Part shown: in pieces, positions 1 to 46,281 of the stretch
How the letters are laid out: each line of letters starts with the position of its first letter
How positions within the stretch are numbered: position 1 is the first letter of the stretch
Virus record (IMG/VR): IMGVR_UViG_3300028883_000014
Location: 1 to 46,281 of that record
From: a virus
Direction: 5' to 3' (one strand)
Length of the DNA stretch: 46,281 nt
The notes under the pieces: model-generated
What the model was told of the DNA's origin: nothing
What the model saw: only the letters and a program-made list of their open reading frames with translations
Databases searched by the model: none
Program-made: the position numbers and the translations under genes

Positions 1-127
1 CCGGCAGCGGCCGTAGGCAATGTCAGAATCACATTGGCCACACCGCCATCGTTTCCATCAGAAACACAAAGCTTTCCTGATTCGGCCGCCAACAAAACAT
101 CGTCATCGACAAACAATTCCACTGTTC
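1..127. repeat. Terminal direct repeat (circular-contig overlap), left copy
   Basis: Bases 1-127 are identical to 46155-46281. An exact 127-base overlap is what a de Bruijn assembler with k=127 leaves on a circular contig, so I read it as an assembly overlap showing circularity, not as a biological terminal repeat. The sequence lies inside one open reading frame that continues without a stop across the join. Confidence 0.9.
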
Positions 128-1421
128 GATACAGGTTCGTAATAGCCGACCCGCCCGCTGACACCGTACCCGTAACAGCCAGCGTCAGATTGCCCGCAGC
201 GGTCAAGGTCATATCGTCGGCGGCATCAATAGTGATATCACCGTTAGTGCCGTCGTTAGCCTCGATATTGATACCACCGTTGGTCGTCTCGACGTTAATG
301 GCTTCTCCGGCACCTGTCCCGGTCGCATTAAGCACAATCTGATTGACCTCGGCATCCGTTGTAACGAAGGATACGTTGCCGCAATTTGCCAAAACGGAGT
401 CAGCCGACTCGTCCCACATAAAGTATTCGCCAGACGTTTCACCGTGCATGACAACATCCATACCCTCATCGGTGACGCCGAAAGACACCTCTTTGCCGGA
501 GCCGAGGATATCGAGGTCATTGCCGGAGCCGTCATACGCGATAGTCACATCGCCACTGGACCCGAACTTCAGGTACATGGAGTCAGAGAACGTCATCGAA
601 TCGCCATCGTAATCTGTGGCAATCGTTCCGGCTGTCTCGAAGTAGTACGTGATATCGAAACCAGCGCTTGTTCCGCCGATAGTAAACGCCGTATCCGCCG
701 CCGCTGCTTCGAGTTCCAGCGCGTCACTGGTCGTCTCGTCGTACTTAAGCGTAGCGTCGTCACCCGTACCGAACGCCACAATGGAGTCATCGAGAATCTC
801 CAGAGTGTTTTCTGAAGAATCCCACTGGATATTCTTCGATGTGCCCGTCATCACGACATCACCAGCTGACGTGACCGTAGCCGCCGTCAGAGCGCCCGTG
901 GATGCCACGGTGAAGTTGCCGTCCTCGTCGTAGATCAGGTTGCCTGTGCTGGCACCATTAATGCTAATCGCATCACCCGTACCCGCATTGGTAATCTGAA
1001 GCACGTCGGGATTGTTACTGGAATCGTCCATATCCAGCAACAGAGCGGCGTTGTTGGAGCCGTCATCGACCTCCAACTCCAGCACCGTCCCATCCACATC
1101 GATCTTATTGCCGCTGTCGTATGCCGTATCGAGAGACTGGCTAGCACCACTTTCCAGTGCCGTCCACGTCGATCCATCGGTACACACATACAGCGCGTTA
1201 GCTGTGTCATTGTAGTAAACCTTACCCTCAGCGGCGTCCGGTGCGGAATCGGACGGCAAGAACAGGAACCAGCTATCATCGAAACCGGCGAACCAGTCTT
1301 CGAGAAGTTCCTGCAAGAGCCGTGGATTTCGCATGGCCGTGCGAGAAGGAGGTCGGTTATCGGCCCAGGTTGCACCTGCCAGCAGCAGGACGCACACCAT
1401 GAGCATGAGTAGTTTCTTCAT
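1..1421 (-). CDS. Fibre-like virion protein with signal peptide (N-terminal part of a gene crossing the contig join)
   Basis: On the closed circle this is one frame of 1641 nt (546 aa): start ATG at 1421, running to base 1, then on from 46154 to the stop at 45935. The ATG follows an AAAGGA ribosome site. The N-terminus is a textbook Sec signal: Lys-Lys, a run of Leu/Met/Val, then Ala-Thr-Trp-Ala and Asp at about residue 21. The rest is low-complexity beta-type sequence rich in Asp, Gly, Ser, Thr and Ala, with recurring motifs such as AGTGDAI, TGTSKNI and GDITIDAADD, as in phage fibre and adhesin shafts. It lies between head genes and the adaptor gene, which supports a virion role. No enzymatic domain is visible. 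Whether the signal peptide is cleaved or serves as a hydrophobic docking segment is open. Confidence 0.8.
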   Translation of the reverse strand, partial: MKKLLMLMVCVLLLAGATWADNRPPSRTAMRNPRLLQELLEDWFAGFDDSWFLFLPSDSAPDAAEGKVYYNDTANALYVCTDGSTWTALESGASQSLDTAYDSGNKIDVDGTVLELEVDDGSNNAALLLDMDDSSNNPDVLQITNAGTGDAISINGASTGNLIYDEDGNFTVASTGALTAATVTSAGDVVMTGTSKNIQWDSSENTLEILDDSIVAFGTGDDATLKYDETTSDALELEAAAADTAFTIGGTSAGFDITYYFETAGTIATDYDGDSMTFSDSMYLKFGSSGDVTIAYDGSGNDLDILGSGKEVSFGVTDEGMDVVMHGETSGEYFMWDESADSVLANCGNVSFVTTDAEVNQIVLNATGTGAGEAINVETTNGGINIEANDGTNGDITIDAADDMTLTAAGNLTLAVTGTVSAGGSAITNLYRTVELFVDDDVLLAAESGKLCVSDGNDGGVANVILTLPTAAA

Positions 1422-1426
1422 GGTAC

Positions 1427-2020
1427 TTATCCTTTCGTCAGTGAACGAACCTGCTCTGGGCTCAATTCGACCTGGCAGGCAAATCGTTTCTGTTTGTCCT
1501 GAGAATACAAACTGCGAATCATACCTTCACCGTCGGTTTGAACGGGGCGGTCTACCGGAACAGATAACGACTGGAGATGCTGCACCACACTGTACGGAAT
1601 CGTGTACGTGTGGCCATGAAGAAAATGCCACCTCGGGGCAGGCTTGACCTTACCGTTCGGGCTGGGTTTGAACCCGCCCTTCTGATAGGTGAACATCAGA
1701 TCCGCACCAGGAGATTCCAGGTTCTGGAACGTCATGGTAATCATTGGATCGTCGGGATCACTAGTCTCTTCTACAGCCTTGGCTGTTTCTTCACGAGACT
1801 CGTTGATTCTACGACTCTCAAGTTCCAACACAGCCCCTACAAGCTCCTTCTTACTCAATCCCGGCTTCACATCGAACGAGAATCGTTCAAGCAACTCCGT
1901 CAGAGCCTCGATAGTGAGCTTCATCAATTCCTTTTGCAGCAACTCCATTCCTGGCGTTATAGGCTCCGGCAGTACCGCCGCCGCCGTCGCAGTCAATTCA
2001 TTGGTGTCTGTCATGTCCAT
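1427..2020 (-). CDS. Hypothetical structural protein, 197 aa
   Basis: I do not recognise a named family. The N-terminal half is acidic and helical, with a SAP/HeH-like stretch (residues ~30-75: KLTIEALTELLERF, then PGLSKKELVGAVLELE), which could be a small helix-extension-helix fold. The second half (from ~residue 100) has the pattern of short beta-type head or tail proteins: FQNLESPGADLMF, a Pro/Lys-rich loop, LHGHTYTIPYSVVQHLQSL. The start ATG follows GGAGA with good spacing. It sits between the capsid-adjacent gene and the fibre gene, ending 6 bases before the fibre start, so it is probably a virion or assembly protein made with the head genes. Confidence 0.7.
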   Translation of the reverse strand: MDMTDTNELTATAAAVLPEPITPGMELLQKELMKLTIEALTELLERFSFDVKPGLSKKELVGAVLELESRRINESREETAKAVEETSDPDDPMITMTFQNLESPGADLMFTYQKGGFKPSPNGKVKPAPRWHFLHGHTYTIPYSVVQHLQSLSVPVDRPVQTDGEGMIRSLYSQDKQKRFACQVELSPEQVRSLTKG

Positions 2021-2034
2021 ATCCTGTCTCCTTC

Positions 2035-2697
2035 TTATTTCACATTGACGAAGTCGTATGTTGCCAGATTAGCAACATCGCCAACATCCTTAACAGCCAG
2101 AGATTCCCACGCCACCAACAGCGAATACTGGCCGTCGGTCTGCACGGTAGCATCCACCGTCAGGCCCTGACAGCCCTTCGTGAACACTTCTTCCGTGCGG
2201 CAGGTAAACACGTTGCTGTTCCCATCTGTAACCGTAGTTCCCACGGTTGTGGGCCACGTCGGCTCAGTCTCTGAACCTGTGGTCGTTCCCGTAACCAACT
2301 CGTAGACGAACCCGTTCCGAGTCGTCGGCCATACCACATCACCTGCGGCCGTAGTAGAACGAACTTCAAGGCCGCTGTAGTCCGTGGACGAACTGTACAC
2401 AGTCGGAACACGGAAGTTGGGATCGTTGCCAGCGGGATTCGGAACCAGAACACCCTGGTACTTGGTATCGAATTCAGCCATCGCGTCCGTGTCGCGGGTA
2501 ACGACGCCACTGGACCCCGTCAGAAGCAAGGCCCCCAGCGTGGTTGACTGGTCGTTCCACAGCTTACTATAGAAATAGATGTTGGGATTGGTCCCCTCCG
2601 TATCTTCGAAGAGGATGGCGAAGCTCGGAAGAAATCCGCAATCGACAGTAACGTCGCCGCCATCTTCGAGCCATCGTGCTACTACCGGTCTATCCAT
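2035..2697 (-). CDS. Hypothetical capsid-associated (decoration-like) protein, 220 aa
   Basis: It lies directly downstream of the major capsid gene, the usual place for a head decoration or completion protein. The first 90 residues have no clear family. Residues ~120-165 contain a carbohydrate-binding-like beta module (NGFVYELVTG, then TEPTWPTTVGTTVTDGN and FTCR). This 'W-P-T-x-x-G-x-x-V-x-D-G' pattern is common in surface-exposed phage decoration or fibre domains. The ATG follows AAAGGG. I infer an exposed capsid or tail accessory that might bind glycans; a tail-completion role is possible. Confidence 0.65.
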   Translation of the reverse strand: MDRPVVARWLEDGGDVTVDCGFLPSFAILFEDTEGTNPNIYFYSKLWNDQSTTLGALLLTGSSGVVTRDTDAMAEFDTKYQGVLVPNPAGNDPNFRVPTVYSSSTDYSGLEVRSTTAAGDVVWPTTRNGFVYELVTGTTTGSETEPTWPTTVGTTVTDGNSNVFTCRTEEVFTKGCQGLTVDATVQTDGQYSLLVAWESLAVKDVGDVANLATYDFVNVK

Positions 2698-2731
2698 GAT
2701 TAGACCCTTTCATATTGTAAAGGTTGTCACA

Positions 2732-3673
2732 TTAACCGTTCGTGCAGATCAGTACGTGGATATAGAGATCCTGAAGAATGCGGAACGCCATCCACGACTT
2801 CCAACCGATAGTCGCCCGTTGATCGAGCGGGTCAGCCGTACCGGCGCTGCCGGGCTCTTTCATCGAACCACGCAGATTCCCGCCGCCCAGATCGACCATC
2901 GCATACGGCAGATTGGCCGGATCGCGGCCCATAATCGGGCAGTAGTAATTACTGCTGGAGGTGTAGCCCTGCGTACTGGTCAGCCAGCGAACCGAGCCGG
3001 TATTACCGAACTCGCCAGGATCGACGCCGGTTGACTGAGAATACTCGACCACGTCGAGGAAGTTGCTCACATCGCGAAGATCGTCTTCCAGGGCCGTATC
3101 AGCCATGCCGACATAAGACGCCCGAACCGGAGAGGTCGCCACGCCCGTCGAAGCATTGACCCGGTCGAACATGTAATCGCAGTCGTTGTCTCGAAGTGTC
3201 TGAACGACGCCGTCGATGTCTATCTTGTTCAGCAACGTGGCCGTACCCGAACCGTTAGAACAGGTCGTACTGGACGCTGACGCACAAATGTAATCGCGGC
3301 ACAACTGATCGGTTGTGTTGTTGACCTGATCGTTCTGCAACTCCATCGTCTTGGCGACCAGATCATCCTCAACGGTCAACTTGACCACATCGGTCAGGGT
3401 GACATAGTCGCCGTACTGGCTAAGCGTTGCCGTCAAATCCACCTTGGCCAATTGCGACCCGGTGGGCGTGACACCCTCGGTCAGCGGCGTTGTGGCCGCA
3501 GACAGTCGGCTGAACCGACGAAACTTGATGGTTGTGCCCTGCTTGGTCCCAATCTGCCGACGCTCGGCAAATTTGGTGTAGATGTACTTGGGCTGCGGGG
3601 CCATAAGGAGGACGCGGTCGTACACCACTCCGACCGCTGGATCAACTTGGGTGGTACTCGTATATTGGCTCAT
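2732..3673 (-). CDS. Major capsid protein, N4-gp56 family type
   Basis: At 313 aa it is the expected size for an HK97-fold capsid protein of the group often annotated 'N4-gp56 family major capsid protein'. Visible family landmarks in order are YDRVLLMAPQPKYIYTKF near residue 20, GTTIKFRRFSRL near 45-57, TTPLTEGVTPTG near 61-72 and LSQYGDYVTLTDVVKL near 84-100. It follows a scaffold gene and is followed by a small beta-type protein, as expected for the head module. The start ATG follows AGGAG. The role is to form the icosahedral shell. No cleaved N-terminal delta domain is evident; the separate upstream gene provides scaffolding. Confidence 0.9.
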   Translation of the reverse strand: MSQYTSTTQVDPAVGVVYDRVLLMAPQPKYIYTKFAERRQIGTKQGTTIKFRRFSRLSAATTPLTEGVTPTGSQLAKVDLTATLSQYGDYVTLTDVVKLTVEDDLVAKTMELQNDQVNNTTDQLCRDYICASASSTTCSNGSGTATLLNKIDIDGVVQTLRDNDCDYMFDRVNASTGVATSPVRASYVGMADTALEDDLRDVSNFLDVVEYSQSTGVDPGEFGNTGSVRWLTSTQGYTSSSNYYCPIMGRDPANLPYAMVDLGGGNLRGSMKEPGSAGTADPLDQRATIGWKSWMAFRILQDLYIHVLICTNG

Positions 3674-3693
3674 GCCTGTATACTCCTATTTCG

Positions 3694-4479
3694 CTACGGC
3701 TGACCACCACGCTTCTGCTGCCACCACTGCTGGAACTGGTCCTGGCTCATCCCGGCTATCGAAGTGGCTTGATCCACCTGGCCACCGCCTCCGGTAGCTG
3801 CCGATATGCCCTGCGGAACCCGCTGCCCGGAACGGATCTGATCGACCACGTTGCGAGTAGACGCACCCGGCGATTGCTGTGATTTACTCGCCATCGCCTT
3901 TGCCGCATAGAAAGCCTTGACCGGGTCCCATTGCTTGCGTAGCTGCATAGCCAATATGGGGTCGGCCTTGATTGCGTTTGCAAGATGTTCACTCAACTGA
4001 CCTGTGGGTGACGTAACCACCTCGGAAAATTCCGGGCGCGCCGCCAACCACTGCTCCATCTGAGCCGTTTCCACTTGACGTTGGTTCTGCTGTTGGATGA
4101 ATCCGAAGAACTTGGTCAGATCGTCCTTGGTCAAGTACACGTCACTACCGATTCCCTGCTGCTCCATGAACTGGTGCAGTGGATCGGCCTGCTGACCTTG
4201 AGGCGGCTGTTGCTGCTGGGACTGCTGATACAGGAACTGCTGCATCTGCATGTTCTGCTGCTCAGCCGCCTTGAGCCGGTCGTTGACTTCCTTGAACCGC
4301 TCATACGGGATCGGACCTTGTGCCTGCGGCTCATCCGGTTGCCCAGCGGCGTCCTGGGGAGCTTCTTCGCCCGCGTCCGTGGCGAGTGGACGTTCTTCGC
4401 CTGTAGGCGTGGCGAGCGCCTCGATATCGCCTTGATCCGTAGCGACTGGATCGGTTACGCTAGTTGTCTCCGGTTCCAT
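3694..4479 (-). CDS. Capsid scaffolding protein
   Basis: A 261-aa protein immediately before the major capsid gene. Composition is typical of podovirus scaffolds: a very acidic, Pro/Ala-rich N-terminus (residues 1-55), then a Gln-rich helical region (KEVNDRLKAAEQQNMQ followed by long Gln runs, residues ~60-100), and a Gln/Gly-rich C-terminus ending QQWWQQKRGGQP. No catalytic motif is seen, so a head-maturation protease fusion is unlikely. The ATG follows AGAAGGG. A strong terminator lies only ~20 bases upstream, so expression depends on read-through or on a promoter inside the preceding genes. Confidence 0.85.
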   Translation of the reverse strand: MEPETTSVTDPVATDQGDIEALATPTGEERPLATDAGEEAPQDAAGQPDEPQAQGPIPYERFKEVNDRLKAAEQQNMQMQQFLYQQSQQQQPPQGQQADPLHQFMEQQGIGSDVYLTKDDLTKFFGFIQQQNQRQVETAQMEQWLAARPEFSEVVTSPTGQLSEHLANAIKADPILAMQLRKQWDPVKAFYAAKAMASKSQQSPGASTRNVVDQIRSGQRVPQGISAATGGGGQVDQATSIAGMSQDQFQQWWQQKRGGQP

Positions 4480-4499
4480 ACTGTGCCCTTCTGTACCAA

Positions 4500-4547
4500 A
4501 TAAAAAAGCCCCAGCGATTAGAGGGACATCCTCTAATCAACTGGGGC
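4500..4547 (-). terminator. Rho-independent terminator between portal and scaffold/capsid genes
   Basis: Read on the minus strand, GCCCCAG (4547-4541) pairs with CTGGGGC (4514-4508). An inner stem GATTAGAGG/CCCTCTAATC extends it, and TTTTTTATTT follows directly. This is a canonical intrinsic terminator. It ends just before the scaffold start and after the two small genes downstream of the portal, so it separates packaging/portal from capsid expression. Confidence 0.88.
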
Positions 4548-4600
4548 ATCATTTCAGCTTATCCAGTGACTCTATGTAATTGTCGTTACGCTACGTGCGC

Positions 4601-4780
4601 TTACCGCCCTTCTTTCCGCCTTTGCAACCCACCTTCTAGTTCCTCCATAGGAATAGGATGGTTCTGATGGCTCTTGATGTCACGCAACTGACCACAATAG
4701 AAATGGAATTCGATGCTCCCCGTGAACTTCGGGTGCAACACACGCCACTTCTGCACGAATTCTGTCAATTGCATCGACAT
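4601..4780 (-). CDS. Small hypothetical protein, 59 aa
   Basis: ATG at 4780 lies 10 bases after the stop of the preceding small gene, with TAGGA upstream. The protein begins MSMQLTEFVQKWRVLHP and ends in a basic tail EGGLQRRKEGR; its middle (GSIEFHFYCGQLRDI) could be a beta strand and turn. No family is recognised. It is the last gene before the terminator at 4500-4547. Tight packing and a ribosome site support it; its length limits confidence. Confidence 0.55.
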   Translation of the reverse strand: MSMQLTEFVQKWRVLHPKFTGSIEFHFYCGQLRDIKSHQNHPIPMEELEGGLQRRKEGR

Positions 4781-4790
4781 AACATTCCTA

Positions 4791-4931
4791 TCAATTCGGA
4801 TGATACTGCAAATCCGTAGACAAAAGAACCCACGTAACGTTCTCTATGTCTTTTTGGGTCAACTCAACGCCCGGCTTGGCATTTTTGTCAGGCCAAGGAT
4901 ATTCCATATCGTTCTGCTGGTCTTCTTCCAT
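4791..4931 (-). CDS. Small acidic hypothetical protein, 46 aa
   Basis: ATG at 4931 lies 2 bases after the stop of the upstream 140-aa gene, with GGAG about 10 bases before it. The product is acidic (MEEDQQNDMEYPWPDKN, then LTQKDIENVTWVLLSTDLQ). It has no recognised domain. Translational coupling to the portal-side genes is likely from the spacing. Confidence 0.55.
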   Translation of the reverse strand: MEEDQQNDMEYPWPDKNAKPGVELTQKDIENVTWVLLSTDLQYHPN

Positions 4932-4933
4932 AA

Positions 4934-5356
4934 TCAACTCCAAATCAATGGGACGCCGCGTGCATCCTGAGCCACCTTCTCAACTACCGTACCGGCGTTG
5001 TCACTGTCTTCGACCAACGTCGGCACATCCATCGGCAACGCATATTCCAACTCCATCTCACCCGTCCGATTGTCCACTCGCCAAAGCATGGTCCCCAACT
5101 GCTTGACCAATGGCCGAGACAACAATGGCGCTACGATCCGGTTGTGAATCATCTTGTTCGGCAAACGGACCTCAGTCGTCTCGATGCCATCAGACACGCT
5201 CTGGGCGGCCGGACCTTGATATTTGTTCTTGATAATGACCAGAATCCAATACGGCTTGGACAGATTCTGAAAGGCGTCTACCACCTTTTCCAGCATGGCA
5301 TACAGATCATCCGAAGCCATGCGTCGGACATCACCAATCTGAACAGGCTTAGCCAT
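4934..5356 (-). CDS. Hypothetical protein downstream of portal, 140 aa
   Basis: It overlaps the portal stop by 8 bases and has an AAAGGAAATA ribosome site. It starts MAKPVQIGDVRRMASDDLYAM and contains LSKPYWILVIIKNKYQGPA (residues ~33-51) and RVDNRTGEMELEYALPMDVP (residues ~93-112). Short genes in this position in podovirus-like genomes are often unnamed head-assembly accessories. I recognise no family and give it no function. Confidence 0.7.
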   Translation of the reverse strand: MAKPVQIGDVRRMASDDLYAMLEKVVDAFQNLSKPYWILVIIKNKYQGPAAQSVSDGIETTEVRLPNKMIHNRIVAPLLSRPLVKQLGTMLWRVDNRTGEMELEYALPMDVPTLVEDSDNAGTVVEKVAQDARGVPLIWS

Positions 5357-7298
5357 TATTTCCTTTCGCGATGTCAGCCTTCTTTGGTTGGGCCTTGATC
5401 TTTTCCATTTCTATCGCCCGATCCAACATGTCGAGCCGGGGCTGCGTCTGCATCTCCTGGAGCGTCTGGGCCGTATTAACCTTCGTCTGCATCAAATCAG
5501 CGGCCCGCTCACCCAGATGAACCTCCTCATTCCGTGTGTCGACGTCCATCTGCTTCAATGCCGCCATCTGAACGGCCTCCTGAAGCTGTTGTGCCCGTTG
5601 CGCGGCCTGTTGCTGCTGCTGCTCTTTCGCCGCCAGCGACTGCAACACACTACGCTTCATGGCCGTCGGAGCGAACTGGAGCAGATCGGACCAGGAAACA
5701 GGGAACGGATCACCTATCTCGGCCCCCATCTTCTTGAGGTTGAGCATCTCTGTATACAACGCATTGCGCTGGGTGTCCGTCAGGGTCGTCTCACAGGGAA
5801 CGGCGTCATATCGCATGAATTCCTTGTTGTAGAAGGCCGGGGATACTTCCTCACCCAAAATCCGCATAACCTTATCCGGCGGCATCTGCTGGATCAGTTT
5901 GAGTAACTTACCACCCATGACCTGATCGGCAAACGACTTATTGTCGAAGAAGTCGAACATGCCCACCATGCCCAGCCCCAACCGCATCTTGCCAACCACG
6001 CCCAGTAGTAGCTGGTCTTTCTGGTCGATCCCAAGCAATCCATCCTCGTTCAAATTGAGGATCTTGCCCGGCAGCTTGTCGAACACCTCCTGCATCTGGA
6101 GATATCCGGCAGGTAGGTTAGGCGACGGACGGTCACGGAAACGCTGCTCAGCGATAGCCCCCTGCTTAAAGAATCGCGGATGACCAGCACCCGCTGTATA
6201 CGCCTGTCTATCGTCAACTAACGCGCCCTCTTCCACGTCCAGTCCCGCCCCAATGACGCATTCCAAGGCCCGGATATTGGCTATGGTCCGGCGATCAAAG
6301 GCCCGCTGGGAGTCCTTCAACGCCCTGACAGCCGACTGGATACGCAAATGGAAGTGATCCACCTCGGGATCGAAGAACGCCATGTACGGAGTGAACGAGA
6401 AATCGCCGATCCCAAACGGGTCAACGCCATGATAAACCTCTTTGCCGTTGAGATACTGCGTTACCTCCACCGTGCGGACGGGCTCTGTAACCAGGTCCAG
6501 CGTGGGCTCCGTGGCCAGGGCCATGCGTTCTTCCGGCGTATCCGTATACTCGACCTTGTTGCCGTCCTTATCCCGGAGGTATCCGACGCGAGAGTCCACG
6601 AAAAACTGCTTATTCGCCACCGTCCTGCGAGTCCACTCGTCCAGACTCAGCAAATACTGGCCATAGAGCTTGACTCGCGGCATATTGGGGAACTTCTCGT
6701 CCTCTTCGTTCTCATGGATAAGCAGCCAGTCGATGTAATCATCGCTGTCAGCGAAGAACATCTTGGCTTCAGACGGAGTGATATACTTCCTAAGGACCCC
6801 ATACTGACAATCTGCCAGGTCCCTGCGGCTGAATCCGGGGTGCAGGATGAACTGGTTATAGCCGAACTTCTCGAAATGGATCTGGTGCTGACGGTCCATC
6901 GCGATATTGAACAACGCCATACCGGATTTCAGGGCATGGTCGAAGCAGTCACTCTTGATGTGGTAGCCCCTCCCCCGAGCCAGGGCATCGTTGGCAATCA
7001 GGGTGTACTGATTCGCCGTCATCTCATCGGAATTCTCGACCGGGTCATACCGAAGCGAGGTCCGGTTGTTGCGCTCGAAATTGCTTATCAGACGAACGAA
7101 CCGCCGAAGCAACGGAAACGACATGATCTCCCGCGCCGGCATCACCTTCTTCATATAGGCGATGTCCTCTTTCGTCCAAGTATTGTCCACGATGGCATAC
7201 AGATCATCGCGGGCGTGCGACTGCCAGTTACCCCAGGCAGTCCATGCCTGCGAATAGGCTTCATCCAGATCGGACTTTCTGTCCTGTTCAGCACTCAT
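5349..7298 (-). CDS. Portal protein, P22/podovirus-like
   Basis: A 649-aa protein directly after the large terminase (4-base overlap), where phage portals sit. Landmarks: an acidic N-terminus (DRKSDLDEAYSQAW), a WTKEDIAYMKKV helix, then FPLLRRFVRLISNFERNNRTSLRYDPVE (residues ~62-89), the portal wing region found in P22-like dodecameric portals ('x-N-R-x-x-x-x-Y-x-P'). The middle has DPFGIGDFSFTPYMAFFDPEVD and LRIQSAVRALKDSQRAFDRR (the stem/clip region). The C-terminus is a long Gln/Ala-rich helix (residues ~560-630), matching a barrel-forming tail. It forms the DNA channel at one capsid vertex, docks terminase during packaging and binds the adaptor protein. Confidence 0.88.
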   Translation of the reverse strand: MSAEQDRKSDLDEAYSQAWTAWGNWQSHARDDLYAIVDNTWTKEDIAYMKKVMPAREIMSFPLLRRFVRLISNFERNNRTSLRYDPVENSDEMTANQYTLIANDALARGRGYHIKSDCFDHALKSGMALFNIAMDRQHQIHFEKFGYNQFILHPGFSRRDLADCQYGVLRKYITPSEAKMFFADSDDYIDWLLIHENEEDEKFPNMPRVKLYGQYLLSLDEWTRRTVANKQFFVDSRVGYLRDKDGNKVEYTDTPEERMALATEPTLDLVTEPVRTVEVTQYLNGKEVYHGVDPFGIGDFSFTPYMAFFDPEVDHFHLRIQSAVRALKDSQRAFDRRTIANIRALECVIGAGLDVEEGALVDDRQAYTAGAGHPRFFKQGAIAEQRFRDRPSPNLPAGYLQMQEVFDKLPGKILNLNEDGLLGIDQKDQLLLGVVGKMRLGLGMVGMFDFFDNKSFADQVMGGKLLKLIQQMPPDKVMRILGEEVSPAFYNKEFMRYDAVPCETTLTDTQRNALYTEMLNLKKMGAEIGDPFPVSWSDLLQFAPTAMKRSVLQSLAAKEQQQQQAAQRAQQLQEAVQMAALKQMDVDTRNEEVHLGERAADLMQTKVNTAQTLQEMQTQPRLDMLDRAIEMEKIKAQPKKADIAKGNNG

Positions 7299-8884
7299 GT
7301 ATACTGCTCCTGTAACTGGCGCACCCGATCCTTACTCATTATGCCCCCCAACTTCCTGATCGCCGCCGAGACATACCGTTCGCAGTCGGCACAGTGCGAT
7401 GACCAGTCGTGTAACGGCGTATCCGAGTACACACCCTTGGACTCTGTACTCATAGAGACGTTCTTCCTACGCTGATAATGCTCCAGGGCCTCGATTCCAC
7501 CGCTGCATTCGTTCTCATGGAAGGTGGCATAGGGCAACATCTTCCGCACCCGCTCGATCCCGTCTGTAACACGCTTCTCACGGGCCAGGGTCGTAATATG
7601 GAGGCCCATTTCGGTCGCTGTGGCCCGAAGTTCCTTCCCTGTGGCCAAATCACGCTTCTTGCCGTCATGTGGCCAGAAATGCTGACCAAAATGGAGGCCC
7701 AACCGCTTACCTACGTCGAAAACGTACCGAATATAGTGTTCCAGGGGCTCCCCGGAGTTCTCATAGTAGTGAACATGGCGAATTTCGGCACCAACCTTCT
7801 GGAAAAACCAGATAGCCGTGGCATCCGACATCCCCAGATCCCATGCCGTGTGGGTCGCCACCGATTTGTCTGGGTCAAAGCCCATTCCCACCCCAATACG
7901 ACCCTCTTTGCGGGCCTCTTCCATCAACTTAAGGTAGTAGGAGCCCTCCAGATCGGCCTCATCGTGGCAATTCAGTACATACCGGCGGTATTTCCGCTGC
8001 TCCGTCTCGGTCCCCTGCTCCATCGACCGAAGATCTTCCACGAAATCCGCTGGCAGGTTATGTTCGTTGTCGAAGGTTTGGGCCTGGATGCCATAGTAAT
8101 GCTCCGGGTGCGACCGCTTGTCCGCTAACCACTGCCGCCAGACCCAATTCTTGCCGTTGGCGTTGGCTATCACGAACCCCGTCCGTACCTCTTCATACCG
8201 GAGATAGTCATGAAACGACGTCATACGGTCATCCGCAGTCCTATTCCAGAATCCATAGCACTTCCGACAGCGGACCAGGGTCGTAACCCCACGTAAATTC
8301 GGGTCAGCCGTCAAATCCTTCTTGCCCGGCTCGATCTCCAGCCCAAACGCGTCATTCCCCTCCACCAGATCGTCCGAGCCGCAGAACACACACTTCTGGG
8401 ATGTGGCCAAAAAGTCCAATCGCTGGGCATAGGATTCATAGTAGGGCTCAAATGGGTGCAGCCTGCGCCGTAACCGACCCCGGAGCATGTGAAACTGCTC
8501 AGATGTCTCGAATTCCTCAGCCTGCTCCATCGCCACAAACCCCAGATTCACGTTCTGGATCAACTGCTTCGTCGCGCCACCCGTCAATTCTTCCAGGTGA
8601 CGGAACATGATCCGACTCTTCGAGCCCGGTATCACCACATCCCTGGTACTCATGGGCACCTTCAGGCCCGTATACAACTCAAAATCCTTGATCGTGCTGT
8701 CAGCAAGGTCCTTGAATACCTTTCGGACCACCAAGCCCAGGTTGTCCTGGTAACATTGCGATAAGACCATCGCCCGCTGAATCAATACCAACGTCTTACC
8801 CGTCCCCCAACCCGCCACCAAACCAGGAAACCGGGCCTTCGAGGTCAAGAACTCCCACTGATATGGATTCAACACAACCTGCAT
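7295..8884 (-). CDS. terL: Terminase large subunit (packaging ATPase/nuclease)
   Basis: 529 aa. An N-terminal Walker A GWGTGKT is at residues 25-31, preceded by the adenine-binding-type NPYQWEF segment. The Walker B-like strand LGFVAMEQAEEF is at 114-125. The C-terminal RNase H-fold nuclease begins around TAWDLGMSDATAIWFF, whose Asp would bind metal, and more acidic residues follow. Between ATPase and nuclease lies a four-Cys zinc-ribbon-like insert (CVFCGSDD about residue 162; VRCRKCYGFW about residue 204). It pumps DNA into proheads and cuts concatemers. It follows the small subunit at a short distance and overlaps the portal gene by 4 bases. No strong ribosome site precedes its ATG, so coupling to the upstream gene is likely. 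Confidence 0.92.
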   Translation of the reverse strand: MQVVLNPYQWEFLTSKARFPGLVAGWGTGKTLVLIQRAMVLSQCYQDNLGLVVRKVFKDLADSTIKDFELYTGLKVPMSTRDVVIPGSKSRIMFRHLEELTGGATKQLIQNVNLGFVAMEQAEEFETSEQFHMLRGRLRRRLHPFEPYYESYAQRLDFLATSQKCVFCGSDDLVEGNDAFGLEIEPGKKDLTADPNLRGVTTLVRCRKCYGFWNRTADDRMTSFHDYLRYEEVRTGFVIANANGKNWVWRQWLADKRSHPEHYYGIQAQTFDNEHNLPADFVEDLRSMEQGTETEQRKYRRYVLNCHDEADLEGSYYLKLMEEARKEGRIGVGMGFDPDKSVATHTAWDLGMSDATAIWFFQKVGAEIRHVHYYENSGEPLEHYIRYVFDVGKRLGLHFGQHFWPHDGKKRDLATGKELRATATEMGLHITTLAREKRVTDGIERVRKMLPYATFHENECSGGIEALEHYQRRKNVSMSTESKGVYSDTPLHDWSSHCADCERYVSAAIRKLGGIMSKDRVRQLQEQYT

Positions 8885-9097
8885 TTAGCTATTCTGGTCT
8901 GCCATGGCGACATCGTCGGCTCCCTTTTCCTCCCCGTCACCACACCAATCGTTTTTACTCGTTACTGGCCAAACCATAACCGCCAATGGCTCATCAACAG
9001 AAGTATCACGACACGGACGAGGAGCATACCGAAAACAAAATCCAAACCCTTCCCCATGGGGCGACCAATACCGGCAATACTCACAACTTCTAATCAT
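8885..9097 (-). CDS. Small Cys-rich, probable zinc-binding protein, 70 aa
   Basis: It starts MIRSCEYCRYW and continues GFGFCFRYAP, with VWPVTSKNDWCGDGE near residue 43-57. The pattern C-x2-C-(12-13)-C, a Pro-rich link and x-W-P-x-T-x-x-x-D-W-C-G recurs in many phage and prophage small proteins and suggests one structural zinc site. Its start overlaps the previous stop (ATGA) and it ends directly before the terminase start, so it is translationally embedded in the packaging operon. Function unknown. Confidence 0.7.
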   Translation of the reverse strand: MIRSCEYCRYWSPHGEGFGFCFRYAPRPCRDTSVDEPLAVMVWPVTSKNDWCGDGEEKGADDVAMADQNS

Positions 9098-9380
9098 TGC
9101 TCACGTCCTCCGCGCCAGCCAACGTGGCCTCTATCTTCGCCAGCCGGGCCTCCTGCCTCCGTGTAGCCGCCAGCAACGCATGGACCGTGTACGCCAGCGT
9201 CCTGTCTGACGTGGGAGCCTCTATGGCCCAATCCGCCTTCGGAGCCAGTAAGCCCTCCGTCAGAATGGGATCAAGGCCAGGTGCAGGCGATGGAGCAGCA
9301 TACAGTAGTGCGATGGTCCAGCCGCCCAGGACAACCACAATTACGCCAATAGCCAATGTTAACTTGTCAAATCTGTCCAT
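9090..9380 (-). CDS. Small membrane protein with C-terminal helix, 96 aa
   Basis: One clear transmembrane segment (residues ~7-28, LTLAIGVIVVVLGGWTIALL) is followed by a Pro-rich linker (PSPAPGLDP) and a helical tail (LLAATRRQEARLAKIEATLAG) that could form a short coiled coil. The ATG is preceded by GGAAGGA. Single-pass proteins of this layout can be spanins, holins or inner-membrane adaptors, but the position between terminase genes does not decide this. No family recognised. Confidence 0.65.
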   Translation of the reverse strand: MDRFDKLTLAIGVIVVVLGGWTIALLYAAPSPAPGLDPILTEGLLAPKADWAIEAPTSDRTLAYTVHALLAATRRQEARLAKIEATLAGAEDVSND

Positions 9381-9585
9381 GTGTCATCCTTCCAATAGAT
9401 TCCAGTACGATCGGGTCTTGAATAGGGTTTGGGGAGGGAGTATGGGGGATAGGGTCCCATATCGCAATCCGCTGCCCCATATAAAAAACCCGGATTCCAG
9501 GCCGGCAAGGCTCCATCCAACCTGCCCCAAGAAGCCCGATTCGCAACATTCTGCCTATTCTATTGCAGTGAGAGCCGGTATTCAC
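9367..9585 (-). CDS. Doubtful small ORF, 72 aa
   Basis: A GTG-initiated frame (MNTGSHCNRIGRMLRIGLLG) fills the stretch between the small terminase and the 96-aa membrane protein and overlaps the latter by 14 bases. The ribosome site is weak and the Pro/Ile-rich composition is unlike its neighbours. If it is not a gene, 9381-9625 is a 245-base non-coding spacer with no other visible feature. Confidence 0.25.
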   Translation of the reverse strand: MNTGSHCNRIGRMLRIGLLGAGWMEPCRPGIRVFYMGQRIAIWDPIPHTPSPNPIQDPIVLESIGRMTHGQI

Positions 9586-9625
9586 CCAAACCTAAGCCCT
9601 TGTATAAGCAAGGCTTATATCGACA

Positions 9626-10024
9626 TCACATTATCACCATCCCTATCTGGTTTTGGCGCTGCCGATTGTCCTGTTCGAAGGCTCCCAGGTGCTTGCCCAA
9701 CTGATTCAAAGCCACGTTGGCAGCGGAGCGGTCGTGCGCTACCTTGCTATCGTCCAGCACCCAGACCTGCTGCTCACGCCACCAATCCAGGTCCAGCTTG
9801 CTGTAGTCCCTGATGCTGGCCTTCACCCGCTCTATCGCTTGGGTAACCTTGGGATGCCTGAGCAACTCATGGCCGGACTTACCCAAGGTGTTATCACTGC
9901 CCTTATACCCTGCCAGCTTGCACGCTAACGTGGCATTACCGTGCGCCTCCCCGAGGTAGGCTGCCACGAAGAGATTCTGCTTCAGGGTCAGACTTGGATC
10001 ATGTTGGGTAATGGTTTGTTCCAT
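9626..10024 (-). CDS. terS: Terminase small subunit
   Basis: 132 aa from the ATG at 10024. An upstream in-frame ATG at 10063 would add 13 residues. The N-terminal LTLKQNLFVAAYLGEAHGNA, LACKLAGYKGSDNTLGKSGH and LLRHPKVTQAIERVKASI blocks match the terminase_2-type helix-turn-helix: tandem 'P-K-Q-x-x-F-x-x-x-Y', 'A-x-x-A-G-Y', 'L-L-x-x-P-x-V'. It should recognise the packaging site and load the large subunit. It is the first gene of the long minus-strand series, directly downstream of the intergenic regulatory region. Confidence 0.85.
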   Translation of the reverse strand: MEQTITQHDPSLTLKQNLFVAAYLGEAHGNATLACKLAGYKGSDNTLGKSGHELLRHPKVTQAIERVKASIRDYSKLDLDWWREQQVWVLDDSKVAHDRSAANVALNQLGKHLGAFEQDNRQRQNQIGMVIM

Positions 10025-10574
10025 GTCTGCCAGTAGATCATAGTATAAGCAGATGTCAAGCATTAAATCAGATAATCTTATATCTGAATGCTGTTTGTTT
10101 GAATGCTTAAAAGCGAAGCGCGCATAACCCGCCCCTGCGCCGCAGGGTCACATTTAAGAGCTTTGGGCTCTAAGGTAGTTCCCTGCTTCTCCTCGATCCT
10201 ATTGTTGCTCTCGCGGATCGGCTGACAGTCGGGGGGTCGTGGTCGGGTTACTGTCAGGCTTATAGGTACGTTCTACCGTACCCTATCACCCTATCACGGT
10301 GGTGAGCCGGGACCAATGCCAGTCGTGCATCCCCGCAGGGCAGACGGTGCAGAGCCGCCACAATCAATTGTCTATGGCGCCTTATACCGGCCGCGCGTGA
10401 TCTTGTCAAGCGATATATTTTTCTTAACACCACGTGTCCATTTGCTTGCTCCCCCCACTCCGTTGCAACATTTTCACCATGGGAGCAAAATATTTTCGCG
10501 TGCCTAATTGCTTGTCTATAACACACTTACACACAGTATTAGATAAGGCTAACACATTATCAGCAATTAAACTG

Positions 10575-10603
10575 TTGCATTTAGGCTCCTGAACCGTTAT
10601 ATA
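10575..10603 (+). promoter_or_regulatory. Candidate sigma70-type promoter for the plus-strand early genes
   Basis: TTGCAT (10575-10580), a 17-base spacer and TATATA (10598-10603), about 60 bases before the first plus-strand ATG. Four to five bases of each hexamer match the vegetative consensus, and the surroundings are AT-rich. Confidence 0.5.
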
Positions 10604-10642
10604 TAGTAGTAGCACATGACGAGCATATTTTTGACAACCACA

Positions 10643-10653
10643 CACTATAGGAG
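10643..10653 (+). promoter_or_regulatory. CACTATAGGAG element 1 (extended ribosome site / T7-like core)
   Basis: CACTATAGGAG ends 9 bases before the ATG at 10662. The GGAG is a Shine-Dalgarno sequence; the conserved CACTATA before it is more than a ribosome site needs. The same element precedes four more plus-strand genes. Confidence 0.7.
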
Positions 10654-10661
10654 ACACGACA

Positions 10662-10997
10662 ATGGCAACCACAACGACAACCATTAGCAACGGCACACTA
10701 ATCGACGATCGTACAATTCGTCGGTTGGACGCCCTCGTACCGGACGCTGATACGCAGGACCGCATCGATGGACGCGTAGGCTGGTCTTACTATGGTATCG
10801 ACCTGGGCGGCAACACGTGGACGTGGACGGTCTACAATGGCAACCCTGAGCCCCATTATGAGGAATATCTCCTCGACCAGGACAAGGCGCTAACGATGGA
10901 GATGCACGACCATATTATGGCCATTGCCGACGAGGTAGAGAGTTGGGATCCATGCCATGCTAACTGGTTACGAGAGACCCTGCGAATGGATGTTTAA
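10662..10997 (+). CDS. Hypothetical early protein, 111 aa
   Basis: First gene of the plus-strand block, with promoter-like hexamers ~60 bases upstream and a CACTATAGGAG leader. It starts with a Thr-rich stretch (MATTTTTISNG) and continues with RIDGRVGWSYYGIDLGGN and a Trp/Tyr-rich middle (TWTWTVYNGNPEPHYEEYL), then an acidic helical C-terminus. I know no matching family. Position suggests an early host-takeover or regulatory protein; that is inference. Confidence 0.7.
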   Translation: MATTTTTISNGTLIDDRTIRRLDALVPDADTQDRIDGRVGWSYYGIDLGGNTWTWTVYNGNPEPHYEEYLLDQDKALTMEMHDHIMAIADEVESWDPCHANWLRETLRMDV

Positions 10998-11007
10998 CCC
11001 CTTGGCC

Positions 11008-11018
11008 CACTATAGGAG
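11008..11018 (+). promoter_or_regulatory. CACTATAGGAG element 2
   Basis: Identical 11-base element 9 bases before the ATG at 11028, in a 30-base intergenic gap. See element 1. Confidence 0.7.
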
Positions 11019-11027
11019 ATCAGGACA

Positions 11028-11237
11028 ATGGCAACAAACGTAGTCAATTTAGCCACTGGTGCAGAACTAACGTACGTATCGCTCCACCCCATAGAGGCGG
11101 TCCTGTGCGCATTCCTGCAAGACATAGGTGATTACAATACATGGTCATACGCCGACGCTATGGCCCGTATGTTTGACTGTCTTGTGTTTGGTCGTCATAC
11201 GGTTTGCTATGGCGATTGGTGCGCCAAACTAACATAA
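11028..11237 (+). CDS. Small hypothetical protein, 69 aa
   Basis: It contains LHPIEAVLCAFLQDIGDYNTWSY and RHTVCYGDWCAKL. This 'A-x-x-A-x-x-Q-x-x-G-D-x-N-T-W-x-Y ... x-x-G-D-W-x-A' layout occurs in small plasmid and phage proteins of unknown function, so it is probably a genuine conserved family. The start is set by the CACTATAGGAG leader. Two small hairpins follow before the next gene (11243-11258 and 11261-11279). Confidence 0.75.
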   Translation: MATNVVNLATGAELTYVSLHPIEAVLCAFLQDIGDYNTWSYADAMARMFDCLVFGRHTVCYGDWCAKLT

Positions 11238-11311
11238 CCCCTGACCGGTCTGGCGGTCCTGCCCTGTTCGATCCGGGGCAAGGGCTTTGTTGACTGAGTA
11301 TATTGACCCCA

Positions 11312-11322
11312 CACTATAGGAG
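11312..11322 (+). promoter_or_regulatory. CACTATAGGAG element 3
   Basis: Identical element 9 bases before the ATG at 11332, extended to GGAGG here. The upstream context ATTGACCCCA differs from the other copies, so only the core is conserved. Confidence 0.7.
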
Positions 11323-11331
11323 GCAACAATT

Positions 11332-11598
11332 ATGGAAACGCTTGACGCATATTCACGCGCATTGAAAACAACGGAAGGTAATAACCCCAGTGACCTCGAT
11401 ATTATCGCCAAGGTCAATGCTATGGCCGCCCGCTCCGCAAACTTCCAAGGCCTTACGGGCGAAATACGTAATGCCTATTTATCCGGCTGTAATACAGGAG
11501 TATGTATGGCAATGGAGCGCCTTCGGGAATATGGTGTTTGCCGACCAAGGCAAGAAATCGTCAATAATAAGAAAACTACCGTATATCGCTTCCGTTGA
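11332..11598 (+). CDS. Small hypothetical protein, 88 aa
   Basis: A mostly helical protein: METLDAYSRALKTTEGNNP, then DIIAKVNAMAARSANFQGL, a possible turn at AYLSGCNTGVCMAM, and a basic end NNKKTTVYRFR. No family recognised. The start follows the CACTATAGGAGG leader. After the stop there is a GC hairpin (11612-11637) and then element 4. Confidence 0.7.
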   Translation: METLDAYSRALKTTEGNNPSDLDIIAKVNAMAARSANFQGLTGEIRNAYLSGCNTGVCMAMERLREYGVCRPRQEIVNNKKTTVYRFR

Positions 11599-11611
11599 CA
11601 CGATCCGCACC

Positions 11612-11637
11612 GGCGCAGTCCCTGACCGGGCTGCGCC
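11612..11637 (+). other. Intergenic GC hairpin in the early block
   Basis: GGCGCAG (11612-11618) pairs with CTGCGCC (11631-11637), with an inner CCC/GGG. No U-tract follows, so it is not a standard terminator. Similar GC stems lie after the preceding gene (GCCCTG/CGGGGC, 11261-11279) and after the next (CGCCGGG/CCCGGCG, 12238-12266). Confidence 0.6.
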
Positions 11638-11679
11638 AGTCTGGACCGTCAATGAGAACGGACCAAAACACCAACCATG

Positions 11680-11688
11680 CTATAGGAG
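11680..11688 (+). promoter_or_regulatory. CTATAGGAG element 4
   Basis: CTATAGGAG 9 bases before the ATG at 11698, preceded by ATG rather than CA, so the conserved core is CTATAGGAG. Confidence 0.65.
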
Positions 11689-11697
11689 ATAAGGACC

Positions 11698-12219
11698 ATG
11701 GAAACGACACAGGAAAAGCAGCGCGTTACCCACACCTTCAAGAGTATCAAGATCGAAAAACCAGACCCCGAATACGACAAGCAGGCAATGGATTGGCTTG
11801 AGGCCACTGATAGCACACTGGAAATCACCTTTTCATATACGGGCAGATACTTCCCGGATGATAAAGAGGATCGGGATATCTATGAGGTTTCCCTGCGGCA
11901 TGGGCAAGGAATTGCCTATACGTTCCGTTTCGGCCAGTCTATCGCCCATAGTCACCCCAAAAGCCCCCGATGGAAATGGATGAGCCCCCGAGAACGCTCC
12001 AAGCTATTGGACCAGCGCCGTCAGCCGTCTGCGTACTCCATTCTGGCCTGCCTGGACGGATACAGCCCCGGCACGTTCGAGGAATTCTGCGCCAACTTCG
12101 GATATGACACCGACAGCCGCCGATCCGAAAAGACCTGGAAGGCCTGCGTCGATCAATACCTGAATTTGGTCAACCGATACTCCCCGGACGAGCTAGCCGC
12201 ACTGTCTGAAATCCAATAA
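11698..12219 (+). CDS. Conserved-type hypothetical phage protein, 173 aa
   Basis: The second half (YSILACLDGYSPGTFEEFCANFGYDTDS, then KACVDQYLNLVNRYSPDELAALSEI) matches a layout I know from many phage and prophage proteins of unknown function: 'L-x-C-L-x-x-Y-x-P-x-x-F-x-x-F-C-x-x-F-G-Y-x-x-D-S'. The first half contains ITFSYTGRYFPDDKEDRDIYEVSL, suggesting beta strands. The gene follows element 4 and precedes a GC hairpin. It is part of the early operon; biochemical role unknown. Confidence 0.75.
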   Translation: METTQEKQRVTHTFKSIKIEKPDPEYDKQAMDWLEATDSTLEITFSYTGRYFPDDKEDRDIYEVSLRHGQGIAYTFRFGQSIAHSHPKSPRWKWMSPRERSKLLDQRRQPSAYSILACLDGYSPGTFEEFCANFGYDTDSRRSEKTWKACVDQYLNLVNRYSPDELAALSEIQ

Positions 12220-12298
12220 CGCTCCTATAGCCCTCTGCGCCGGGCTCTGCCCGTAGCATCCCGGCGTGGGGGTGTTTTGACTGGAAAGGAATAGAACA

Positions 12299-12517
12299 AT
12301 GGAAACGAACTGGAACAATGAAATACGCCGGCGCCTGCGAGGTTGCCCGCGACATTTACGTGGAGCCCTCAAATCTGAACGCATGGCCCTGGTATCTCTA
12401 TATCATCGTGGATGTCAACCCCAAAAAATCGTGGCAATACACAACGCCTGCAAATCATTCGACGCCGCGCTGCGCCGGGTAGGCCACGAACTGAATCCCT
12501 CCGGCCCTCTGTGTTGA
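12299..12517 (+). CDS. Small basic hypothetical protein, 72 aa
   Basis: It follows AAAGGAATAG and ends 13 bases before the recombinase start. The protein is basic, with a possible helix-turn-helix-like stretch (MALVSLYHRGCQPQKIVAIHNACKSF). A competing frame from the ATG at 12320 (MKYAGACEVARDIYVEP, 54 aa) overlaps it, and I cannot exclude that this shorter product is the real one. If the 72-aa frame is real it could be an excisionase-like partner of the recombinase; that is conjecture from position. Confidence 0.45.
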   Translation: METNWNNEIRRRLRGCPRHLRGALKSERMALVSLYHRGCQPQKIVAIHNACKSFDAALRRVGHELNPSGPLC

Positions 12518-12530
12518 GAAGGAGAAACCC

Positions 12531-13253
12531 GTGAATAAACCCATCAATGATTCTATCCGCATCCATGACCTGATCGCCGCCGCCAAACAGATACGGCGAC
12601 AGCGCAACGGACCAAAGAAGCCTGCCAAGGCTCAACTGGACGTAACCGAATACCTCGAACCGCCTGAGCTACTCTCTTTCATCCGTTTCATGCGCCGGCA
12701 ATCTAGCAAACGGAAAAGCCGGGCCGCTATCCAGAACTGCACTATGGCGGAGATCCTAGCCCTAGCTGGTCTACGTGCCTCAGAACTGTGTCACCTAACC
12801 TTGGCCGATGTGCCGCCCCTGCGCGGTGACGGTACGCTCAGGGTGGTGAACGGCAAGGGAGGGAAAACCAGACTGGTCAACATACCGCCCGACCTGACAA
12901 CAACCATAGACCACTGGGTTAGGGTTTACCGCAAGCAGATTATGCCAACGCACTACCTATTTGTCACTAGGAACAACAAACCCTATTCGCATGTAGATAT
13001 CTGGAAGCGTTCGCAGGTCTGGTTCCGGGAATGGCGGGAATCAGGCACAGCACCAGACAGGGAGATGCATCTATCACCCCATTCACTACGCCATAGTTAC
13101 GCCAGTCGATACCTCCATATCAATGGCTCAGACGCCCTGGCACATCTCCAAATGCAGCTCGGACACAGCGACATCAAAACTACCATGATCTACGCCAGAA
13201 CAACCAGCGTGGATAATCAACGTTTCGCCGCAAACCTTACTATAGGAGACTAG
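12531..13253 (+). CDS. Tyrosine recombinase / integrase
   Basis: 240 aa with a full catalytic set: Arg82 (in AGLRASEL), Lys109 (NGKGGKTR), His184 and Arg187 (SPHSLRHSYA), His212 (QLGHSDIKT) and the Tyr221 nucleophile (MIYART). The N-terminal arm/core-binding part is short (~65 aa), so it resembles XerC/D-like or short phage integrases. The GTG start is preceded by GAAGGAG. It could integrate the phage genome or resolve circular multimers. No repressor or attachment site was identified. Its last codons ACT-ATA-GGA-GAC-TAG contain the CTATAGGAG element of the next gene. Confidence 0.9.
   Translation: MNKPINDSIRIHDLIAAAKQIRRQRNGPKKPAKAQLDVTEYLEPPELLSFIRFMRRQSSKRKSRAAIQNCTMAEILALAGLRASELCHLTLADVPPLRGDGTLRVVNGKGGKTRLVNIPPDLTTTIDHWVRVYRKQIMPTHYLFVTRNNKPYSHVDIWKRSQVWFREWRESGTAPDREMHLSPHSLRHSYASRYLHINGSDALAHLQMQLGHSDIKTTMIYARTTSVDNQRFAANLTIGD
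13239..13248 (+). promoter_or_regulatory. ACTATAGGAG element 5 (inside the recombinase 3' end)
   Basis: The element is kept although it overlaps the last codons of the recombinase. It lies 9 bases before the ATG at 13258, which argues that its sequence is selected. Confidence 0.7.
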
Positions 13254-13257
13254 AACG

Positions 13258-13581
13258 ATGAAAACACAACACACACCCGGAAAGTGGGAAATCGTCCGCG
13301 AAGACTACGACGATGATTTTCCCATTGTCTATGTAACCATCAAAGATGATAACCGCCGTATCTGCGAGGTATACAATGATTGGTTACCAGAAGATGACGC
13401 TAACGCCCGCCTGATTGCTGCCGCATCAGACCTGCTGGACGTCTTAGACCCAGACTTACTAGAAGAGGCCGCCGCATACGCTGATGCACAAGTAGGCGGT
13501 AACATAATAGCGGCCGACCTGTATATGCTGGCAGATAGAACCCGCGACGCCATCGCCAAGGCCACCAACCAGGCAAAATAA
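13258..13581 (+). CDS. Conserved small phage protein of the 'HTPGPW' type, 107 aa
   Basis: It begins MKTQHTPGKWEIVRED, has RRICEVYNDW in the middle and DDANARLIAAASDLLDVLD near residue 53, ending in an Ala-rich helix. This 'H-T-P-G-x-W ... I-C-x-V ... D-x-A-N-A-x-L-I-A-A-A-x-x-L-L' layout is a very common small phage protein, often found near recombination or early genes. Function unknown. It starts after element 5, 4 bases past the recombinase stop. Confidence 0.85.
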   Translation: MKTQHTPGKWEIVREDYDDDFPIVYVTIKDDNRRICEVYNDWLPEDDANARLIAAASDLLDVLDPDLLEEAAAYADAQVGGNIIAADLYMLADRTRDAIAKATNQAK

Positions 13582-14007
13582 GACATTTCCATAAAATAGT
13601 TGTTGACAAACAGCAGGTGGTAAGGTAAAGAGAAAGCCAATGAGAACTGGCCAATCACAACCAAGTACAGATAAGAAGGCCGCACGAAGAAAACCCTGGC
13701 CGGTGCTCATGTGCGGCTTCTTTTCTGGTCCCACCTGCTGTTTTCCGAAGAAGCGTAAGCACGGCTCCGGCGATAAAAGGGCCTCCAACCTCTCTCAGGA
13801 CTGCCCCACGACACTGTTACGGGGTGCGCTGAGACTGCCGCTGCAATACGGACAACGTGACGCAGCGCCGGGCTCCGGCTAAATACAAACAGCTATGATA
13901 GACAAACCTTCTCCTGTGGGGAAGGCAGGTACGGACAGCAAAGGCATCAAAGGGGCTGGAATAGTCTGATGTCCGTGAGAGTTGGTCTGTCAAAAGGAGG
14001 ACTACAA
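13582..14007 (+). other. 426-base stretch without a convincing gene
   Basis: A perfect TTGACA (about 13602) with only a weak -10 (TAAAGA after 17 bases), a long-loop stem-loop (13673-13726) and a GC-rich segment (13800-13880) are seen. An 80-aa frame (13640-13882) has Cys/Lys/Arg-rich composition, no ribosome site and runs through the stem-loop, so I do not call it. The segment separates early genes from the lysis genes. Confidence 0.5.
13673..13726 (+). terminator. Candidate intrinsic terminator of the early plus-strand block
   Basis: AAGAAG-GCCGCAC (13673-13685) pairs with GTGCGGC-TTCTT (13711-13722) apart from one bulged G, and TTTT follows. The 25-base loop is long for a terminator, so efficiency is uncertain. 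Confidence 0.45.
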
Positions 14008-14199
14008 ATGAAATGGGACCGAGGATCGAACGGCTGGACCTGTGGCGACTACCGGATCGCCCCAGCCTACAGAAAGCCGGGCTTGTTTGCCCTGCATTGT
14101 GGCACCGACCTGCTGATGTACTGCGGCAATTTTGGCACAGCCGTTTTAGAGGCCCAGAAACACCAGCGACGGAAGAATAGGAAGGAGAATGAATTATGA
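14008..14199 (+). CDS. Small hypothetical protein, 63 aa
   Basis: A strong AAAGGAGGA ribosome site sets the start at 14008 (MKWDRGSNGWTCGDYRIAP) rather than at the upstream in-frame ATG. It has a Trp/Gly-rich start, FALHCGTDLLMYCGNFGTA in the middle and a highly basic tail (KHQRRKNRKENEL). It overlaps the next start by 4 bases (ATGA). No family recognised. Confidence 0.7.
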   Translation: MKWDRGSNGWTCGDYRIAPAYRKPGLFALHCGTDLLMYCGNFGTAVLEAQKHQRRKNRKENEL

Positions 14200-14474
14200 A
14201 AACTAAACTGTTCGTTTTGGTTATCGCCCTGATGCTGTGGCTGGCCTCGCTGGCCCCGGCTACACTGAACTTCAACCGAACTGGCGTACCGATTACCGTC
14301 CCCCTGCATCGGTGGTACTGTCCTGGCAACGGGGATCATTTCTATACGTCGGACATCCAGGAACATATCTGGATGCAGGCTAACATGACCCAATGGTACA
14401 TCTACGAGGGTATCCAGTGTTATGTATTTCCCTGTGCCGTCGAGGCCTATAGCGATGGCTCGATAGGAAACTAG
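14196..14474 (+). CDS. Secreted protein, DUF5648-like single repeat, 92 aa
   Basis: A Sec signal (MKTKLFVLVIALMLWLASLA) is followed by PLHRWYCPGNGDHFYTSDIQE and WYIYEGIQCYVFP. The 'L-x-R-x-x-x-P-x-x-G-D-H-F-Y-T ... Y-x-x-E-G-I-x-x-Y-V' pattern is the DUF5648 repeat found in exported bacterial proteins, some linked to peptidoglycan or surface functions. Here it is a single exported repeat directly before a strong terminator and the lysis genes, so an envelope role in lysis or superinfection is a reasonable inference. Confidence 0.75.
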   Translation: MKTKLFVLVIALMLWLASLAPATLNFNRTGVPITVPLHRWYCPGNGDHFYTSDIQEHIWMQANMTQWYIYEGIQCYVFPCAVEAYSDGSIGN

Positions 14475-14500
14475 ACTCCCTTTCTTCCTCTCTCATTGCG

Positions 14501-14538
14501 AAAGCGCCAGAATTCGTAGGGACTCTGGCGCTTTTTTG
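14501..14538 (+). terminator. Strong rho-independent terminator
   Basis: AAAGCGCCAGA (14501-14511) pairs perfectly with TCTGGCGCTTT (14524-14534), followed by a T6 run. It closes the transcript ending with the secreted protein and separates it from the lipoprotein/lysozyme pair, which must use its own promoter or read-through. Confidence 0.92.
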
Positions 14539-14609
14539 TTAACCCCCTTGTCAGATATATCCGATAGTTTGGGTATCACACTAACCCATTTTAACAGGAG
14601 GTAGACATC

Positions 14610-14786
14610 ATGGCCAAACACAAATGGATCGAGTTGGCAAGTATCTGGATTGTACTGACATTGTCATTACTACTGCTGTACGCCGGGGGCTGTAACACCA
14701 CGCAGGGCATCGCCCGAGACGTGGCTATCGGGGCCAAGGGCGTAGCCGACGGCATGACCCATTACACGGAGGCGAACCCAGAATGA
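14610..14786 (+). CDS. Entericidin-like small lipoprotein, 58 aa
   Basis: The ATG at 14610 follows ACAGGAGG. A hydrophobic segment (WIVLTLSLLLLYAGGC) ends in a lipobox-like A-G-G-C, followed by NTTQGIARDVAIGAKGVADG. The C-N-T-x-x-G-x-x-x-D motif after the lipidated Cys is the hallmark of the entericidin EcnA/B family of small toxic or antidote lipoproteins. Beside a lysozyme-like gene it could act as the outer-membrane spanin component or as a membrane-destabilising lysis factor. The -3 residue of the lipobox is Ala rather than Leu. It overlaps the next gene by 4 bases (ATGA). Confidence 0.75.
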   Translation: MAKHKWIELASIWIVLTLSLLLLYAGGCNTTQGIARDVAIGAKGVADGMTHYTEANPE

Positions 14787-15223
14787 CACCGACAATAACA
14801 CAACGATTGATCGTATTGGGCATACTAGGAACCACTATCGGCATGATCGTCGCCCTGGTAATGGCCGATCCAACCCCTGTGCCTACGCTGGACAAGACTT
14901 TGGTGGCCATCTGGATGGTTGAGTCATCTGGCAGGTTAAATCCCCCTGACGGCGATTCTGGGGCCTCTATTGGCCCGATGCAGACCCAGCGGGCCTGTTG
15001 GACGGATGCGATGGGGTTTCTGAACGAGGATTGGCCCTACGAAGACGCAAGGGATCTTGACAAAGCCCTAACCGCCTGCGCTGCCTATGTGGTAGGCTGG
15101 CAAAGGCATCTGAACTATCCGGGAATTCCGGAGACTTGGGCTAGGATATGGAATGGTGGTCCCCGTGGACCAGAGAAGCAGGCGACTCTGGCCTATTGGC
15201 GCAAGATACAACGTCACCTTTGA
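14783..15223 (+). CDS. Endolysin: membrane-anchored lytic-transglycosylase/lysozyme-like protein
   Basis: 146 aa. A hydrophobic Gly/Ala-containing segment (residues ~9-28, LIVLGILGTTIGMIVALVMA) forms a signal-anchor of the kind seen in SAR endolysins. The catalytic domain starts near residue 40: VAIWMVESSGR with the likely catalytic Glu47, then ASIGPMQTQ (the 'G-P-x-Q' substrate-loop motif of SLT-type enzymes), and ARIWNGGPRG near the C-terminus, matching the 'x-x-Y-N-G-G' motif. It should cut the glycan backbone of peptidoglycan in the periplasm. It is translationally coupled to the lipoprotein gene and converges on the minus-strand transcript. Confidence 0.85.
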   Translation: MTPTITQRLIVLGILGTTIGMIVALVMADPTPVPTLDKTLVAIWMVESSGRLNPPDGDSGASIGPMQTQRACWTDAMGFLNEDWPYEDARDLDKALTACAAYVVGWQRHLNYPGIPETWARIWNGGPRGPEKQATLAYWRKIQRHL

Positions 15224-15235
15224 GATGCCCGCCCA

Positions 15236-15272
15236 ATCGGTGCGCTCTGCTTCACTGGCGGGGCGCACCGAT
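15236..15272. terminator. Convergent hairpin between plus- and minus-strand transcription units
   Basis: ATCGGTGCGC (15236-15245) pairs with GCGCACCGAT (15263-15272) across a 17-base loop. It lies 12 bases after the lysozyme-like gene's stop and covers the last codons of the opposing gene. There is no U-tract on either side, so it may slow or block polymerases rather than being a strict intrinsic terminator. Confidence 0.5.
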
Positions 15273-15647
15273 CCATCGTTCTTGCCACTCCCAGCGCGGA
15301 TGCCACTCATCATCGAGGAAACTGTAATACCGTCCTCCCAGGCCATAGACCAGCCACGCCACCAGCCACCTACCCCGCGTCCATAATAGACCAAACACCG
15401 CCACGCCCAGCAGGAATATGCCTCCCCATGCCGCCACATAATCCAGGAACGATGGACGATCCATACCCAGGACGATATAGGCCCCATAGAACGATCCTAC
15501 ACACATCAGCCCGCCCCAATACATCCCAATCGACAGAGTGTATGGGCACCATACCCAATTCGGGACACACGCCCGCACCATCAATACAGCCACGCCAATC
15601 CACACACACAGGGGAACGACAACTACGCCTAGAATGTACCAGACCAT
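15252..15647 (-). CDS. Multi-pass membrane protein, partner of the radical SAM gene, 131 aa
   Basis: Three to four hydrophobic segments are visible: about residues 4-26 (YILGVVVVPLCVWIGVAVLM), 37-60, 68-90 (DYVAAWGGIFLLGVAVFGLL) and a short one near 93-105. The tail is Trp/Arg/Asp-rich (DDEWHPRWEWQERW). The start follows TATAGGAGA and lies 6 bases after the radical SAM stop, so the two genes are co-transcribed. Its size and topology would fit a holin, and it lies opposite the lysozyme gene. Alternatively it could carry or anchor whatever the radical SAM protein modifies. No family recognised. Confidence 0.7.
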   Translation of the reverse strand: MVWYILGVVVVPLCVWIGVAVLMVRACVPNWVWCPYTLSIGMYWGGLMCVGSFYGAYIVLGMDRPSFLDYVAAWGGIFLLGVAVFGLLWTRGRWLVAWLVYGLGGRYYSFLDDEWHPRWEWQERWIGAPRQ

Positions 15648-15653
15648 CTGCGC

Positions 15654-16448
15654 CTATCTCCTATACCACCGACTGAACCAGTGGCGAATATGCCATACGT
15701 TGAGCCAGGGGATATGGACTATTGCCCCTATCGGCCCACCCCAAAACCCGGCCTCGAATACCAAGCCCAATACATCAGCCGCACCATACTGGCCGTGGAA
15801 GATACGCTGATTAGCCGGGCAATTCAAACAGCGATCCTGCCGCCTAATATCCCGCCCACGTAGAATATCTATGAACGGCTCATCCAGATCTACGCCACCC
15901 CTGGCTTCTAGGCAGGCGTTGCTACACCCATACACTTTGCCGTCGGGACCTAGATGTAGGCCCACGGCCACGCAAATAGCAGGCCAGCCACGCGCCGGTG
16001 AAACCTTTGGGCCATCGAACATCACATTTCTGTGGACCACCCAACTGACATGGAAGCGGCGACCTAGTTGCTTCCGCAGTCGCAGGATATCCTGGCGATT
16101 GATCGCCCCATAGTGTGTCACACGGACACTGTCTATGCCATCATACGCATCCGATGGCTGCTTCACGCCATTGCTGATACATGTTACCCTATCAACCAAG
16201 CCCCGTTCCTTGCTCGCTCGCGCCGCCCAGCACAGATACGGCCAAAGCGTTGGCTCACCTCCGTTGAAGTCCAAGGTCTTGAGCGGCCAGTTCTGATATG
16301 CAAGGCGATCCAGAAATCGGGCAAACGTCTGTTTGGATAACGAACCCTGGACCCGATCAGGACAGAGCCTTTGCACGCAGGTCGGACAATTGAGATTACA
16401 GGCCCAGGTGGGGTAAACTTCGGCGTTACGTAACTCCCGATCCGTCAT
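15654..16448 (-). CDS. Radical SAM protein with SPASM-like C-terminal Cys cluster
   Basis: 264 aa. The CxxxCxxC motif that binds the SAM-cleaving 4Fe-4S cluster is at Cys17, Cys21 and Cys24 (ACNLNCPTC). The SAM-binding GGEP motif is at residues 63-66 (LDFNGGEPTLW), and SNGV follows at 92-95. The C-terminal part has Cys159, Cys175, Cys179, Cys207 and Cys210 (DGKVYGCSNAC, DRCLNCPAN), a SPASM/twitch-like layout for an auxiliary cluster. Such enzymes usually modify peptides, proteins or small metabolites. The last ~45 residues are aromatic and hydrophobic (HIPWLNVWHIRHWFSRWY), like an amphipathic membrane-contacting helix. GGATGG precedes the ATG. The substrate is unknown; the co-transcribed membrane protein is the obvious candidate partner. 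Confidence 0.88.
   Translation of the reverse strand: MTDRELRNAEVYPTWACNLNCPTCVQRLCPDRVQGSLSKQTFARFLDRLAYQNWPLKTLDFNGGEPTLWPYLCWAARASKERGLVDRVTCISNGVKQPSDAYDGIDSVRVTHYGAINRQDILRLRKQLGRRFHVSWVVHRNVMFDGPKVSPARGWPAICVAVGLHLGPDGKVYGCSNACLEARGGVDLDEPFIDILRGRDIRRQDRCLNCPANQRIFHGQYGAADVLGLVFEAGFWGGPIGAIVHIPWLNVWHIRHWFSRWYRR
15658..15665 (-). promoter_or_regulatory. TATAGGAG element on the minus strand
   Basis: TATAGGAG about 10 bases before the ATG at 15647, overlapping the 3' end of the radical SAM gene. It is the only clear minus-strand copy of the element seen before the plus-strand early genes. Confidence 0.5.
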
Positions 16449-16452
16449 AATG

Positions 16453-16974
16453 TCACCATCCTAATACCTTCTTCCTGCAAGCCGTGGTCGCAAACCACTG
16501 ACCCGACACGTTTTTCTGACCCGCCAACCCACAGCCACAGGCACAGAGCCGGGCGGATCTAGTCCCTTGGGCGACATACCCCTCGGGCATTTCGTCCAGC
16601 CATCGCTGGGCATGTAGCCAGGTGGCCGGGTGCAGGGGCCTGAAACCGATGCCATCCTGCTTTTTGCGCTTGGCCTCATGGGCGGTGTAGGCTGGCAACC
16701 CGTCTAGAATGGCCTGGACCTCTGTCGTGGATCGAGCCTGAGCATAGGCTTTCAGGGCAGCACCTTTACCTAATTTATGTCCCTTGGGGAGATTGGGCCA
16801 AAATTGCTCCTCGAACTCCTGCTTAATGGCAGCCGTGACTCGGCCCTTTGGTGATGGGCTAGCCAAACAGCGATTGGCTATCTCGACACAGATAGCGTCG
16901 ATTAAGGCCTCGACGAACTCAGTCCGGTCCTTGGCGTCCCGTACTGGCTGCCAATGGTCCTCAATCACGGCCAT
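16453..16974 (-). CDS. Replisome-organiser-like protein with C-terminal zinc motif, 173 aa
   Basis: The centre (FWPNLPKGHKLGKGAALKAYAQA, residues ~58-80; AILDGLPAYTAHE; then FRPLHPATWLHAQRWLDE, residues ~112-129) follows the C-terminal domain of phage replication-initiation and helicase-loader proteins: 'W-x-x-x-P-x-x-x-x-K-x-x-A-x-x-A' followed by 'P-x-x-x-x-x-P-A-T-W-L-x-x-x-R-W-x-D-E'. A C-A-C-G-C-G-L-A-G stretch plus ACRKK at the C-terminus could bind zinc. The usual N-terminal DNA-binding domain is missing or very short. It could recruit host helicase; this is inferred from the domain alone. Confidence 0.6.
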   Translation of the reverse strand: MAVIEDHWQPVRDAKDRTEFVEALIDAICVEIANRCLASPSPKGRVTAAIKQEFEEQFWPNLPKGHKLGKGAALKAYAQARSTTEVQAILDGLPAYTAHEAKRKKQDGIGFRPLHPATWLHAQRWLDEMPEGYVAQGTRSARLCACGCGLAGQKNVSGQWFATTACRKKVLGW

Positions 16975-17242
16975 TGCCCTCGTACCGTAATCGGTCAGAT
17001 GGTCGTGGCGCAGGCCGCATCAGAACAGCCATACAACATGGATACGTCCACTCATACCCAGGTAATCCCACCGGCATCCAATCAGGTACGTCCACCCAAC
17101 CCTGCGCCTTCAGCCTACGAATGGGTTCAAACAGTTCCCGCTCCGGGTCGAAGTTGTCAGCCAGGAATCTGAATGAATCCTCTGTGCATACAATATCATA
17201 GTCAGTCATGGACCTGAACCTCATCATCAAAGCAGTGGTCAT
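16961..17242 (-). CDS. Hypothetical protein, 93 aa
   Basis: Begins MTTALMMRFRSMTDYDIV, then CTEDSFRFLADNFDPERELFEP and RRLKAQGWVDVPDWMPVGLPG. No family recognised. It overlaps its neighbours by 4 bases at the start (ATGA) and 14 bases at the end, typical of this cascade. AGGG precedes the ATG. Confidence 0.65.
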   Translation of the reverse strand: MTTALMMRFRSMTDYDIVCTEDSFRFLADNFDPERELFEPIRRLKAQGWVDVPDWMPVGLPGYEWTYPCCMAVLMRPAPRPSDRLRYEGNGRD

Positions 17243-17424
17243 TCACCCTGTTCTGTCTCCCGCCGGGCTAATAATAAATCGAGCCCAATACATGACTCCG
17301 TACTGTGCGGCACGATGGTATGGTCTGGATCAAGATGTGTAATGATATCGAGTAGCTCCAATCCAATCTCAACCAGGCAATCCCGCTCGTGAATCCACAT
17401 AATGCAATCTTCGCATTCGTTCAT
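17239..17424 (-). CDS. Small hypothetical protein, 61 aa
   Basis: The start at 17424 is chosen because GGAGG lies upstream and the ATG overlaps the previous stop (TAATG). It begins MNECEDCIMWIHERDCLVEI, giving three closely spaced Cys, and ends LLLARRETEQGE. It is acidic and probably helical. Too short for a family call. Confidence 0.65.
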   Translation of the reverse strand: MNECEDCIMWIHERDCLVEIGLELLDIITHLDPDHTIVPHSTESCIGLDLLLARRETEQGE

Positions 17425-17624
17425 TATGATACCCTCCGACTTAATTGCTGTTGCGACCAACACGACTTGGCCTGGCCGGGGCTCTGGCAGCGCACACTCT
17501 CATTTCCACACGTCATACACGCCACGAAATCTTCATCGTTGGCCACATCATAGGTCAGTACGACGTGCGTGCTGCCGCAAGTACAGCGGCGCAGGGGGCG
17601 GGGCTTGTTGCGATTAAGGGCCAT
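17424..17624 (-). CDS. Lar-like zinc-ribbon protein, 66 aa
   Basis: RRCTCGSTHVVLTYDV, then FVACMTCGNESVRCQSPGQA and a final SCWSQQQ give the layout 'C-x-C-G-S ... V-x-C-x-x-C-G ... A-x-x-x-W'. It resembles restriction-alleviation (Lar/Rac-type) and related small zinc proteins of phages, although the first pair is C-x-C. If truly Lar-like it would modulate host type I restriction; that assignment is weak. It is the first gene after a ~240-base spacer (17625-17862) that shows no convincing gene. Confidence 0.6.
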   Translation of the reverse strand: MALNRNKPRPLRRCTCGSTHVVLTYDVANDEDFVACMTCGNESVRCQSPGQAKSCWSQQQLSRRVS

Positions 17625-17862
17625 GATATTGCTCCTTTCCGCTCAAGAACGGGCACACCTTTTTACTGTCGTCATCAGTCGTCATAACCAGAGTCCCTAA
17701 CCATATGGAAACAAGAAAGAAGGCAGGCAGGGGGACTCATCCTCGACATCCCAGAGAGAAGAGGAATCTGGGTGATGTTGGACGCATCTGGTAATTTCTT
17801 TGCCCAACGGCCCTTCTGTGCCCCCTGCCCATCTCTATTAGAGCAAAACGTATGCTTTATCG

Positions 17863-18087
17863 TCAAGAATGGGTATTCCATAGTGTATTCCGTATCGACG
17901 CCGCTCCTCGCTGCCGCTCAATGTGGTCCTGCTCGGCCTGTTCCATTCCCATCCCCTCACAGGGCAGGCCATCTGGGGCATTGTGTGGGTCCGGAGTCCA
18001 GCCCATCTTGTAGATCCACGTAGCTTCTACCAACAGGCCACACTCGCTGCAACAACGGGTGGCACGCTTCCAGGGGATGATGGTCAT
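17863..18087 (-). CDS. Small zinc-finger-like protein, 74 aa
   Basis: RCCSECGLLVEATWIYKMGW (residues ~11-30) is followed by PDPHNAPDGLPCEG, a pattern with Cys12, Cys13, Cys16, His35 and Cys43 that could bind one zinc. The C-terminal part is charged and helical (MEQAEQDHIERQRGAA). It starts 3 bases after the methyltransferase stop. Similar short 'C-x-x-C-G ... H-x-A-P-D-G-x-P-C' proteins are frequent in phages; function unknown. Confidence 0.7.
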   Translation of the reverse strand: MTIIPWKRATRCCSECGLLVEATWIYKMGWTPDPHNAPDGLPCEGMGMEQAEQDHIERQRGAASIRNTLWNTHS

Positions 18088-18089
18088 GG

Positions 18090-19349
18090 TTAGCCCTCCA
18101 CAGGGAATAATGGCTGCTGGCCTGCCCTAGCCTCTTTGACGGGCACGCCGGTGTCCAGGGCCGTCAGGCGGTCCTTGGCGATCTGGCAGTAGTCCTGTTC
18201 CCGGTCCAAGCCAAGAAAGCGGAATCCCTCATCTCTTGCCGCCAGAAGAGTGGACCCACTACCACAGAATGGATCAAGTACCAGACCACCTGGTGGAGTT
18301 GCCAATCGACATAGATATCGCATAAGGGCTAATGGTTTTACGGTGGCGTGTTTGTTCTCGACTCTTCCGCCGCACGTCCGTTCGGAACGAGATGCTTTAG
18401 CGCAATAGAAGAAGCGGGCGGCGGAGCCAGAATCGGCGTACTCCGCCCCGGTAGCTTTCATGCCCCACCCATCCCCATTCTTGCCGGTGCGGGGTAGGCC
18501 CTGTCGACTGGGCGAGGTCTGCGGAAACGCCCCCACGATTTCTTCGCTACCGTCATGGATAAGATTGGCGGGCCAGCGACCCACCTCGCTATGCTGATTA
18601 GCTTTCGCTGAGTTGTAATGATCCCCGAGCCCAGTCTGTGACGGACGGCCATTCGCTCCACATTTATAGTCTCCATTCAACGGGATTCTGCACCCGTCGA
18701 TATTCAATGCTCCTGTCCCATGCTCCATCACGTTCTTGGCCACCGTACCGATCAAGGGTTTGCGGGCCACAACAATCGGCTCACAAGCAGGCTTCAGGGC
18801 CGTACCCCACCCATCCCATTGCTCGGCCTCGGCCGTAGCCGGAACCTCTTTTCTCGGTTGGTATTCTCTGCCGTTGTCCTTGATCCAGGAACCGGTAGCG
18901 TTCTGGTCGGCACCTGGGATCATGCGTTTTACGGGCTTGCCAACGGGTGTTGCCTCTCTATCTGCCCCCTTCATCTTGTCGATTGCCTTGCTGACGTCCA
19001 ACGACTTCGGAAACCCCGACCCATATACCCACGAAATCATATCTCTGATCTCAAAACCGGCATCTTCTATCGCCACAACGCCCCGGTGGTAGGTGCGTGT
19101 CCCAAAAAAACTCAACAGGTGGCCTCCGGGTTTTAACACTCGCAGGACTTCTTTCCAAATGTCTGTTGATGGGACATCGCAGTCCCAGTGCTTTCCCATA
19201 AACTTGAGGCCGTATGGTGGATCGGTTGCGACGGCATCCACGCACCCATCCGGCATCAGCGGCAGGATGTCCAGGCAATCGGCACAGACAATGCAGCCCT
19301 CGCTGTTTCCGTCCAGTACGGCCCGTATCTCACTGGGGAGCTTAGTCAT
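18090..19349 (-). CDS. DNA methyltransferase, N6-adenine/N4-cytosine type, beta-class order
   Basis: 419 aa from the ATG at 19349, chosen because it overlaps the preceding stop (ATGA); a longer in-frame start at 19433 exists but would overlap the upstream gene. The catalytic TDPPYG is at residues 42-47, and the SAM-binding DPFCGSGSTLLAA is near residue 360, so motif IV precedes motif I, the order of the beta class. The long middle region (residues ~130-320) probably holds the target-recognition part. It should methylate phage DNA to evade host restriction or mark replication. No cognate nuclease lies beside it; the PD-(D/E)XK-like gene three genes upstream is not an obvious partner. Confidence 0.9.
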   Translation of the reverse strand: MTKLPSEIRAVLDGNSEGCIVCADCLDILPLMPDGCVDAVATDPPYGLKFMGKHWDCDVPSTDIWKEVLRVLKPGGHLLSFFGTRTYHRGVVAIEDAGFEIRDMISWVYGSGFPKSLDVSKAIDKMKGADREATPVGKPVKRMIPGADQNATGSWIKDNGREYQPRKEVPATAEAEQWDGWGTALKPACEPIVVARKPLIGTVAKNVMEHGTGALNIDGCRIPLNGDYKCGANGRPSQTGLGDHYNSAKANQHSEVGRWPANLIHDGSEEIVGAFPQTSPSRQGLPRTGKNGDGWGMKATGAEYADSGSAARFFYCAKASRSERTCGGRVENKHATVKPLALMRYLCRLATPPGGLVLDPFCGSGSTLLAARDEGFRFLGLDREQDYCQIAKDRLTALDTGVPVKEARAGQQPLFPVEG

Positions 19350-19534
19350 TCTTCCGTGTCCCATAGATCGCAACAACCCGTAGGCTCTACCCGAAAATTC
19401 CTGCCAGGGCTGTTGCAGGGATGTACGCACCAATGTTTATCTCGCGACACATGGAGACATGTTTCACACCGTTTGGCAGGTCCAAGGTTGCGATAAGTCC
19501 ACCGTCGCCTGTCTTGGATGTCCTTCTTGGTCAT
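19346..19534 (-). CDS. Small Cys-rich protein, 62 aa
   Basis: KRCETCLHVSRDKHWCVHPCNSP and VEPTGCCDLWD give Cys23, Cys26, Cys36 and Cys40 plus a terminal Cys-Cys, consistent with one or two zinc sites. The layout 'C-x-x-C-x-x-x ... C-x-x-x-C ... V-x-P-x-x-C-C-D-x-W' is similar to the 70-aa protein at 8885-9097, so the two may be distant relatives. ATGA overlaps on both sides. Confidence 0.7.
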   Translation of the reverse strand: MTKKDIQDRRRWTYRNLGPAKRCETCLHVSRDKHWCVHPCNSPGRNFRVEPTGCCDLWDTEE

Positions 19535-19722
19535 TCTACTTCCTCTGTCGTCAATTCCTGCAACTCAACCTTCTTGTGGCACCAGTCCCGTGCCGCTTTC
19601 TTGCTCTTGAACACGAACGTGATCCCTACGCAGCCTGGAGGCAGGTTTATTGCTACGGGGTGTCCGCCAAGGGTCACGGTTGGCCGTTGAAAAAGTTGCA
19701 GGGCTAGATATTTCTTGCTCAT
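19531..19722 (-). CDS. Small hypothetical protein, 63 aa
   Basis: MSKKYLALQLFQRPTVTLGG and GITFVFKSKKAARDWCHKKV suggest a compact alpha/beta fold with a basic patch. No family recognised. Four-base overlaps with both neighbours support it as a real gene of the cascade. Confidence 0.65.
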   Translation of the reverse strand: MSKKYLALQLFQRPTVTLGGHPVAINLPPGCVGITFVFKSKKAARDWCHKKVELQELTTEEVE

Positions 19723-20168
19723 TTCTTCATCCTCATTTGCCAGACGTGATGGAGGTGGGGCCGAAGCTTGTCCAGCCGGGCCTTGGCCACGCCCTTCTTC
19801 GGGAACGACCCGAACCAGACCAATACCACTTGATACTCTGGGTATTGTTGACAGAATCGCTTGATCTTAGATGTAGCCTTTTGGGCCATGAAGCCGCGCT
19901 TGATCTCTATGATGGTCTGCTTCTCATCGTCGGCAAAGCGGATGCTGGCGTCAGGACGATAGGAATCCTGATGGAGAATGCCACAGTATTTATAGGTGAT
20001 TGGGTAAGGTGGAGGCTGCCAGAAGAAGTCTATGATGTCGCCTGAGATTAACAATGGTTCGATCTCCTGGAGCCAACGTCGCTCGGCCAGACTGCTGTAA
20101 TGGCACAGTCTCCCGGCAATCTCTATCGTGCCCGTGCGACCGAAGGATTCTGTTTGATAATGGCTCAT
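19719..20168 (-). CDS. PD-(D/E)XK-like nuclease, 149 aa
   Basis: The start at 20168 has GGGGGA upstream and an ATGA overlap. The core reads HYSSLAERRWLQEIEPLL, YRPDASIRFADDEKQTIIEIKRG, then QYPEYQVVLVWFG. An Asp in 'Y-R-P-D-A' followed ~15 residues later by E-I-K is the PD-(D/E)XK signature, and the early Glu in LAERR is a frequent extra ligand. Phage proteins of this size and layout (DUF1064-like) act as endonucleases in recombination or DNA processing. It could also resolve branched DNA before packaging, for which no other enzyme is visible. Confidence 0.7.
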   Translation of the reverse strand: MSHYQTESFGRTGTIEIAGRLCHYSSLAERRWLQEIEPLLISGDIIDFFWQPPPYPITYKYCGILHQDSYRPDASIRFADDEKQTIIEIKRGFMAQKATSKIKRFCQQYPEYQVVLVWFGSFPKKGVAKARLDKLRPHLHHVWQMRMKK

Positions 20169-20584
20169 TCGTCCCCCAGTCTGGCTTTGTCGAGGGCCAA
20201 TAGACAAGTAAGACATTGGATGATCGGGGGGTTCATGTGGAACATCCATCGTGCAGGGTGGGGATTAGATACCGGCGTCAACTTTTTGTTCCTATGATAG
20301 TGCATCGCGGATGCGTGCATAAGTGCCTCCCAGTCACACCTCAACACCAAAGCCAGTGCCGCGTCGGCCATCGAACCGGCGAACTCGTCTGGGACGGGAC
20401 AGGGCTTGTCGCGTTCTCTGGTGAACTCTATTCCGTTACTTATCTCTCGCCCGCACTTGGGGCAACAACCCTTGACCGTCGCGTAGCAGTGTCGCCATGG
20501 CCCAGGGTTTAGTGCCGTCGTGATCGTCCGCCGTAGCAGGGCTTCATCTACTTGCAGTTCTTCGGTTGTGGGAATGTCACTCAT
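20165..20584 (-). CDS. Hypothetical protein with zinc-ribbon pair, 139 aa
   Basis: The start at 20584 is set by GGAAGGAG and the ATGA overlap; the frame is open further upstream but has no ribosome site there. It contains TVKGCCPKCGREISNGIEF (residues ~36-54) and a C-terminal QCLTCLLALD, a possible four-Cys zinc site, with a helical Ala/Leu-rich middle (SMADAALALVLRCDWEALMHAS). Function unknown. Confidence 0.65.
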   Translation of the reverse strand: MSDIPTTEELQVDEALLRRTITTALNPGPWRHCYATVKGCCPKCGREISNGIEFTRERDKPCPVPDEFAGSMADAALALVLRCDWEALMHASAMHYHRNKKLTPVSNPHPARWMFHMNPPIIQCLTCLLALDKARLGDE

Positions 20585-20832
20585 TTGTGTTGCTCCTTCC
20601 AGGCTTCCCATGCGGCGTTGACCACGTCGTACAGAGCATGATCCATTCCATGTGTAGGCCCCTGCATAGGGAAGACCCACCCGTCCGTCACCATCGCGTC
20701 TATCATGGCCCACAGACGGTCTAAGACAGGCTGGGGTGGGGCATCCCGGCAAATCTCGGGCATGGTTGAGTACATACATTCTCCGTCGGCACGGGCGGGA
20801 CAAGGACGGGATGGGTCGGTGCAGGGGTTCAT
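20581..20832 (-). CDS. Small hypothetical protein, 83 aa
   Basis: A Cys/Pro-rich start (MNPCTDPSRPCPARADGECM) is followed by a helical region with LDRLWAMIDAMVTDGWVFP and a Trp-rich end. Three Cys within 20 residues may bind metal. ATGA overlaps with both neighbours. No family recognised. Confidence 0.6.
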   Translation of the reverse strand: MNPCTDPSRPCPARADGECMYSTMPEICRDAPPQPVLDRLWAMIDAMVTDGWVFPMQGPTHGMDHALYDVVNAAWEAWKEQHK

Positions 20833-21017
20833 TCGTCATCCTCACGATCTGGTTCGTGGTAGGGAATTTCTACGACGGGCTTGCCGCAACCCATGCAAAA
20901 ATTACACCCGTTGGCGTTGGGTCCACCATCATCAAATTCCCACGTTCGGCCACAGTCGCTACACCAAATACCTTCCTCGTCTTCACGCCAGCGGCAGATA
21001 TTCTCTTGCTCGTTCAT
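20829..21017 (-). CDS. Small zinc-ribbon protein, 62 aa
   Basis: IWCSDCGRTWEFDDGGP and NFCMGCGKPVVEIPY form two C-x-x-C-G knuckles spaced ~20 residues, a standard zinc ribbon. An acidic tail (HEPDREDDE) follows. Such short ribbons are common in phage early regions and usually have no assigned role. Confidence 0.75.
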   Translation of the reverse strand: MNEQENICRWREDEEGIWCSDCGRTWEFDDGGPNANGCNFCMGCGKPVVEIPYHEPDREDDE

Positions 21018-21592
21018 GTGATCTCCTTGAACTCGTAGCGGGCGATAGTGGGATTATCATCCCAGGCCCAACCGGGACGCTTGCCGTTGAGACGGTCCCA
21101 TATTTGGATAAAGTCCGCCAACGGCGGTTCTATCCAGCCAGTATTTAGACAATCAGTACACCCCATCACATCCATTGCCATGTGAAAGCAGGGAACGCCT
21201 TGAAATCCTTCCCGGATGGCATCGTCATTGTTAATGCCCCATAACGGCTCCATCCTGGCACTGAACACCTCGAACCGATTCGGACGAGCGGCCCATTTGG
21301 GCATGAAACGGGCGGACTTCCATGTACTTACCCAGTCTGGCGGGCCTCCTTCCCACGGGAATAATTCGTCGGCGGATTGGTGCATTAACAGCCCGTCAGC
21401 GCGGTATTTGATGCCCTCATAATCAATCACATACGGCGTCAACCGATTGCAGACCGCATGACACTCCCGCAGGTACAGCACGTCCCCCGGCTGATACATC
21501 AGCTTCTTGTGGCAGCGGCGCGTGACAGTCTTGGTGCCGTCAAGGATCTTCGGGATTAGCTCCGTACAAAAGATGATGCCTTTCTCGCTCAT
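21014..21592 (-). CDS. ASCH-domain-like protein, 192 aa
   Basis: The start at 21592 has AAGAGG upstream and an ATGA overlap. The sequence follows phage ASCH-type proteins: IPKILDGTKTVTRR (residues ~12-25), YQPGDVLYLRECHA, IKYRADG, then WKSARFMPKWAARPNRFEVF (residues ~92-112), DDAIREGFQG, and a C-terminal FIQIWDRLNGKRPGWAWDDNP. ASCH domains bind RNA or modified nucleosides, and some act as hydrolases. The role in a phage is unproven, but many temperate and lytic phages carry one. Confidence 0.8.
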   Translation of the reverse strand: MSEKGIIFCTELIPKILDGTKTVTRRCHKKLMYQPGDVLYLRECHAVCNRLTPYVIDYEGIKYRADGLLMHQSADELFPWEGGPPDWVSTWKSARFMPKWAARPNRFEVFSARMEPLWGINNDDAIREGFQGVPCFHMAMDVMGCTDCLNTGWIEPPLADFIQIWDRLNGKRPGWAWDDNPTIARYEFKEIT

Positions 21593-22020
21593 TCTGGAAC
21601 CTCTTCCAGTGAGATCATGTAGTACATAGCACATTGGCCATCATGGTGCCCAGCTAAATAATCGTCTTGTATCTCCGGGCCGTCTGGATGGGTTGTCCAT
21701 GGCTCGTCCTTGTAATCATTGTAGTTTCGCCAGAAACCCTGGTTAAGCGGCGTATTTTCAATCCAAATGGTGTAGTTGGCATAGTCGTCTTCGCAATGTG
21801 CCATGCCGCAAATAGCGGCGTCCTTCTGGCCGTCGTCGAAGCCCTGCGAGTAGGGCGGGTCCGGGTTATTGGGGATCTGGCATGAATACGGCACAGTATA
21901 AGCCCAGGTCTTGATGACCCCATAGAAATATCCGTCAATATAGATGTCACCCGGTTCGACGTCGGCATGAACGGTATTGACACACAGTGACAATATGGCG
22001 ATACACAGTATCTTTTTCAT
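21589..22020 (-). CDS. Secreted hypothetical protein, 143 aa
   Basis: A clear Sec signal (MKKILCIAILSLCVNTVHA) with V-H-A and Asp at the cleavage site. The mature part is acidic and aromatic (YIDGYFYGVIKTWAYTVPYS, YSQGFDDGQKDAAICG, WRNYNDYKDEPWTT) with four Cys that could form disulfides in the periplasm. No family recognised. It sits in the middle of the cytoplasmic small-gene cascade, overlapping both neighbours, so it is made early with them. It could act on the host envelope. Confidence 0.75.
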   Translation of the reverse strand: MKKILCIAILSLCVNTVHADVEPGDIYIDGYFYGVIKTWAYTVPYSCQIPNNPDPPYSQGFDDGQKDAAICGMAHCEDDYANYTIWIENTPLNQGFWRNYNDYKDEPWTTHPDGPEIQDDYLAGHHDGQCAMYYMISLEEVPE

Positions 22021-22361
22021 GGTTTATCCTTTCTATCAGATTGCCCATTGGCGGCATGTACGTTAATCATCTCTTCCATACGGCCCTGCGCCCGCATCAG
22101 GATATTGTGCCTACGCTCCATCTCGTCCGATTCCAAAGCCCAGGCCAGACACTTGAAGAGGTCGTCATCCAGTTGAATCTTTGGCGTGCGAATCACGGCC
22201 CAGTCATAAGCATCTTTGACTTGCTGCTTGCCCCACCGTCGCCATTGACGGCTGCGTTGCCATGTGAAGTAGTCTTTTCCGGCCATGTTAGCCTCTACGA
22301 GTATCCGCTTAAACGCTCGTCGCAAGATACACTGTACGATCCATGCTAGTATGCGCTCCAT
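22017..22361 (-). CDS. Hypothetical protein, 114 aa
   Basis: An N-terminal amphipathic segment (MERILAWIVQCILRRAFKRIL) could contact membrane. The rest is charged and helical (QRSRQWRRWGKQQVKDAYDW, LAWALESDEMERRHNILMRA). No family recognised. A GGAG site precedes the ATG, and it overlaps the secreted protein gene by 4 bases. Confidence 0.65.
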   Translation of the reverse strand: MERILAWIVQCILRRAFKRILVEANMAGKDYFTWQRSRQWRRWGKQQVKDAYDWAVIRTPKIQLDDDLFKCLAWALESDEMERRHNILMRAQGRMEEMINVHAANGQSDRKDKP

Positions 22362-22370
22362 AACATCTCC

Positions 22371-22559
22371 TTACTCTGGCACACATCGTACCTTGCACTT
22401 TAGGTGTGGACAGTAGGTGTACACAGTGCATGGTGTGCCGTCTGGCGAGACATCGACAATGTCATGCCCGCGATTATGAGCGCATTGACCGCGACTGACC
22501 TTACACTGTCCATCACGAAATGCCTCACAGATATGATGACTCAGATTTGATCGTGCCAT
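22371..22559 (-). CDS. Small Cys/His-rich protein, 62 aa
   Basis: Six Cys and several His: HHICEAFRDGQCKVSRGQCAH, then TPCTVYTYCPHLKCKVRCVPE. The spacing suggests a zinc-binding or disulfide-knotted micro-domain. It is the first gene after an intrinsic terminator (22572-22600), so it needs its own promoter or read-through. No family recognised. Confidence 0.65.
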   Translation of the reverse strand: MARSNLSHHICEAFRDGQCKVSRGQCAHNRGHDIVDVSPDGTPCTVYTYCPHLKCKVRCVPE

Positions 22560-22571
22560 AACGTCTTTCCG

Positions 22572-22600
22572 AAAAATATAGGCGGTGACAGGACCGCCTA
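22572..22600 (-). terminator. Rho-independent terminator upstream of the small-gene cascade
   Basis: Read on the minus strand, TAGGCGGT (22600-22593) pairs with ACCGCCTA (22586-22579) across CCTGTC, followed by TATTTTT. It lies 13 bases before the ATG at 22559 and would stop read-through from the barrel-protein gene. Confidence 0.75.
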
Positions 22601-22852
22601 CGGCTTACGACTCATTAGCCAAGGCAACAATTGTCAAATGGATTTGACTAATAGTATCGTATCTTGTCTTATGAGTTCATTTTACATGACCTCACATACG
22701 GTATACATTCTGCCCTGCCGCAGAACTGAATTGTCCACCACTGTCAGCCCATATATGCTGCCCTCCTAACTAAATCCATTGTATGTCAAAGACTGTTGTT
22801 ACCGTGGCCGGGGGCCTGTGGATCGCCCCCGGCCCGGAAAGGGAGAATGAGT
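22601..22852. other. Non-coding spacer with a very stable hairpin
   Basis: The segment between the barrel-like gene and the terminator holds GGCCGGGGGC (22806-22815) paired with GCCCCCGGCC (22825-22834), a 10-bp GC stem with no U-tract. A short relic-like frame on the minus strand (VVDNSVLRQGRMYTVCEV, around 22690-22750) resembles the end of small phage proteins but has no full-length gene. AGGAGG near 22765 precedes only a two-codon ORF. Confidence 0.5.
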
Positions 22853-23347
22853 CTAGAAGTTGAAGTATGCAGAGATCAGTAACCGGTGTTCGTCCTGTGG
22901 GGCCAATTTGTTCCAGAGATCATCCGTCAAAGCATACTGATAGACTGGTCCGAGTCCCATTTTCTCGTTGCCGAACAATAATGAGGTAAACAGTGATGGG
23001 GCTGGATCGACGTCCGACGATTGCGTGAAGAACATGATCTGTCCCTTCGCACCGACACTCCACGTCGCCGGAATGTTCACGTCCCCGATCACGATATGCG
23101 CGTCGTCCACCACATCGTACATAGCTAGGAAGCCCAGACCAAACGCATCTCCGTCGGCAGGGTTATCGTCGTTGTCCAACCATGTAGTCGCCAGTCCTAC
23201 ATGGGCACGGCCCGAGCTTCTCGTCAGCCAGACATCCACCTGGCCGTCCCCGACCGGAGTCATCACCGTCCAGTCAGCTGCCTGCGCCCAGCCCATCGGG
23301 AGCAAAATGAGTCCCATTACAATTAATGTCCATGTTGTTCGTTTCAT
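22853..23347 (-). CDS. Signal-peptide protein resembling an outer-membrane beta-barrel, 164 aa
   Basis: A Sec signal (MKRTTWTLIVMGLILLPMGW, then AQA) is followed by alternating hydrophobic strands with Gly turns (AHVGLATTWLDNDDN, AFGLGFLAMYDV, SVGAKGQIMFFTQ, SLFTSLLFGNEKMGLGPVYQYAL). It ends LLISAYFNF with a C-terminal Phe, the typical BAM recognition signature of outer-membrane barrels. With ~140 mature residues it could form a six- to eight-stranded barrel. In phages such proteins can mask receptors or alter permeability. I know no matching phage family, so function is inferred from topology only. Confidence 0.65.
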   Translation of the reverse strand: MKRTTWTLIVMGLILLPMGWAQAADWTVMTPVGDGQVDVWLTRSSGRAHVGLATTWLDNDDNPADGDAFGLGFLAMYDVVDDAHIVIGDVNIPATWSVGAKGQIMFFTQSSDVDPAPSLFTSLLFGNEKMGLGPVYQYALTDDLWNKLAPQDEHRLLISAYFNF

Positions 23348-23375
23348 GCGTTAATCCTTTCGTTCGTGTTCTTCA

Positions 23376-23612
23376 TTAGTGTTCTTTGATATTGCTGTCG
23401 ATATTCAAGGGGAAACCACCCAGTTCATGCAGGTCGCGCTCTCGACGTATTCCATCCACAGATATCGTGGCTATTATGCCCCCAGGAAGCAGCTTGCCAT
23501 CTTCGTCAACGCAGATGACCTCCACGACATTATCTCTGTACGAAGGTCTGCGCACTGCGATGCGGAGAACACGTTCATCTTCCTTCTTGGGTTCATACGG
23601 AACGATTTTCAT
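23376..23612 (-). CDS. Small hypothetical protein, 78 aa
   Basis: A charged, beta-rich sequence (VLRIAVRRPSYRDNVVEVICVDEDG, then GGIIATISVDG) with no recognised family. The 4-base overlap with the NinB-like gene (ATGA) supports it as a coupled gene. GGAAG precedes its ATG. Confidence 0.65.
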   Translation of the reverse strand: MKIVPYEPKKEDERVLRIAVRRPSYRDNVVEVICVDEDGKLLPGGIIATISVDGIRRERDLHELGGFPLNIDSNIKEH

Positions 23613-24253
23613 ATTCGCACTTCCTTTCCAATTGCCTTACATGCTGGGCACAGACCATCTGGCCCGACTGATGATGTGTAGATATGATGATGGTTAGGGC
23701 AATGTAACAACTTATTGTCCATGGAGGTCGGGGCAGAGTCGGCAGGAGGTGTACCGCTCTGCCCCTGGGGTGATACGTCGCCAGTATCTGTACGCTTCAT
23801 GCGCCAGTTCGGGTCTGGATCTGGAACTACAATACCCCAGACCGACGCTGCGTGATCTCTGCACTTGTCAAAAAAGGTAGCCGCTTCTATCGTGTTCATC
23901 TGGCTTAGGGTCTTCCGTTCGCCCATCTCCCCCACATCGTTGCAGGCGGCGTAGAAGACCTGCATCAGTACCTCGCGGGGACAGGGAATGCCCGGAGGGA
24001 TCTGTGCCGTCGGGAACAGAACCGCCATGTCGAACCCCATCTCGTCCAATCCCTGTTTGACCGTCTCTATCAGTAAGCCCCAAATCGTTCTGACCTGTTG
24101 ATCCGTCTTGGGCTTCCGGTAGAGTTTCAGCGTCTCCACGACCACTTGCCCCGGCTTCAATGAAGCGATGAAACGCTTCCGCCGCTCGATGTCGGCCCCG
24201 CTGAATGTCAGCATCCGAGAGTCTGTTCCTATGTGGGCGTGGAACGTTTCCAT
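23609..24253 (-). CDS. NinB-like recombination protein with C-terminal zinc pair, 214 aa
   Basis: The start is put at 24253 (METFHAHIG); an upstream TTG is less likely. Residues ~45-75 (LKLYRKPKTDQQVRTIWGLL, TVKQGLDEMGF) and ~110-145 (ERKTLSQMNTIEAATFFDKC, HAASVWGIVVPDPDP) follow the NinB/YbcN layout: basic 'K-x-x-R-x-x-x-Q-x-x-x-x-W', then 'T-x-x-x-x-x-M-x-x-x-x-x-x-x-x-x-A-x-x-x-G-I-x-x-P'. NinB binds single-stranded DNA and supports Red-type recombination. The extra tail has CPNHHHIY and CPAC, a possible zinc site. It lies beside SSB-like and Gp157-like genes, as expected for a recombination module. Confidence 0.75.
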   Translation of the reverse strand: METFHAHIGTDSRMLTFSGADIERRKRFIASLKPGQVVVETLKLYRKPKTDQQVRTIWGLLIETVKQGLDEMGFDMAVLFPTAQIPPGIPCPREVLMQVFYAACNDVGEMGERKTLSQMNTIEAATFFDKCRDHAASVWGIVVPDPDPNWRMKRTDTGDVSPQGQSGTPPADSAPTSMDNKLLHCPNHHHIYTSSVGPDGLCPACKAIGKEVRI

Positions 24254-24274
24254 GGATGTACCCAAACTTAGCCA

Positions 24275-24907
24275 TCAAAAGGGAATTTGGTCGTCATCAC
24301 ACAGAACAGGTTCTCCCTCACCAGCGAATGACTGGCCGTCGTCGGGATTCGTGATGGCCTTGTATTCAGGTGAGGCACGGATGATATCCTTGATCCAATC
24401 CGGCAGGGACTCTGGAATATTAGCGCCATCAAAGTCGATGTCATAGGCTACCTGTTCGTTCTCTGGCTTAAGGCGTGTACCCTTGGGGGCAGGAATGACA
24501 GCCCTGACGTTTGCATAGGTTTTGTTGTTCTTTGTTTCATGGACAATATTGAGTTGGCATGTGACCCCAAGGACGTTGTGTAGGTCAAACGCCTCTTCTT
24601 CTTCCGGCGCAAAATCCTTCCCCCTCCACGACACAAGGTCTTGCCGCATGTTGGACTTTTCATGCAGCGACGGGGTATATCTCTTAGAAACGACCCGCCG
24701 TCGCTCAACGTCGTTCCCCTGTTCATCCTGCATGGTAATGGTTTCGTCTGCCGTTTCCCACGCTATCAAAACCTTGCGAGTCCATTTCTGGTACATCTCA
24801 GAGAACGTACTGCCGAGATCGACAATGGAGTAGCAGACCGCCAGGTGTACGCCTGCTGATACCGGCTCGAAGTCCTTGCCGCCTTTATTGCTCACGATGA
24901 GCCCCAT
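24275..24907 (-). CDS. Single-stranded DNA-binding-like protein with SSB-type acidic tail, 210 aa
   Basis: No classical OB-fold motif is obvious, but the protein ends CDDDQIPF, an acidic stretch plus Ile-Pro-Phe, the bacterial SSB tail that recruits repair proteins. Upstream is a Gly-rich linker (NPDDGQSFAGEGEP). The N-terminal ~150 residues (GVHLAVCYSIVDLGSTFSEMYQ, KVLIAWETADE, EAFDLHNVLGVTCQLNIVHE) match the layout of a phage protein family often found next to Gp157 and recombination genes. It probably coats ssDNA during phage replication. Confidence 0.7.
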   Translation of the reverse strand: MGLIVSNKGGKDFEPVSAGVHLAVCYSIVDLGSTFSEMYQKWTRKVLIAWETADETITMQDEQGNDVERRRVVSKRYTPSLHEKSNMRQDLVSWRGKDFAPEEEEAFDLHNVLGVTCQLNIVHETKNNKTYANVRAVIPAPKGTRLKPENEQVAYDIDFDGANIPESLPDWIKDIIRASPEYKAITNPDDGQSFAGEGEPVLCDDDQIPF

Positions 24908-24916
24908 AATACCTCC

Positions 24917-25438
24917 CTACTTAATAACCAGATTTGTCTTGTCTGTTAGCTCTGCGCCAGGATGATGATCGTGTTCCTTGATATACGCCTTGATCTGTTC
25001 CTTGTCGGGCTCCCAAAACACCTTCTTACGCGACTCATTAGGAAATGCCCCTAGCTCAAATAACGTTGGATCAGTGATGGTTACAGACTGACTCCGGCGG
25101 GTGCTGAGCCGAAACATCCCTGCCTCAACGGGCCTTTTTAGCCTTTGCCGCTCAGCATCCACATACGGAGTCAGGAACTTCTTGATCGACTTCTGCCTGT
25201 TCTGCGCCGCTTTCACCAGCTTGCCGATGCGATCCAGTTCGGACTTCCCCATGGCAACATAGTGATCCAGGTGGCACAAGTATTTGCACAAGCCCTCCAT
25301 CTTAGCGAGTGACGTGGTATTGGCTTTGATGAGTGCTTCCATCGCCTCTGTAGGTATCTCCCCCGTCTCGGGGTCCACGGCGTCAGCGAACTGTCTCTTA
25401 ATCATCTCGCAATCATATAAGGTCAGGTCGTCAGACAT
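24917..25438 (-). CDS. Siphovirus Gp157-like protein, 173 aa
   Basis: The start at 25438 has AGGAGA upstream; the longer in-frame extension lacks a ribosome site. It contains DPETGEIPTEAMEALI (residues ~22-37), a long coiled region (KYLCHLDHYVAMGKSELDRI, KLVKAAQNRQKSIKKFL) and a C-terminal beta part (MFRLSTRRSQSVTITDPTLF, ending PGAELTDKTNLVIK). This is the Gp157/DUF layout: acidic start, helical hairpin, 'S-V-x-I-x-D', then 'P-G-A-x-L'. Its genes usually neighbour ssDNA-binding and Sak-type recombinases. Its biochemical role is not established. Confidence 0.75.
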   Translation of the reverse strand: MSDDLTLYDCEMIKRQFADAVDPETGEIPTEAMEALIKANTTSLAKMEGLCKYLCHLDHYVAMGKSELDRIGKLVKAAQNRQKSIKKFLTPYVDAERQRLKRPVEAGMFRLSTRRSQSVTITDPTLFELGAFPNESRKKVFWEPDKEQIKAYIKEHDHHPGAELTDKTNLVIK

Positions 25439-25605
25439 CGTCGTTTCTCCTGTATGGCGCTTTCCTCGGCGAGTGCTAGTGCTTCTAAGACGGCCCGCCG
25501 CCGCTTCCGTGCGGCGTTGCGGACCAGGACATTCCGTGTCCAATGCTGCATCCGTTGCGCATCCTGCGGGTTAAGTTCAGCTATCTCTCTGGTGGTGATG
25601 CTCAT
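25423..25605 (-). CDS. Small basic helical protein, 60 aa
   Basis: The ATG at 25605 overlaps the previous stop (ATGA). It starts MSITTREIAELNPQDAQRMQ and continues with RNAARKRRRAVLEALALAEE, an Arg-rich helix. It overlaps the Gp157-like gene start by 16 bases. It could bind nucleic acid, but no family is recognised. Confidence 0.6.
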   Translation of the reverse strand: MSITTREIAELNPQDAQRMQHWTRNVLVRNAARKRRRAVLEALALAEESAIQEKRRCLTT

Positions 25606-25835
25606 TGGGGTGGCCTTTCGTTCCAGCCTGCGATGGCCCGCTCTATTGTACTTTCCCCCCCGTTGAGAATTACTGCTCCACAGTTCTGGCACCGTACATA
25701 ATATTGTCCGGTTAAAAGTACGTCAGTCACAACTATTGGCCTAACCTCTGGCCACGACAGTCTATGGATGCTAGTCCTTTCGAGGAACTTCTCTGTTATG
25801 CCGCAAAACGGACATGGTTTGATTTCTTCCGACAT
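25602..25835 (-). CDS. Lar-family-like restriction alleviation protein, 77 aa
   Basis: It begins MSEEIKPCPFCGITEKF and ends YYVRCQNCGAVILNGG, then AIAGWNERPPQ. The order 'K-P-C-P-F-C-G ... V-x-C-x-x-C-G-A ... A-I-x-x-W-N-x-R' is the Lar/Ral-like restriction-alleviation zinc-ribbon family common in phages. These proteins are thought to counter host type I restriction by stimulating its modification activity, but most members are untested. GGAAGG precedes the ATG at 25835. Confidence 0.85.
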   Translation of the reverse strand: MSEEIKPCPFCGITEKFLERTSIHRLSWPEVRPIVVTDVLLTGQYYVRCQNCGAVILNGGESTIERAIAGWNERPPQ

Positions 25836-25864
25836 ATTTTCATCCTTCCTGTGTTGTGTTGGAA

Positions 25865-26083
25865 TTATATCCAATCCTTCCGCTGCTCAGCCAATTTATT
25901 GTACCGCTCTCGCACGAACTCCAGTAATTCCCTGATCCGGTCGTCATCCAGCAGGCAATCCCCACAGACCAGATTGCCCGCATACTGCTTAACTTCGTCA
26001 TCAGGCTTCTGGACCTTCTTACACAGCAGGCAGCGGAACACTTCCTGCTCGAAGTCATATTCGCCTGGCATAAGCATTGTCAT
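25865..26083 (-). CDS. Small zinc-binding protein, 72 aa
   Basis: The ATG at 26083 (MTMLMPGEYDFEQEVF) is preferred over an upstream TTG. FRCLLCKKVQKPDDEVKQYA and NLVCGDCLLDDD form two C-x-x-C pairs ~22 residues apart, a treble-clef or zinc-ribbon-like arrangement, followed by a helix (RIRELLEFVRERYNKLAEQ). It follows the candidate small RNA/leader. Role unknown. Confidence 0.65.
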   Translation of the reverse strand: MTMLMPGEYDFEQEVFRCLLCKKVQKPDDEVKQYAGNLVCGDCLLDDDRIRELLEFVRERYNKLAEQRKDWI

Positions 26084-26087
26084 GGAC

Positions 26088-26267
26088 CTATCCAAAAATG
26101 CGCCCCTCTGGTGCGGAGGAGAAAAGAAGGGGAGAGCAAGTGCAGAGGGGCGCGTCGGTTGTCAATGCCGCCGTGGCTACAACGGTACGTGACGAACATA
26201 GCCAAAGGAGGACCACGGCGGCGTGGGTCGGAGTTTCATAGATCAGGTTATTTGCTATGGTCGTCAT
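26088..26267 (-). CDS. Doubtful 59-aa ORF within the structured leader
   Basis: ATG at 26267 with GAAGGA nearby. The product (MTTIANNLIYETPTHAAVVL, Thr/Ala/Leu-rich) has no recognisable fold and its codons coincide with two long stem-loops, which argues for an RNA function. It could still be a leader peptide. Confidence 0.25.
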   Translation of the reverse strand: MTTIANNLIYETPTHAAVVLLWLCSSRTVVATAALTTDAPLCTCSPLLFSSAPEGRIFG

Positions 26268-26306
26268 GTCGGCATTCCTTCTACCGGCAATTGACGTAAC
26301 AGTCAA
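26092..26306 (-). ncRNA. Candidate phage small RNA or attenuated leader (two stem-loops ending in a U-tract)
   Basis: Read on the minus strand from a promoter at 26341-26313: first stem GCCGCCGTGG (26222-26213) with CCACGGCGGC (26176-26167), loop beginning TCCTCCTTTGG. Second stem GCGCCCCTCTG (26153-26143) with CAGAGGGGCGC (26110-26100), loop containing CUCUCCCC and CUCCUCC. It is followed by ATTTTTGG. Stem 2 plus U5 makes an intrinsic terminator. Both loops contain CCUCC, complementary to Shine-Dalgarno sequences. The RNA would be ~210 nt, either free or as a leader for the gene cascade below 26083. The length, 5' end and function are inferences. Confidence 0.55.
26291..26306. promoter_or_regulatory. 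Operator-like inverted repeat
   Basis: TTGAC-N6-GTCAA (TTGACGTAACAGTCAA), placed at about the predicted transcription start of the minus-strand promoter at 26313-26341. It could bind a regulator; none is assigned. Confidence 0.4.
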
Positions 26307-26312
26307 CCATAA

Positions 26313-26341
26313 AATATAGAGATGATGAAAAAAGTTGTCTC
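26313..26341 (-). promoter_or_regulatory. Candidate minus-strand promoter for the small RNA / gene cascade
   Basis: On the minus strand, GAGACA (26341-26336; 4/6 to TTGACA), a 17-base spacer and TATATT (26318-26313; 5/6 to TATAAT). It overlaps the left arm of the large inverted repeat. Confidence 0.45.
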
Positions 26342-26414
26342 TTTACACTATCCACAATCATTAAGTGTAACTATCATATATGGTTACGTCCATTGTGGGT
26401 GACACAACTTTTTT
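26328..26414. repeat. Nested inverted repeat with DnaA-box-like sites; candidate replication origin or bidirectional terminator
   Basis: Outer arms AAAAAAGTTGT (26328-26338) and ACAACTTTTTT (26404-26414). Inner arms CCACAAT (26352-26358) and ATTGTGG (26392-26398). Centre GTAAC-tatcatatatg-GTTAC (26367-26387). CTATCCACA (26348-26356) matches the DnaA box TTATCCACA at 8 of 9 bases, and the opposite arm has TGTGGGTGA (7 of 9 to the reverse). The AT-rich centre suits unwinding. The outer A/T runs could also make a bidirectional terminator after the phosphoesterase gene. Confidence 0.5.
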
Positions 26415-26426
26415 GCAGTATTCGGG

Positions 26427-27431
26427 TTAGTTCCAGATTTTGCCGTCGATGATGCGTCGATTTTCTACGTTGAATGCGCCGTCAGTATCAATGTGAACGG
26501 CAGCGAACCCGTGATTCCATTTGTTCAATGGCATATACCGTGGATGGAGGTCACACAAACAGCCGGTGGAGTACGTCACCAGCCGCTTGTCGTCTAGGGT
26601 GTTCTCGCTATGGTGGGATGACTGGTGGAAGTGGCCACATAAGGCCAGGGCTTTGCTGCGAAGAAATAGACCACGGGCTGGATTGACAGGATTGCTAATT
26701 GAAAACTTATATTCATGGCCGTGGATCACATTAAGTTTGCCCAACCGGATGGGCCGCATATCGCGCACCACTTCAATCTCAAGCTCGTCGCACTTGTAGA
26801 GACTGGCAAAGTCGAAGGCGGGTACGTCCAACAATTCAGGGGCCTTCAGGAACATGTACCGTTCATACCGCTCCTCATGGTTGCCGAGCTTCAATATGAT
26901 CTGGACATTGGGACGACATCGACGAATGGTAGTCAGCAGGGACACAGAGGTTTCCAGTTCCAATGCGAACTTGCGTTTGCGCGGGTCTATCTCCCACCGG
27001 CTCAGGCTATAGTGGTCGATAGTGTCCCCGTTGAGGATGATCCCCACGCAATCCGGCTCACTCTCCAGGGCCGCTTGCAGGGCAGCCTTATCGTGGTAGG
27101 GACAATGAATGTCAGACAAAACCAAGTATGTACCGGGTTTGTTCACCACAAACGGGGTGAAATCGTCTATATCTCGCATACCTTCCGGCAAGACATCGAA
27201 ACCCGTTCCTGACACACCGTTGGGGCGGAAAAACCTTTTGTCCGCCGCTTCCTGTCGGCCCTGCTTGCCCTTGTTGCCTCTGGCGTATCTCACCGACGTG
27301 CGACAGGCTTCCAATGTAGACCACAAAGAAGAGTTTTCCTTGTAGATCTTCTTGGCCAGGGTCATCGTGGCGGCGGTAGGGAATCGTTCCAGATATGAGC
27401 GCACAACCGCCTGCTTGCTGATTTTCGCCAT
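26427..27431 (-). CDS. Calcineurin-like metallophosphoesterase, 334 aa
   Basis: The start at 27431 is set by GAAGGAG. The N-terminal 60 residues (KQAVVRSYLERFPTAATM, SLWSTLEACRTSVRYARGNKG) look like the helical DNA-associated part of a known phage phosphoesterase type. The catalytic domain shows all motifs in order: SDIHCPYHD (~109), NGDTIDHY (~136), GNHEERYERY (~186), NVIHGHEY (~238) and CGHFHQSSHH (~264), giving the Asp, Asn and His ligands of a two-metal site. It hydrolyses phosphoesters, possibly nucleic acid ends (Mre11/SbcD-like). It lies beside a candidate origin; a DNA-processing role is inferred. Confidence 0.88.
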   Translation of the reverse strand: MAKISKQAVVRSYLERFPTAATMTLAKKIYKENSSLWSTLEACRTSVRYARGNKGKQGRQEAADKRFFRPNGVSGTGFDVLPEGMRDIDDFTPFVVNKPGTYLVLSDIHCPYHDKAALQAALESEPDCVGIILNGDTIDHYSLSRWEIDPRKRKFALELETSVSLLTTIRRCRPNVQIILKLGNHEERYERYMFLKAPELLDVPAFDFASLYKCDELEIEVVRDMRPIRLGKLNVIHGHEYKFSISNPVNPARGLFLRSKALALCGHFHQSSHHSENTLDDKRLVTYSTGCLCDLHPRYMPLNKWNHGFAAVHIDTDGAFNVENRRIIDGKIWN

Positions 27432-27432
27432 G

Positions 27433-27717
27433 TTATTTCTCCTTCCGTTTGCGATGCCATAGAACCTGTCGCTTTTCGACAGTTTCATACACAGCTTCAA
27501 TGCAGCCGATGGGGATCTTGTGCCGGTCTTTTTCGGGGGAGTCATAGAATCCTGAAGAGGCCAGGATCAGTGTGGTGTCGTCCTGTGATACGACTATACC
27601 CCGTATCCAACCCAATGGGGCTGGGTCATTTCCTTCGGTGGGGCCGTGCCAAGAAGAGTCTGACATCCAATCGCGCGCTTCGACCAGGACAGGTGTTCCG
27701 ATTCGCAGACGCCTCAT
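27433..27717 (-). CDS. Hypothetical protein, 94 aa
   Basis: MRRLRIGTPVLVEARDWMSD and APLGWIRGIVVSQDDTTLIL suggest a small SH3-like beta barrel. The tail is basic (VLWHRKRKEK). No family assigned. It ends 1 base before the phosphoesterase start and is probably co-expressed. GGAGGA precedes the ATG. Confidence 0.7.
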   Translation of the reverse strand: MRRLRIGTPVLVEARDWMSDSSWHGPTEGNDPAPLGWIRGIVVSQDDTTLILASSGFYDSPEKDRHKIPIGCIEAVYETVEKRQVLWHRKRKEK

Positions 27718-27768
27718 CCGTCCTCCAACTAGTCAGCCTGACCCACACCGCCCTCGTTGGCGCTGCCG

Positions 27769-27948
27769 CTACGAACCACCATCAGGCTGAAGCCCTCGGG
27801 GCAGCGTATCCAGTTTATCGTCAATGGCGCTGTACAAATCATACAATCGCCGGTTCAGTATGTCCAGTTTTTTTTCGGCGTCGGAAAGATCGCCCTGCAA
27901 GGTCATCACATCAGCCAACAAGGTCCGGTATTGCTCCTGCTTGGTCAT
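27769..27948 (-). CDS. Small coiled-coil protein, 59 aa
   Basis: The ATG at 27948 overlaps the stop of the upstream membrane protein (ATGA). The sequence has clear heptad character (YRTLLADVMTLQGDLSDAEK, LDILNRRLYDLYSAIDDKLD) and ends in a flexible Gly/Ser tail. It may pair with the coiled coil of the upstream gene product. No family recognised. Confidence 0.65.
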   Translation of the reverse strand: MTKQEQYRTLLADVMTLQGDLSDAEKKLDILNRRLYDLYSAIDDKLDTLPRGLQPDGGS

Positions 27949-28298
27949 GTCCGCACATTCCCGCCGCTCTGGTACAATCGGTCGATTCGTTCATGCAGGC
28001 CCCGGAATCCAACATCCACAGCAGACTTTATCTCTCGGACATCCTCCTTGATGTCATCATGCCGTTGCTGTTGGCGAACCGACTCCTGTTCCCGTTGTTC
28101 TTTTTCTTCCTTATGCTTCTTTTCACACGCAGCAGCCGTCACGAACTTGGATATGTCCAGCTTACTGTTACCGCCCCCAATACTGAATGTACCGGTAATG
28201 CCACGCTTGATTAGCAGTGAAATCACCCCCACCATCGTTACACCACCCGCTCCAATGCCAATGTCCCGCACAGCCTGACCTAGCACCATATTCACCAT
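27945..28298 (-). CDS. Small membrane protein with cytoplasmic or periplasmic coiled coil, 117 aa
   Basis: An N-terminal Gly-rich hydrophobic segment (residues ~12-31, IGIGAGGVTMVGVISLLIKR) is followed by a strong charged coiled coil (residues ~59-112, KKHKEEKEQREQESVRQQQR, then KEDVREIKSAVDVGF and HERIDRLY). The layout is compatible with an inner-membrane spanin or an XhlA-like lysis protein, although it is far from the lysis cassette at 14.6-15.2 kb. GAGGG precedes the ATG. Confidence 0.6.
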   Translation of the reverse strand: MVNMVLGQAVRDIGIGAGGVTMVGVISLLIKRGITGTFSIGGGNSKLDISKFVTAAACEKKHKEEKEQREQESVRQQQRHDDIKEDVREIKSAVDVGFRGLHERIDRLYQSGGNVRT

Positions 28299-28314
28299 GT
28301 TACACCCTCATCAG

Positions 28315-28737
28315 TTATGATAACAATCGCAATTTCTCTGACGGGCTCAGCCCCGCCAGCATTTCCTCTACCGCCTCCATTATCGTTGCCGGGTCAGCGT
28401 CATTGGTTTCGAGATTACATGATATATCACCGTCCTCGCCCCACAGCGACACTGTCGAAGGATTCCCATATCGCTTACGCTTGTATTCAGATGTGCCCGT
28501 TTGCACATATCGGACATACTTCTCCATGTGACGACGCACGAAGGTTGCCGTTCCATGTAATTTGTCGGTCGTACGACGGCGCAGGCACGCATACCACCCC
28601 ACACTCATAAGCTCTTCGATATCAACCAAGTGACAGGGGATCATCTGGAGCGTCTTCTCGGCACAAAACGCCAGTAACGCTTTATGTTGTTCACTCCAGT
28701 AGGCTAAGTTGTCCGTGCGGCAACGAGTCATTGTCAC
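28315..28737 (-). CDS. Sigma-factor-like protein, region-2-like, 140 aa
   Basis: HLVDIEELMSVGWYACLRRR (residues ~36-55) matches sigma region 2.1-2.2 ('D-x-x-x-L-x-S-x-G-x-x-x-L-x-R-A'). FVRRHMEKYVRYVQTG follows as in region 2.3-2.4, and the C-terminus AVEEMLAGLSPSEKLRLLS looks like the beginning of region 4, then stops. The full helix-turn-helix of region 4 is missing, so it could be a minimal sigma, an anti-host RNA-polymerase factor or a DNA-binding relic. GTG at 28737 makes a GTGA overlap with the previous stop; an ATG at 28731 is an alternative. Confidence 0.55.
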   Translation of the reverse strand: MTMTRCRTDNLAYWSEQHKALLAFCAEKTLQMIPCHLVDIEELMSVGWYACLRRRTTDKLHGTATFVRRHMEKYVRYVQTGTSEYKRKRYGNPSTVSLWGEDGDISCNLETNDADPATIMEAVEEMLAGLSPSEKLRLLS

Positions 28738-29201
28738 GATCCCGCCAAAATAAGAAGAACTGGCGGACGGTTTGGCGGTACATTGACTACAACCAACGTC
28801 CCGGTTACCGTAACCGCCTGCGCAGAGTCTAGAGGCTCATCGGTCACGCTGACATTGACGTAGTGCAGACCAATGTCAATAAGAGCAGGTCCATTGACAC
28901 TGTAGGTTGCTCCATTATCCGTAATGGTCCCTGTATCCACAGTATAGGTCATGCTGTCCCCGTCCGGGTCACAAGCAGAACCGACATAGGTCCAGGGTTG
29001 ACCGACGGTCGTGATGATCCAACCCAGGAACAGGCGCTGACCGGAGATGGGATGAATGGCAATCATATTGGGGTCCACGGTCATCGGGGTGGGGTCCCAG
29101 GAAGGATACTCTTGGGGGCCACAGGGCTCACCGGCAAAGACGGACACAACCGCAAATACTAAAATAGTACAGATTAGTATTAAATTAGTACTTCGTTTCA
29201 T
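28734..29201 (-). CDS. Secreted Ig-like/cadherin-like protein, 155 aa
   Basis: A Sec signal (MKRSTNLILICTILVFAVVS, then VFA) is followed by a beta domain: GSACDPDGDSMTYTVDTG, ATYSVNGPALIDIGLHYVNV and TGTLVVVNVPPNRPPVL. The D-P-D-G-D-x-x-x-Y pattern and Pro-rich end are typical of bacterial Ig/cadherin-like modules. It is the last gene of the fibre/spike run. A virion adhesion or surface-decoration role is likely, but the export signal is unexpected for a virion protein. Confidence 0.7.
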   Translation of the reverse strand: MKRSTNLILICTILVFAVVSVFAGEPCGPQEYPSWDPTPMTVDPNMIAIHPISGQRLFLGWIITTVGQPWTYVGSACDPDGDSMTYTVDTGTITDNGATYSVNGPALIDIGLHYVNVSVTDEPLDSAQAVTVTGTLVVVNVPPNRPPVLLILAGS

Positions 29202-30448
29202 TACAAGGTTCCCTTCAGTTGAGAGTATTTAGAGACAACCTGCCACGCCCGTTGGCGAAGAATAGGATCAATGGAAGTGTCACGCATTGCTCCAGCGAAC
29301 GTTGGGTTCGGCTGGCTCATGTACCAGGGAAGGAAAGCGGGCTCGTTCTTCCATAACGGAGCCCAGTCCTGAAGGTCCTTGGAGATCCAGATAATGGAGG
29401 GTGGACGATTGGTCGTGCCACCACCACTAGCAACAAACTCAAAGGCCCCAATGCTCGCTGGGTCGTTCCATGACGTCCCAATAATGTCTGTGCTAGGCGT
29501 AGCCGTGTCCCCTGCGTGATAGAGGACGCTGTCCGTGTCCTTAACGGAGAAGTCGCCCGTGGCATAGCTCGTGAATGCTGCGGCCCAGTCGGTGGATTCT
29601 GTACCGCCGGGGGAAATATCAACCGCTGTCCCATCCGTTGCATCCCCGTCGTCAGAAGCACAATAAGAAACTACGGTCAACCCATTAAAGTCGTCATCGT
29701 TATTGAAGACCGCGCAGTTGTACGCCCTTAACACACCGTTATTGGTTTCCAACGCGCCATAATAACAGTCCGAAATCGTGCAGTTGTAGATCCACATCTG
29801 GTGCGGCACACTGCAATCTTGACGTACTCCCATGAAGCCGGTATCGCTGCCGCTTTTCCATCCGGTTATGGTGCAATTAGACACAACTACGTCACCATCC
29901 GCGTCCCTGATACCGTAGCCTATCCCGCTGCCGCTACACGTTGCATTGACGATGCACGACGTTATGTAGATTCCTGTCGTTCCCCCACCCAGAGTGCCAT
30001 CTACATTGATACCAATACCGTTTGAAGTAATTGTCATGGACAGTTGCAGGTGGGAGCATGTAACATACGCTTCCTGCAAAGTTAAAGCCGTTCCGTTCGT
30101 GGGGCCAAGGTAGTAAGCATCCTCATCAAATATGCCGGTTTCAGTAGGGAAGTCGTCCTGTGTGATGGTAATTGTGCCAACGGTCCACCCAGCGATAACG
30201 CAGGCCGTGGTATCTACTCCGCCCCCGTTAGTTCTGTTGCAGTGAATAACGATGTCATCACCAGTAAAGTCGATGCCATCCAACGCAGCTTCAGCCGCAA
30301 ACAACGAAGCAAAGGCACAATTCTCTCCACTGGTTGCCGTAGAAGTTCCGTCACCGTCACCATCACTTCCAGTGTCTACATAGTAATTAAGGGTATCAGC
30401 ATGAGCGACTGAACATAGCAGTAACAGGATAACAAGGATGTACTTCAT
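29201..30448 (-). CDS. Right-handed beta-helix spike-like protein with signal peptide, 415 aa
   Basis: The start at 30448 has GGAAGGA upstream. The Sec signal MKYILVILLLLCSVAHA is classical (A-H-A, then Asp). The mature part starts YYVDTGSDGDGDGTST and ENCAFASLFAAEAA, then shows repeated short strands with N-C and C-T motifs (VSNCTITGW, YNCTISDCYYGA, AYNCAVFNND) and ends the helix with IGAFEFVASGGG, the usual cap of beta-helix polysaccharide-binding proteins. A ~60-residue C-terminal module follows (IIWISKDLQDWAPLW, KYSQLKGTL). It is a likely tailspike or depolymerase-like protein; catalytic residues are not evident. Confidence 0.75.
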   Translation of the reverse strand: MKYILVILLLLCSVAHADTLNYYVDTGSDGDGDGTSTATSGENCAFASLFAAEAALDGIDFTGDDIVIHCNRTNGGGVDTTACVIAGWTVGTITITQDDFPTETGIFDEDAYYLGPTNGTALTLQEAYVTCSHLQLSMTITSNGIGINVDGTLGGGTTGIYITSCIVNATCSGSGIGYGIRDADGDVVVSNCTITGWKSGSDTGFMGVRQDCSVPHQMWIYNCTISDCYYGALETNNGVLRAYNCAVFNNDDDFNGLTVVSYCASDDGDATDGTAVDISPGGTESTDWAAAFTSYATGDFSVKDTDSVLYHAGDTATPSTDIIGTSWNDPASIGAFEFVASGGGTTNRPPSIIWISKDLQDWAPLWKNEPAFLPWYMSQPNPTFAGAMRDTSIDPILRQRAWQVVSKYSQLKGTL

Positions 30449-30458
30449 CGGTCCTTCC

Positions 30459-33400
30459 TTAGTCATAGTCATAGTCGCACTGGAATCTGACATACTTGAT
30501 ATCCGCATCCGGCTGAGCGGCCAAAGTGATATAGACACATTTGCCTGACGGAATATTAGGATCGTCGAATGAGGTTATATCCGACAAACCACTGGATGTA
30601 TTCACAGCACCAATCAGATTTGGATCAGCCAGGTCGAACGGGTTGTCGCAGAAGTTCAGGTCCCAGTCCAAGGCATCCTCGCTAGCCGTATCGCAGGCTG
30701 CCTGGAAATGCGTGATCGTCAGTGCCGCTGGCGTGTTCTGGTCTAGGATCAGGTAGTGCGAGTAACTGGAGTAGTAGTAATTCGGGTCAACGATCTGGGC
30801 CTTCCAGTCCTCACTCAGTCCTGCCGCCCGAGCGGGAAGCGTGACGGTGGCCGACGAGAAGTCATGTGCGTTGCTATAAGTATCTCCATCAGCCTCAGCA
30901 AAATCATCAACATCAGCAATCTGGCCTTCCAGTTCACTCTTGGCGTCAATCTCAGCGGTGGTATCGGCCCCCGTGATGGCAATGAGGCCCGTGTAGGAAG
31001 ACACATCAGCCTGGAGCCCACCCCATTCATGCTCGATGGTGCCGGCGTCAAAGAAGGCTGTGGCACTGTCTCCAGTGGCGGCATCCACCGCCGTCAACGC
31101 ACTACCATCGCCTGTGAACGTCGTAGCCTGAACATCCAGGTTGAAGACCACACCAACGTCGGGGTCGTGGGTCATGGTAACGTCCTGGTCATCGCCCAGG
31201 TAGAGGATCTTGCCGTCGCCAAGATAGACGTCGCCAAACTCTGCTGCCGCCGAACCAATATCCGCATTGGAGGCTGCCAGGATCGAGGTAGTAAACGTCG
31301 GAGAAGTGGCAAACGCCAGAACCCCCTCTCCTGTCTCATCATCAATAGCCGTGAGTAGTTCCGATGACAGGTTAACATCAACCGTGCTGCCTCCTGTTAT
31401 CCCCACCAGGCCGCCATAGCCAGATACGTCAGCTTCCAGACCACCGTACTCATGTTCAACAGTACCTGCATCGAAGAAAGCTGTGGCGCTATCACCTGTC
31501 GCTGCATCCACAGCGGTCAGGTTGGCCCCACCCCCGGAAAACTCTGTAGCCGTCAGAGTGCCGCTATTGGGGTCGTATGTCAGATCGCCGTCCGATTCCA
31601 GGGCGGCATCGGTCGCTCCGTCCAAGTCGGCATCGGCCACAAAAACTAACGCATTGGCTTCATCGGTATCCTCATTGTCCGTGACGGTAATGGTTTCGTT
31701 GGTAGCCACACCCCCAGACATGCTGAAGGCCCCCCAGTCATCGTCCGCTGTATGGTTGGGATCCACCGCATCATCGGCTATTGCCGCACTATCCACCACG
31801 TTGGCGTCAATACTCCACGATCCGCTGGATACAGTGATGTCACCATAGTCGGCATCAGCCACATTGTTGGCATCATCTGTCAGACCCAAATAGAGCGTGT
31901 CTGTATACGTTTCGTTGACGTCCGCCGTAATATCCTGACCGGACAACGTCAAGGTGATAGACGCACTCTCTGTAACCGTAACGGCATCGTGGCTGTTCGG
32001 ATCAGCGGCGGCAAACGTCGCCAGCCACACCTCGTTCACGTCAATGTTGATTTCGGTGTCCGGGTCTTCTGCCACGTTGAACTGAACATCATTGAAGTCG
32101 ATGGTGACAATGTCAGCCCCTCCTACCTGGACATCACCCGTCTCAATCGTGGTCACAGTACCAGCAGCACCGGCACCAGCGTCGGCCTTCATGTAGAAGC
32201 CATCAGCATCGGCATCGTAGGCCACAACGTAGTCATCATCAGACGGGAGTGTAGCCAGATCAACGAGATACTTCACCTCATCATCGTCGTACCACGCTAT
32301 CGCTCCATCGTTCCATCCCGTTACTGTATTGTCGTACAACAATTCCCCTGCTGTAGCCGGAGAAACATCCTGATCCAGGAAAACTGTTTGACCCCATCCG
32401 CTGTTCTGGTGGACAACCCAGCATTCCTTGTCCGAATCATAGATACGCATTCCTTCTAGTGGGGTCGAAAAGGCCGCAATCTGGGCTGTCGTGGCTGTTT
32501 GATTGAATTGGATATTCCCTGCCGTCAAGTCGCCGCCGATGGTTCTATTGCTACGAACAACACTGCCGGGAAGAATGATCTGGGACGTAACGACATTATC
32601 GAGTGTAACACCACCAGCTCCGCCCTGAGCTGCACTAACCATCTCGACATAGCAATCCGTGATACAATTGGCATCCAGGATGGTACTGGTGTCGTTGATA
32701 GGCGAAGTATTGACAGTCAGGTGAAGACCGTCCACATCGTTAGGGTCATCACCGAGCCGAACTGCCGTGCCCCCGTCCAAGTTCGTCAATTCAACATTCA
32801 GCACCCCGCCACGGCTTAAGTTATCGATCCACAGACCCCCTGCGTTACACGCTTGGGCAAGAAAATACCCCGAAATCGTTTGAGCCTGCTCAACATGCAC
32901 AGCGGGATTGACATCGACCGTATACATCATTAGGCCATTGAAAAGCACCTCTGCCGAAGGAGACGAGTTGACGTAGACGCCTCCTGCCCCTATTGCCCTG
33001 ATTTGGCCCAAAAGCGCACACTGCTTCACCGCACCTGAGATATCGACGGCATAGGAACTTCCGTCATCGCCGGTCTGCTCTACGTTGAACTGAACTGTTG
33101 CTGAGGACGACCCCGTCTGCTTGAATGCCGTGTCACAGTGGACTCCGTTGATGAAGAAGGTATTCTCATCAGGGCTGTATGGATTATCGTAAGCCAATTC
33201 GACAAAGGTATTGCAGTAGGAGCCAAAAACACTGAAGCGGCACTTCTCTGTGTTGCCGTTTACTTTCAGAAGAGAATCACACTTGTAGCCATAGACATAG
33301 ACATCGTTATAGCCGTTCGCCGGCCCATCAAAGAGAACACCATCGACAGACTCATCGACTCCGTTCACGTCGATCCAGCAGTATTTCAGGGGCTGATCGG

Positions 33401-34007
33401 AATCATTAGTCACATTGACCAGTTCAGTCCCTGTGAACACAGTGGCCTTATTAAGCCTCCCCAAATGGATTGCCTGAATACCAACCAAGTCTAGCGTTTC
33501 GGAAATGATAAATTCGCCTTCTCCATATACTGTCCCATTAGACGCTGCCGCTGCATCTATCGCCGCCTGGATCGCCGTCGTATCGTCCGTAGTGCCGTCG
33601 CCGGTGGCACCATAATCCGTCACGTCGATGAACGGGATGTTGAGTTGGTCCCGAATTGTCCGTCCGTTGGCCGCTGTGGTCGTAGTGCCATCCAGGATAT
33701 CCTGCCAGGAGGCGTGAGGGGTGATACCGGACCAAGTAGTAAGATCGGTGTCCAGGTCCAATGTGACCGTGCCGTCGCCATCATCGGTAACAGAAAGGCC
33801 GGTATCTCCGGCGATGAAGTCCGTCAAGTCGTCCACTGTCTCGATGGAATTGACGTCATTGACATCATCCTCATAAGCATAAAACAGGTGCCCCGCCGAC
33901 CAGCGTGAAGTCATCTCCTGGAGCGGGCCCCGGATACGGTGCAAGCCGTAGAGAGCCGGGCACAGGATCAACAGTACGATTATGATAGTCTTCAGTCGTT
34001 CTTCCAT
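30459..34007 (-). CDS. Large tailspike with pectate-lyase-type N-terminal domain, 1182 aa
   Basis: The N-terminus has a hydrophobic signal or anchor (LKTIIIVLLILCPALYGL). Residues ~128-180 carry the pectate_lyase_3/tailspike motif (IDVTDYGATGDGTTDDTTAI, QAAIDAAAA, FIISETLDLVG), opening a parallel beta-helix that runs to about residue 480. A long Asp/Thr/Val-rich shaft follows, with two near copies of a ~50-residue block (about residues 826-875 and 966-1016; both contain AVDAATGDSATAFFDAGT). The C-terminus has a compact beta domain (LILDQNTPAALTITHFQA, ending IKYVRFQCDYDYD). It should bind and perhaps degrade host surface polysaccharide. GAAGAGA precedes the ATG. Confidence 0.85.
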   Translation of the reverse strand: MEERLKTIIIVLLILCPALYGLHRIRGPLQEMTSRWSAGHLFYAYEDDVNDVNSIETVDDLTDFIAGDTGLSVTDDGDGTVTLDLDTDLTTWSGITPHASWQDILDGTTTTAANGRTIRDQLNIPFIDVTDYGATGDGTTDDTTAIQAAIDAAAASNGTVYGEGEFIISETLDLVGIQAIHLGRLNKATVFTGTELVNVTNDSDQPLKYCWIDVNGVDESVDGVLFDGPANGYNDVYVYGYKCDSLLKVNGNTEKCRFSVFGSYCNTFVELAYDNPYSPDENTFFINGVHCDTAFKQTGSSSATVQFNVEQTGDDGSSYAVDISGAVKQCALLGQIRAIGAGGVYVNSSPSAEVLFNGLMMYTVDVNPAVHVEQAQTISGYFLAQACNAGGLWIDNLSRGGVLNVELTNLDGGTAVRLGDDPNDVDGLHLTVNTSPINDTSTILDANCITDCYVEMVSAAQGGAGGVTLDNVVTSQIILPGSVVRSNRTIGGDLTAGNIQFNQTATTAQIAAFSTPLEGMRIYDSDKECWVVHQNSGWGQTVFLDQDVSPATAGELLYDNTVTGWNDGAIAWYDDDEVKYLVDLATLPSDDDYVVAYDADADGFYMKADAGAGAAGTVTTIETGDVQVGGADIVTIDFNDVQFNVAEDPDTEINIDVNEVWLATFAAADPNSHDAVTVTESASITLTLSGQDITADVNETYTDTLYLGLTDDANNVADADYGDITVSSGSWSIDANVVDSAAIADDAVDPNHTADDDWGAFSMSGGVATNETITVTDNEDTDEANALVFVADADLDGATDAALESDGDLTYDPNSGTLTATEFSGGGANLTAVDAATGDSATAFFDAGTVEHEYGGLEADVSGYGGLVGITGGSTVDVNLSSELLTAIDDETGEGVLAFATSPTFTTSILAASNADIGSAAAEFGDVYLGDGKILYLGDDQDVTMTHDPDVGVVFNLDVQATTFTGDGSALTAVDAATGDSATAFFDAGTIEHEWGGLQADVSSYTGLIAITGADTTAEIDAKSELEGQIADVDDFAEADGDTYSNAHDFSSATVTLPARAAGLSEDWKAQIVDPNYYYSSYSHYLILDQNTPAALTITHFQAACDTASEDALDWDLNFCDNPFDLADPNLIGAVNTSSGLSDITSFDDPNIPSGKCVYITLAAQPDADIKYVRFQCDYDYD

Positions 34008-34009
34008 AT

Positions 34010-37000
34010 CTATCTCTTCACCTTTCGGCGCACGGCGCTAATGGCGTTGTTGTACTCCCTGACTTTCTTGAACCGCTCCTGTTCAAGGCCGCGAATCTGC
34101 TTGATCTTTTCCTGGTCCGACAAAGTCGTATCTCGCATCAACACATCTATGGCTTTCAGGTACCGTCCCACCTCGGTCCGGGCCCGTTGGATCTCCTTGC
34201 CAAGAATCAAGTCTGGATGTTTATTCATCAGCGCCTGGGAAGATTTCAAATCGCCCTGAGTAACGAAGGATCTCCACGACTGATACCATTTCGTTATCTC
34301 ATCGGCGTTGGTATAGAAATCTTGGAACGACTGCGCCGCCCCCCCCTCTGGCGGCCGGGCTATAACACCACGCAACAACGGCTTGTCCGCCAGATCGTCC
34401 GGCATCTTGAAGGGAATCCTCTTGCCCTGTGCCCGTTGAATCTGCTCCAGAAGATAGTCAGTGGCGTTGGTAGCATACCGTCCCGAACCCCCAAAGTAAC
34501 TGCGGATCAGGTGGTCTATTTTGGATGGACTGTAACCGAAGAACTTACCCAGCGCTTTGGATGTCTCCGATGTGTAACGACCATACTGCAATTCCGGGAT
34601 AAGATCCTTTTTGCTCTCCGGCACCACGCTCCGGTCAAGAAAAAAGTTTTTGTCCACAGCATTTTCCAATGGACCCTTCACTGCCGTCGGCAAAAGACCG
34701 CCAGCAGGATCTCCAGATACAGGACTGACCGACTCAAACATCGTCTTAGCGAGGTCATCAAATGCCTTGGGATTGCGCGTGTCCGCGTACTCCATGAACC
34801 GTTCAGGCATGGTAGAGAATATCTGGCCATAGCCAAATACCTTAGGTATCAATAACCACGTCCCGTCAACCTTAACGGGATAAAACATATCACGCTGCCA
34901 GCGGGGCAACTCGAAATAGGTTGGGTCCTTGCGGTTGCGCAGGTACAGCGCAATAGAGGGCAGCGTCATTGTTGCCAGCCCCTTAATCAAGAAGCCAACA
35001 GGATCGTTCTTGGCCGCACGCAATGCTCGATCCGTTCCCTGGATACCCGCATTGAAGAAAGCAACAGCGCTGTTGACGTTTTTCATCCTACTTCCGCGAC
35101 GAGCAAAATCAGTGGTCGCTTCTCGCGAAGTATATGCCGCTTCCACATCCGCTTGGCCCGCCTTTTCGGCCCGCTGAAAGGCCCCGACTCGTGTCGCCCG
35201 CTCCATGAACTGCGACAGATCCTCTGCTGACGTAATGATATTCAGCTTCGATAGCATTTTAAGACCAACAGGACGGGTCAATTCCTTAACAGCCTTCTTC
35301 AACCCAGGCCGCGTCAGCTCCACAAAACCTGAATAGGCACCCCCTGACCGCAGCCATGCATAGTACGACTCTTTATCGCCCAGCATGTCCGCAATGGCCT
35401 TACCCGAATCCACGAATGGGACGAAGCCTATATTGGTATTCATCAGCGCCGACCACTGGTCACGATAGGGATTCTTGGCAATGAACTCCGGCGTAATCGT
35501 AGCCCCCGTTCGCAGTGTATGGGAAGGAATACCCAGCAACCGCGCCACCCAATGAGCCTCCTCGTCCGACAACGACGTCATGGCATCGTGAAGATTTTTG
35601 GATACCTCGATATACTTCCTTTTGCCATCATCATAATACTCGACAACACGGCCCTTGGGAGCAAATTGTGACGGCCTCCATATAGTCGATGGCTCTGGAG
35701 CTATCTCAGAAATCACTCGCTCAGTCTGTGTAACAACCCGAGTCGCCGTTTCGGTCGGAGTTTCTGTCTGGGCACCCGAAGACCGCAACTTGCGAACATA
35801 GTTGCCCGCCTCCCCCTCCGTCATGCCTCTGTGTATCAACGCCTCCTTAACCACCGTTTCCAACTTCTTCATAGGCCCGCTGGAACTTGCCCCGGCTGCT
35901 ACCGATGCCCGTATTTCCTGGACAACAGGAACAGCCTTCTCTACAAATGTCCGCTGGGATGTCTTGATCTCAGATGGGTCAACACGAATGGGACGCATCA
36001 CCGTCTTAACAGGGTTAATCTCATCTGGGAATACATCAGCCAAATTCCCTATGGAACGAGCCACGCGGTTTCGGTTCGCCACGGCCAAGACCCGATAGGT
36101 GTTCTTGATATCCGATTCCGTGGAATTCGCTATCGCCCGCTCCGACCCCTTGATCTTTCTGATAGGAGCTTTGGCTTTCGTGAACGGGCCTCGGCTCGCT
36201 GCTGATTCAGCGGATTCCTCCCCCAAGATTCTATCGAACGGCGTGTAATGCGGATTCGCCCGGACAATGTCCTGATATTGCTTCTCACTGAGATTCCCAG
36301 AATCTACCAGTGTATGCAAAATGCGATTGCGATATGCCGTCTTGCGATCTACCACGTCGTCAAGAACTGCGGTTTTATCCCCATATTTCTGTGTTATCCG
36401 TGTCACATCGTTTTGTGCCGCCTTCACCTGTTCCTTGGTGACGATATTCTCTTTAGCCTCAGGATAAGGTTTTCTCTGGAGGTCGTTTATTGTCCGCTTC
36501 GCATTAGCATAATCGTCCAAGTCCTTAACGCGCACTTTAGCAACAGGTTCTATCGCTGATACCGCCGCATCATAATCGCGAAGAATCGGTAGCAATCCTT
36601 CCCCATTAGGACGTACCTGTCCACTGGGGTGATACGAGAATGTCTGGTTTTCCAAGGCCGCTTTTGCAGCCCCCTCAACGCCCAGATATACACGAGACAA
36701 GATCCGAGGGTCTTCTCCCGGTTGCAGAGGAATGCCAAGTTCTCTCGCCCGACTTCCGATGTTTTCTATAGACTTGAAACGATTCACCAGAGACTGATAT
36801 GCCCCCTCAGCCGCTTGCCTTACGCGGCCCTGCTGTGGGGCGGCCGGACGAGATGGAGCGGGAGCGGATCTAGGTGTCGCAGTCTGTTCTCCCGCCGTTC
36901 CCCAACCGGCATATTTCTGCATTACCCGTTCCCACTCAGCACCCCCCGCTTGCTTGGCAGCACGGATTTCCCGCAAGGATTGCTGACGACTCCAAGTCCG

Positions 37001-37762
37001 GAATTCTGACGGGCTCATTTTTGAGCCTTCCGGTGGGGTCCATTGCGCCATCGCACGCGGGGAATTTGCCCCACGTATAAATTTCCCCAACTGCTGCAAT
37101 CCCACCTCTCCCGCACCGAATAGCGTTCCTACGCCAGCCTCAAAATGAATTCCTTCCCAATCAAACGGTTCTCCCGCCACCACCTTGCGCACCGCCTGAT
37201 TTCCAGCCTCCCTGCCCCCGAACGTAAGACCAGCGCCTAAGATAGTCTTCAACGCACTCGCCACAGGAAGCCGACCAGTAACGGGACCGACTAACTTTCC
37301 CGCCGTGTTTAGCTCGGTGATAAATCTACCACTCTGGGCTGCGCCCTGTTCGCGCGGTGTCGGGGTGAACCCAGTCGCCCTATTAACCACATCCGACAGG
37401 GATTCATCTCCCGTGACCGCATGAGTGACGATATCAGGAATACCTAGCGCCAATCCACTAGCCGCTTCCGCGCCATAATACGCTCCCGCCCGGCCTAGCT
37501 CACGCAACGGCTGTGTTCCCCGCTTAGGAGGTCCATATATGGGCGGCTCAAAAAGACCCGTACGCTGCCGTATCCATTGGGCGACATCGGCCAACGGACC
37601 AGCAGGCTTTCCACGCACCAGTTCCGCCGATCGATTTGGCTGACTATCTGCCGGAACAGACTTTGTACTTTTCGGAGTATACCCGGAAAAGTAGTCTACG
37701 TCGTTCGGATCACTAGGCGACGGATCGCTTTTGTAATTCGCAAAATAGTCGCGCTCAGCCAT
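34010..37762 (-). CDS. Giant internal virion protein, LPD38-like, 1250 aa
   Basis: The N-terminus repeats short aromatic motifs (DYFANYKSDPSPSDP, VDYFSGYTPK), like virion-targeting peptides of phage internal proteins. The middle is mostly helical. Near residues 885-980 the block ARRGSRMKNVNSAVAFFNAG, GTDRALRAAKNDPVGFLIKG, LYLRNRKDPTYFELPRWQR and WLLIPKVFGYGQIFSTMPER matches the layout of the large polyvalent protein-associated domain 38, found in huge podovirus ejection proteins. It is likely packed in the capsid and injected with DNA to cross the envelope. It ends with a basic coiled coil. TAATG overlaps the previous stop. Confidence 0.8.
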   Translation of the reverse strand: MAERDYFANYKSDPSPSDPNDVDYFSGYTPKSTKSVPADSQPNRSAELVRGKPAGPLADVAQWIRQRTGLFEPPIYGPPKRGTQPLRELGRAGAYYGAEAASGLALGIPDIVTHAVTGDESLSDVVNRATGFTPTPREQGAAQSGRFITELNTAGKLVGPVTGRLPVASALKTILGAGLTFGGREAGNQAVRKVVAGEPFDWEGIHFEAGVGTLFGAGEVGLQQLGKFIRGANSPRAMAQWTPPEGSKMSPSEFRTWSRQQSLREIRAAKQAGGAEWERVMQKYAGWGTAGEQTATPRSAPAPSRPAAPQQGRVRQAAEGAYQSLVNRFKSIENIGSRARELGIPLQPGEDPRILSRVYLGVEGAAKAALENQTFSYHPSGQVRPNGEGLLPILRDYDAAVSAIEPVAKVRVKDLDDYANAKRTINDLQRKPYPEAKENIVTKEQVKAAQNDVTRITQKYGDKTAVLDDVVDRKTAYRNRILHTLVDSGNLSEKQYQDIVRANPHYTPFDRILGEESAESAASRGPFTKAKAPIRKIKGSERAIANSTESDIKNTYRVLAVANRNRVARSIGNLADVFPDEINPVKTVMRPIRVDPSEIKTSQRTFVEKAVPVVQEIRASVAAGASSSGPMKKLETVVKEALIHRGMTEGEAGNYVRKLRSSGAQTETPTETATRVVTQTERVISEIAPEPSTIWRPSQFAPKGRVVEYYDDGKRKYIEVSKNLHDAMTSLSDEEAHWVARLLGIPSHTLRTGATITPEFIAKNPYRDQWSALMNTNIGFVPFVDSGKAIADMLGDKESYYAWLRSGGAYSGFVELTRPGLKKAVKELTRPVGLKMLSKLNIITSAEDLSQFMERATRVGAFQRAEKAGQADVEAAYTSREATTDFARRGSRMKNVNSAVAFFNAGIQGTDRALRAAKNDPVGFLIKGLATMTLPSIALYLRNRKDPTYFELPRWQRDMFYPVKVDGTWLLIPKVFGYGQIFSTMPERFMEYADTRNPKAFDDLAKTMFESVSPVSGDPAGGLLPTAVKGPLENAVDKNFFLDRSVVPESKKDLIPELQYGRYTSETSKALGKFFGYSPSKIDHLIRSYFGGSGRYATNATDYLLEQIQRAQGKRIPFKMPDDLADKPLLRGVIARPPEGGAAQSFQDFYTNADEITKWYQSWRSFVTQGDLKSSQALMNKHPDLILGKEIQRARTEVGRYLKAIDVLMRDTTLSDQEKIKQIRGLEQERFKKVREYNNAISAVRRKVKR

Positions 37763-38745
37763 TAAGGTTTCCCCTGACTAAACTGTTGCCGCAACAGCAT
37801 GTCAAATAAGTCCACCGACGATGGAATAAGTATTTGCTTTAACTTACTGGCATAGGGCAACAGATCGCTATTGGTCTGAAGAACGTAGCGGTATATATCC
37901 TCTGGATTCTCTCCCTGAGCCACCTTCTCCAGTGCCTGTTGAACAACGGGATGAAGTTTAGCGGGAATATCTTTAGGACTGTCAATACCCAGCGCAGCAG
38001 AAAACTCGGGTGTTCCCGGCTCAAGCGATTTAACGACCTCAAGACGCATCTGGGCTATTTCTTTAGTTGGCGATACCTCTCTTATCTGCTTCTCCAGTAA
38101 CTCTATTCGCTTTTGAAGTTCCTGTCTACGCAACGGATCTTGCTCTAACTCAGCGCGCGACCTCTCCACATTCAACTCTTTTTGCAGGGCGTCTGTTTTG
38201 GCTATACGGCGTGACAATAGAACATCTTCGGGGTCTTGATACCCATATGCCTCATCCCTACGCGACCTCAACGCCTCATATTCAGGGGTCCCAGTTCGTC
38301 CCTGACTTTCTAACTGCTGCAACACTCGATCCAGGCGCATCATTTCCTGCGCCCTTAACTGAGATTCGGTTGGCAGTTCCGGTGATTGGTTTGCTATGGC
38401 ATCCGCCTGTGCCCCATACAGACCTGTTAGCGCGTTCAGCCGAGCCATCTCAGCCTGCTGCATGGGCGACATAGGTAACATGGACTGCAACTGTGCCCCC
38501 TGTAGGTTCAAGGCCAAGTCTTTGAACTTCGTGGACAAAGCCGAAGGCGGATTCAGCATGGCCCCCTGCGTACCACCCTGGAGATCATTGGCAAACGCGG
38601 ACTGAGTGATCACAGACTGAATATAATCACCGAACCGCTGCTGGTCCCGCCGTTCAAAGACATTCTCCAGACCAGCACCCAAACCCTGCCCCAGCGCCAT
38701 GCCCAACGGATCAAGAACACCATTGCCTTTTAGAAACGTCGCCAT
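37762..38745 (-). CDS. Internal virion protein, helical, 327 aa
   Basis: A Gly-rich start (MATFLKGNGVLDPLGMALGQ, GLGAGLENVFE) is followed by mostly coiled-coil sequence (residues ~95-230, MQQAEMARLNALTGLYGAQA, ELNVERSRAELEQDPLRRQE). The C-terminal third has short helices (VVQQALEKVAQGENPEDIY). Such Ala/Gln/Leu-rich proteins directly upstream of the giant protein are usually DNA-ejection proteins in podoviruses. GGAGTA precedes the ATG. Confidence 0.65.
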   Translation of the reverse strand: MATFLKGNGVLDPLGMALGQGLGAGLENVFERRDQQRFGDYIQSVITQSAFANDLQGGTQGAMLNPPSALSTKFKDLALNLQGAQLQSMLPMSPMQQAEMARLNALTGLYGAQADAIANQSPELPTESQLRAQEMMRLDRVLQQLESQGRTGTPEYEALRSRRDEAYGYQDPEDVLLSRRIAKTDALQKELNVERSRAELEQDPLRRQELQKRIELLEKQIREVSPTKEIAQMRLEVVKSLEPGTPEFSAALGIDSPKDIPAKLHPVVQQALEKVAQGENPEDIYRYVLQTNSDLLPYASKLKQILIPSSVDLFDMLLRQQFSQGKP

Positions 38746-38747
38746 AG

Positions 38748-39893
38748 TTATACTCCCTGCAATTCGCCAAGCGCCGCCGCAATAATCGACATCAATGCGT
38801 AAGTATCAACGTGCTTGAGCCCGCCTACTTCTTTCACGGCATCGGGGAATTCCTGTTCCAAGTCTTGCGCTATTAAACCAAGTCTGGGCTCGTCATCACC
38901 CACGTATTTATATGAATGCACCTTAATGCGGCGCAACTTCTTCAACACACTCTCCACCGGCTTGATATCCCTTTTGGCTCGGCGGTCACTTAGCATAGAT
39001 ACTATAGCAGGTATCGCCGCCTGCAACCCAGCACCAACAGCATTCCCCACACCCTCCGACCCAGCAAGCCCAGAAAGCAAGCTGTAACCCATACCACCAC
39101 TGTTCTGAACCGGCTCCTGCTGCGTTCCGCCCAACAACGTCGCTAGATACCTGAGTCCAGGATGGTTATAAGGATTGGCCTCATTGAACGCGGAAAGCTG
39201 AGCGTTCGCCCGAGCCTGTTCCACATCAAACTGCTGTGCCCCACCCATCGCCAACTGGTTCTGGACATCACCCATCTGACCCAACGCCTGTAACTGCTGG
39301 GCCTGGTTCTGGAGGGCCAACGGAGCCATCTGGGCGTTCAGGCCCAGACCATAGTTGCCTAGCTCCCGTGCCAGCCCTTTGGCCGCTCCACCGCTGCTGG
39401 CCGTCCCCAGCCCAGCGAACCGCTCCATAACCTGCGGGGTAATCACATCGCTGGCGTACCGAGTGCCATAGTTATAGATGTCATCCAACGGAGCCTGGCC
39501 CCCAGCGATGCCCTGAAGTTGCTGAAGCTGCTGGGGAGCCAGTTGACCCAACGATTGGAAGTATTGCTGCTGGAGCGGCTGATAACCCGGTACACGCTGA
39601 TCTGCCGGAAAGACCCAATCGGCCTCTGAACCACCGAAACTACCCGGCTGGCCAGGAGACGTCTGTTGCGATGTCGAACCCAATTTTCCGCCAGTCAGGT
39701 TATATAAAAACTGATCGATTCCGCTGGGCTGGGAGTATTGAGCCGGAGTGCCAAACAGGTTTTGACCAATCTGACCCACCAGGGGATCCACCACCTGTTC
39801 TTTCAGATACGGGTCAACCGTACTCATCGTGTCCACGCTTGGACCACCGAAGAACTCTTTCATCGAGTTAAAATTGCTACTTATCCAACTCAT
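38748..39893 (-). CDS. Virion protein with C-terminal peptidase S74 intramolecular chaperone, 381 aa
   Basis: The N-terminal ~300 residues are Gln/Gly/Ala-rich and helical (LQQQYFQSLGQLAPQQLQQL, LNAQMAPLALQNQAQQLQAL), typical of internal or ejection proteins. The last 80 residues form an S74 domain: SDRRAKRDIKPVE begins at residue 302 (candidate nucleophile Ser302), then VHSYKYVGDDEPRLGLIAQD and DTYALMSIIAAALGELQ. This domain normally trimerises fibres or spikes and cuts itself off. Its presence on an ejection-like protein is unusual, so this may instead be a tail needle or fibre-base protein. Confidence 0.8.
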   Translation of the reverse strand: MSWISSNFNSMKEFFGGPSVDTMSTVDPYLKEQVVDPLVGQIGQNLFGTPAQYSQPSGIDQFLYNLTGGKLGSTSQQTSPGQPGSFGGSEADWVFPADQRVPGYQPLQQQYFQSLGQLAPQQLQQLQGIAGGQAPLDDIYNYGTRYASDVITPQVMERFAGLGTASSGGAAKGLARELGNYGLGLNAQMAPLALQNQAQQLQALGQMGDVQNQLAMGGAQQFDVEQARANAQLSAFNEANPYNHPGLRYLATLLGGTQQEPVQNSGGMGYSLLSGLAGSEGVGNAVGAGLQAAIPAIVSMLSDRRAKRDIKPVESVLKKLRRIKVHSYKYVGDDEPRLGLIAQDLEQEFPDAVKEVGGLKHVDTYALMSIIAAALGELQGV

Positions 39894-39906
39894 ATTACCA
39901 CCTCAG

Positions 39907-41013
39907 CTATAATCCCGTACCCAACTTATTTGCTGTGTATTTAATACCCATACCCAAAAAGTGGGCATCTTCCTCCAGCGTATCTGCTGTCCCTAAACGA
40001 GTAACGCGAAACATAATCAATTGATCCCCAGCAGCCAACGTATCCATGCCAGTAATCGTAGCAATAATCAGCCCATCTTCCGTGGCAATGGCATTACTAT
40101 TGACAGACAGCGTCTCCTGCGCTGCCACCTCCGCATCCTCGCCAGCCGTAAGATACAGATATTCCAGTTGCCATGTGCAGTAATTGACCGTATTCACATC
40201 CGTCGTACACCATCCAATTTTCAGTTCAGGATCGACGGTACGATCAATGCCCTGCGGAATACGCATGTTAGCGAAAACGATGTCGTCCTTTCCGTCTGTG
40301 AAATCATAACAGAATGAAATGCCATGCTCTGTCGCCGTGGCTGGGTTCAACGTGGGGATGCGGAATGATGACGCATCGATCCACTCATTCTTATATACCC
40401 GTGCATCTCCATATAGGGTCATCCCGGTATCGTTGATGTCTACATAGTTCGTAGCCCCTCCCACAGCCACGCCATTGACATCCACCCGGCCCTGGCTGGG
40501 GTTGTAGGTGAAGTCGCCGTCAGATTCTACGTTGGCGTTGTCCGTCGTAAACAACACCTCCTGGTCATCGTTGGAACTCTCGTCGTCCGTGATCGTCACC
40601 GTCGTGGCCAAGGTTGCCAGATCAATCGTTATCGTATTGGGCACCTGACCGTCCGTCACAGCCCCCTGTAAGTCCTGTAGGTCCAATACAGCCTCCAGGG
40701 CCGTCTCGCCATCGGTCCAGGAAAGGTTGTTCGAGTCGATATTGGTAGACCCCAGGTCACTCGTCCAGTCCAGATGCTCATTGGCCAGGAAATCAGCAAA
40801 CGAGTCGTGGCTCAGGGCATATATATCACTAGGCGTAGCGACATTAACATCCTTGGCATAGACCACCCCATTGGCGTCCATCAACACGTACCCGCTGCGC
40901 AGATCCTCAAGCGGGCCATAGAACCATTCGTCAGCTACGCTTGAAGCGATGTACGTTAGTCCAAGTAGAACTAAGATAGCGCTGAAGCTGCAACTCACCT
41001 TCATCCGTGTCAT
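39907..41013 (-). CDS. Fibre-like protein with signal peptide, 368 aa
   Basis: The ATG at 41013 (TAGG upstream) gives a Sec signal (KVSCSFSAILVLLGLTYIAS, then SVA and Asp). The mature part opens EWFYGPLEDLRSGYVLMDAN, continues with DFLANEHLDWTSDLGSTNI (a frequent 'E-H-x-x-W' start of fibre repeats), and has a beta-rich end (GISFCYDFTDGKDDIVFANM, LTAGEDAEVAAQETLSV). Its first 83 bases overlap the preceding gene in another frame, so the signal peptide is encoded within the neighbour's C-terminal module. The role is probably tail fibre or appendage. Confidence 0.75.
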   Translation of the reverse strand: MTRMKVSCSFSAILVLLGLTYIASSVADEWFYGPLEDLRSGYVLMDANGVVYAKDVNVATPSDIYALSHDSFADFLANEHLDWTSDLGSTNIDSNNLSWTDGETALEAVLDLQDLQGAVTDGQVPNTITIDLATLATTVTITDDESSNDDQEVLFTTDNANVESDGDFTYNPSQGRVDVNGVAVGGATNYVDINDTGMTLYGDARVYKNEWIDASSFRIPTLNPATATEHGISFCYDFTDGKDDIVFANMRIPQGIDRTVDPELKIGWCTTDVNTVNYCTWQLEYLYLTAGEDAEVAAQETLSVNSNAIATEDGLIIATITGMDTLAAGDQLIMFRVTRLGTADTLEEDAHFLGMGIKYTANKLGTGL

Positions 41014-41284
41014 AGTAAAACCTATAGGTCCCTTCTGACCAGTTCCCATCTATATCAAGATTGCCGAAATAGGCAAAGTCTCCGTCGGTGTACTCGATAA
41101 GCCGATTGATGCGCTCTGAAATAGTCACATTCAACCGCTCCTCGATCTCCTGCATGGCGATATTCCACCGCGTGGACAACTCATCAATGAACGCTTCGAT
41201 CCCGCCCGTGCGTAACGCCTCCTGAAGCTGCTCACTGTAGATACGTGGCAGTTGCTGGGCAAGGTCTATGCGTTCAATGGTCAT
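40931..41284 (-). CDS. Fibre-adapter-like protein with shared C-terminal module, 117 aa
   Basis: The N-terminal helix (IDLAQQLPRIYSEQLQEALR) and NIAMQEIEERLNVTISERIN suggest a coiled, virion-binding part. The C-terminus (GTYRFYYDTDEGELQLQRYL, SSTWTNVHRFKRS) is a version of a module also ending the two upstream genes. GGTGGAAG precedes the ATG. Short proteins with this layout often link fibres to the tail hub; that is inference. Confidence 0.7.
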   Translation of the reverse strand: MTIERIDLAQQLPRIYSEQLQEALRTGGIEAFIDELSTRWNIAMQEIEERLNVTISERINRLIEYTDGDFAYFGNLDIDGNWSEGTYRFYYDTDEGELQLQRYLSSTWTNVHRFKRS

Positions 41285-41285
41285 A

Positions 41286-41414
41286 TCAGTAATCTTCCAC
41301 CCTAACCGTCACCCATTCTCCATCGACATACTTCTGATACTCGAACATACCATCGTCCTTTTCGACCCAGCGCCAGTCTTCGATATCGTCGTTTGTGCTT
41401 ACTAGATCAGCCAT
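41286..41414 (-). CDS. Stand-alone copy of the C-terminal module, 42 aa
   Basis: The ATG at 41414 shares a base with the previous stop (TGATG). MADLVSTNDDIEDWRWVEKD and GMFEYQKYVDGEWVTVRVED match the end of the upstream 558-aa protein residue by residue in layout (W-R-x-x-E-x-D-D-G-x-x-x-x-Q-K-x-V-x-G-x-W-x-x-V-x-V-x-D-Y). The free module between two genes that carry fused copies suggests a separate docking or cap piece. Confidence 0.7.
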   Translation of the reverse strand: MADLVSTNDDIEDWRWVEKDDGMFEYQKYVDGEWVTVRVEDY

Positions 41415-43090
41415 CAATAGTCATCCACAACCACATTCTGCCACGTGCCACTGACCTTCTTCTGTGTCACCAGTTCCCCATCGTCATTCTCGATGAACCG
41501 CCAGATACGACTGGGATATCCACCTGTCGTGTCGATGGTCGAAACGCCATCCGAGCCACCAGGATCGAGCTTGCCCGCAGGCGCGAAATCGCAATAGATT
41601 GCATGGATCGTAGGTATGTCGCCAGAAAATCCGATCCGATGGAAGTTACCCACCTCTCCATCAGGGAACAGATGGACGATATGCTTATCCCCCTCACCAT
41701 CAGCCTGTAGCGTCGTCTGCTTGTAGGCCGTCGAAGACAGGTCCTTGTAGAACGACACCGTACAGGATCGTGTACTGCTGGTCGATACCAGAACATCACA
41801 GCGACCGAAGTAGGCCTTCTTGCCTTGCTCTATAAACGGATTCAGCCCGGCGCTATAAATCGACGCACTGATATCCGTTCCGTCGTCCGTAGTCCCCGTA
41901 TTCATCTGGTATATCTTGCCCGTTGATCCGCCGAAAAGAACATACGCGCCGTCGTCAGGGTGGCGTATCGGGTTCATGTCGCTGAGATTCTGATAACCGC
42001 TCTCGGCGTCCAACAGGGTATCCTCTACCACCTGGGCACCACTTGTGGCAAGCAGGGCCGTGGCACTGATGCGATGAACGGCAAACGTGTTGGCGTCGGC
42101 GTTCCATTCCAGAATACGATTGTTACTGGAACTGTCTGTCTCGGGATACGCCAGATACAGAATCGCTCTATCACGCCGCATAGTGGCCTGCATATATCCA
42201 GCGGCCACGGTTTCCATATCACCGACGAAGTCACGAATAGAAGAACTAATCAACCGACTCTGGTATCCATCCCAAACCACCAGGCCATCATGTCCCACAT
42301 AAATGACAGCCCGCTTGTACTGCACCGCCCTGTGCGGACCCAGGGCTCCAGGACCGACCTCCACCGTCTCCATAGCGAATGGTGTGTCGCTGTCAAACGT
42401 GTACTTGACCCGAACGATATTGCCCTCATGTCCGAAGAAGGTGGGGACACCGTTAACATACTGGGCAGACGCAAACAGGTCTGCGGCGTCAGCATCAACA
42501 TAATTGGTGGACTGGACATCCGTAGTGTTGACATCTGTGTAATACAATCGACGTGGATAATACGTCCCGTCAATCGTCACCCCGGCGAAGAGAAGTCGTG
42601 ATTTGTATAGGAAGATCCACTGGGCCGCATCGATCTGGATATCCGTATCGGAATCAGAGACGGTATTCAATGCCGCCAATGTTCCCGTCACCTGATTATA
42701 GGTATACGGCGTGTCTTTTCCGTTATTGACATAACAGGTGTCTCCCCATTCCTGGAAGTCGAAGAAGTGCCGTTCCGACCCAGTAAACGTGTTACTCCCA
42801 GCCAGATCCGTCAGTGTAGCCGCATACGGTCGATACTCGTACAGTCGCTTCCTGTCAGCCACAAGATAGACGGGGTGGCCCTTCGACACATAGGGATAGA
42901 TACCCATGATAGGATACCCGGCACCTGTATCGGCCATCTCCTCGTACCCAGACCGCTTGGACAGTACCCCCCGATCCACCCGAGCGTCATACAACGTGGG
43001 AAAGGCATCCCTGGGAGCCTTCCACGGCTCCGTCGCCGTGAACAAGCCCGTCTTCAAATCAGAGATTGGAAACCGCTGATAGCTAGGCAT
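41414..43090 (-). CDS. Tail nozzle/hub-like beta-propeller protein, 558 aa
   Basis: It starts RFPISDLKTGLFTATEPWKA, RDAFPTLYDARVDRGVLSKR and SGYEEMADTGAGYPIMGIYP, the opening of a podovirus tail nozzle or stabilisation protein (T7 gp12 / P22 gp10-like; 'P-x-D-A-F-x-x-x-x-D-x-x-V-x-x-G-x-L-x-x-R-x-G'). Repeated aromatic blades follow (VYLVADRKRLYEYRPY, DTCYVNNGKDTPYTYN, HRAVQYKRAVIYVGHDGLVV), consistent with a propeller. It ends with the shared C-terminal module (RFIENDDGELVTQKKVSGTW). It would close the portal-adaptor channel and carry fibres. It has no signal peptide, unlike its fibre neighbours. Confidence 0.8.
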   Translation of the reverse strand: MPSYQRFPISDLKTGLFTATEPWKAPRDAFPTLYDARVDRGVLSKRSGYEEMADTGAGYPIMGIYPYVSKGHPVYLVADRKRLYEYRPYAATLTDLAGSNTFTGSERHFFDFQEWGDTCYVNNGKDTPYTYNQVTGTLAALNTVSDSDTDIQIDAAQWIFLYKSRLLFAGVTIDGTYYPRRLYYTDVNTTDVQSTNYVDADAADLFASAQYVNGVPTFFGHEGNIVRVKYTFDSDTPFAMETVEVGPGALGPHRAVQYKRAVIYVGHDGLVVWDGYQSRLISSSIRDFVGDMETVAAGYMQATMRRDRAILYLAYPETDSSSNNRILEWNADANTFAVHRISATALLATSGAQVVEDTLLDAESGYQNLSDMNPIRHPDDGAYVLFGGSTGKIYQMNTGTTDDGTDISASIYSAGLNPFIEQGKKAYFGRCDVLVSTSSTRSCTVSFYKDLSSTAYKQTTLQADGEGDKHIVHLFPDGEVGNFHRIGFSGDIPTIHAIYCDFAPAGKLDPGGSDGVSTIDTTGGYPSRIWRFIENDDGELVTQKKVSGTWQNVVVDDY

Positions 43091-44313
43091 CAGAATTCAT
43101 ATCCAAAGACGTCCATCGTGACCGTCGTATCTGCTGTCGTACCGTCCGCAGGCAAGACGCCAAACGCATCCGCAGCATTAAAAATAGTGATAGCCGTGCT
43201 GTCTTTTCGTAATACCATGTAATGGGCCGTACTGGTCATCCCCGACAAGTCCACCGCCGTCTGCCAGGTATCGGCAGATGCTCCATCCCCAAAATCAACA
43301 TCATTGGCGTCAGCCAGTGAGGCACTAGGGCTACGCAACACCACCTGCGTAACGATAGCAGAACGACCCGTCGGCACCGTATATGCGGTCGTCTTACCGT
43401 CAGCGTCCTGCATCCCTACTACAGCCGAGCCTAGCAACCGTTCTCCGGGGGGCAGGGGCGTCTTGATGTCCACATAGAGAATGACCGTCGTATCACTAAC
43501 ACCAATCACGTCAGCAACCTTGACCGTCCACGCCGTCCCGTATGGAGGGGCCGTAACCATATTGCCGTCCGTACCCAGCCATAGCTCATCCCCGTCAGAG
43601 TAACTCGCTGCATTGTCTGTGGCCGTGAACGAGACGTAACCGTGCGTGATAATGCTACCGTTGGATGTGTTGGCGATATCCTCCACAGCCACGCCGATCA
43701 CACGCGCCGTCGCTTCTGCGGTATTGGCTGCTTTTGTCACCTTGCGATACTGGCCGTTGTCATCGCTACAGTACACACATTGTAGCGCCTGGATCTCGGC
43801 ACCTGTCACATTTAAAACATAGTCCAGCGACCTGCCCCATGTGAGAGGCGACTTCAACGCCAACTGGTCATAGACCTTATCGGCAGACCAGACCTCATCC
43901 GTATCTCCATTGGTCGCTGAATCGTTGATGTCAGACACGATAGCAACGAAGGCGTTGGAATCATTGTCATAAAACCAGAGCGTATTATCGTTGGAATCTA
44001 TGCCCAGCCGCCCGGTATCATTGGCGTCAAATGCCGTTCCATCCGGGCGCGTCAATACCAACGTATCCGCCACCTGGGCCACAGCACTTCCAGCCCGATG
44101 GAAGCCCTCCTGCGTTCCTGCCGCCGTCCCGTTGAACTCATGTTCGTTGTCGAACGCGCCTTCTATGGCGGCATTGTTCGTCCGAATGTCATCATCACGC
44201 AATGAATACGCACGGTTGTCGGCTGGCTTGGTGTCGTCCCATTGGGCCTGGAGCGATACACCCAACATAATAGTCACCAGAACACACAGCCACGGAAGAT
44301 ATCTGATCTTCAT
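43090..44313 (-). CDS. Tail-fibre-like protein with signal peptide, 407 aa
   Basis: A Sec signal (MKIRYLPWLCVLVTIMLGVS, then LQA) precedes QWDDTKPADNRAYSLRDDDI and NNAAIEGAFDNEHEFNG, a layout ('W-x-x-x-x-P ... D-I-R-x-N ... E-H-x-F') typical of the N-terminal hinge of phage tail fibres. A middle beta region follows (VLNVTGAEIQALQCVYCSDDN, VIGVAVEDIANTSNG) and a C-terminal globular part (AYTVPTGRSAIVTQVVLRSP). Normally such a start docks on the hub; here it follows a signal peptide. TGATG overlaps the nozzle gene. Confidence 0.8.
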   Translation of the reverse strand: MKIRYLPWLCVLVTIMLGVSLQAQWDDTKPADNRAYSLRDDDIRTNNAAIEGAFDNEHEFNGTAAGTQEGFHRAGSAVAQVADTLVLTRPDGTAFDANDTGRLGIDSNDNTLWFYDNDSNAFVAIVSDINDSATNGDTDEVWSADKVYDQLALKSPLTWGRSLDYVLNVTGAEIQALQCVYCSDDNGQYRKVTKAANTAEATARVIGVAVEDIANTSNGSIITHGYVSFTATDNAASYSDGDELWLGTDGNMVTAPPYGTAWTVKVADVIGVSDTTVILYVDIKTPLPPGERLLGSAVVGMQDADGKTTAYTVPTGRSAIVTQVVLRSPSASLADANDVDFGDGASADTWQTAVDLSGMTSTAHYMVLRKDSTAITIFNAADAFGVLPADGTTADTTVTMDVFGYEF

Positions 44314-44317
44314 GGTG

Positions 44318-44773
44318 CTACCTCACATATAAGATGACATCGACGGTCATTCCCGATGTGCCAGGATCTCCAGACGGTGTAATAGTAAACGTCAGCGTCC
44401 CGTCACATAAAAACGGGTTGAAATTGGCGTCCTGAGTTCCCTTATTACTCAAGGCACTATAAACCGTTGTTGCGTTCTCTGGAATCGCCGCCTGACTATA
44501 GAGTGTGCCGCTATTAGCGCTTGTAATAGCTACCGTCGCAGTGGCATTCCCTGTGTTGTTATTGATAACGACTTCGATTTGTTCCACGATCCCGTTGATA
44601 TTCGACAGGGTCGTCGTAACCGCATTTGCATCCCCGTCTGGCATGGACTGCTGTGTAATCTGATATGTCGATACCGGAAAGGCTGAGCCTTCCCCTCTTC
44701 GGTCGGATATCGTCACACCCATTGCCATCAATGCCAGCAATAGACCGATCAGTAACCACTCAAAGCGCCTCAT
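44318..44773 (-). CDS. Small virion-type protein with hydrophobic N-terminus, 151 aa
   Basis: A hydrophobic segment (RFEWLLIGLLLALMAMGVTI) is followed by a beta domain: STYQITQQSMPDGDANAVTT, NGIVEQIEVVINNNTGNATA and TLTFTITPSGDPGTSGMTVD, ending ILYVR. Short beta proteins of this type occur between adaptor and fibre genes. GATAGGAGA precedes the ATG. It is likely a fibre tip, cap or tail accessory. Export or membrane anchoring is suggested by the N-terminus. Confidence 0.65.
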   Translation of the reverse strand: MRRFEWLLIGLLLALMAMGVTISDRRGEGSAFPVSTYQITQQSMPDGDANAVTTTLSNINGIVEQIEVVINNNTGNATATVAITSANSGTLYSQAAIPENATTVYSALSNKGTQDANFNPFLCDGTLTFTITPSGDPGTSGMTVDVILYVR

Positions 44774-44785
44774 TGTACTCTCCTA

Positions 44786-45811
44786 TCAGAAGGACGGTTG
44801 CGCCGTCCGTTGATCTCGAATCCACTGTAACTTCTGCTTGCGCCCAATCTGATTGAGCAACTGCGTCTTATTGGCATCTAATTCAGCCATGCGGATCATA
44901 TCGTTCTCTTTTTCTTGCAGGAACAGCATGGCCGCTCCAGTCGCTATCAACGGACCCCACCGTGCATCCAATGGGGCATCCGTGTCATCAGTCAAGGCCG
45001 ACGGTCGCTGCAAAGTCAGTTGGGACTCAATCTGGTGCCAGTCGCTTGGTTTGGGACGGACGAACAATTTCCCGCCCTGAACCAACGCCGCCTCCGGGAA
45101 AGCCCGCAAACCAGGCGCTCCGTCGGTATAGGTATCCGTAACGCCCGTCGTGTCCAACCCGGTCGTGCCCGGTGTAAACGCTGACGTGTGCGTTACGGTC
45201 ACAAACCCCATGATACAGTCCGATGTGTGTTCCGCCGTCAAGGCCTTGATGGCAAGCCCCGGCGTTTTGTATCCCGTGTCATTGTCATCCGCTTCAGTGA
45301 CTGTGATATCCCCATCAGAGTCGATACTGAGCATCCATGCCCCATAGGTGTTAGCCGGGACAGCAGACCCTGATAGCGACGTTTCCGTCGCGGCCTTGTA
45401 GTATGAGTCGTTCCCGATCCGATACGTGAACGCACTGTTCGCCACGGCGGCGGTATCGGAGGTCCCAATCGCCAAAGTCGGAGCTGTGACAAACGACTCC
45501 CCGCTCGGATAGCGGTCGAAGAACTGTTCTGTGTCCGTGTATAAGGCAATGCGTCTTCCATCGCATGTTACCGGCTCTTCCAATGCTATGACATCATCGC
45601 TCAACGTATACTCACCGCTGTCCGTCGGAGTCAGAGACTGCGTAAAGTCTGTCTGGAAGTCGAAGACCTTGGCCTCGTCGGGGAAATGGTTACGGTAGTA
45701 TTCGTTGATCCAATTCGCTACGTTCGCATCGCTGATATCTCCGGTACTACTGCGCCGGGTGATCGAGCGGAACTGCGTTCGTAGCTCAGACAACTGCCAG
45801 GTAAACGCCAT
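44786..45811 (-). CDS. Head-tail adaptor (gp4/gp11-like tail tubular) protein, 341 aa
   Basis: The start at 45811 (MAFTWQLSELRTQFRSITRR) has AAAGGATAG upstream; the 13-residue upstream extension lacks one. The N-terminus with DISDANVANWINEYYRNHFP is the helical part that binds the portal, then YTLSDDVIALEEPVTCDGRR and LYTDTEQFFDRYP. The C-terminal helix (LFLQEKENDMIRMAELDANK) matches T7 gp11/P22 gp4-like adaptor layouts. The middle (~residues 110-250) is an inserted beta domain (SYYKAATETSLSGSAVP, GAWMLSIDSDGDITV). It connects portal to nozzle. Confidence 0.75.
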   Translation of the reverse strand: MAFTWQLSELRTQFRSITRRSSTGDISDANVANWINEYYRNHFPDEAKVFDFQTDFTQSLTPTDSGEYTLSDDVIALEEPVTCDGRRIALYTDTEQFFDRYPSGESFVTAPTLAIGTSDTAAVANSAFTYRIGNDSYYKAATETSLSGSAVPANTYGAWMLSIDSDGDITVTEADDNDTGYKTPGLAIKALTAEHTSDCIMGFVTVTHTSAFTPGTTGLDTTGVTDTYTDGAPGLRAFPEAALVQGGKLFVRPKPSDWHQIESQLTLQRPSALTDDTDAPLDARWGPLIATGAAMLFLQEKENDMIRMAELDANKTQLLNQIGRKQKLQWIRDQRTAQPSF

Positions 45812-45827
45812 CGTTCTATCCTTTGGG

Positions 45828-45922
45828 CCGAGGGGGCCAGGCGGACACACGACACCTGTGCCCCCTCGGTATCACCCGAAAGTAGGGCGACCCCTGAATC
45901 GGAAGGAGACAGGGGGCCGCCC
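45828..45922. other. Two large intergenic stem-loops before the adaptor gene
   Basis: CCGAGGGGGC (45828-45837) pairs with GCCCCCTCGG (45860-45869), and GGGCGACCCCTG (45885-45896) pairs with CAGGGGGCCGCCC (45910-45922; one bulge). There is no U-tract. They fill the 123-base gap between the fibre stop and the adaptor start and could protect or process the mRNA, or attenuate transcription. Confidence 0.7.
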
Positions 45923-45934
45923 AAGGATTCTATA

Positions 45935-46281
45935 TCAATCAGGAGAATCGTCCGCGACCCACGTCCCGGACACTGCCGTTATAATCCATCGCGTTTCGTC
46001 AATCGCCTCTAACGTCACGCTTTGTCCAGCGGAATCCGTCTTGCAAGCCAGGTATTCGGCCGCAGAACCGCCATTGATGGTGTCAGACGCACCGGCCTTG
46101 ATGTACAAATCATCGCCACCCGTAGCGTTGGCATCGGCGAATGTAAACACAATACCGGCAGCGGCCGTAGGCAATGTCAGAATCACATTGGCCACACCGC
46201 CATCGTTTCCATCAGAAACACAAAGCTTTCCTGATTCGGCCGCCAACAAAACATCGTCATCGACAAACAATTCCACTGTTC
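45935..46281 (-). CDS. Fibre-like virion protein, C-terminal part of the gene that starts at 1421
   Basis: This is the 3' part of the 546-aa fibre-like protein whose start is at 1421. The frame is identical: base 46276 corresponds to base 122, and 1421 minus 122 is divisible by three. The GTG at 46276 is an internal Val codon, not a start. The C-terminal ~110 residues look like a compact beta domain (FVDDDVLL, LPTAAAGIVFTFADANATGG, YIKAGASDTING, VTLEAIDETRWII). This resembles the small beta-sandwich tips on many metagenomic phage fibres, ending in a Trp-containing strand. Two large stem-loops follow the stop before the adaptor gene. Confidence 0.8.
   Translation of the reverse strand, partial: TVELFVDDDVLLAAESGKLCVSDGNDGGVANVILTLPTAAAGIVFTFADANATGGDDLYIKAGASDTINGGSAAEYLACKTDSAGQSVTLEAIDETRWIITAVSGTWVADDSPD
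46155..46281. repeat. Terminal direct repeat (circular-contig overlap), right copy
   Basis: Identical to bases 1-127. Removing one copy gives a 46,154 bp circle in which the fibre-like gene at 45935-46154/1-1421 is intact. Confidence 0.9.

Follow-up and report, generated by a model that had tools for sequence, protein, structure and literature searches.

Two related motifs describe the C-terminal auxiliary Fe-S clusters of the radical SAM proteins with which the phage enzyme considered here may be compared. The SPASM motif has seven cysteines, CX9-15GX4C-CX2CX5CX3C-C, and two auxiliary clusters (PMC6231123). The twitch motif is a truncated SPASM, CX9-15GX4C ... CX2C, with one auxiliary cluster (PMC6231123, PMC9012708). 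BtrN (PDB 4m7s, 4m7t) is the 2-deoxy-scyllo-inosamine dehydrogenase of butirosin synthesis. It oxidises an aminocyclitol, and its single auxiliary cluster, ligated by four cysteines, is the proposed electron acceptor (PMC9012708). The PDB title of SpeY (7wzv, 7wzx, 7x0b) names it a twitch radical SAM dehydrogenase. Similarity is a poor predictor of function amongst radical SAM enzymes (PMC6231123).

The window, i.e., the whole 46,281-nt stretch of DNA that was analysed, comes from IMG/VR virus record IMGVR_UViG_3300028883_000014. Judging by the exact repeat at its two ends, the record appears to represent a whole phage genome, whose unit length is 46,154 unique bases. It encodes structural and packaging proteins (portal, major head protein, large terminase, and small terminase), a DNA methyltransferase, a Gam-like protein, and a phosphoesterase. 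There is also a tyrosine integrase, and the phage is probably temperate. The structural region includes a 1250-aa protein (34013-37762, minus strand) with the large polyvalent protein domain LPD38 (7e-43). The features at and around the locus, in window coordinates, are as follows.

1-127 and 46155-46281: exact terminal direct repeat of 127 bp, the first 127 bases of the window recurring at its end
12531-13253: tyrosine integrase, from a PHROG profile search
14196-15223, plus strand: lysis-like genes, encoding a DUF5648 protein with a signal-peptide-like start, a 58-aa protein in which LLYAGGC resembles a lipobox, and a lysozyme-like protein whose N-terminal part includes a hydrophobic segment
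15236..15272, no strand: 15-nt inverted repeat spanning the convergent gene ends (folding z -1.87)
15252..15647, minus strand: small membrane protein, 131 aa, with three hydrophobic segments (about 5-23, 44-62, and 71-89) and a W-rich charged C-terminus
15654..16448, minus strand: twitch radical SAM enzyme, 264 aa (open reading frame; PHROG 1802, 3e-10; PF04055, 2e-4; fold matches to SpeY, 3e-10, and BtrN, 2e-7)
15657..15818, minus strand: hydrophobic, aromatic, cationic tail of the enzyme, residues 211-264 (hydropathy 1.6 at 226-244; last 12-residue window amphipathic, moment 0.63; low model confidence)
15819..15974, minus strand: twitch region, C159-x10-G170-x4-C175...C207-x2-C210, from a motif search; a profile of two sequences lines it up with the twitch of BtrN
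16251..16262, minus strand: GGEP (residues 63-66), SAM contact; G64 and E65 invariant and P66 nearly so in an alignment of 19 proteins
16377..16400, minus strand: CxxxCxxC (C17, C21, C24), ligands of the SAM-binding cluster, invariant in the same alignment
16453..16974, minus strand: upstream gene of the same operon, resembling the C-terminal part of phage replication/primosomal proteins (phrog_9327, 3.5e-14; phrog_270, 1e-11)

The genes of the enzyme and the membrane protein form the end of a minus-strand operon, downstream of the replication-like gene, from which 4 bases separate the enzyme gene. The pair is convergent with the plus-strand genes at 14196-15223, which are probable lysis genes, and between them lies the inverted repeat, a possible two-way terminator.

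The first-pass annotation, made from sequence alone, had delimited both open reading frames correctly, including the spacer of 6 bases (15648-15653) between the stop of the enzyme gene and the start of the membrane gene. The motifs and C-terminal cysteines on which it based a radical SAM identity are all present, the full set of cysteines being 17, 21, 24, 29, 73, 90, 159, 175, 179, 207, and 210. When the whole enzyme was shuffled 200,000 times, CxxxCxxC followed by GGEP appeared once. PHROG 1802 (radical SAM) matches the enzyme with an E of 3e-10. Pfam's PF04055 (Radical_SAM) matches residues 12-95 with an E of 2e-4 and 21.8 bits, below the curated cut-off of 29.5, which is a recognition threshold and not a defining trait. 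Many NCBIfam radical SAM models match as well, the best at 1.6e-7, far below their cut-offs. All of these matches fall in the N-terminal half. Motif and fold argue strongly for membership of the radical SAM superfamily, and since the Pfam and NCBIfam matches lie below curated cut-offs, the enzyme is a divergent member, outside any named subfamily.

A degenerate or inactive gene might have been suspected from the codon-use scores of the enzyme and membrane genes, which lie at the low end among the genes of this phage, and from the poor matches of the enzyme's C-terminal half. However, every motif residue is intact within a full-length open frame, and the named frame is the best of six by codon use, for the membrane gene as well. 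I regard degeneracy as very improbable. Very likely the gene is genuine: its product belongs to radical SAM and carries a twitch auxiliary domain, and its role is accessory.

The C-terminal region had been described as a SPASM-like auxiliary layout. An auxiliary cluster is supported by both motif and fold, but the domain is a twitch, half a SPASM: C159-x10-G170-x4-C175...C207xxC210 conforms to the twitch motif and equals the first four cysteines of SPASM, and no cysteine of the enzyme lies beyond C210. A SPASM assignment was dropped for that reason and for lack of a match to PF13186. The pattern C-x9-15-G-x4-C...CxxC arose in 257 of 200,000 shuffles (0.13%) of residues 120-264, and G170 and C175 are nearly invariant across the 19-protein alignment. 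Judged by position, C159, C175, C207, and C210 are expected to be the ligands of one predicted auxiliary Fe-S cluster, and C179 is probably not a ligand, since the twitch/SPASM motif has no counterpart for it. Sequence profiles lend the region weak support. One built without the enzyme gave 58.9 bits to the N-terminal half and 1.9 bits to the C-terminal part, and its total of 62.5 bits, against a maximum of 61.1 in 200 C-terminal shuffles, may be taken as modest backing for the twitch half.

Three named families were considered and dropped. MoaA scores 14 bits against a cut-off of 284 and has a three-Cys cluster with an open site, as opposed to the four auxiliary cysteines here. Prokaryotic viperin (NF038283) scores 27 bits against a curated cut-off of 180, and QueE fails on cut-offs or cysteine layout.

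An AlphaFold2 model of the enzyme, made on the 19-protein alignment, has a mean pLDDT of 67 and a pTM of 0.72, with confidence below 50 at residues 139-159 and 200-264, which include C159 and the CxxC pair. The best 50 matches listed by Foldseek in the PDB are radical SAM enzymes, first SpeY (3.3e-10), next BtrN (2.2e-7), and then BlsE, MoaA, EpeE, and viperins. TM-scores against the SpeY and BtrN folds are about 0.5, and near the CxxC pair the model's confidence is low. Among phage proteins, the closest one to align with the enzyme over both halves has 227 aa and is encoded at 5983-6663 of IMG/VR contig 3300005470_000022 (called L034 below). It is likewise a compact radical SAM protein, with 23% identity to the enzyme (BLASTP 7e-8) and the same four-Cys layout, but it lacks the hydrophobic tail. 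A profile of these two sequences found BtrN as its best match in the PDB (8e-10, positions 5-237). This match leans on the L034 protein, which by itself matches BtrN, whereas the enzyme by itself does not.

The peptide maturase SkfB and the epimerase EpeE, with twitch/SPASM folds, are both among the fold matches, and the protein encoded directly downstream is small and contains Cys and Trp. One might therefore imagine an enzyme that modifies the membrane protein or some other phage peptide, e.g., a lysis or exclusion factor. I consider this improbable: with 16 residues preceding C17, an N-terminal peptide-recognition domain is impossible, the partner is a three-pass protein and not a leader-core peptide, and peptide maturases come lower in the fold ranking than SpeY and BtrN. 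For a nearby precursor-peptide gene, coverage extended to a Pfam scan of the small minus-strand ORFs upstream of the enzyme (16964-18087). Of the targets suggested by the first-pass annotation, a peptide is disfavoured; the enzyme may instead modify the envelope or a sugar.

The 54 residues that follow C210 had been likened to a membrane-contact tail. They are indeed hydrophobic, aromatic, and cationic, ending in a cationic amphipathic stretch, and by virtue of this composition they may contact the membrane. The membrane gene is preceded by GGTATAGGAGATAGGCGCAG-ATG, with a Shine-Dalgarno-like AGGAG within the last codons of the enzyme gene. On the plus strand, one frame across this gene likewise lacks stops, but its codon-use score is much worse. 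Three hydrophobic stretches and the three helices of a single-sequence model support the prediction of a multi-pass (three-pass) protein. The proposed membrane partner is plausible as a gene, but its membership of a conserved pair is not supported. No relative was found in phages or IMG/VR, and no family in Pfam, PHROG, or NCBIfam at E<=0.1, those of holins and GtrA-like flippases included; a fold search gave nothing below E 0.3. A partnership with the enzyme is a tentative proposal, drawn from adjacency, the shared operon, and the enzyme's tail.

Class I holins have three hydrophobic segments and a charged C-terminus, which the membrane protein resembles in size and layout, and the convergent genes look lysis-like. 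It is conceivable from these facts that the three-pass protein is the holin of the lysis system and the enzyme unrelated cargo beside it. That reading is a poor prospect, given that the membrane gene lies on the strand opposite the lysis genes, at the end of a replication operon, that no holin family is recognised by sequence, and that the weak fold matches to holins have E above 3.

Close relatives of the enzyme were not found in phages at 1e-3 (a further phage search gave only weak matches), in IMG/VR or plasmids, or, at 1e-9, in about 890 sampled genomes of three phyla, these last searches being without a positive control. In a scan of genome contigs, the matches listed represent almost entirely N-terminal radical SAM similarity, and closer relatives are possible beyond those listed. 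Profile searches of two phyla gave N-terminal matches only, and a neighbour-based search with the upstream gene (16453..16974) gave nothing. The first mixed alignment of relatives was too diverse and was dropped as a search query. Radical SAM matches are absent from all 24 viral contigs whose terminase or head protein relates them to the window; most are short fragments, and six are 13-44 kb in length. Because radical SAM is absent from these six distantly related phage records, the enzyme gene looks like an accessory (cargo) gene.

The view that such enzymes are uncommon in phages is not supported by a search of a viral structure library, which yielded 30 matches to the enzyme at E<=1e-3; most of these bear radical SAM or Fe-S names, and SPASM annotations occur among them. 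Separately, a protein of a Mycobacterium prophage exceeds the Pfam SPASM cut-off. Outside the queuosine type, phage-borne radical SAM enzymes mostly lack a known function.

The surroundings of twitch/SPASM relatives in other phages were compared by means of five IMG/VR contigs (L032-L036) found by radical SAM search, a small sample of differing lengths. In 5 of 5, genes for sugar enzymes lie within about 4 kb of the relative.

L032: NeuB, cytidylyltransferase, carbamoyltransferase
L033: nucleotidyltransferase
L034: glycosyltransferase-methyltransferase fusion
L035 and L036: glycosyltransferases with sulfotransferases

Glycosyltransferase 2 occurs somewhere in all five records (in four above the curated cut-off and in one below it, about 11 kb away), as compared with 1 of 12 other phage records (1/6 amongst relatives of the window phage, 0/6 amongst those with other radical SAM proteins). 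It is absent from the window.

Two of these contigs deserve description in their own right. L032, a 115-kb viral contig, has a sialic-acid-type sugar cassette (1788-10742; NeuB, cytidylyltransferase, and carbamoyltransferase) that encloses its radical SAM gene. In L034, the compact twitch radical SAM gene adjoins a peptidase-like gene, genes for small membrane proteins, and the fusion, a 1008-aa protein with glycosyltransferase and methyltransferase domains that is encoded upstream (1905-4928).

I favour, with a probability of about 0.4, the reading that the enzyme and the membrane protein constitute an accessory pair that would act at the membrane to oxidise or epimerise, by radical chemistry, a sugar of the host envelope, altering the cell surface. 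A sugar is proposed because the nearest folds are those of dehydrogenases, BtrN acting on an aminocyclitol, and because carbohydrate genes stand beside the phage relatives. The reasoning draws on neighbours in fold and on gene surroundings in other phages, and not on what this genome itself contains. Counting against it, no sugar enzyme is recognisable in the complete genome, the membrane partner is not conserved, the twitch half has weak sequence support and in part low model confidence, and similarity predicts radical SAM function poorly.

A genome lacking sugar genes and a membrane protein lacking relatives or a demonstrated link to the enzyme would also suit an auxiliary metabolic gene, its twitch radical SAM product having a soluble metabolite or cofactor of the host as substrate and its membrane-protein neighbour being unrelated. 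Phages carry radical SAM enzymes of many kinds, 12 having been reported in a single genome (PMC5332604). I judge this alternative to be somewhat unlikely, insofar as the six-base spacing, the common operon end, and the hydrophobic tail suggest a shared location for the two proteins.

Under the favoured reading, modification of an envelope sugar, SAM at the first cluster would be cleaved to give a 5'-deoxyadenosyl radical, which would take a hydrogen atom from a carbon of the substrate. The auxiliary cluster, fully ligated by cysteines, would accept the second electron and so complete a dehydrogenation, an oxidation by two electrons like that proposed for BtrN. Alternatively, the substrate radical would be re-protonated to yield an epimer. 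More weakly, the substrate might be a sugar, or something sugar-like, in the host envelope. The tail, aromatic and cationic, would bring the enzyme to it at the membrane, the three-pass protein would serve in docking or delivery, and the infected or lysogenic cell would end with an altered surface. It is a good deal more speculative, and doubtful as it stands, that the twitch enzyme, tethered to the membrane, works with its three-pass partner on an envelope sugar linked to lipid and thereby changes the phage receptor, a surface conversion based on radical SAM chemistry. The broader idea raised is that some phages alter the surface sugars of their hosts by radical chemistry.

Set against the described enzymes, the phage protein is closest in fold to SpeY (3e-10, TM-score 0.49, 21% identity over the alignment). 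It is shorter, 264 aa as against about 300, and has the hydrophobic tail as an extra. BtrN is similar to it in size but has no known membrane tail and a different genomic setting. Prokaryotic viperins match its N-terminal half weakly (27 bits), and the twitch cysteine pattern sets it apart from them. To the phage twitch/SPASM group, the gene adds a possible attachment to the membrane.
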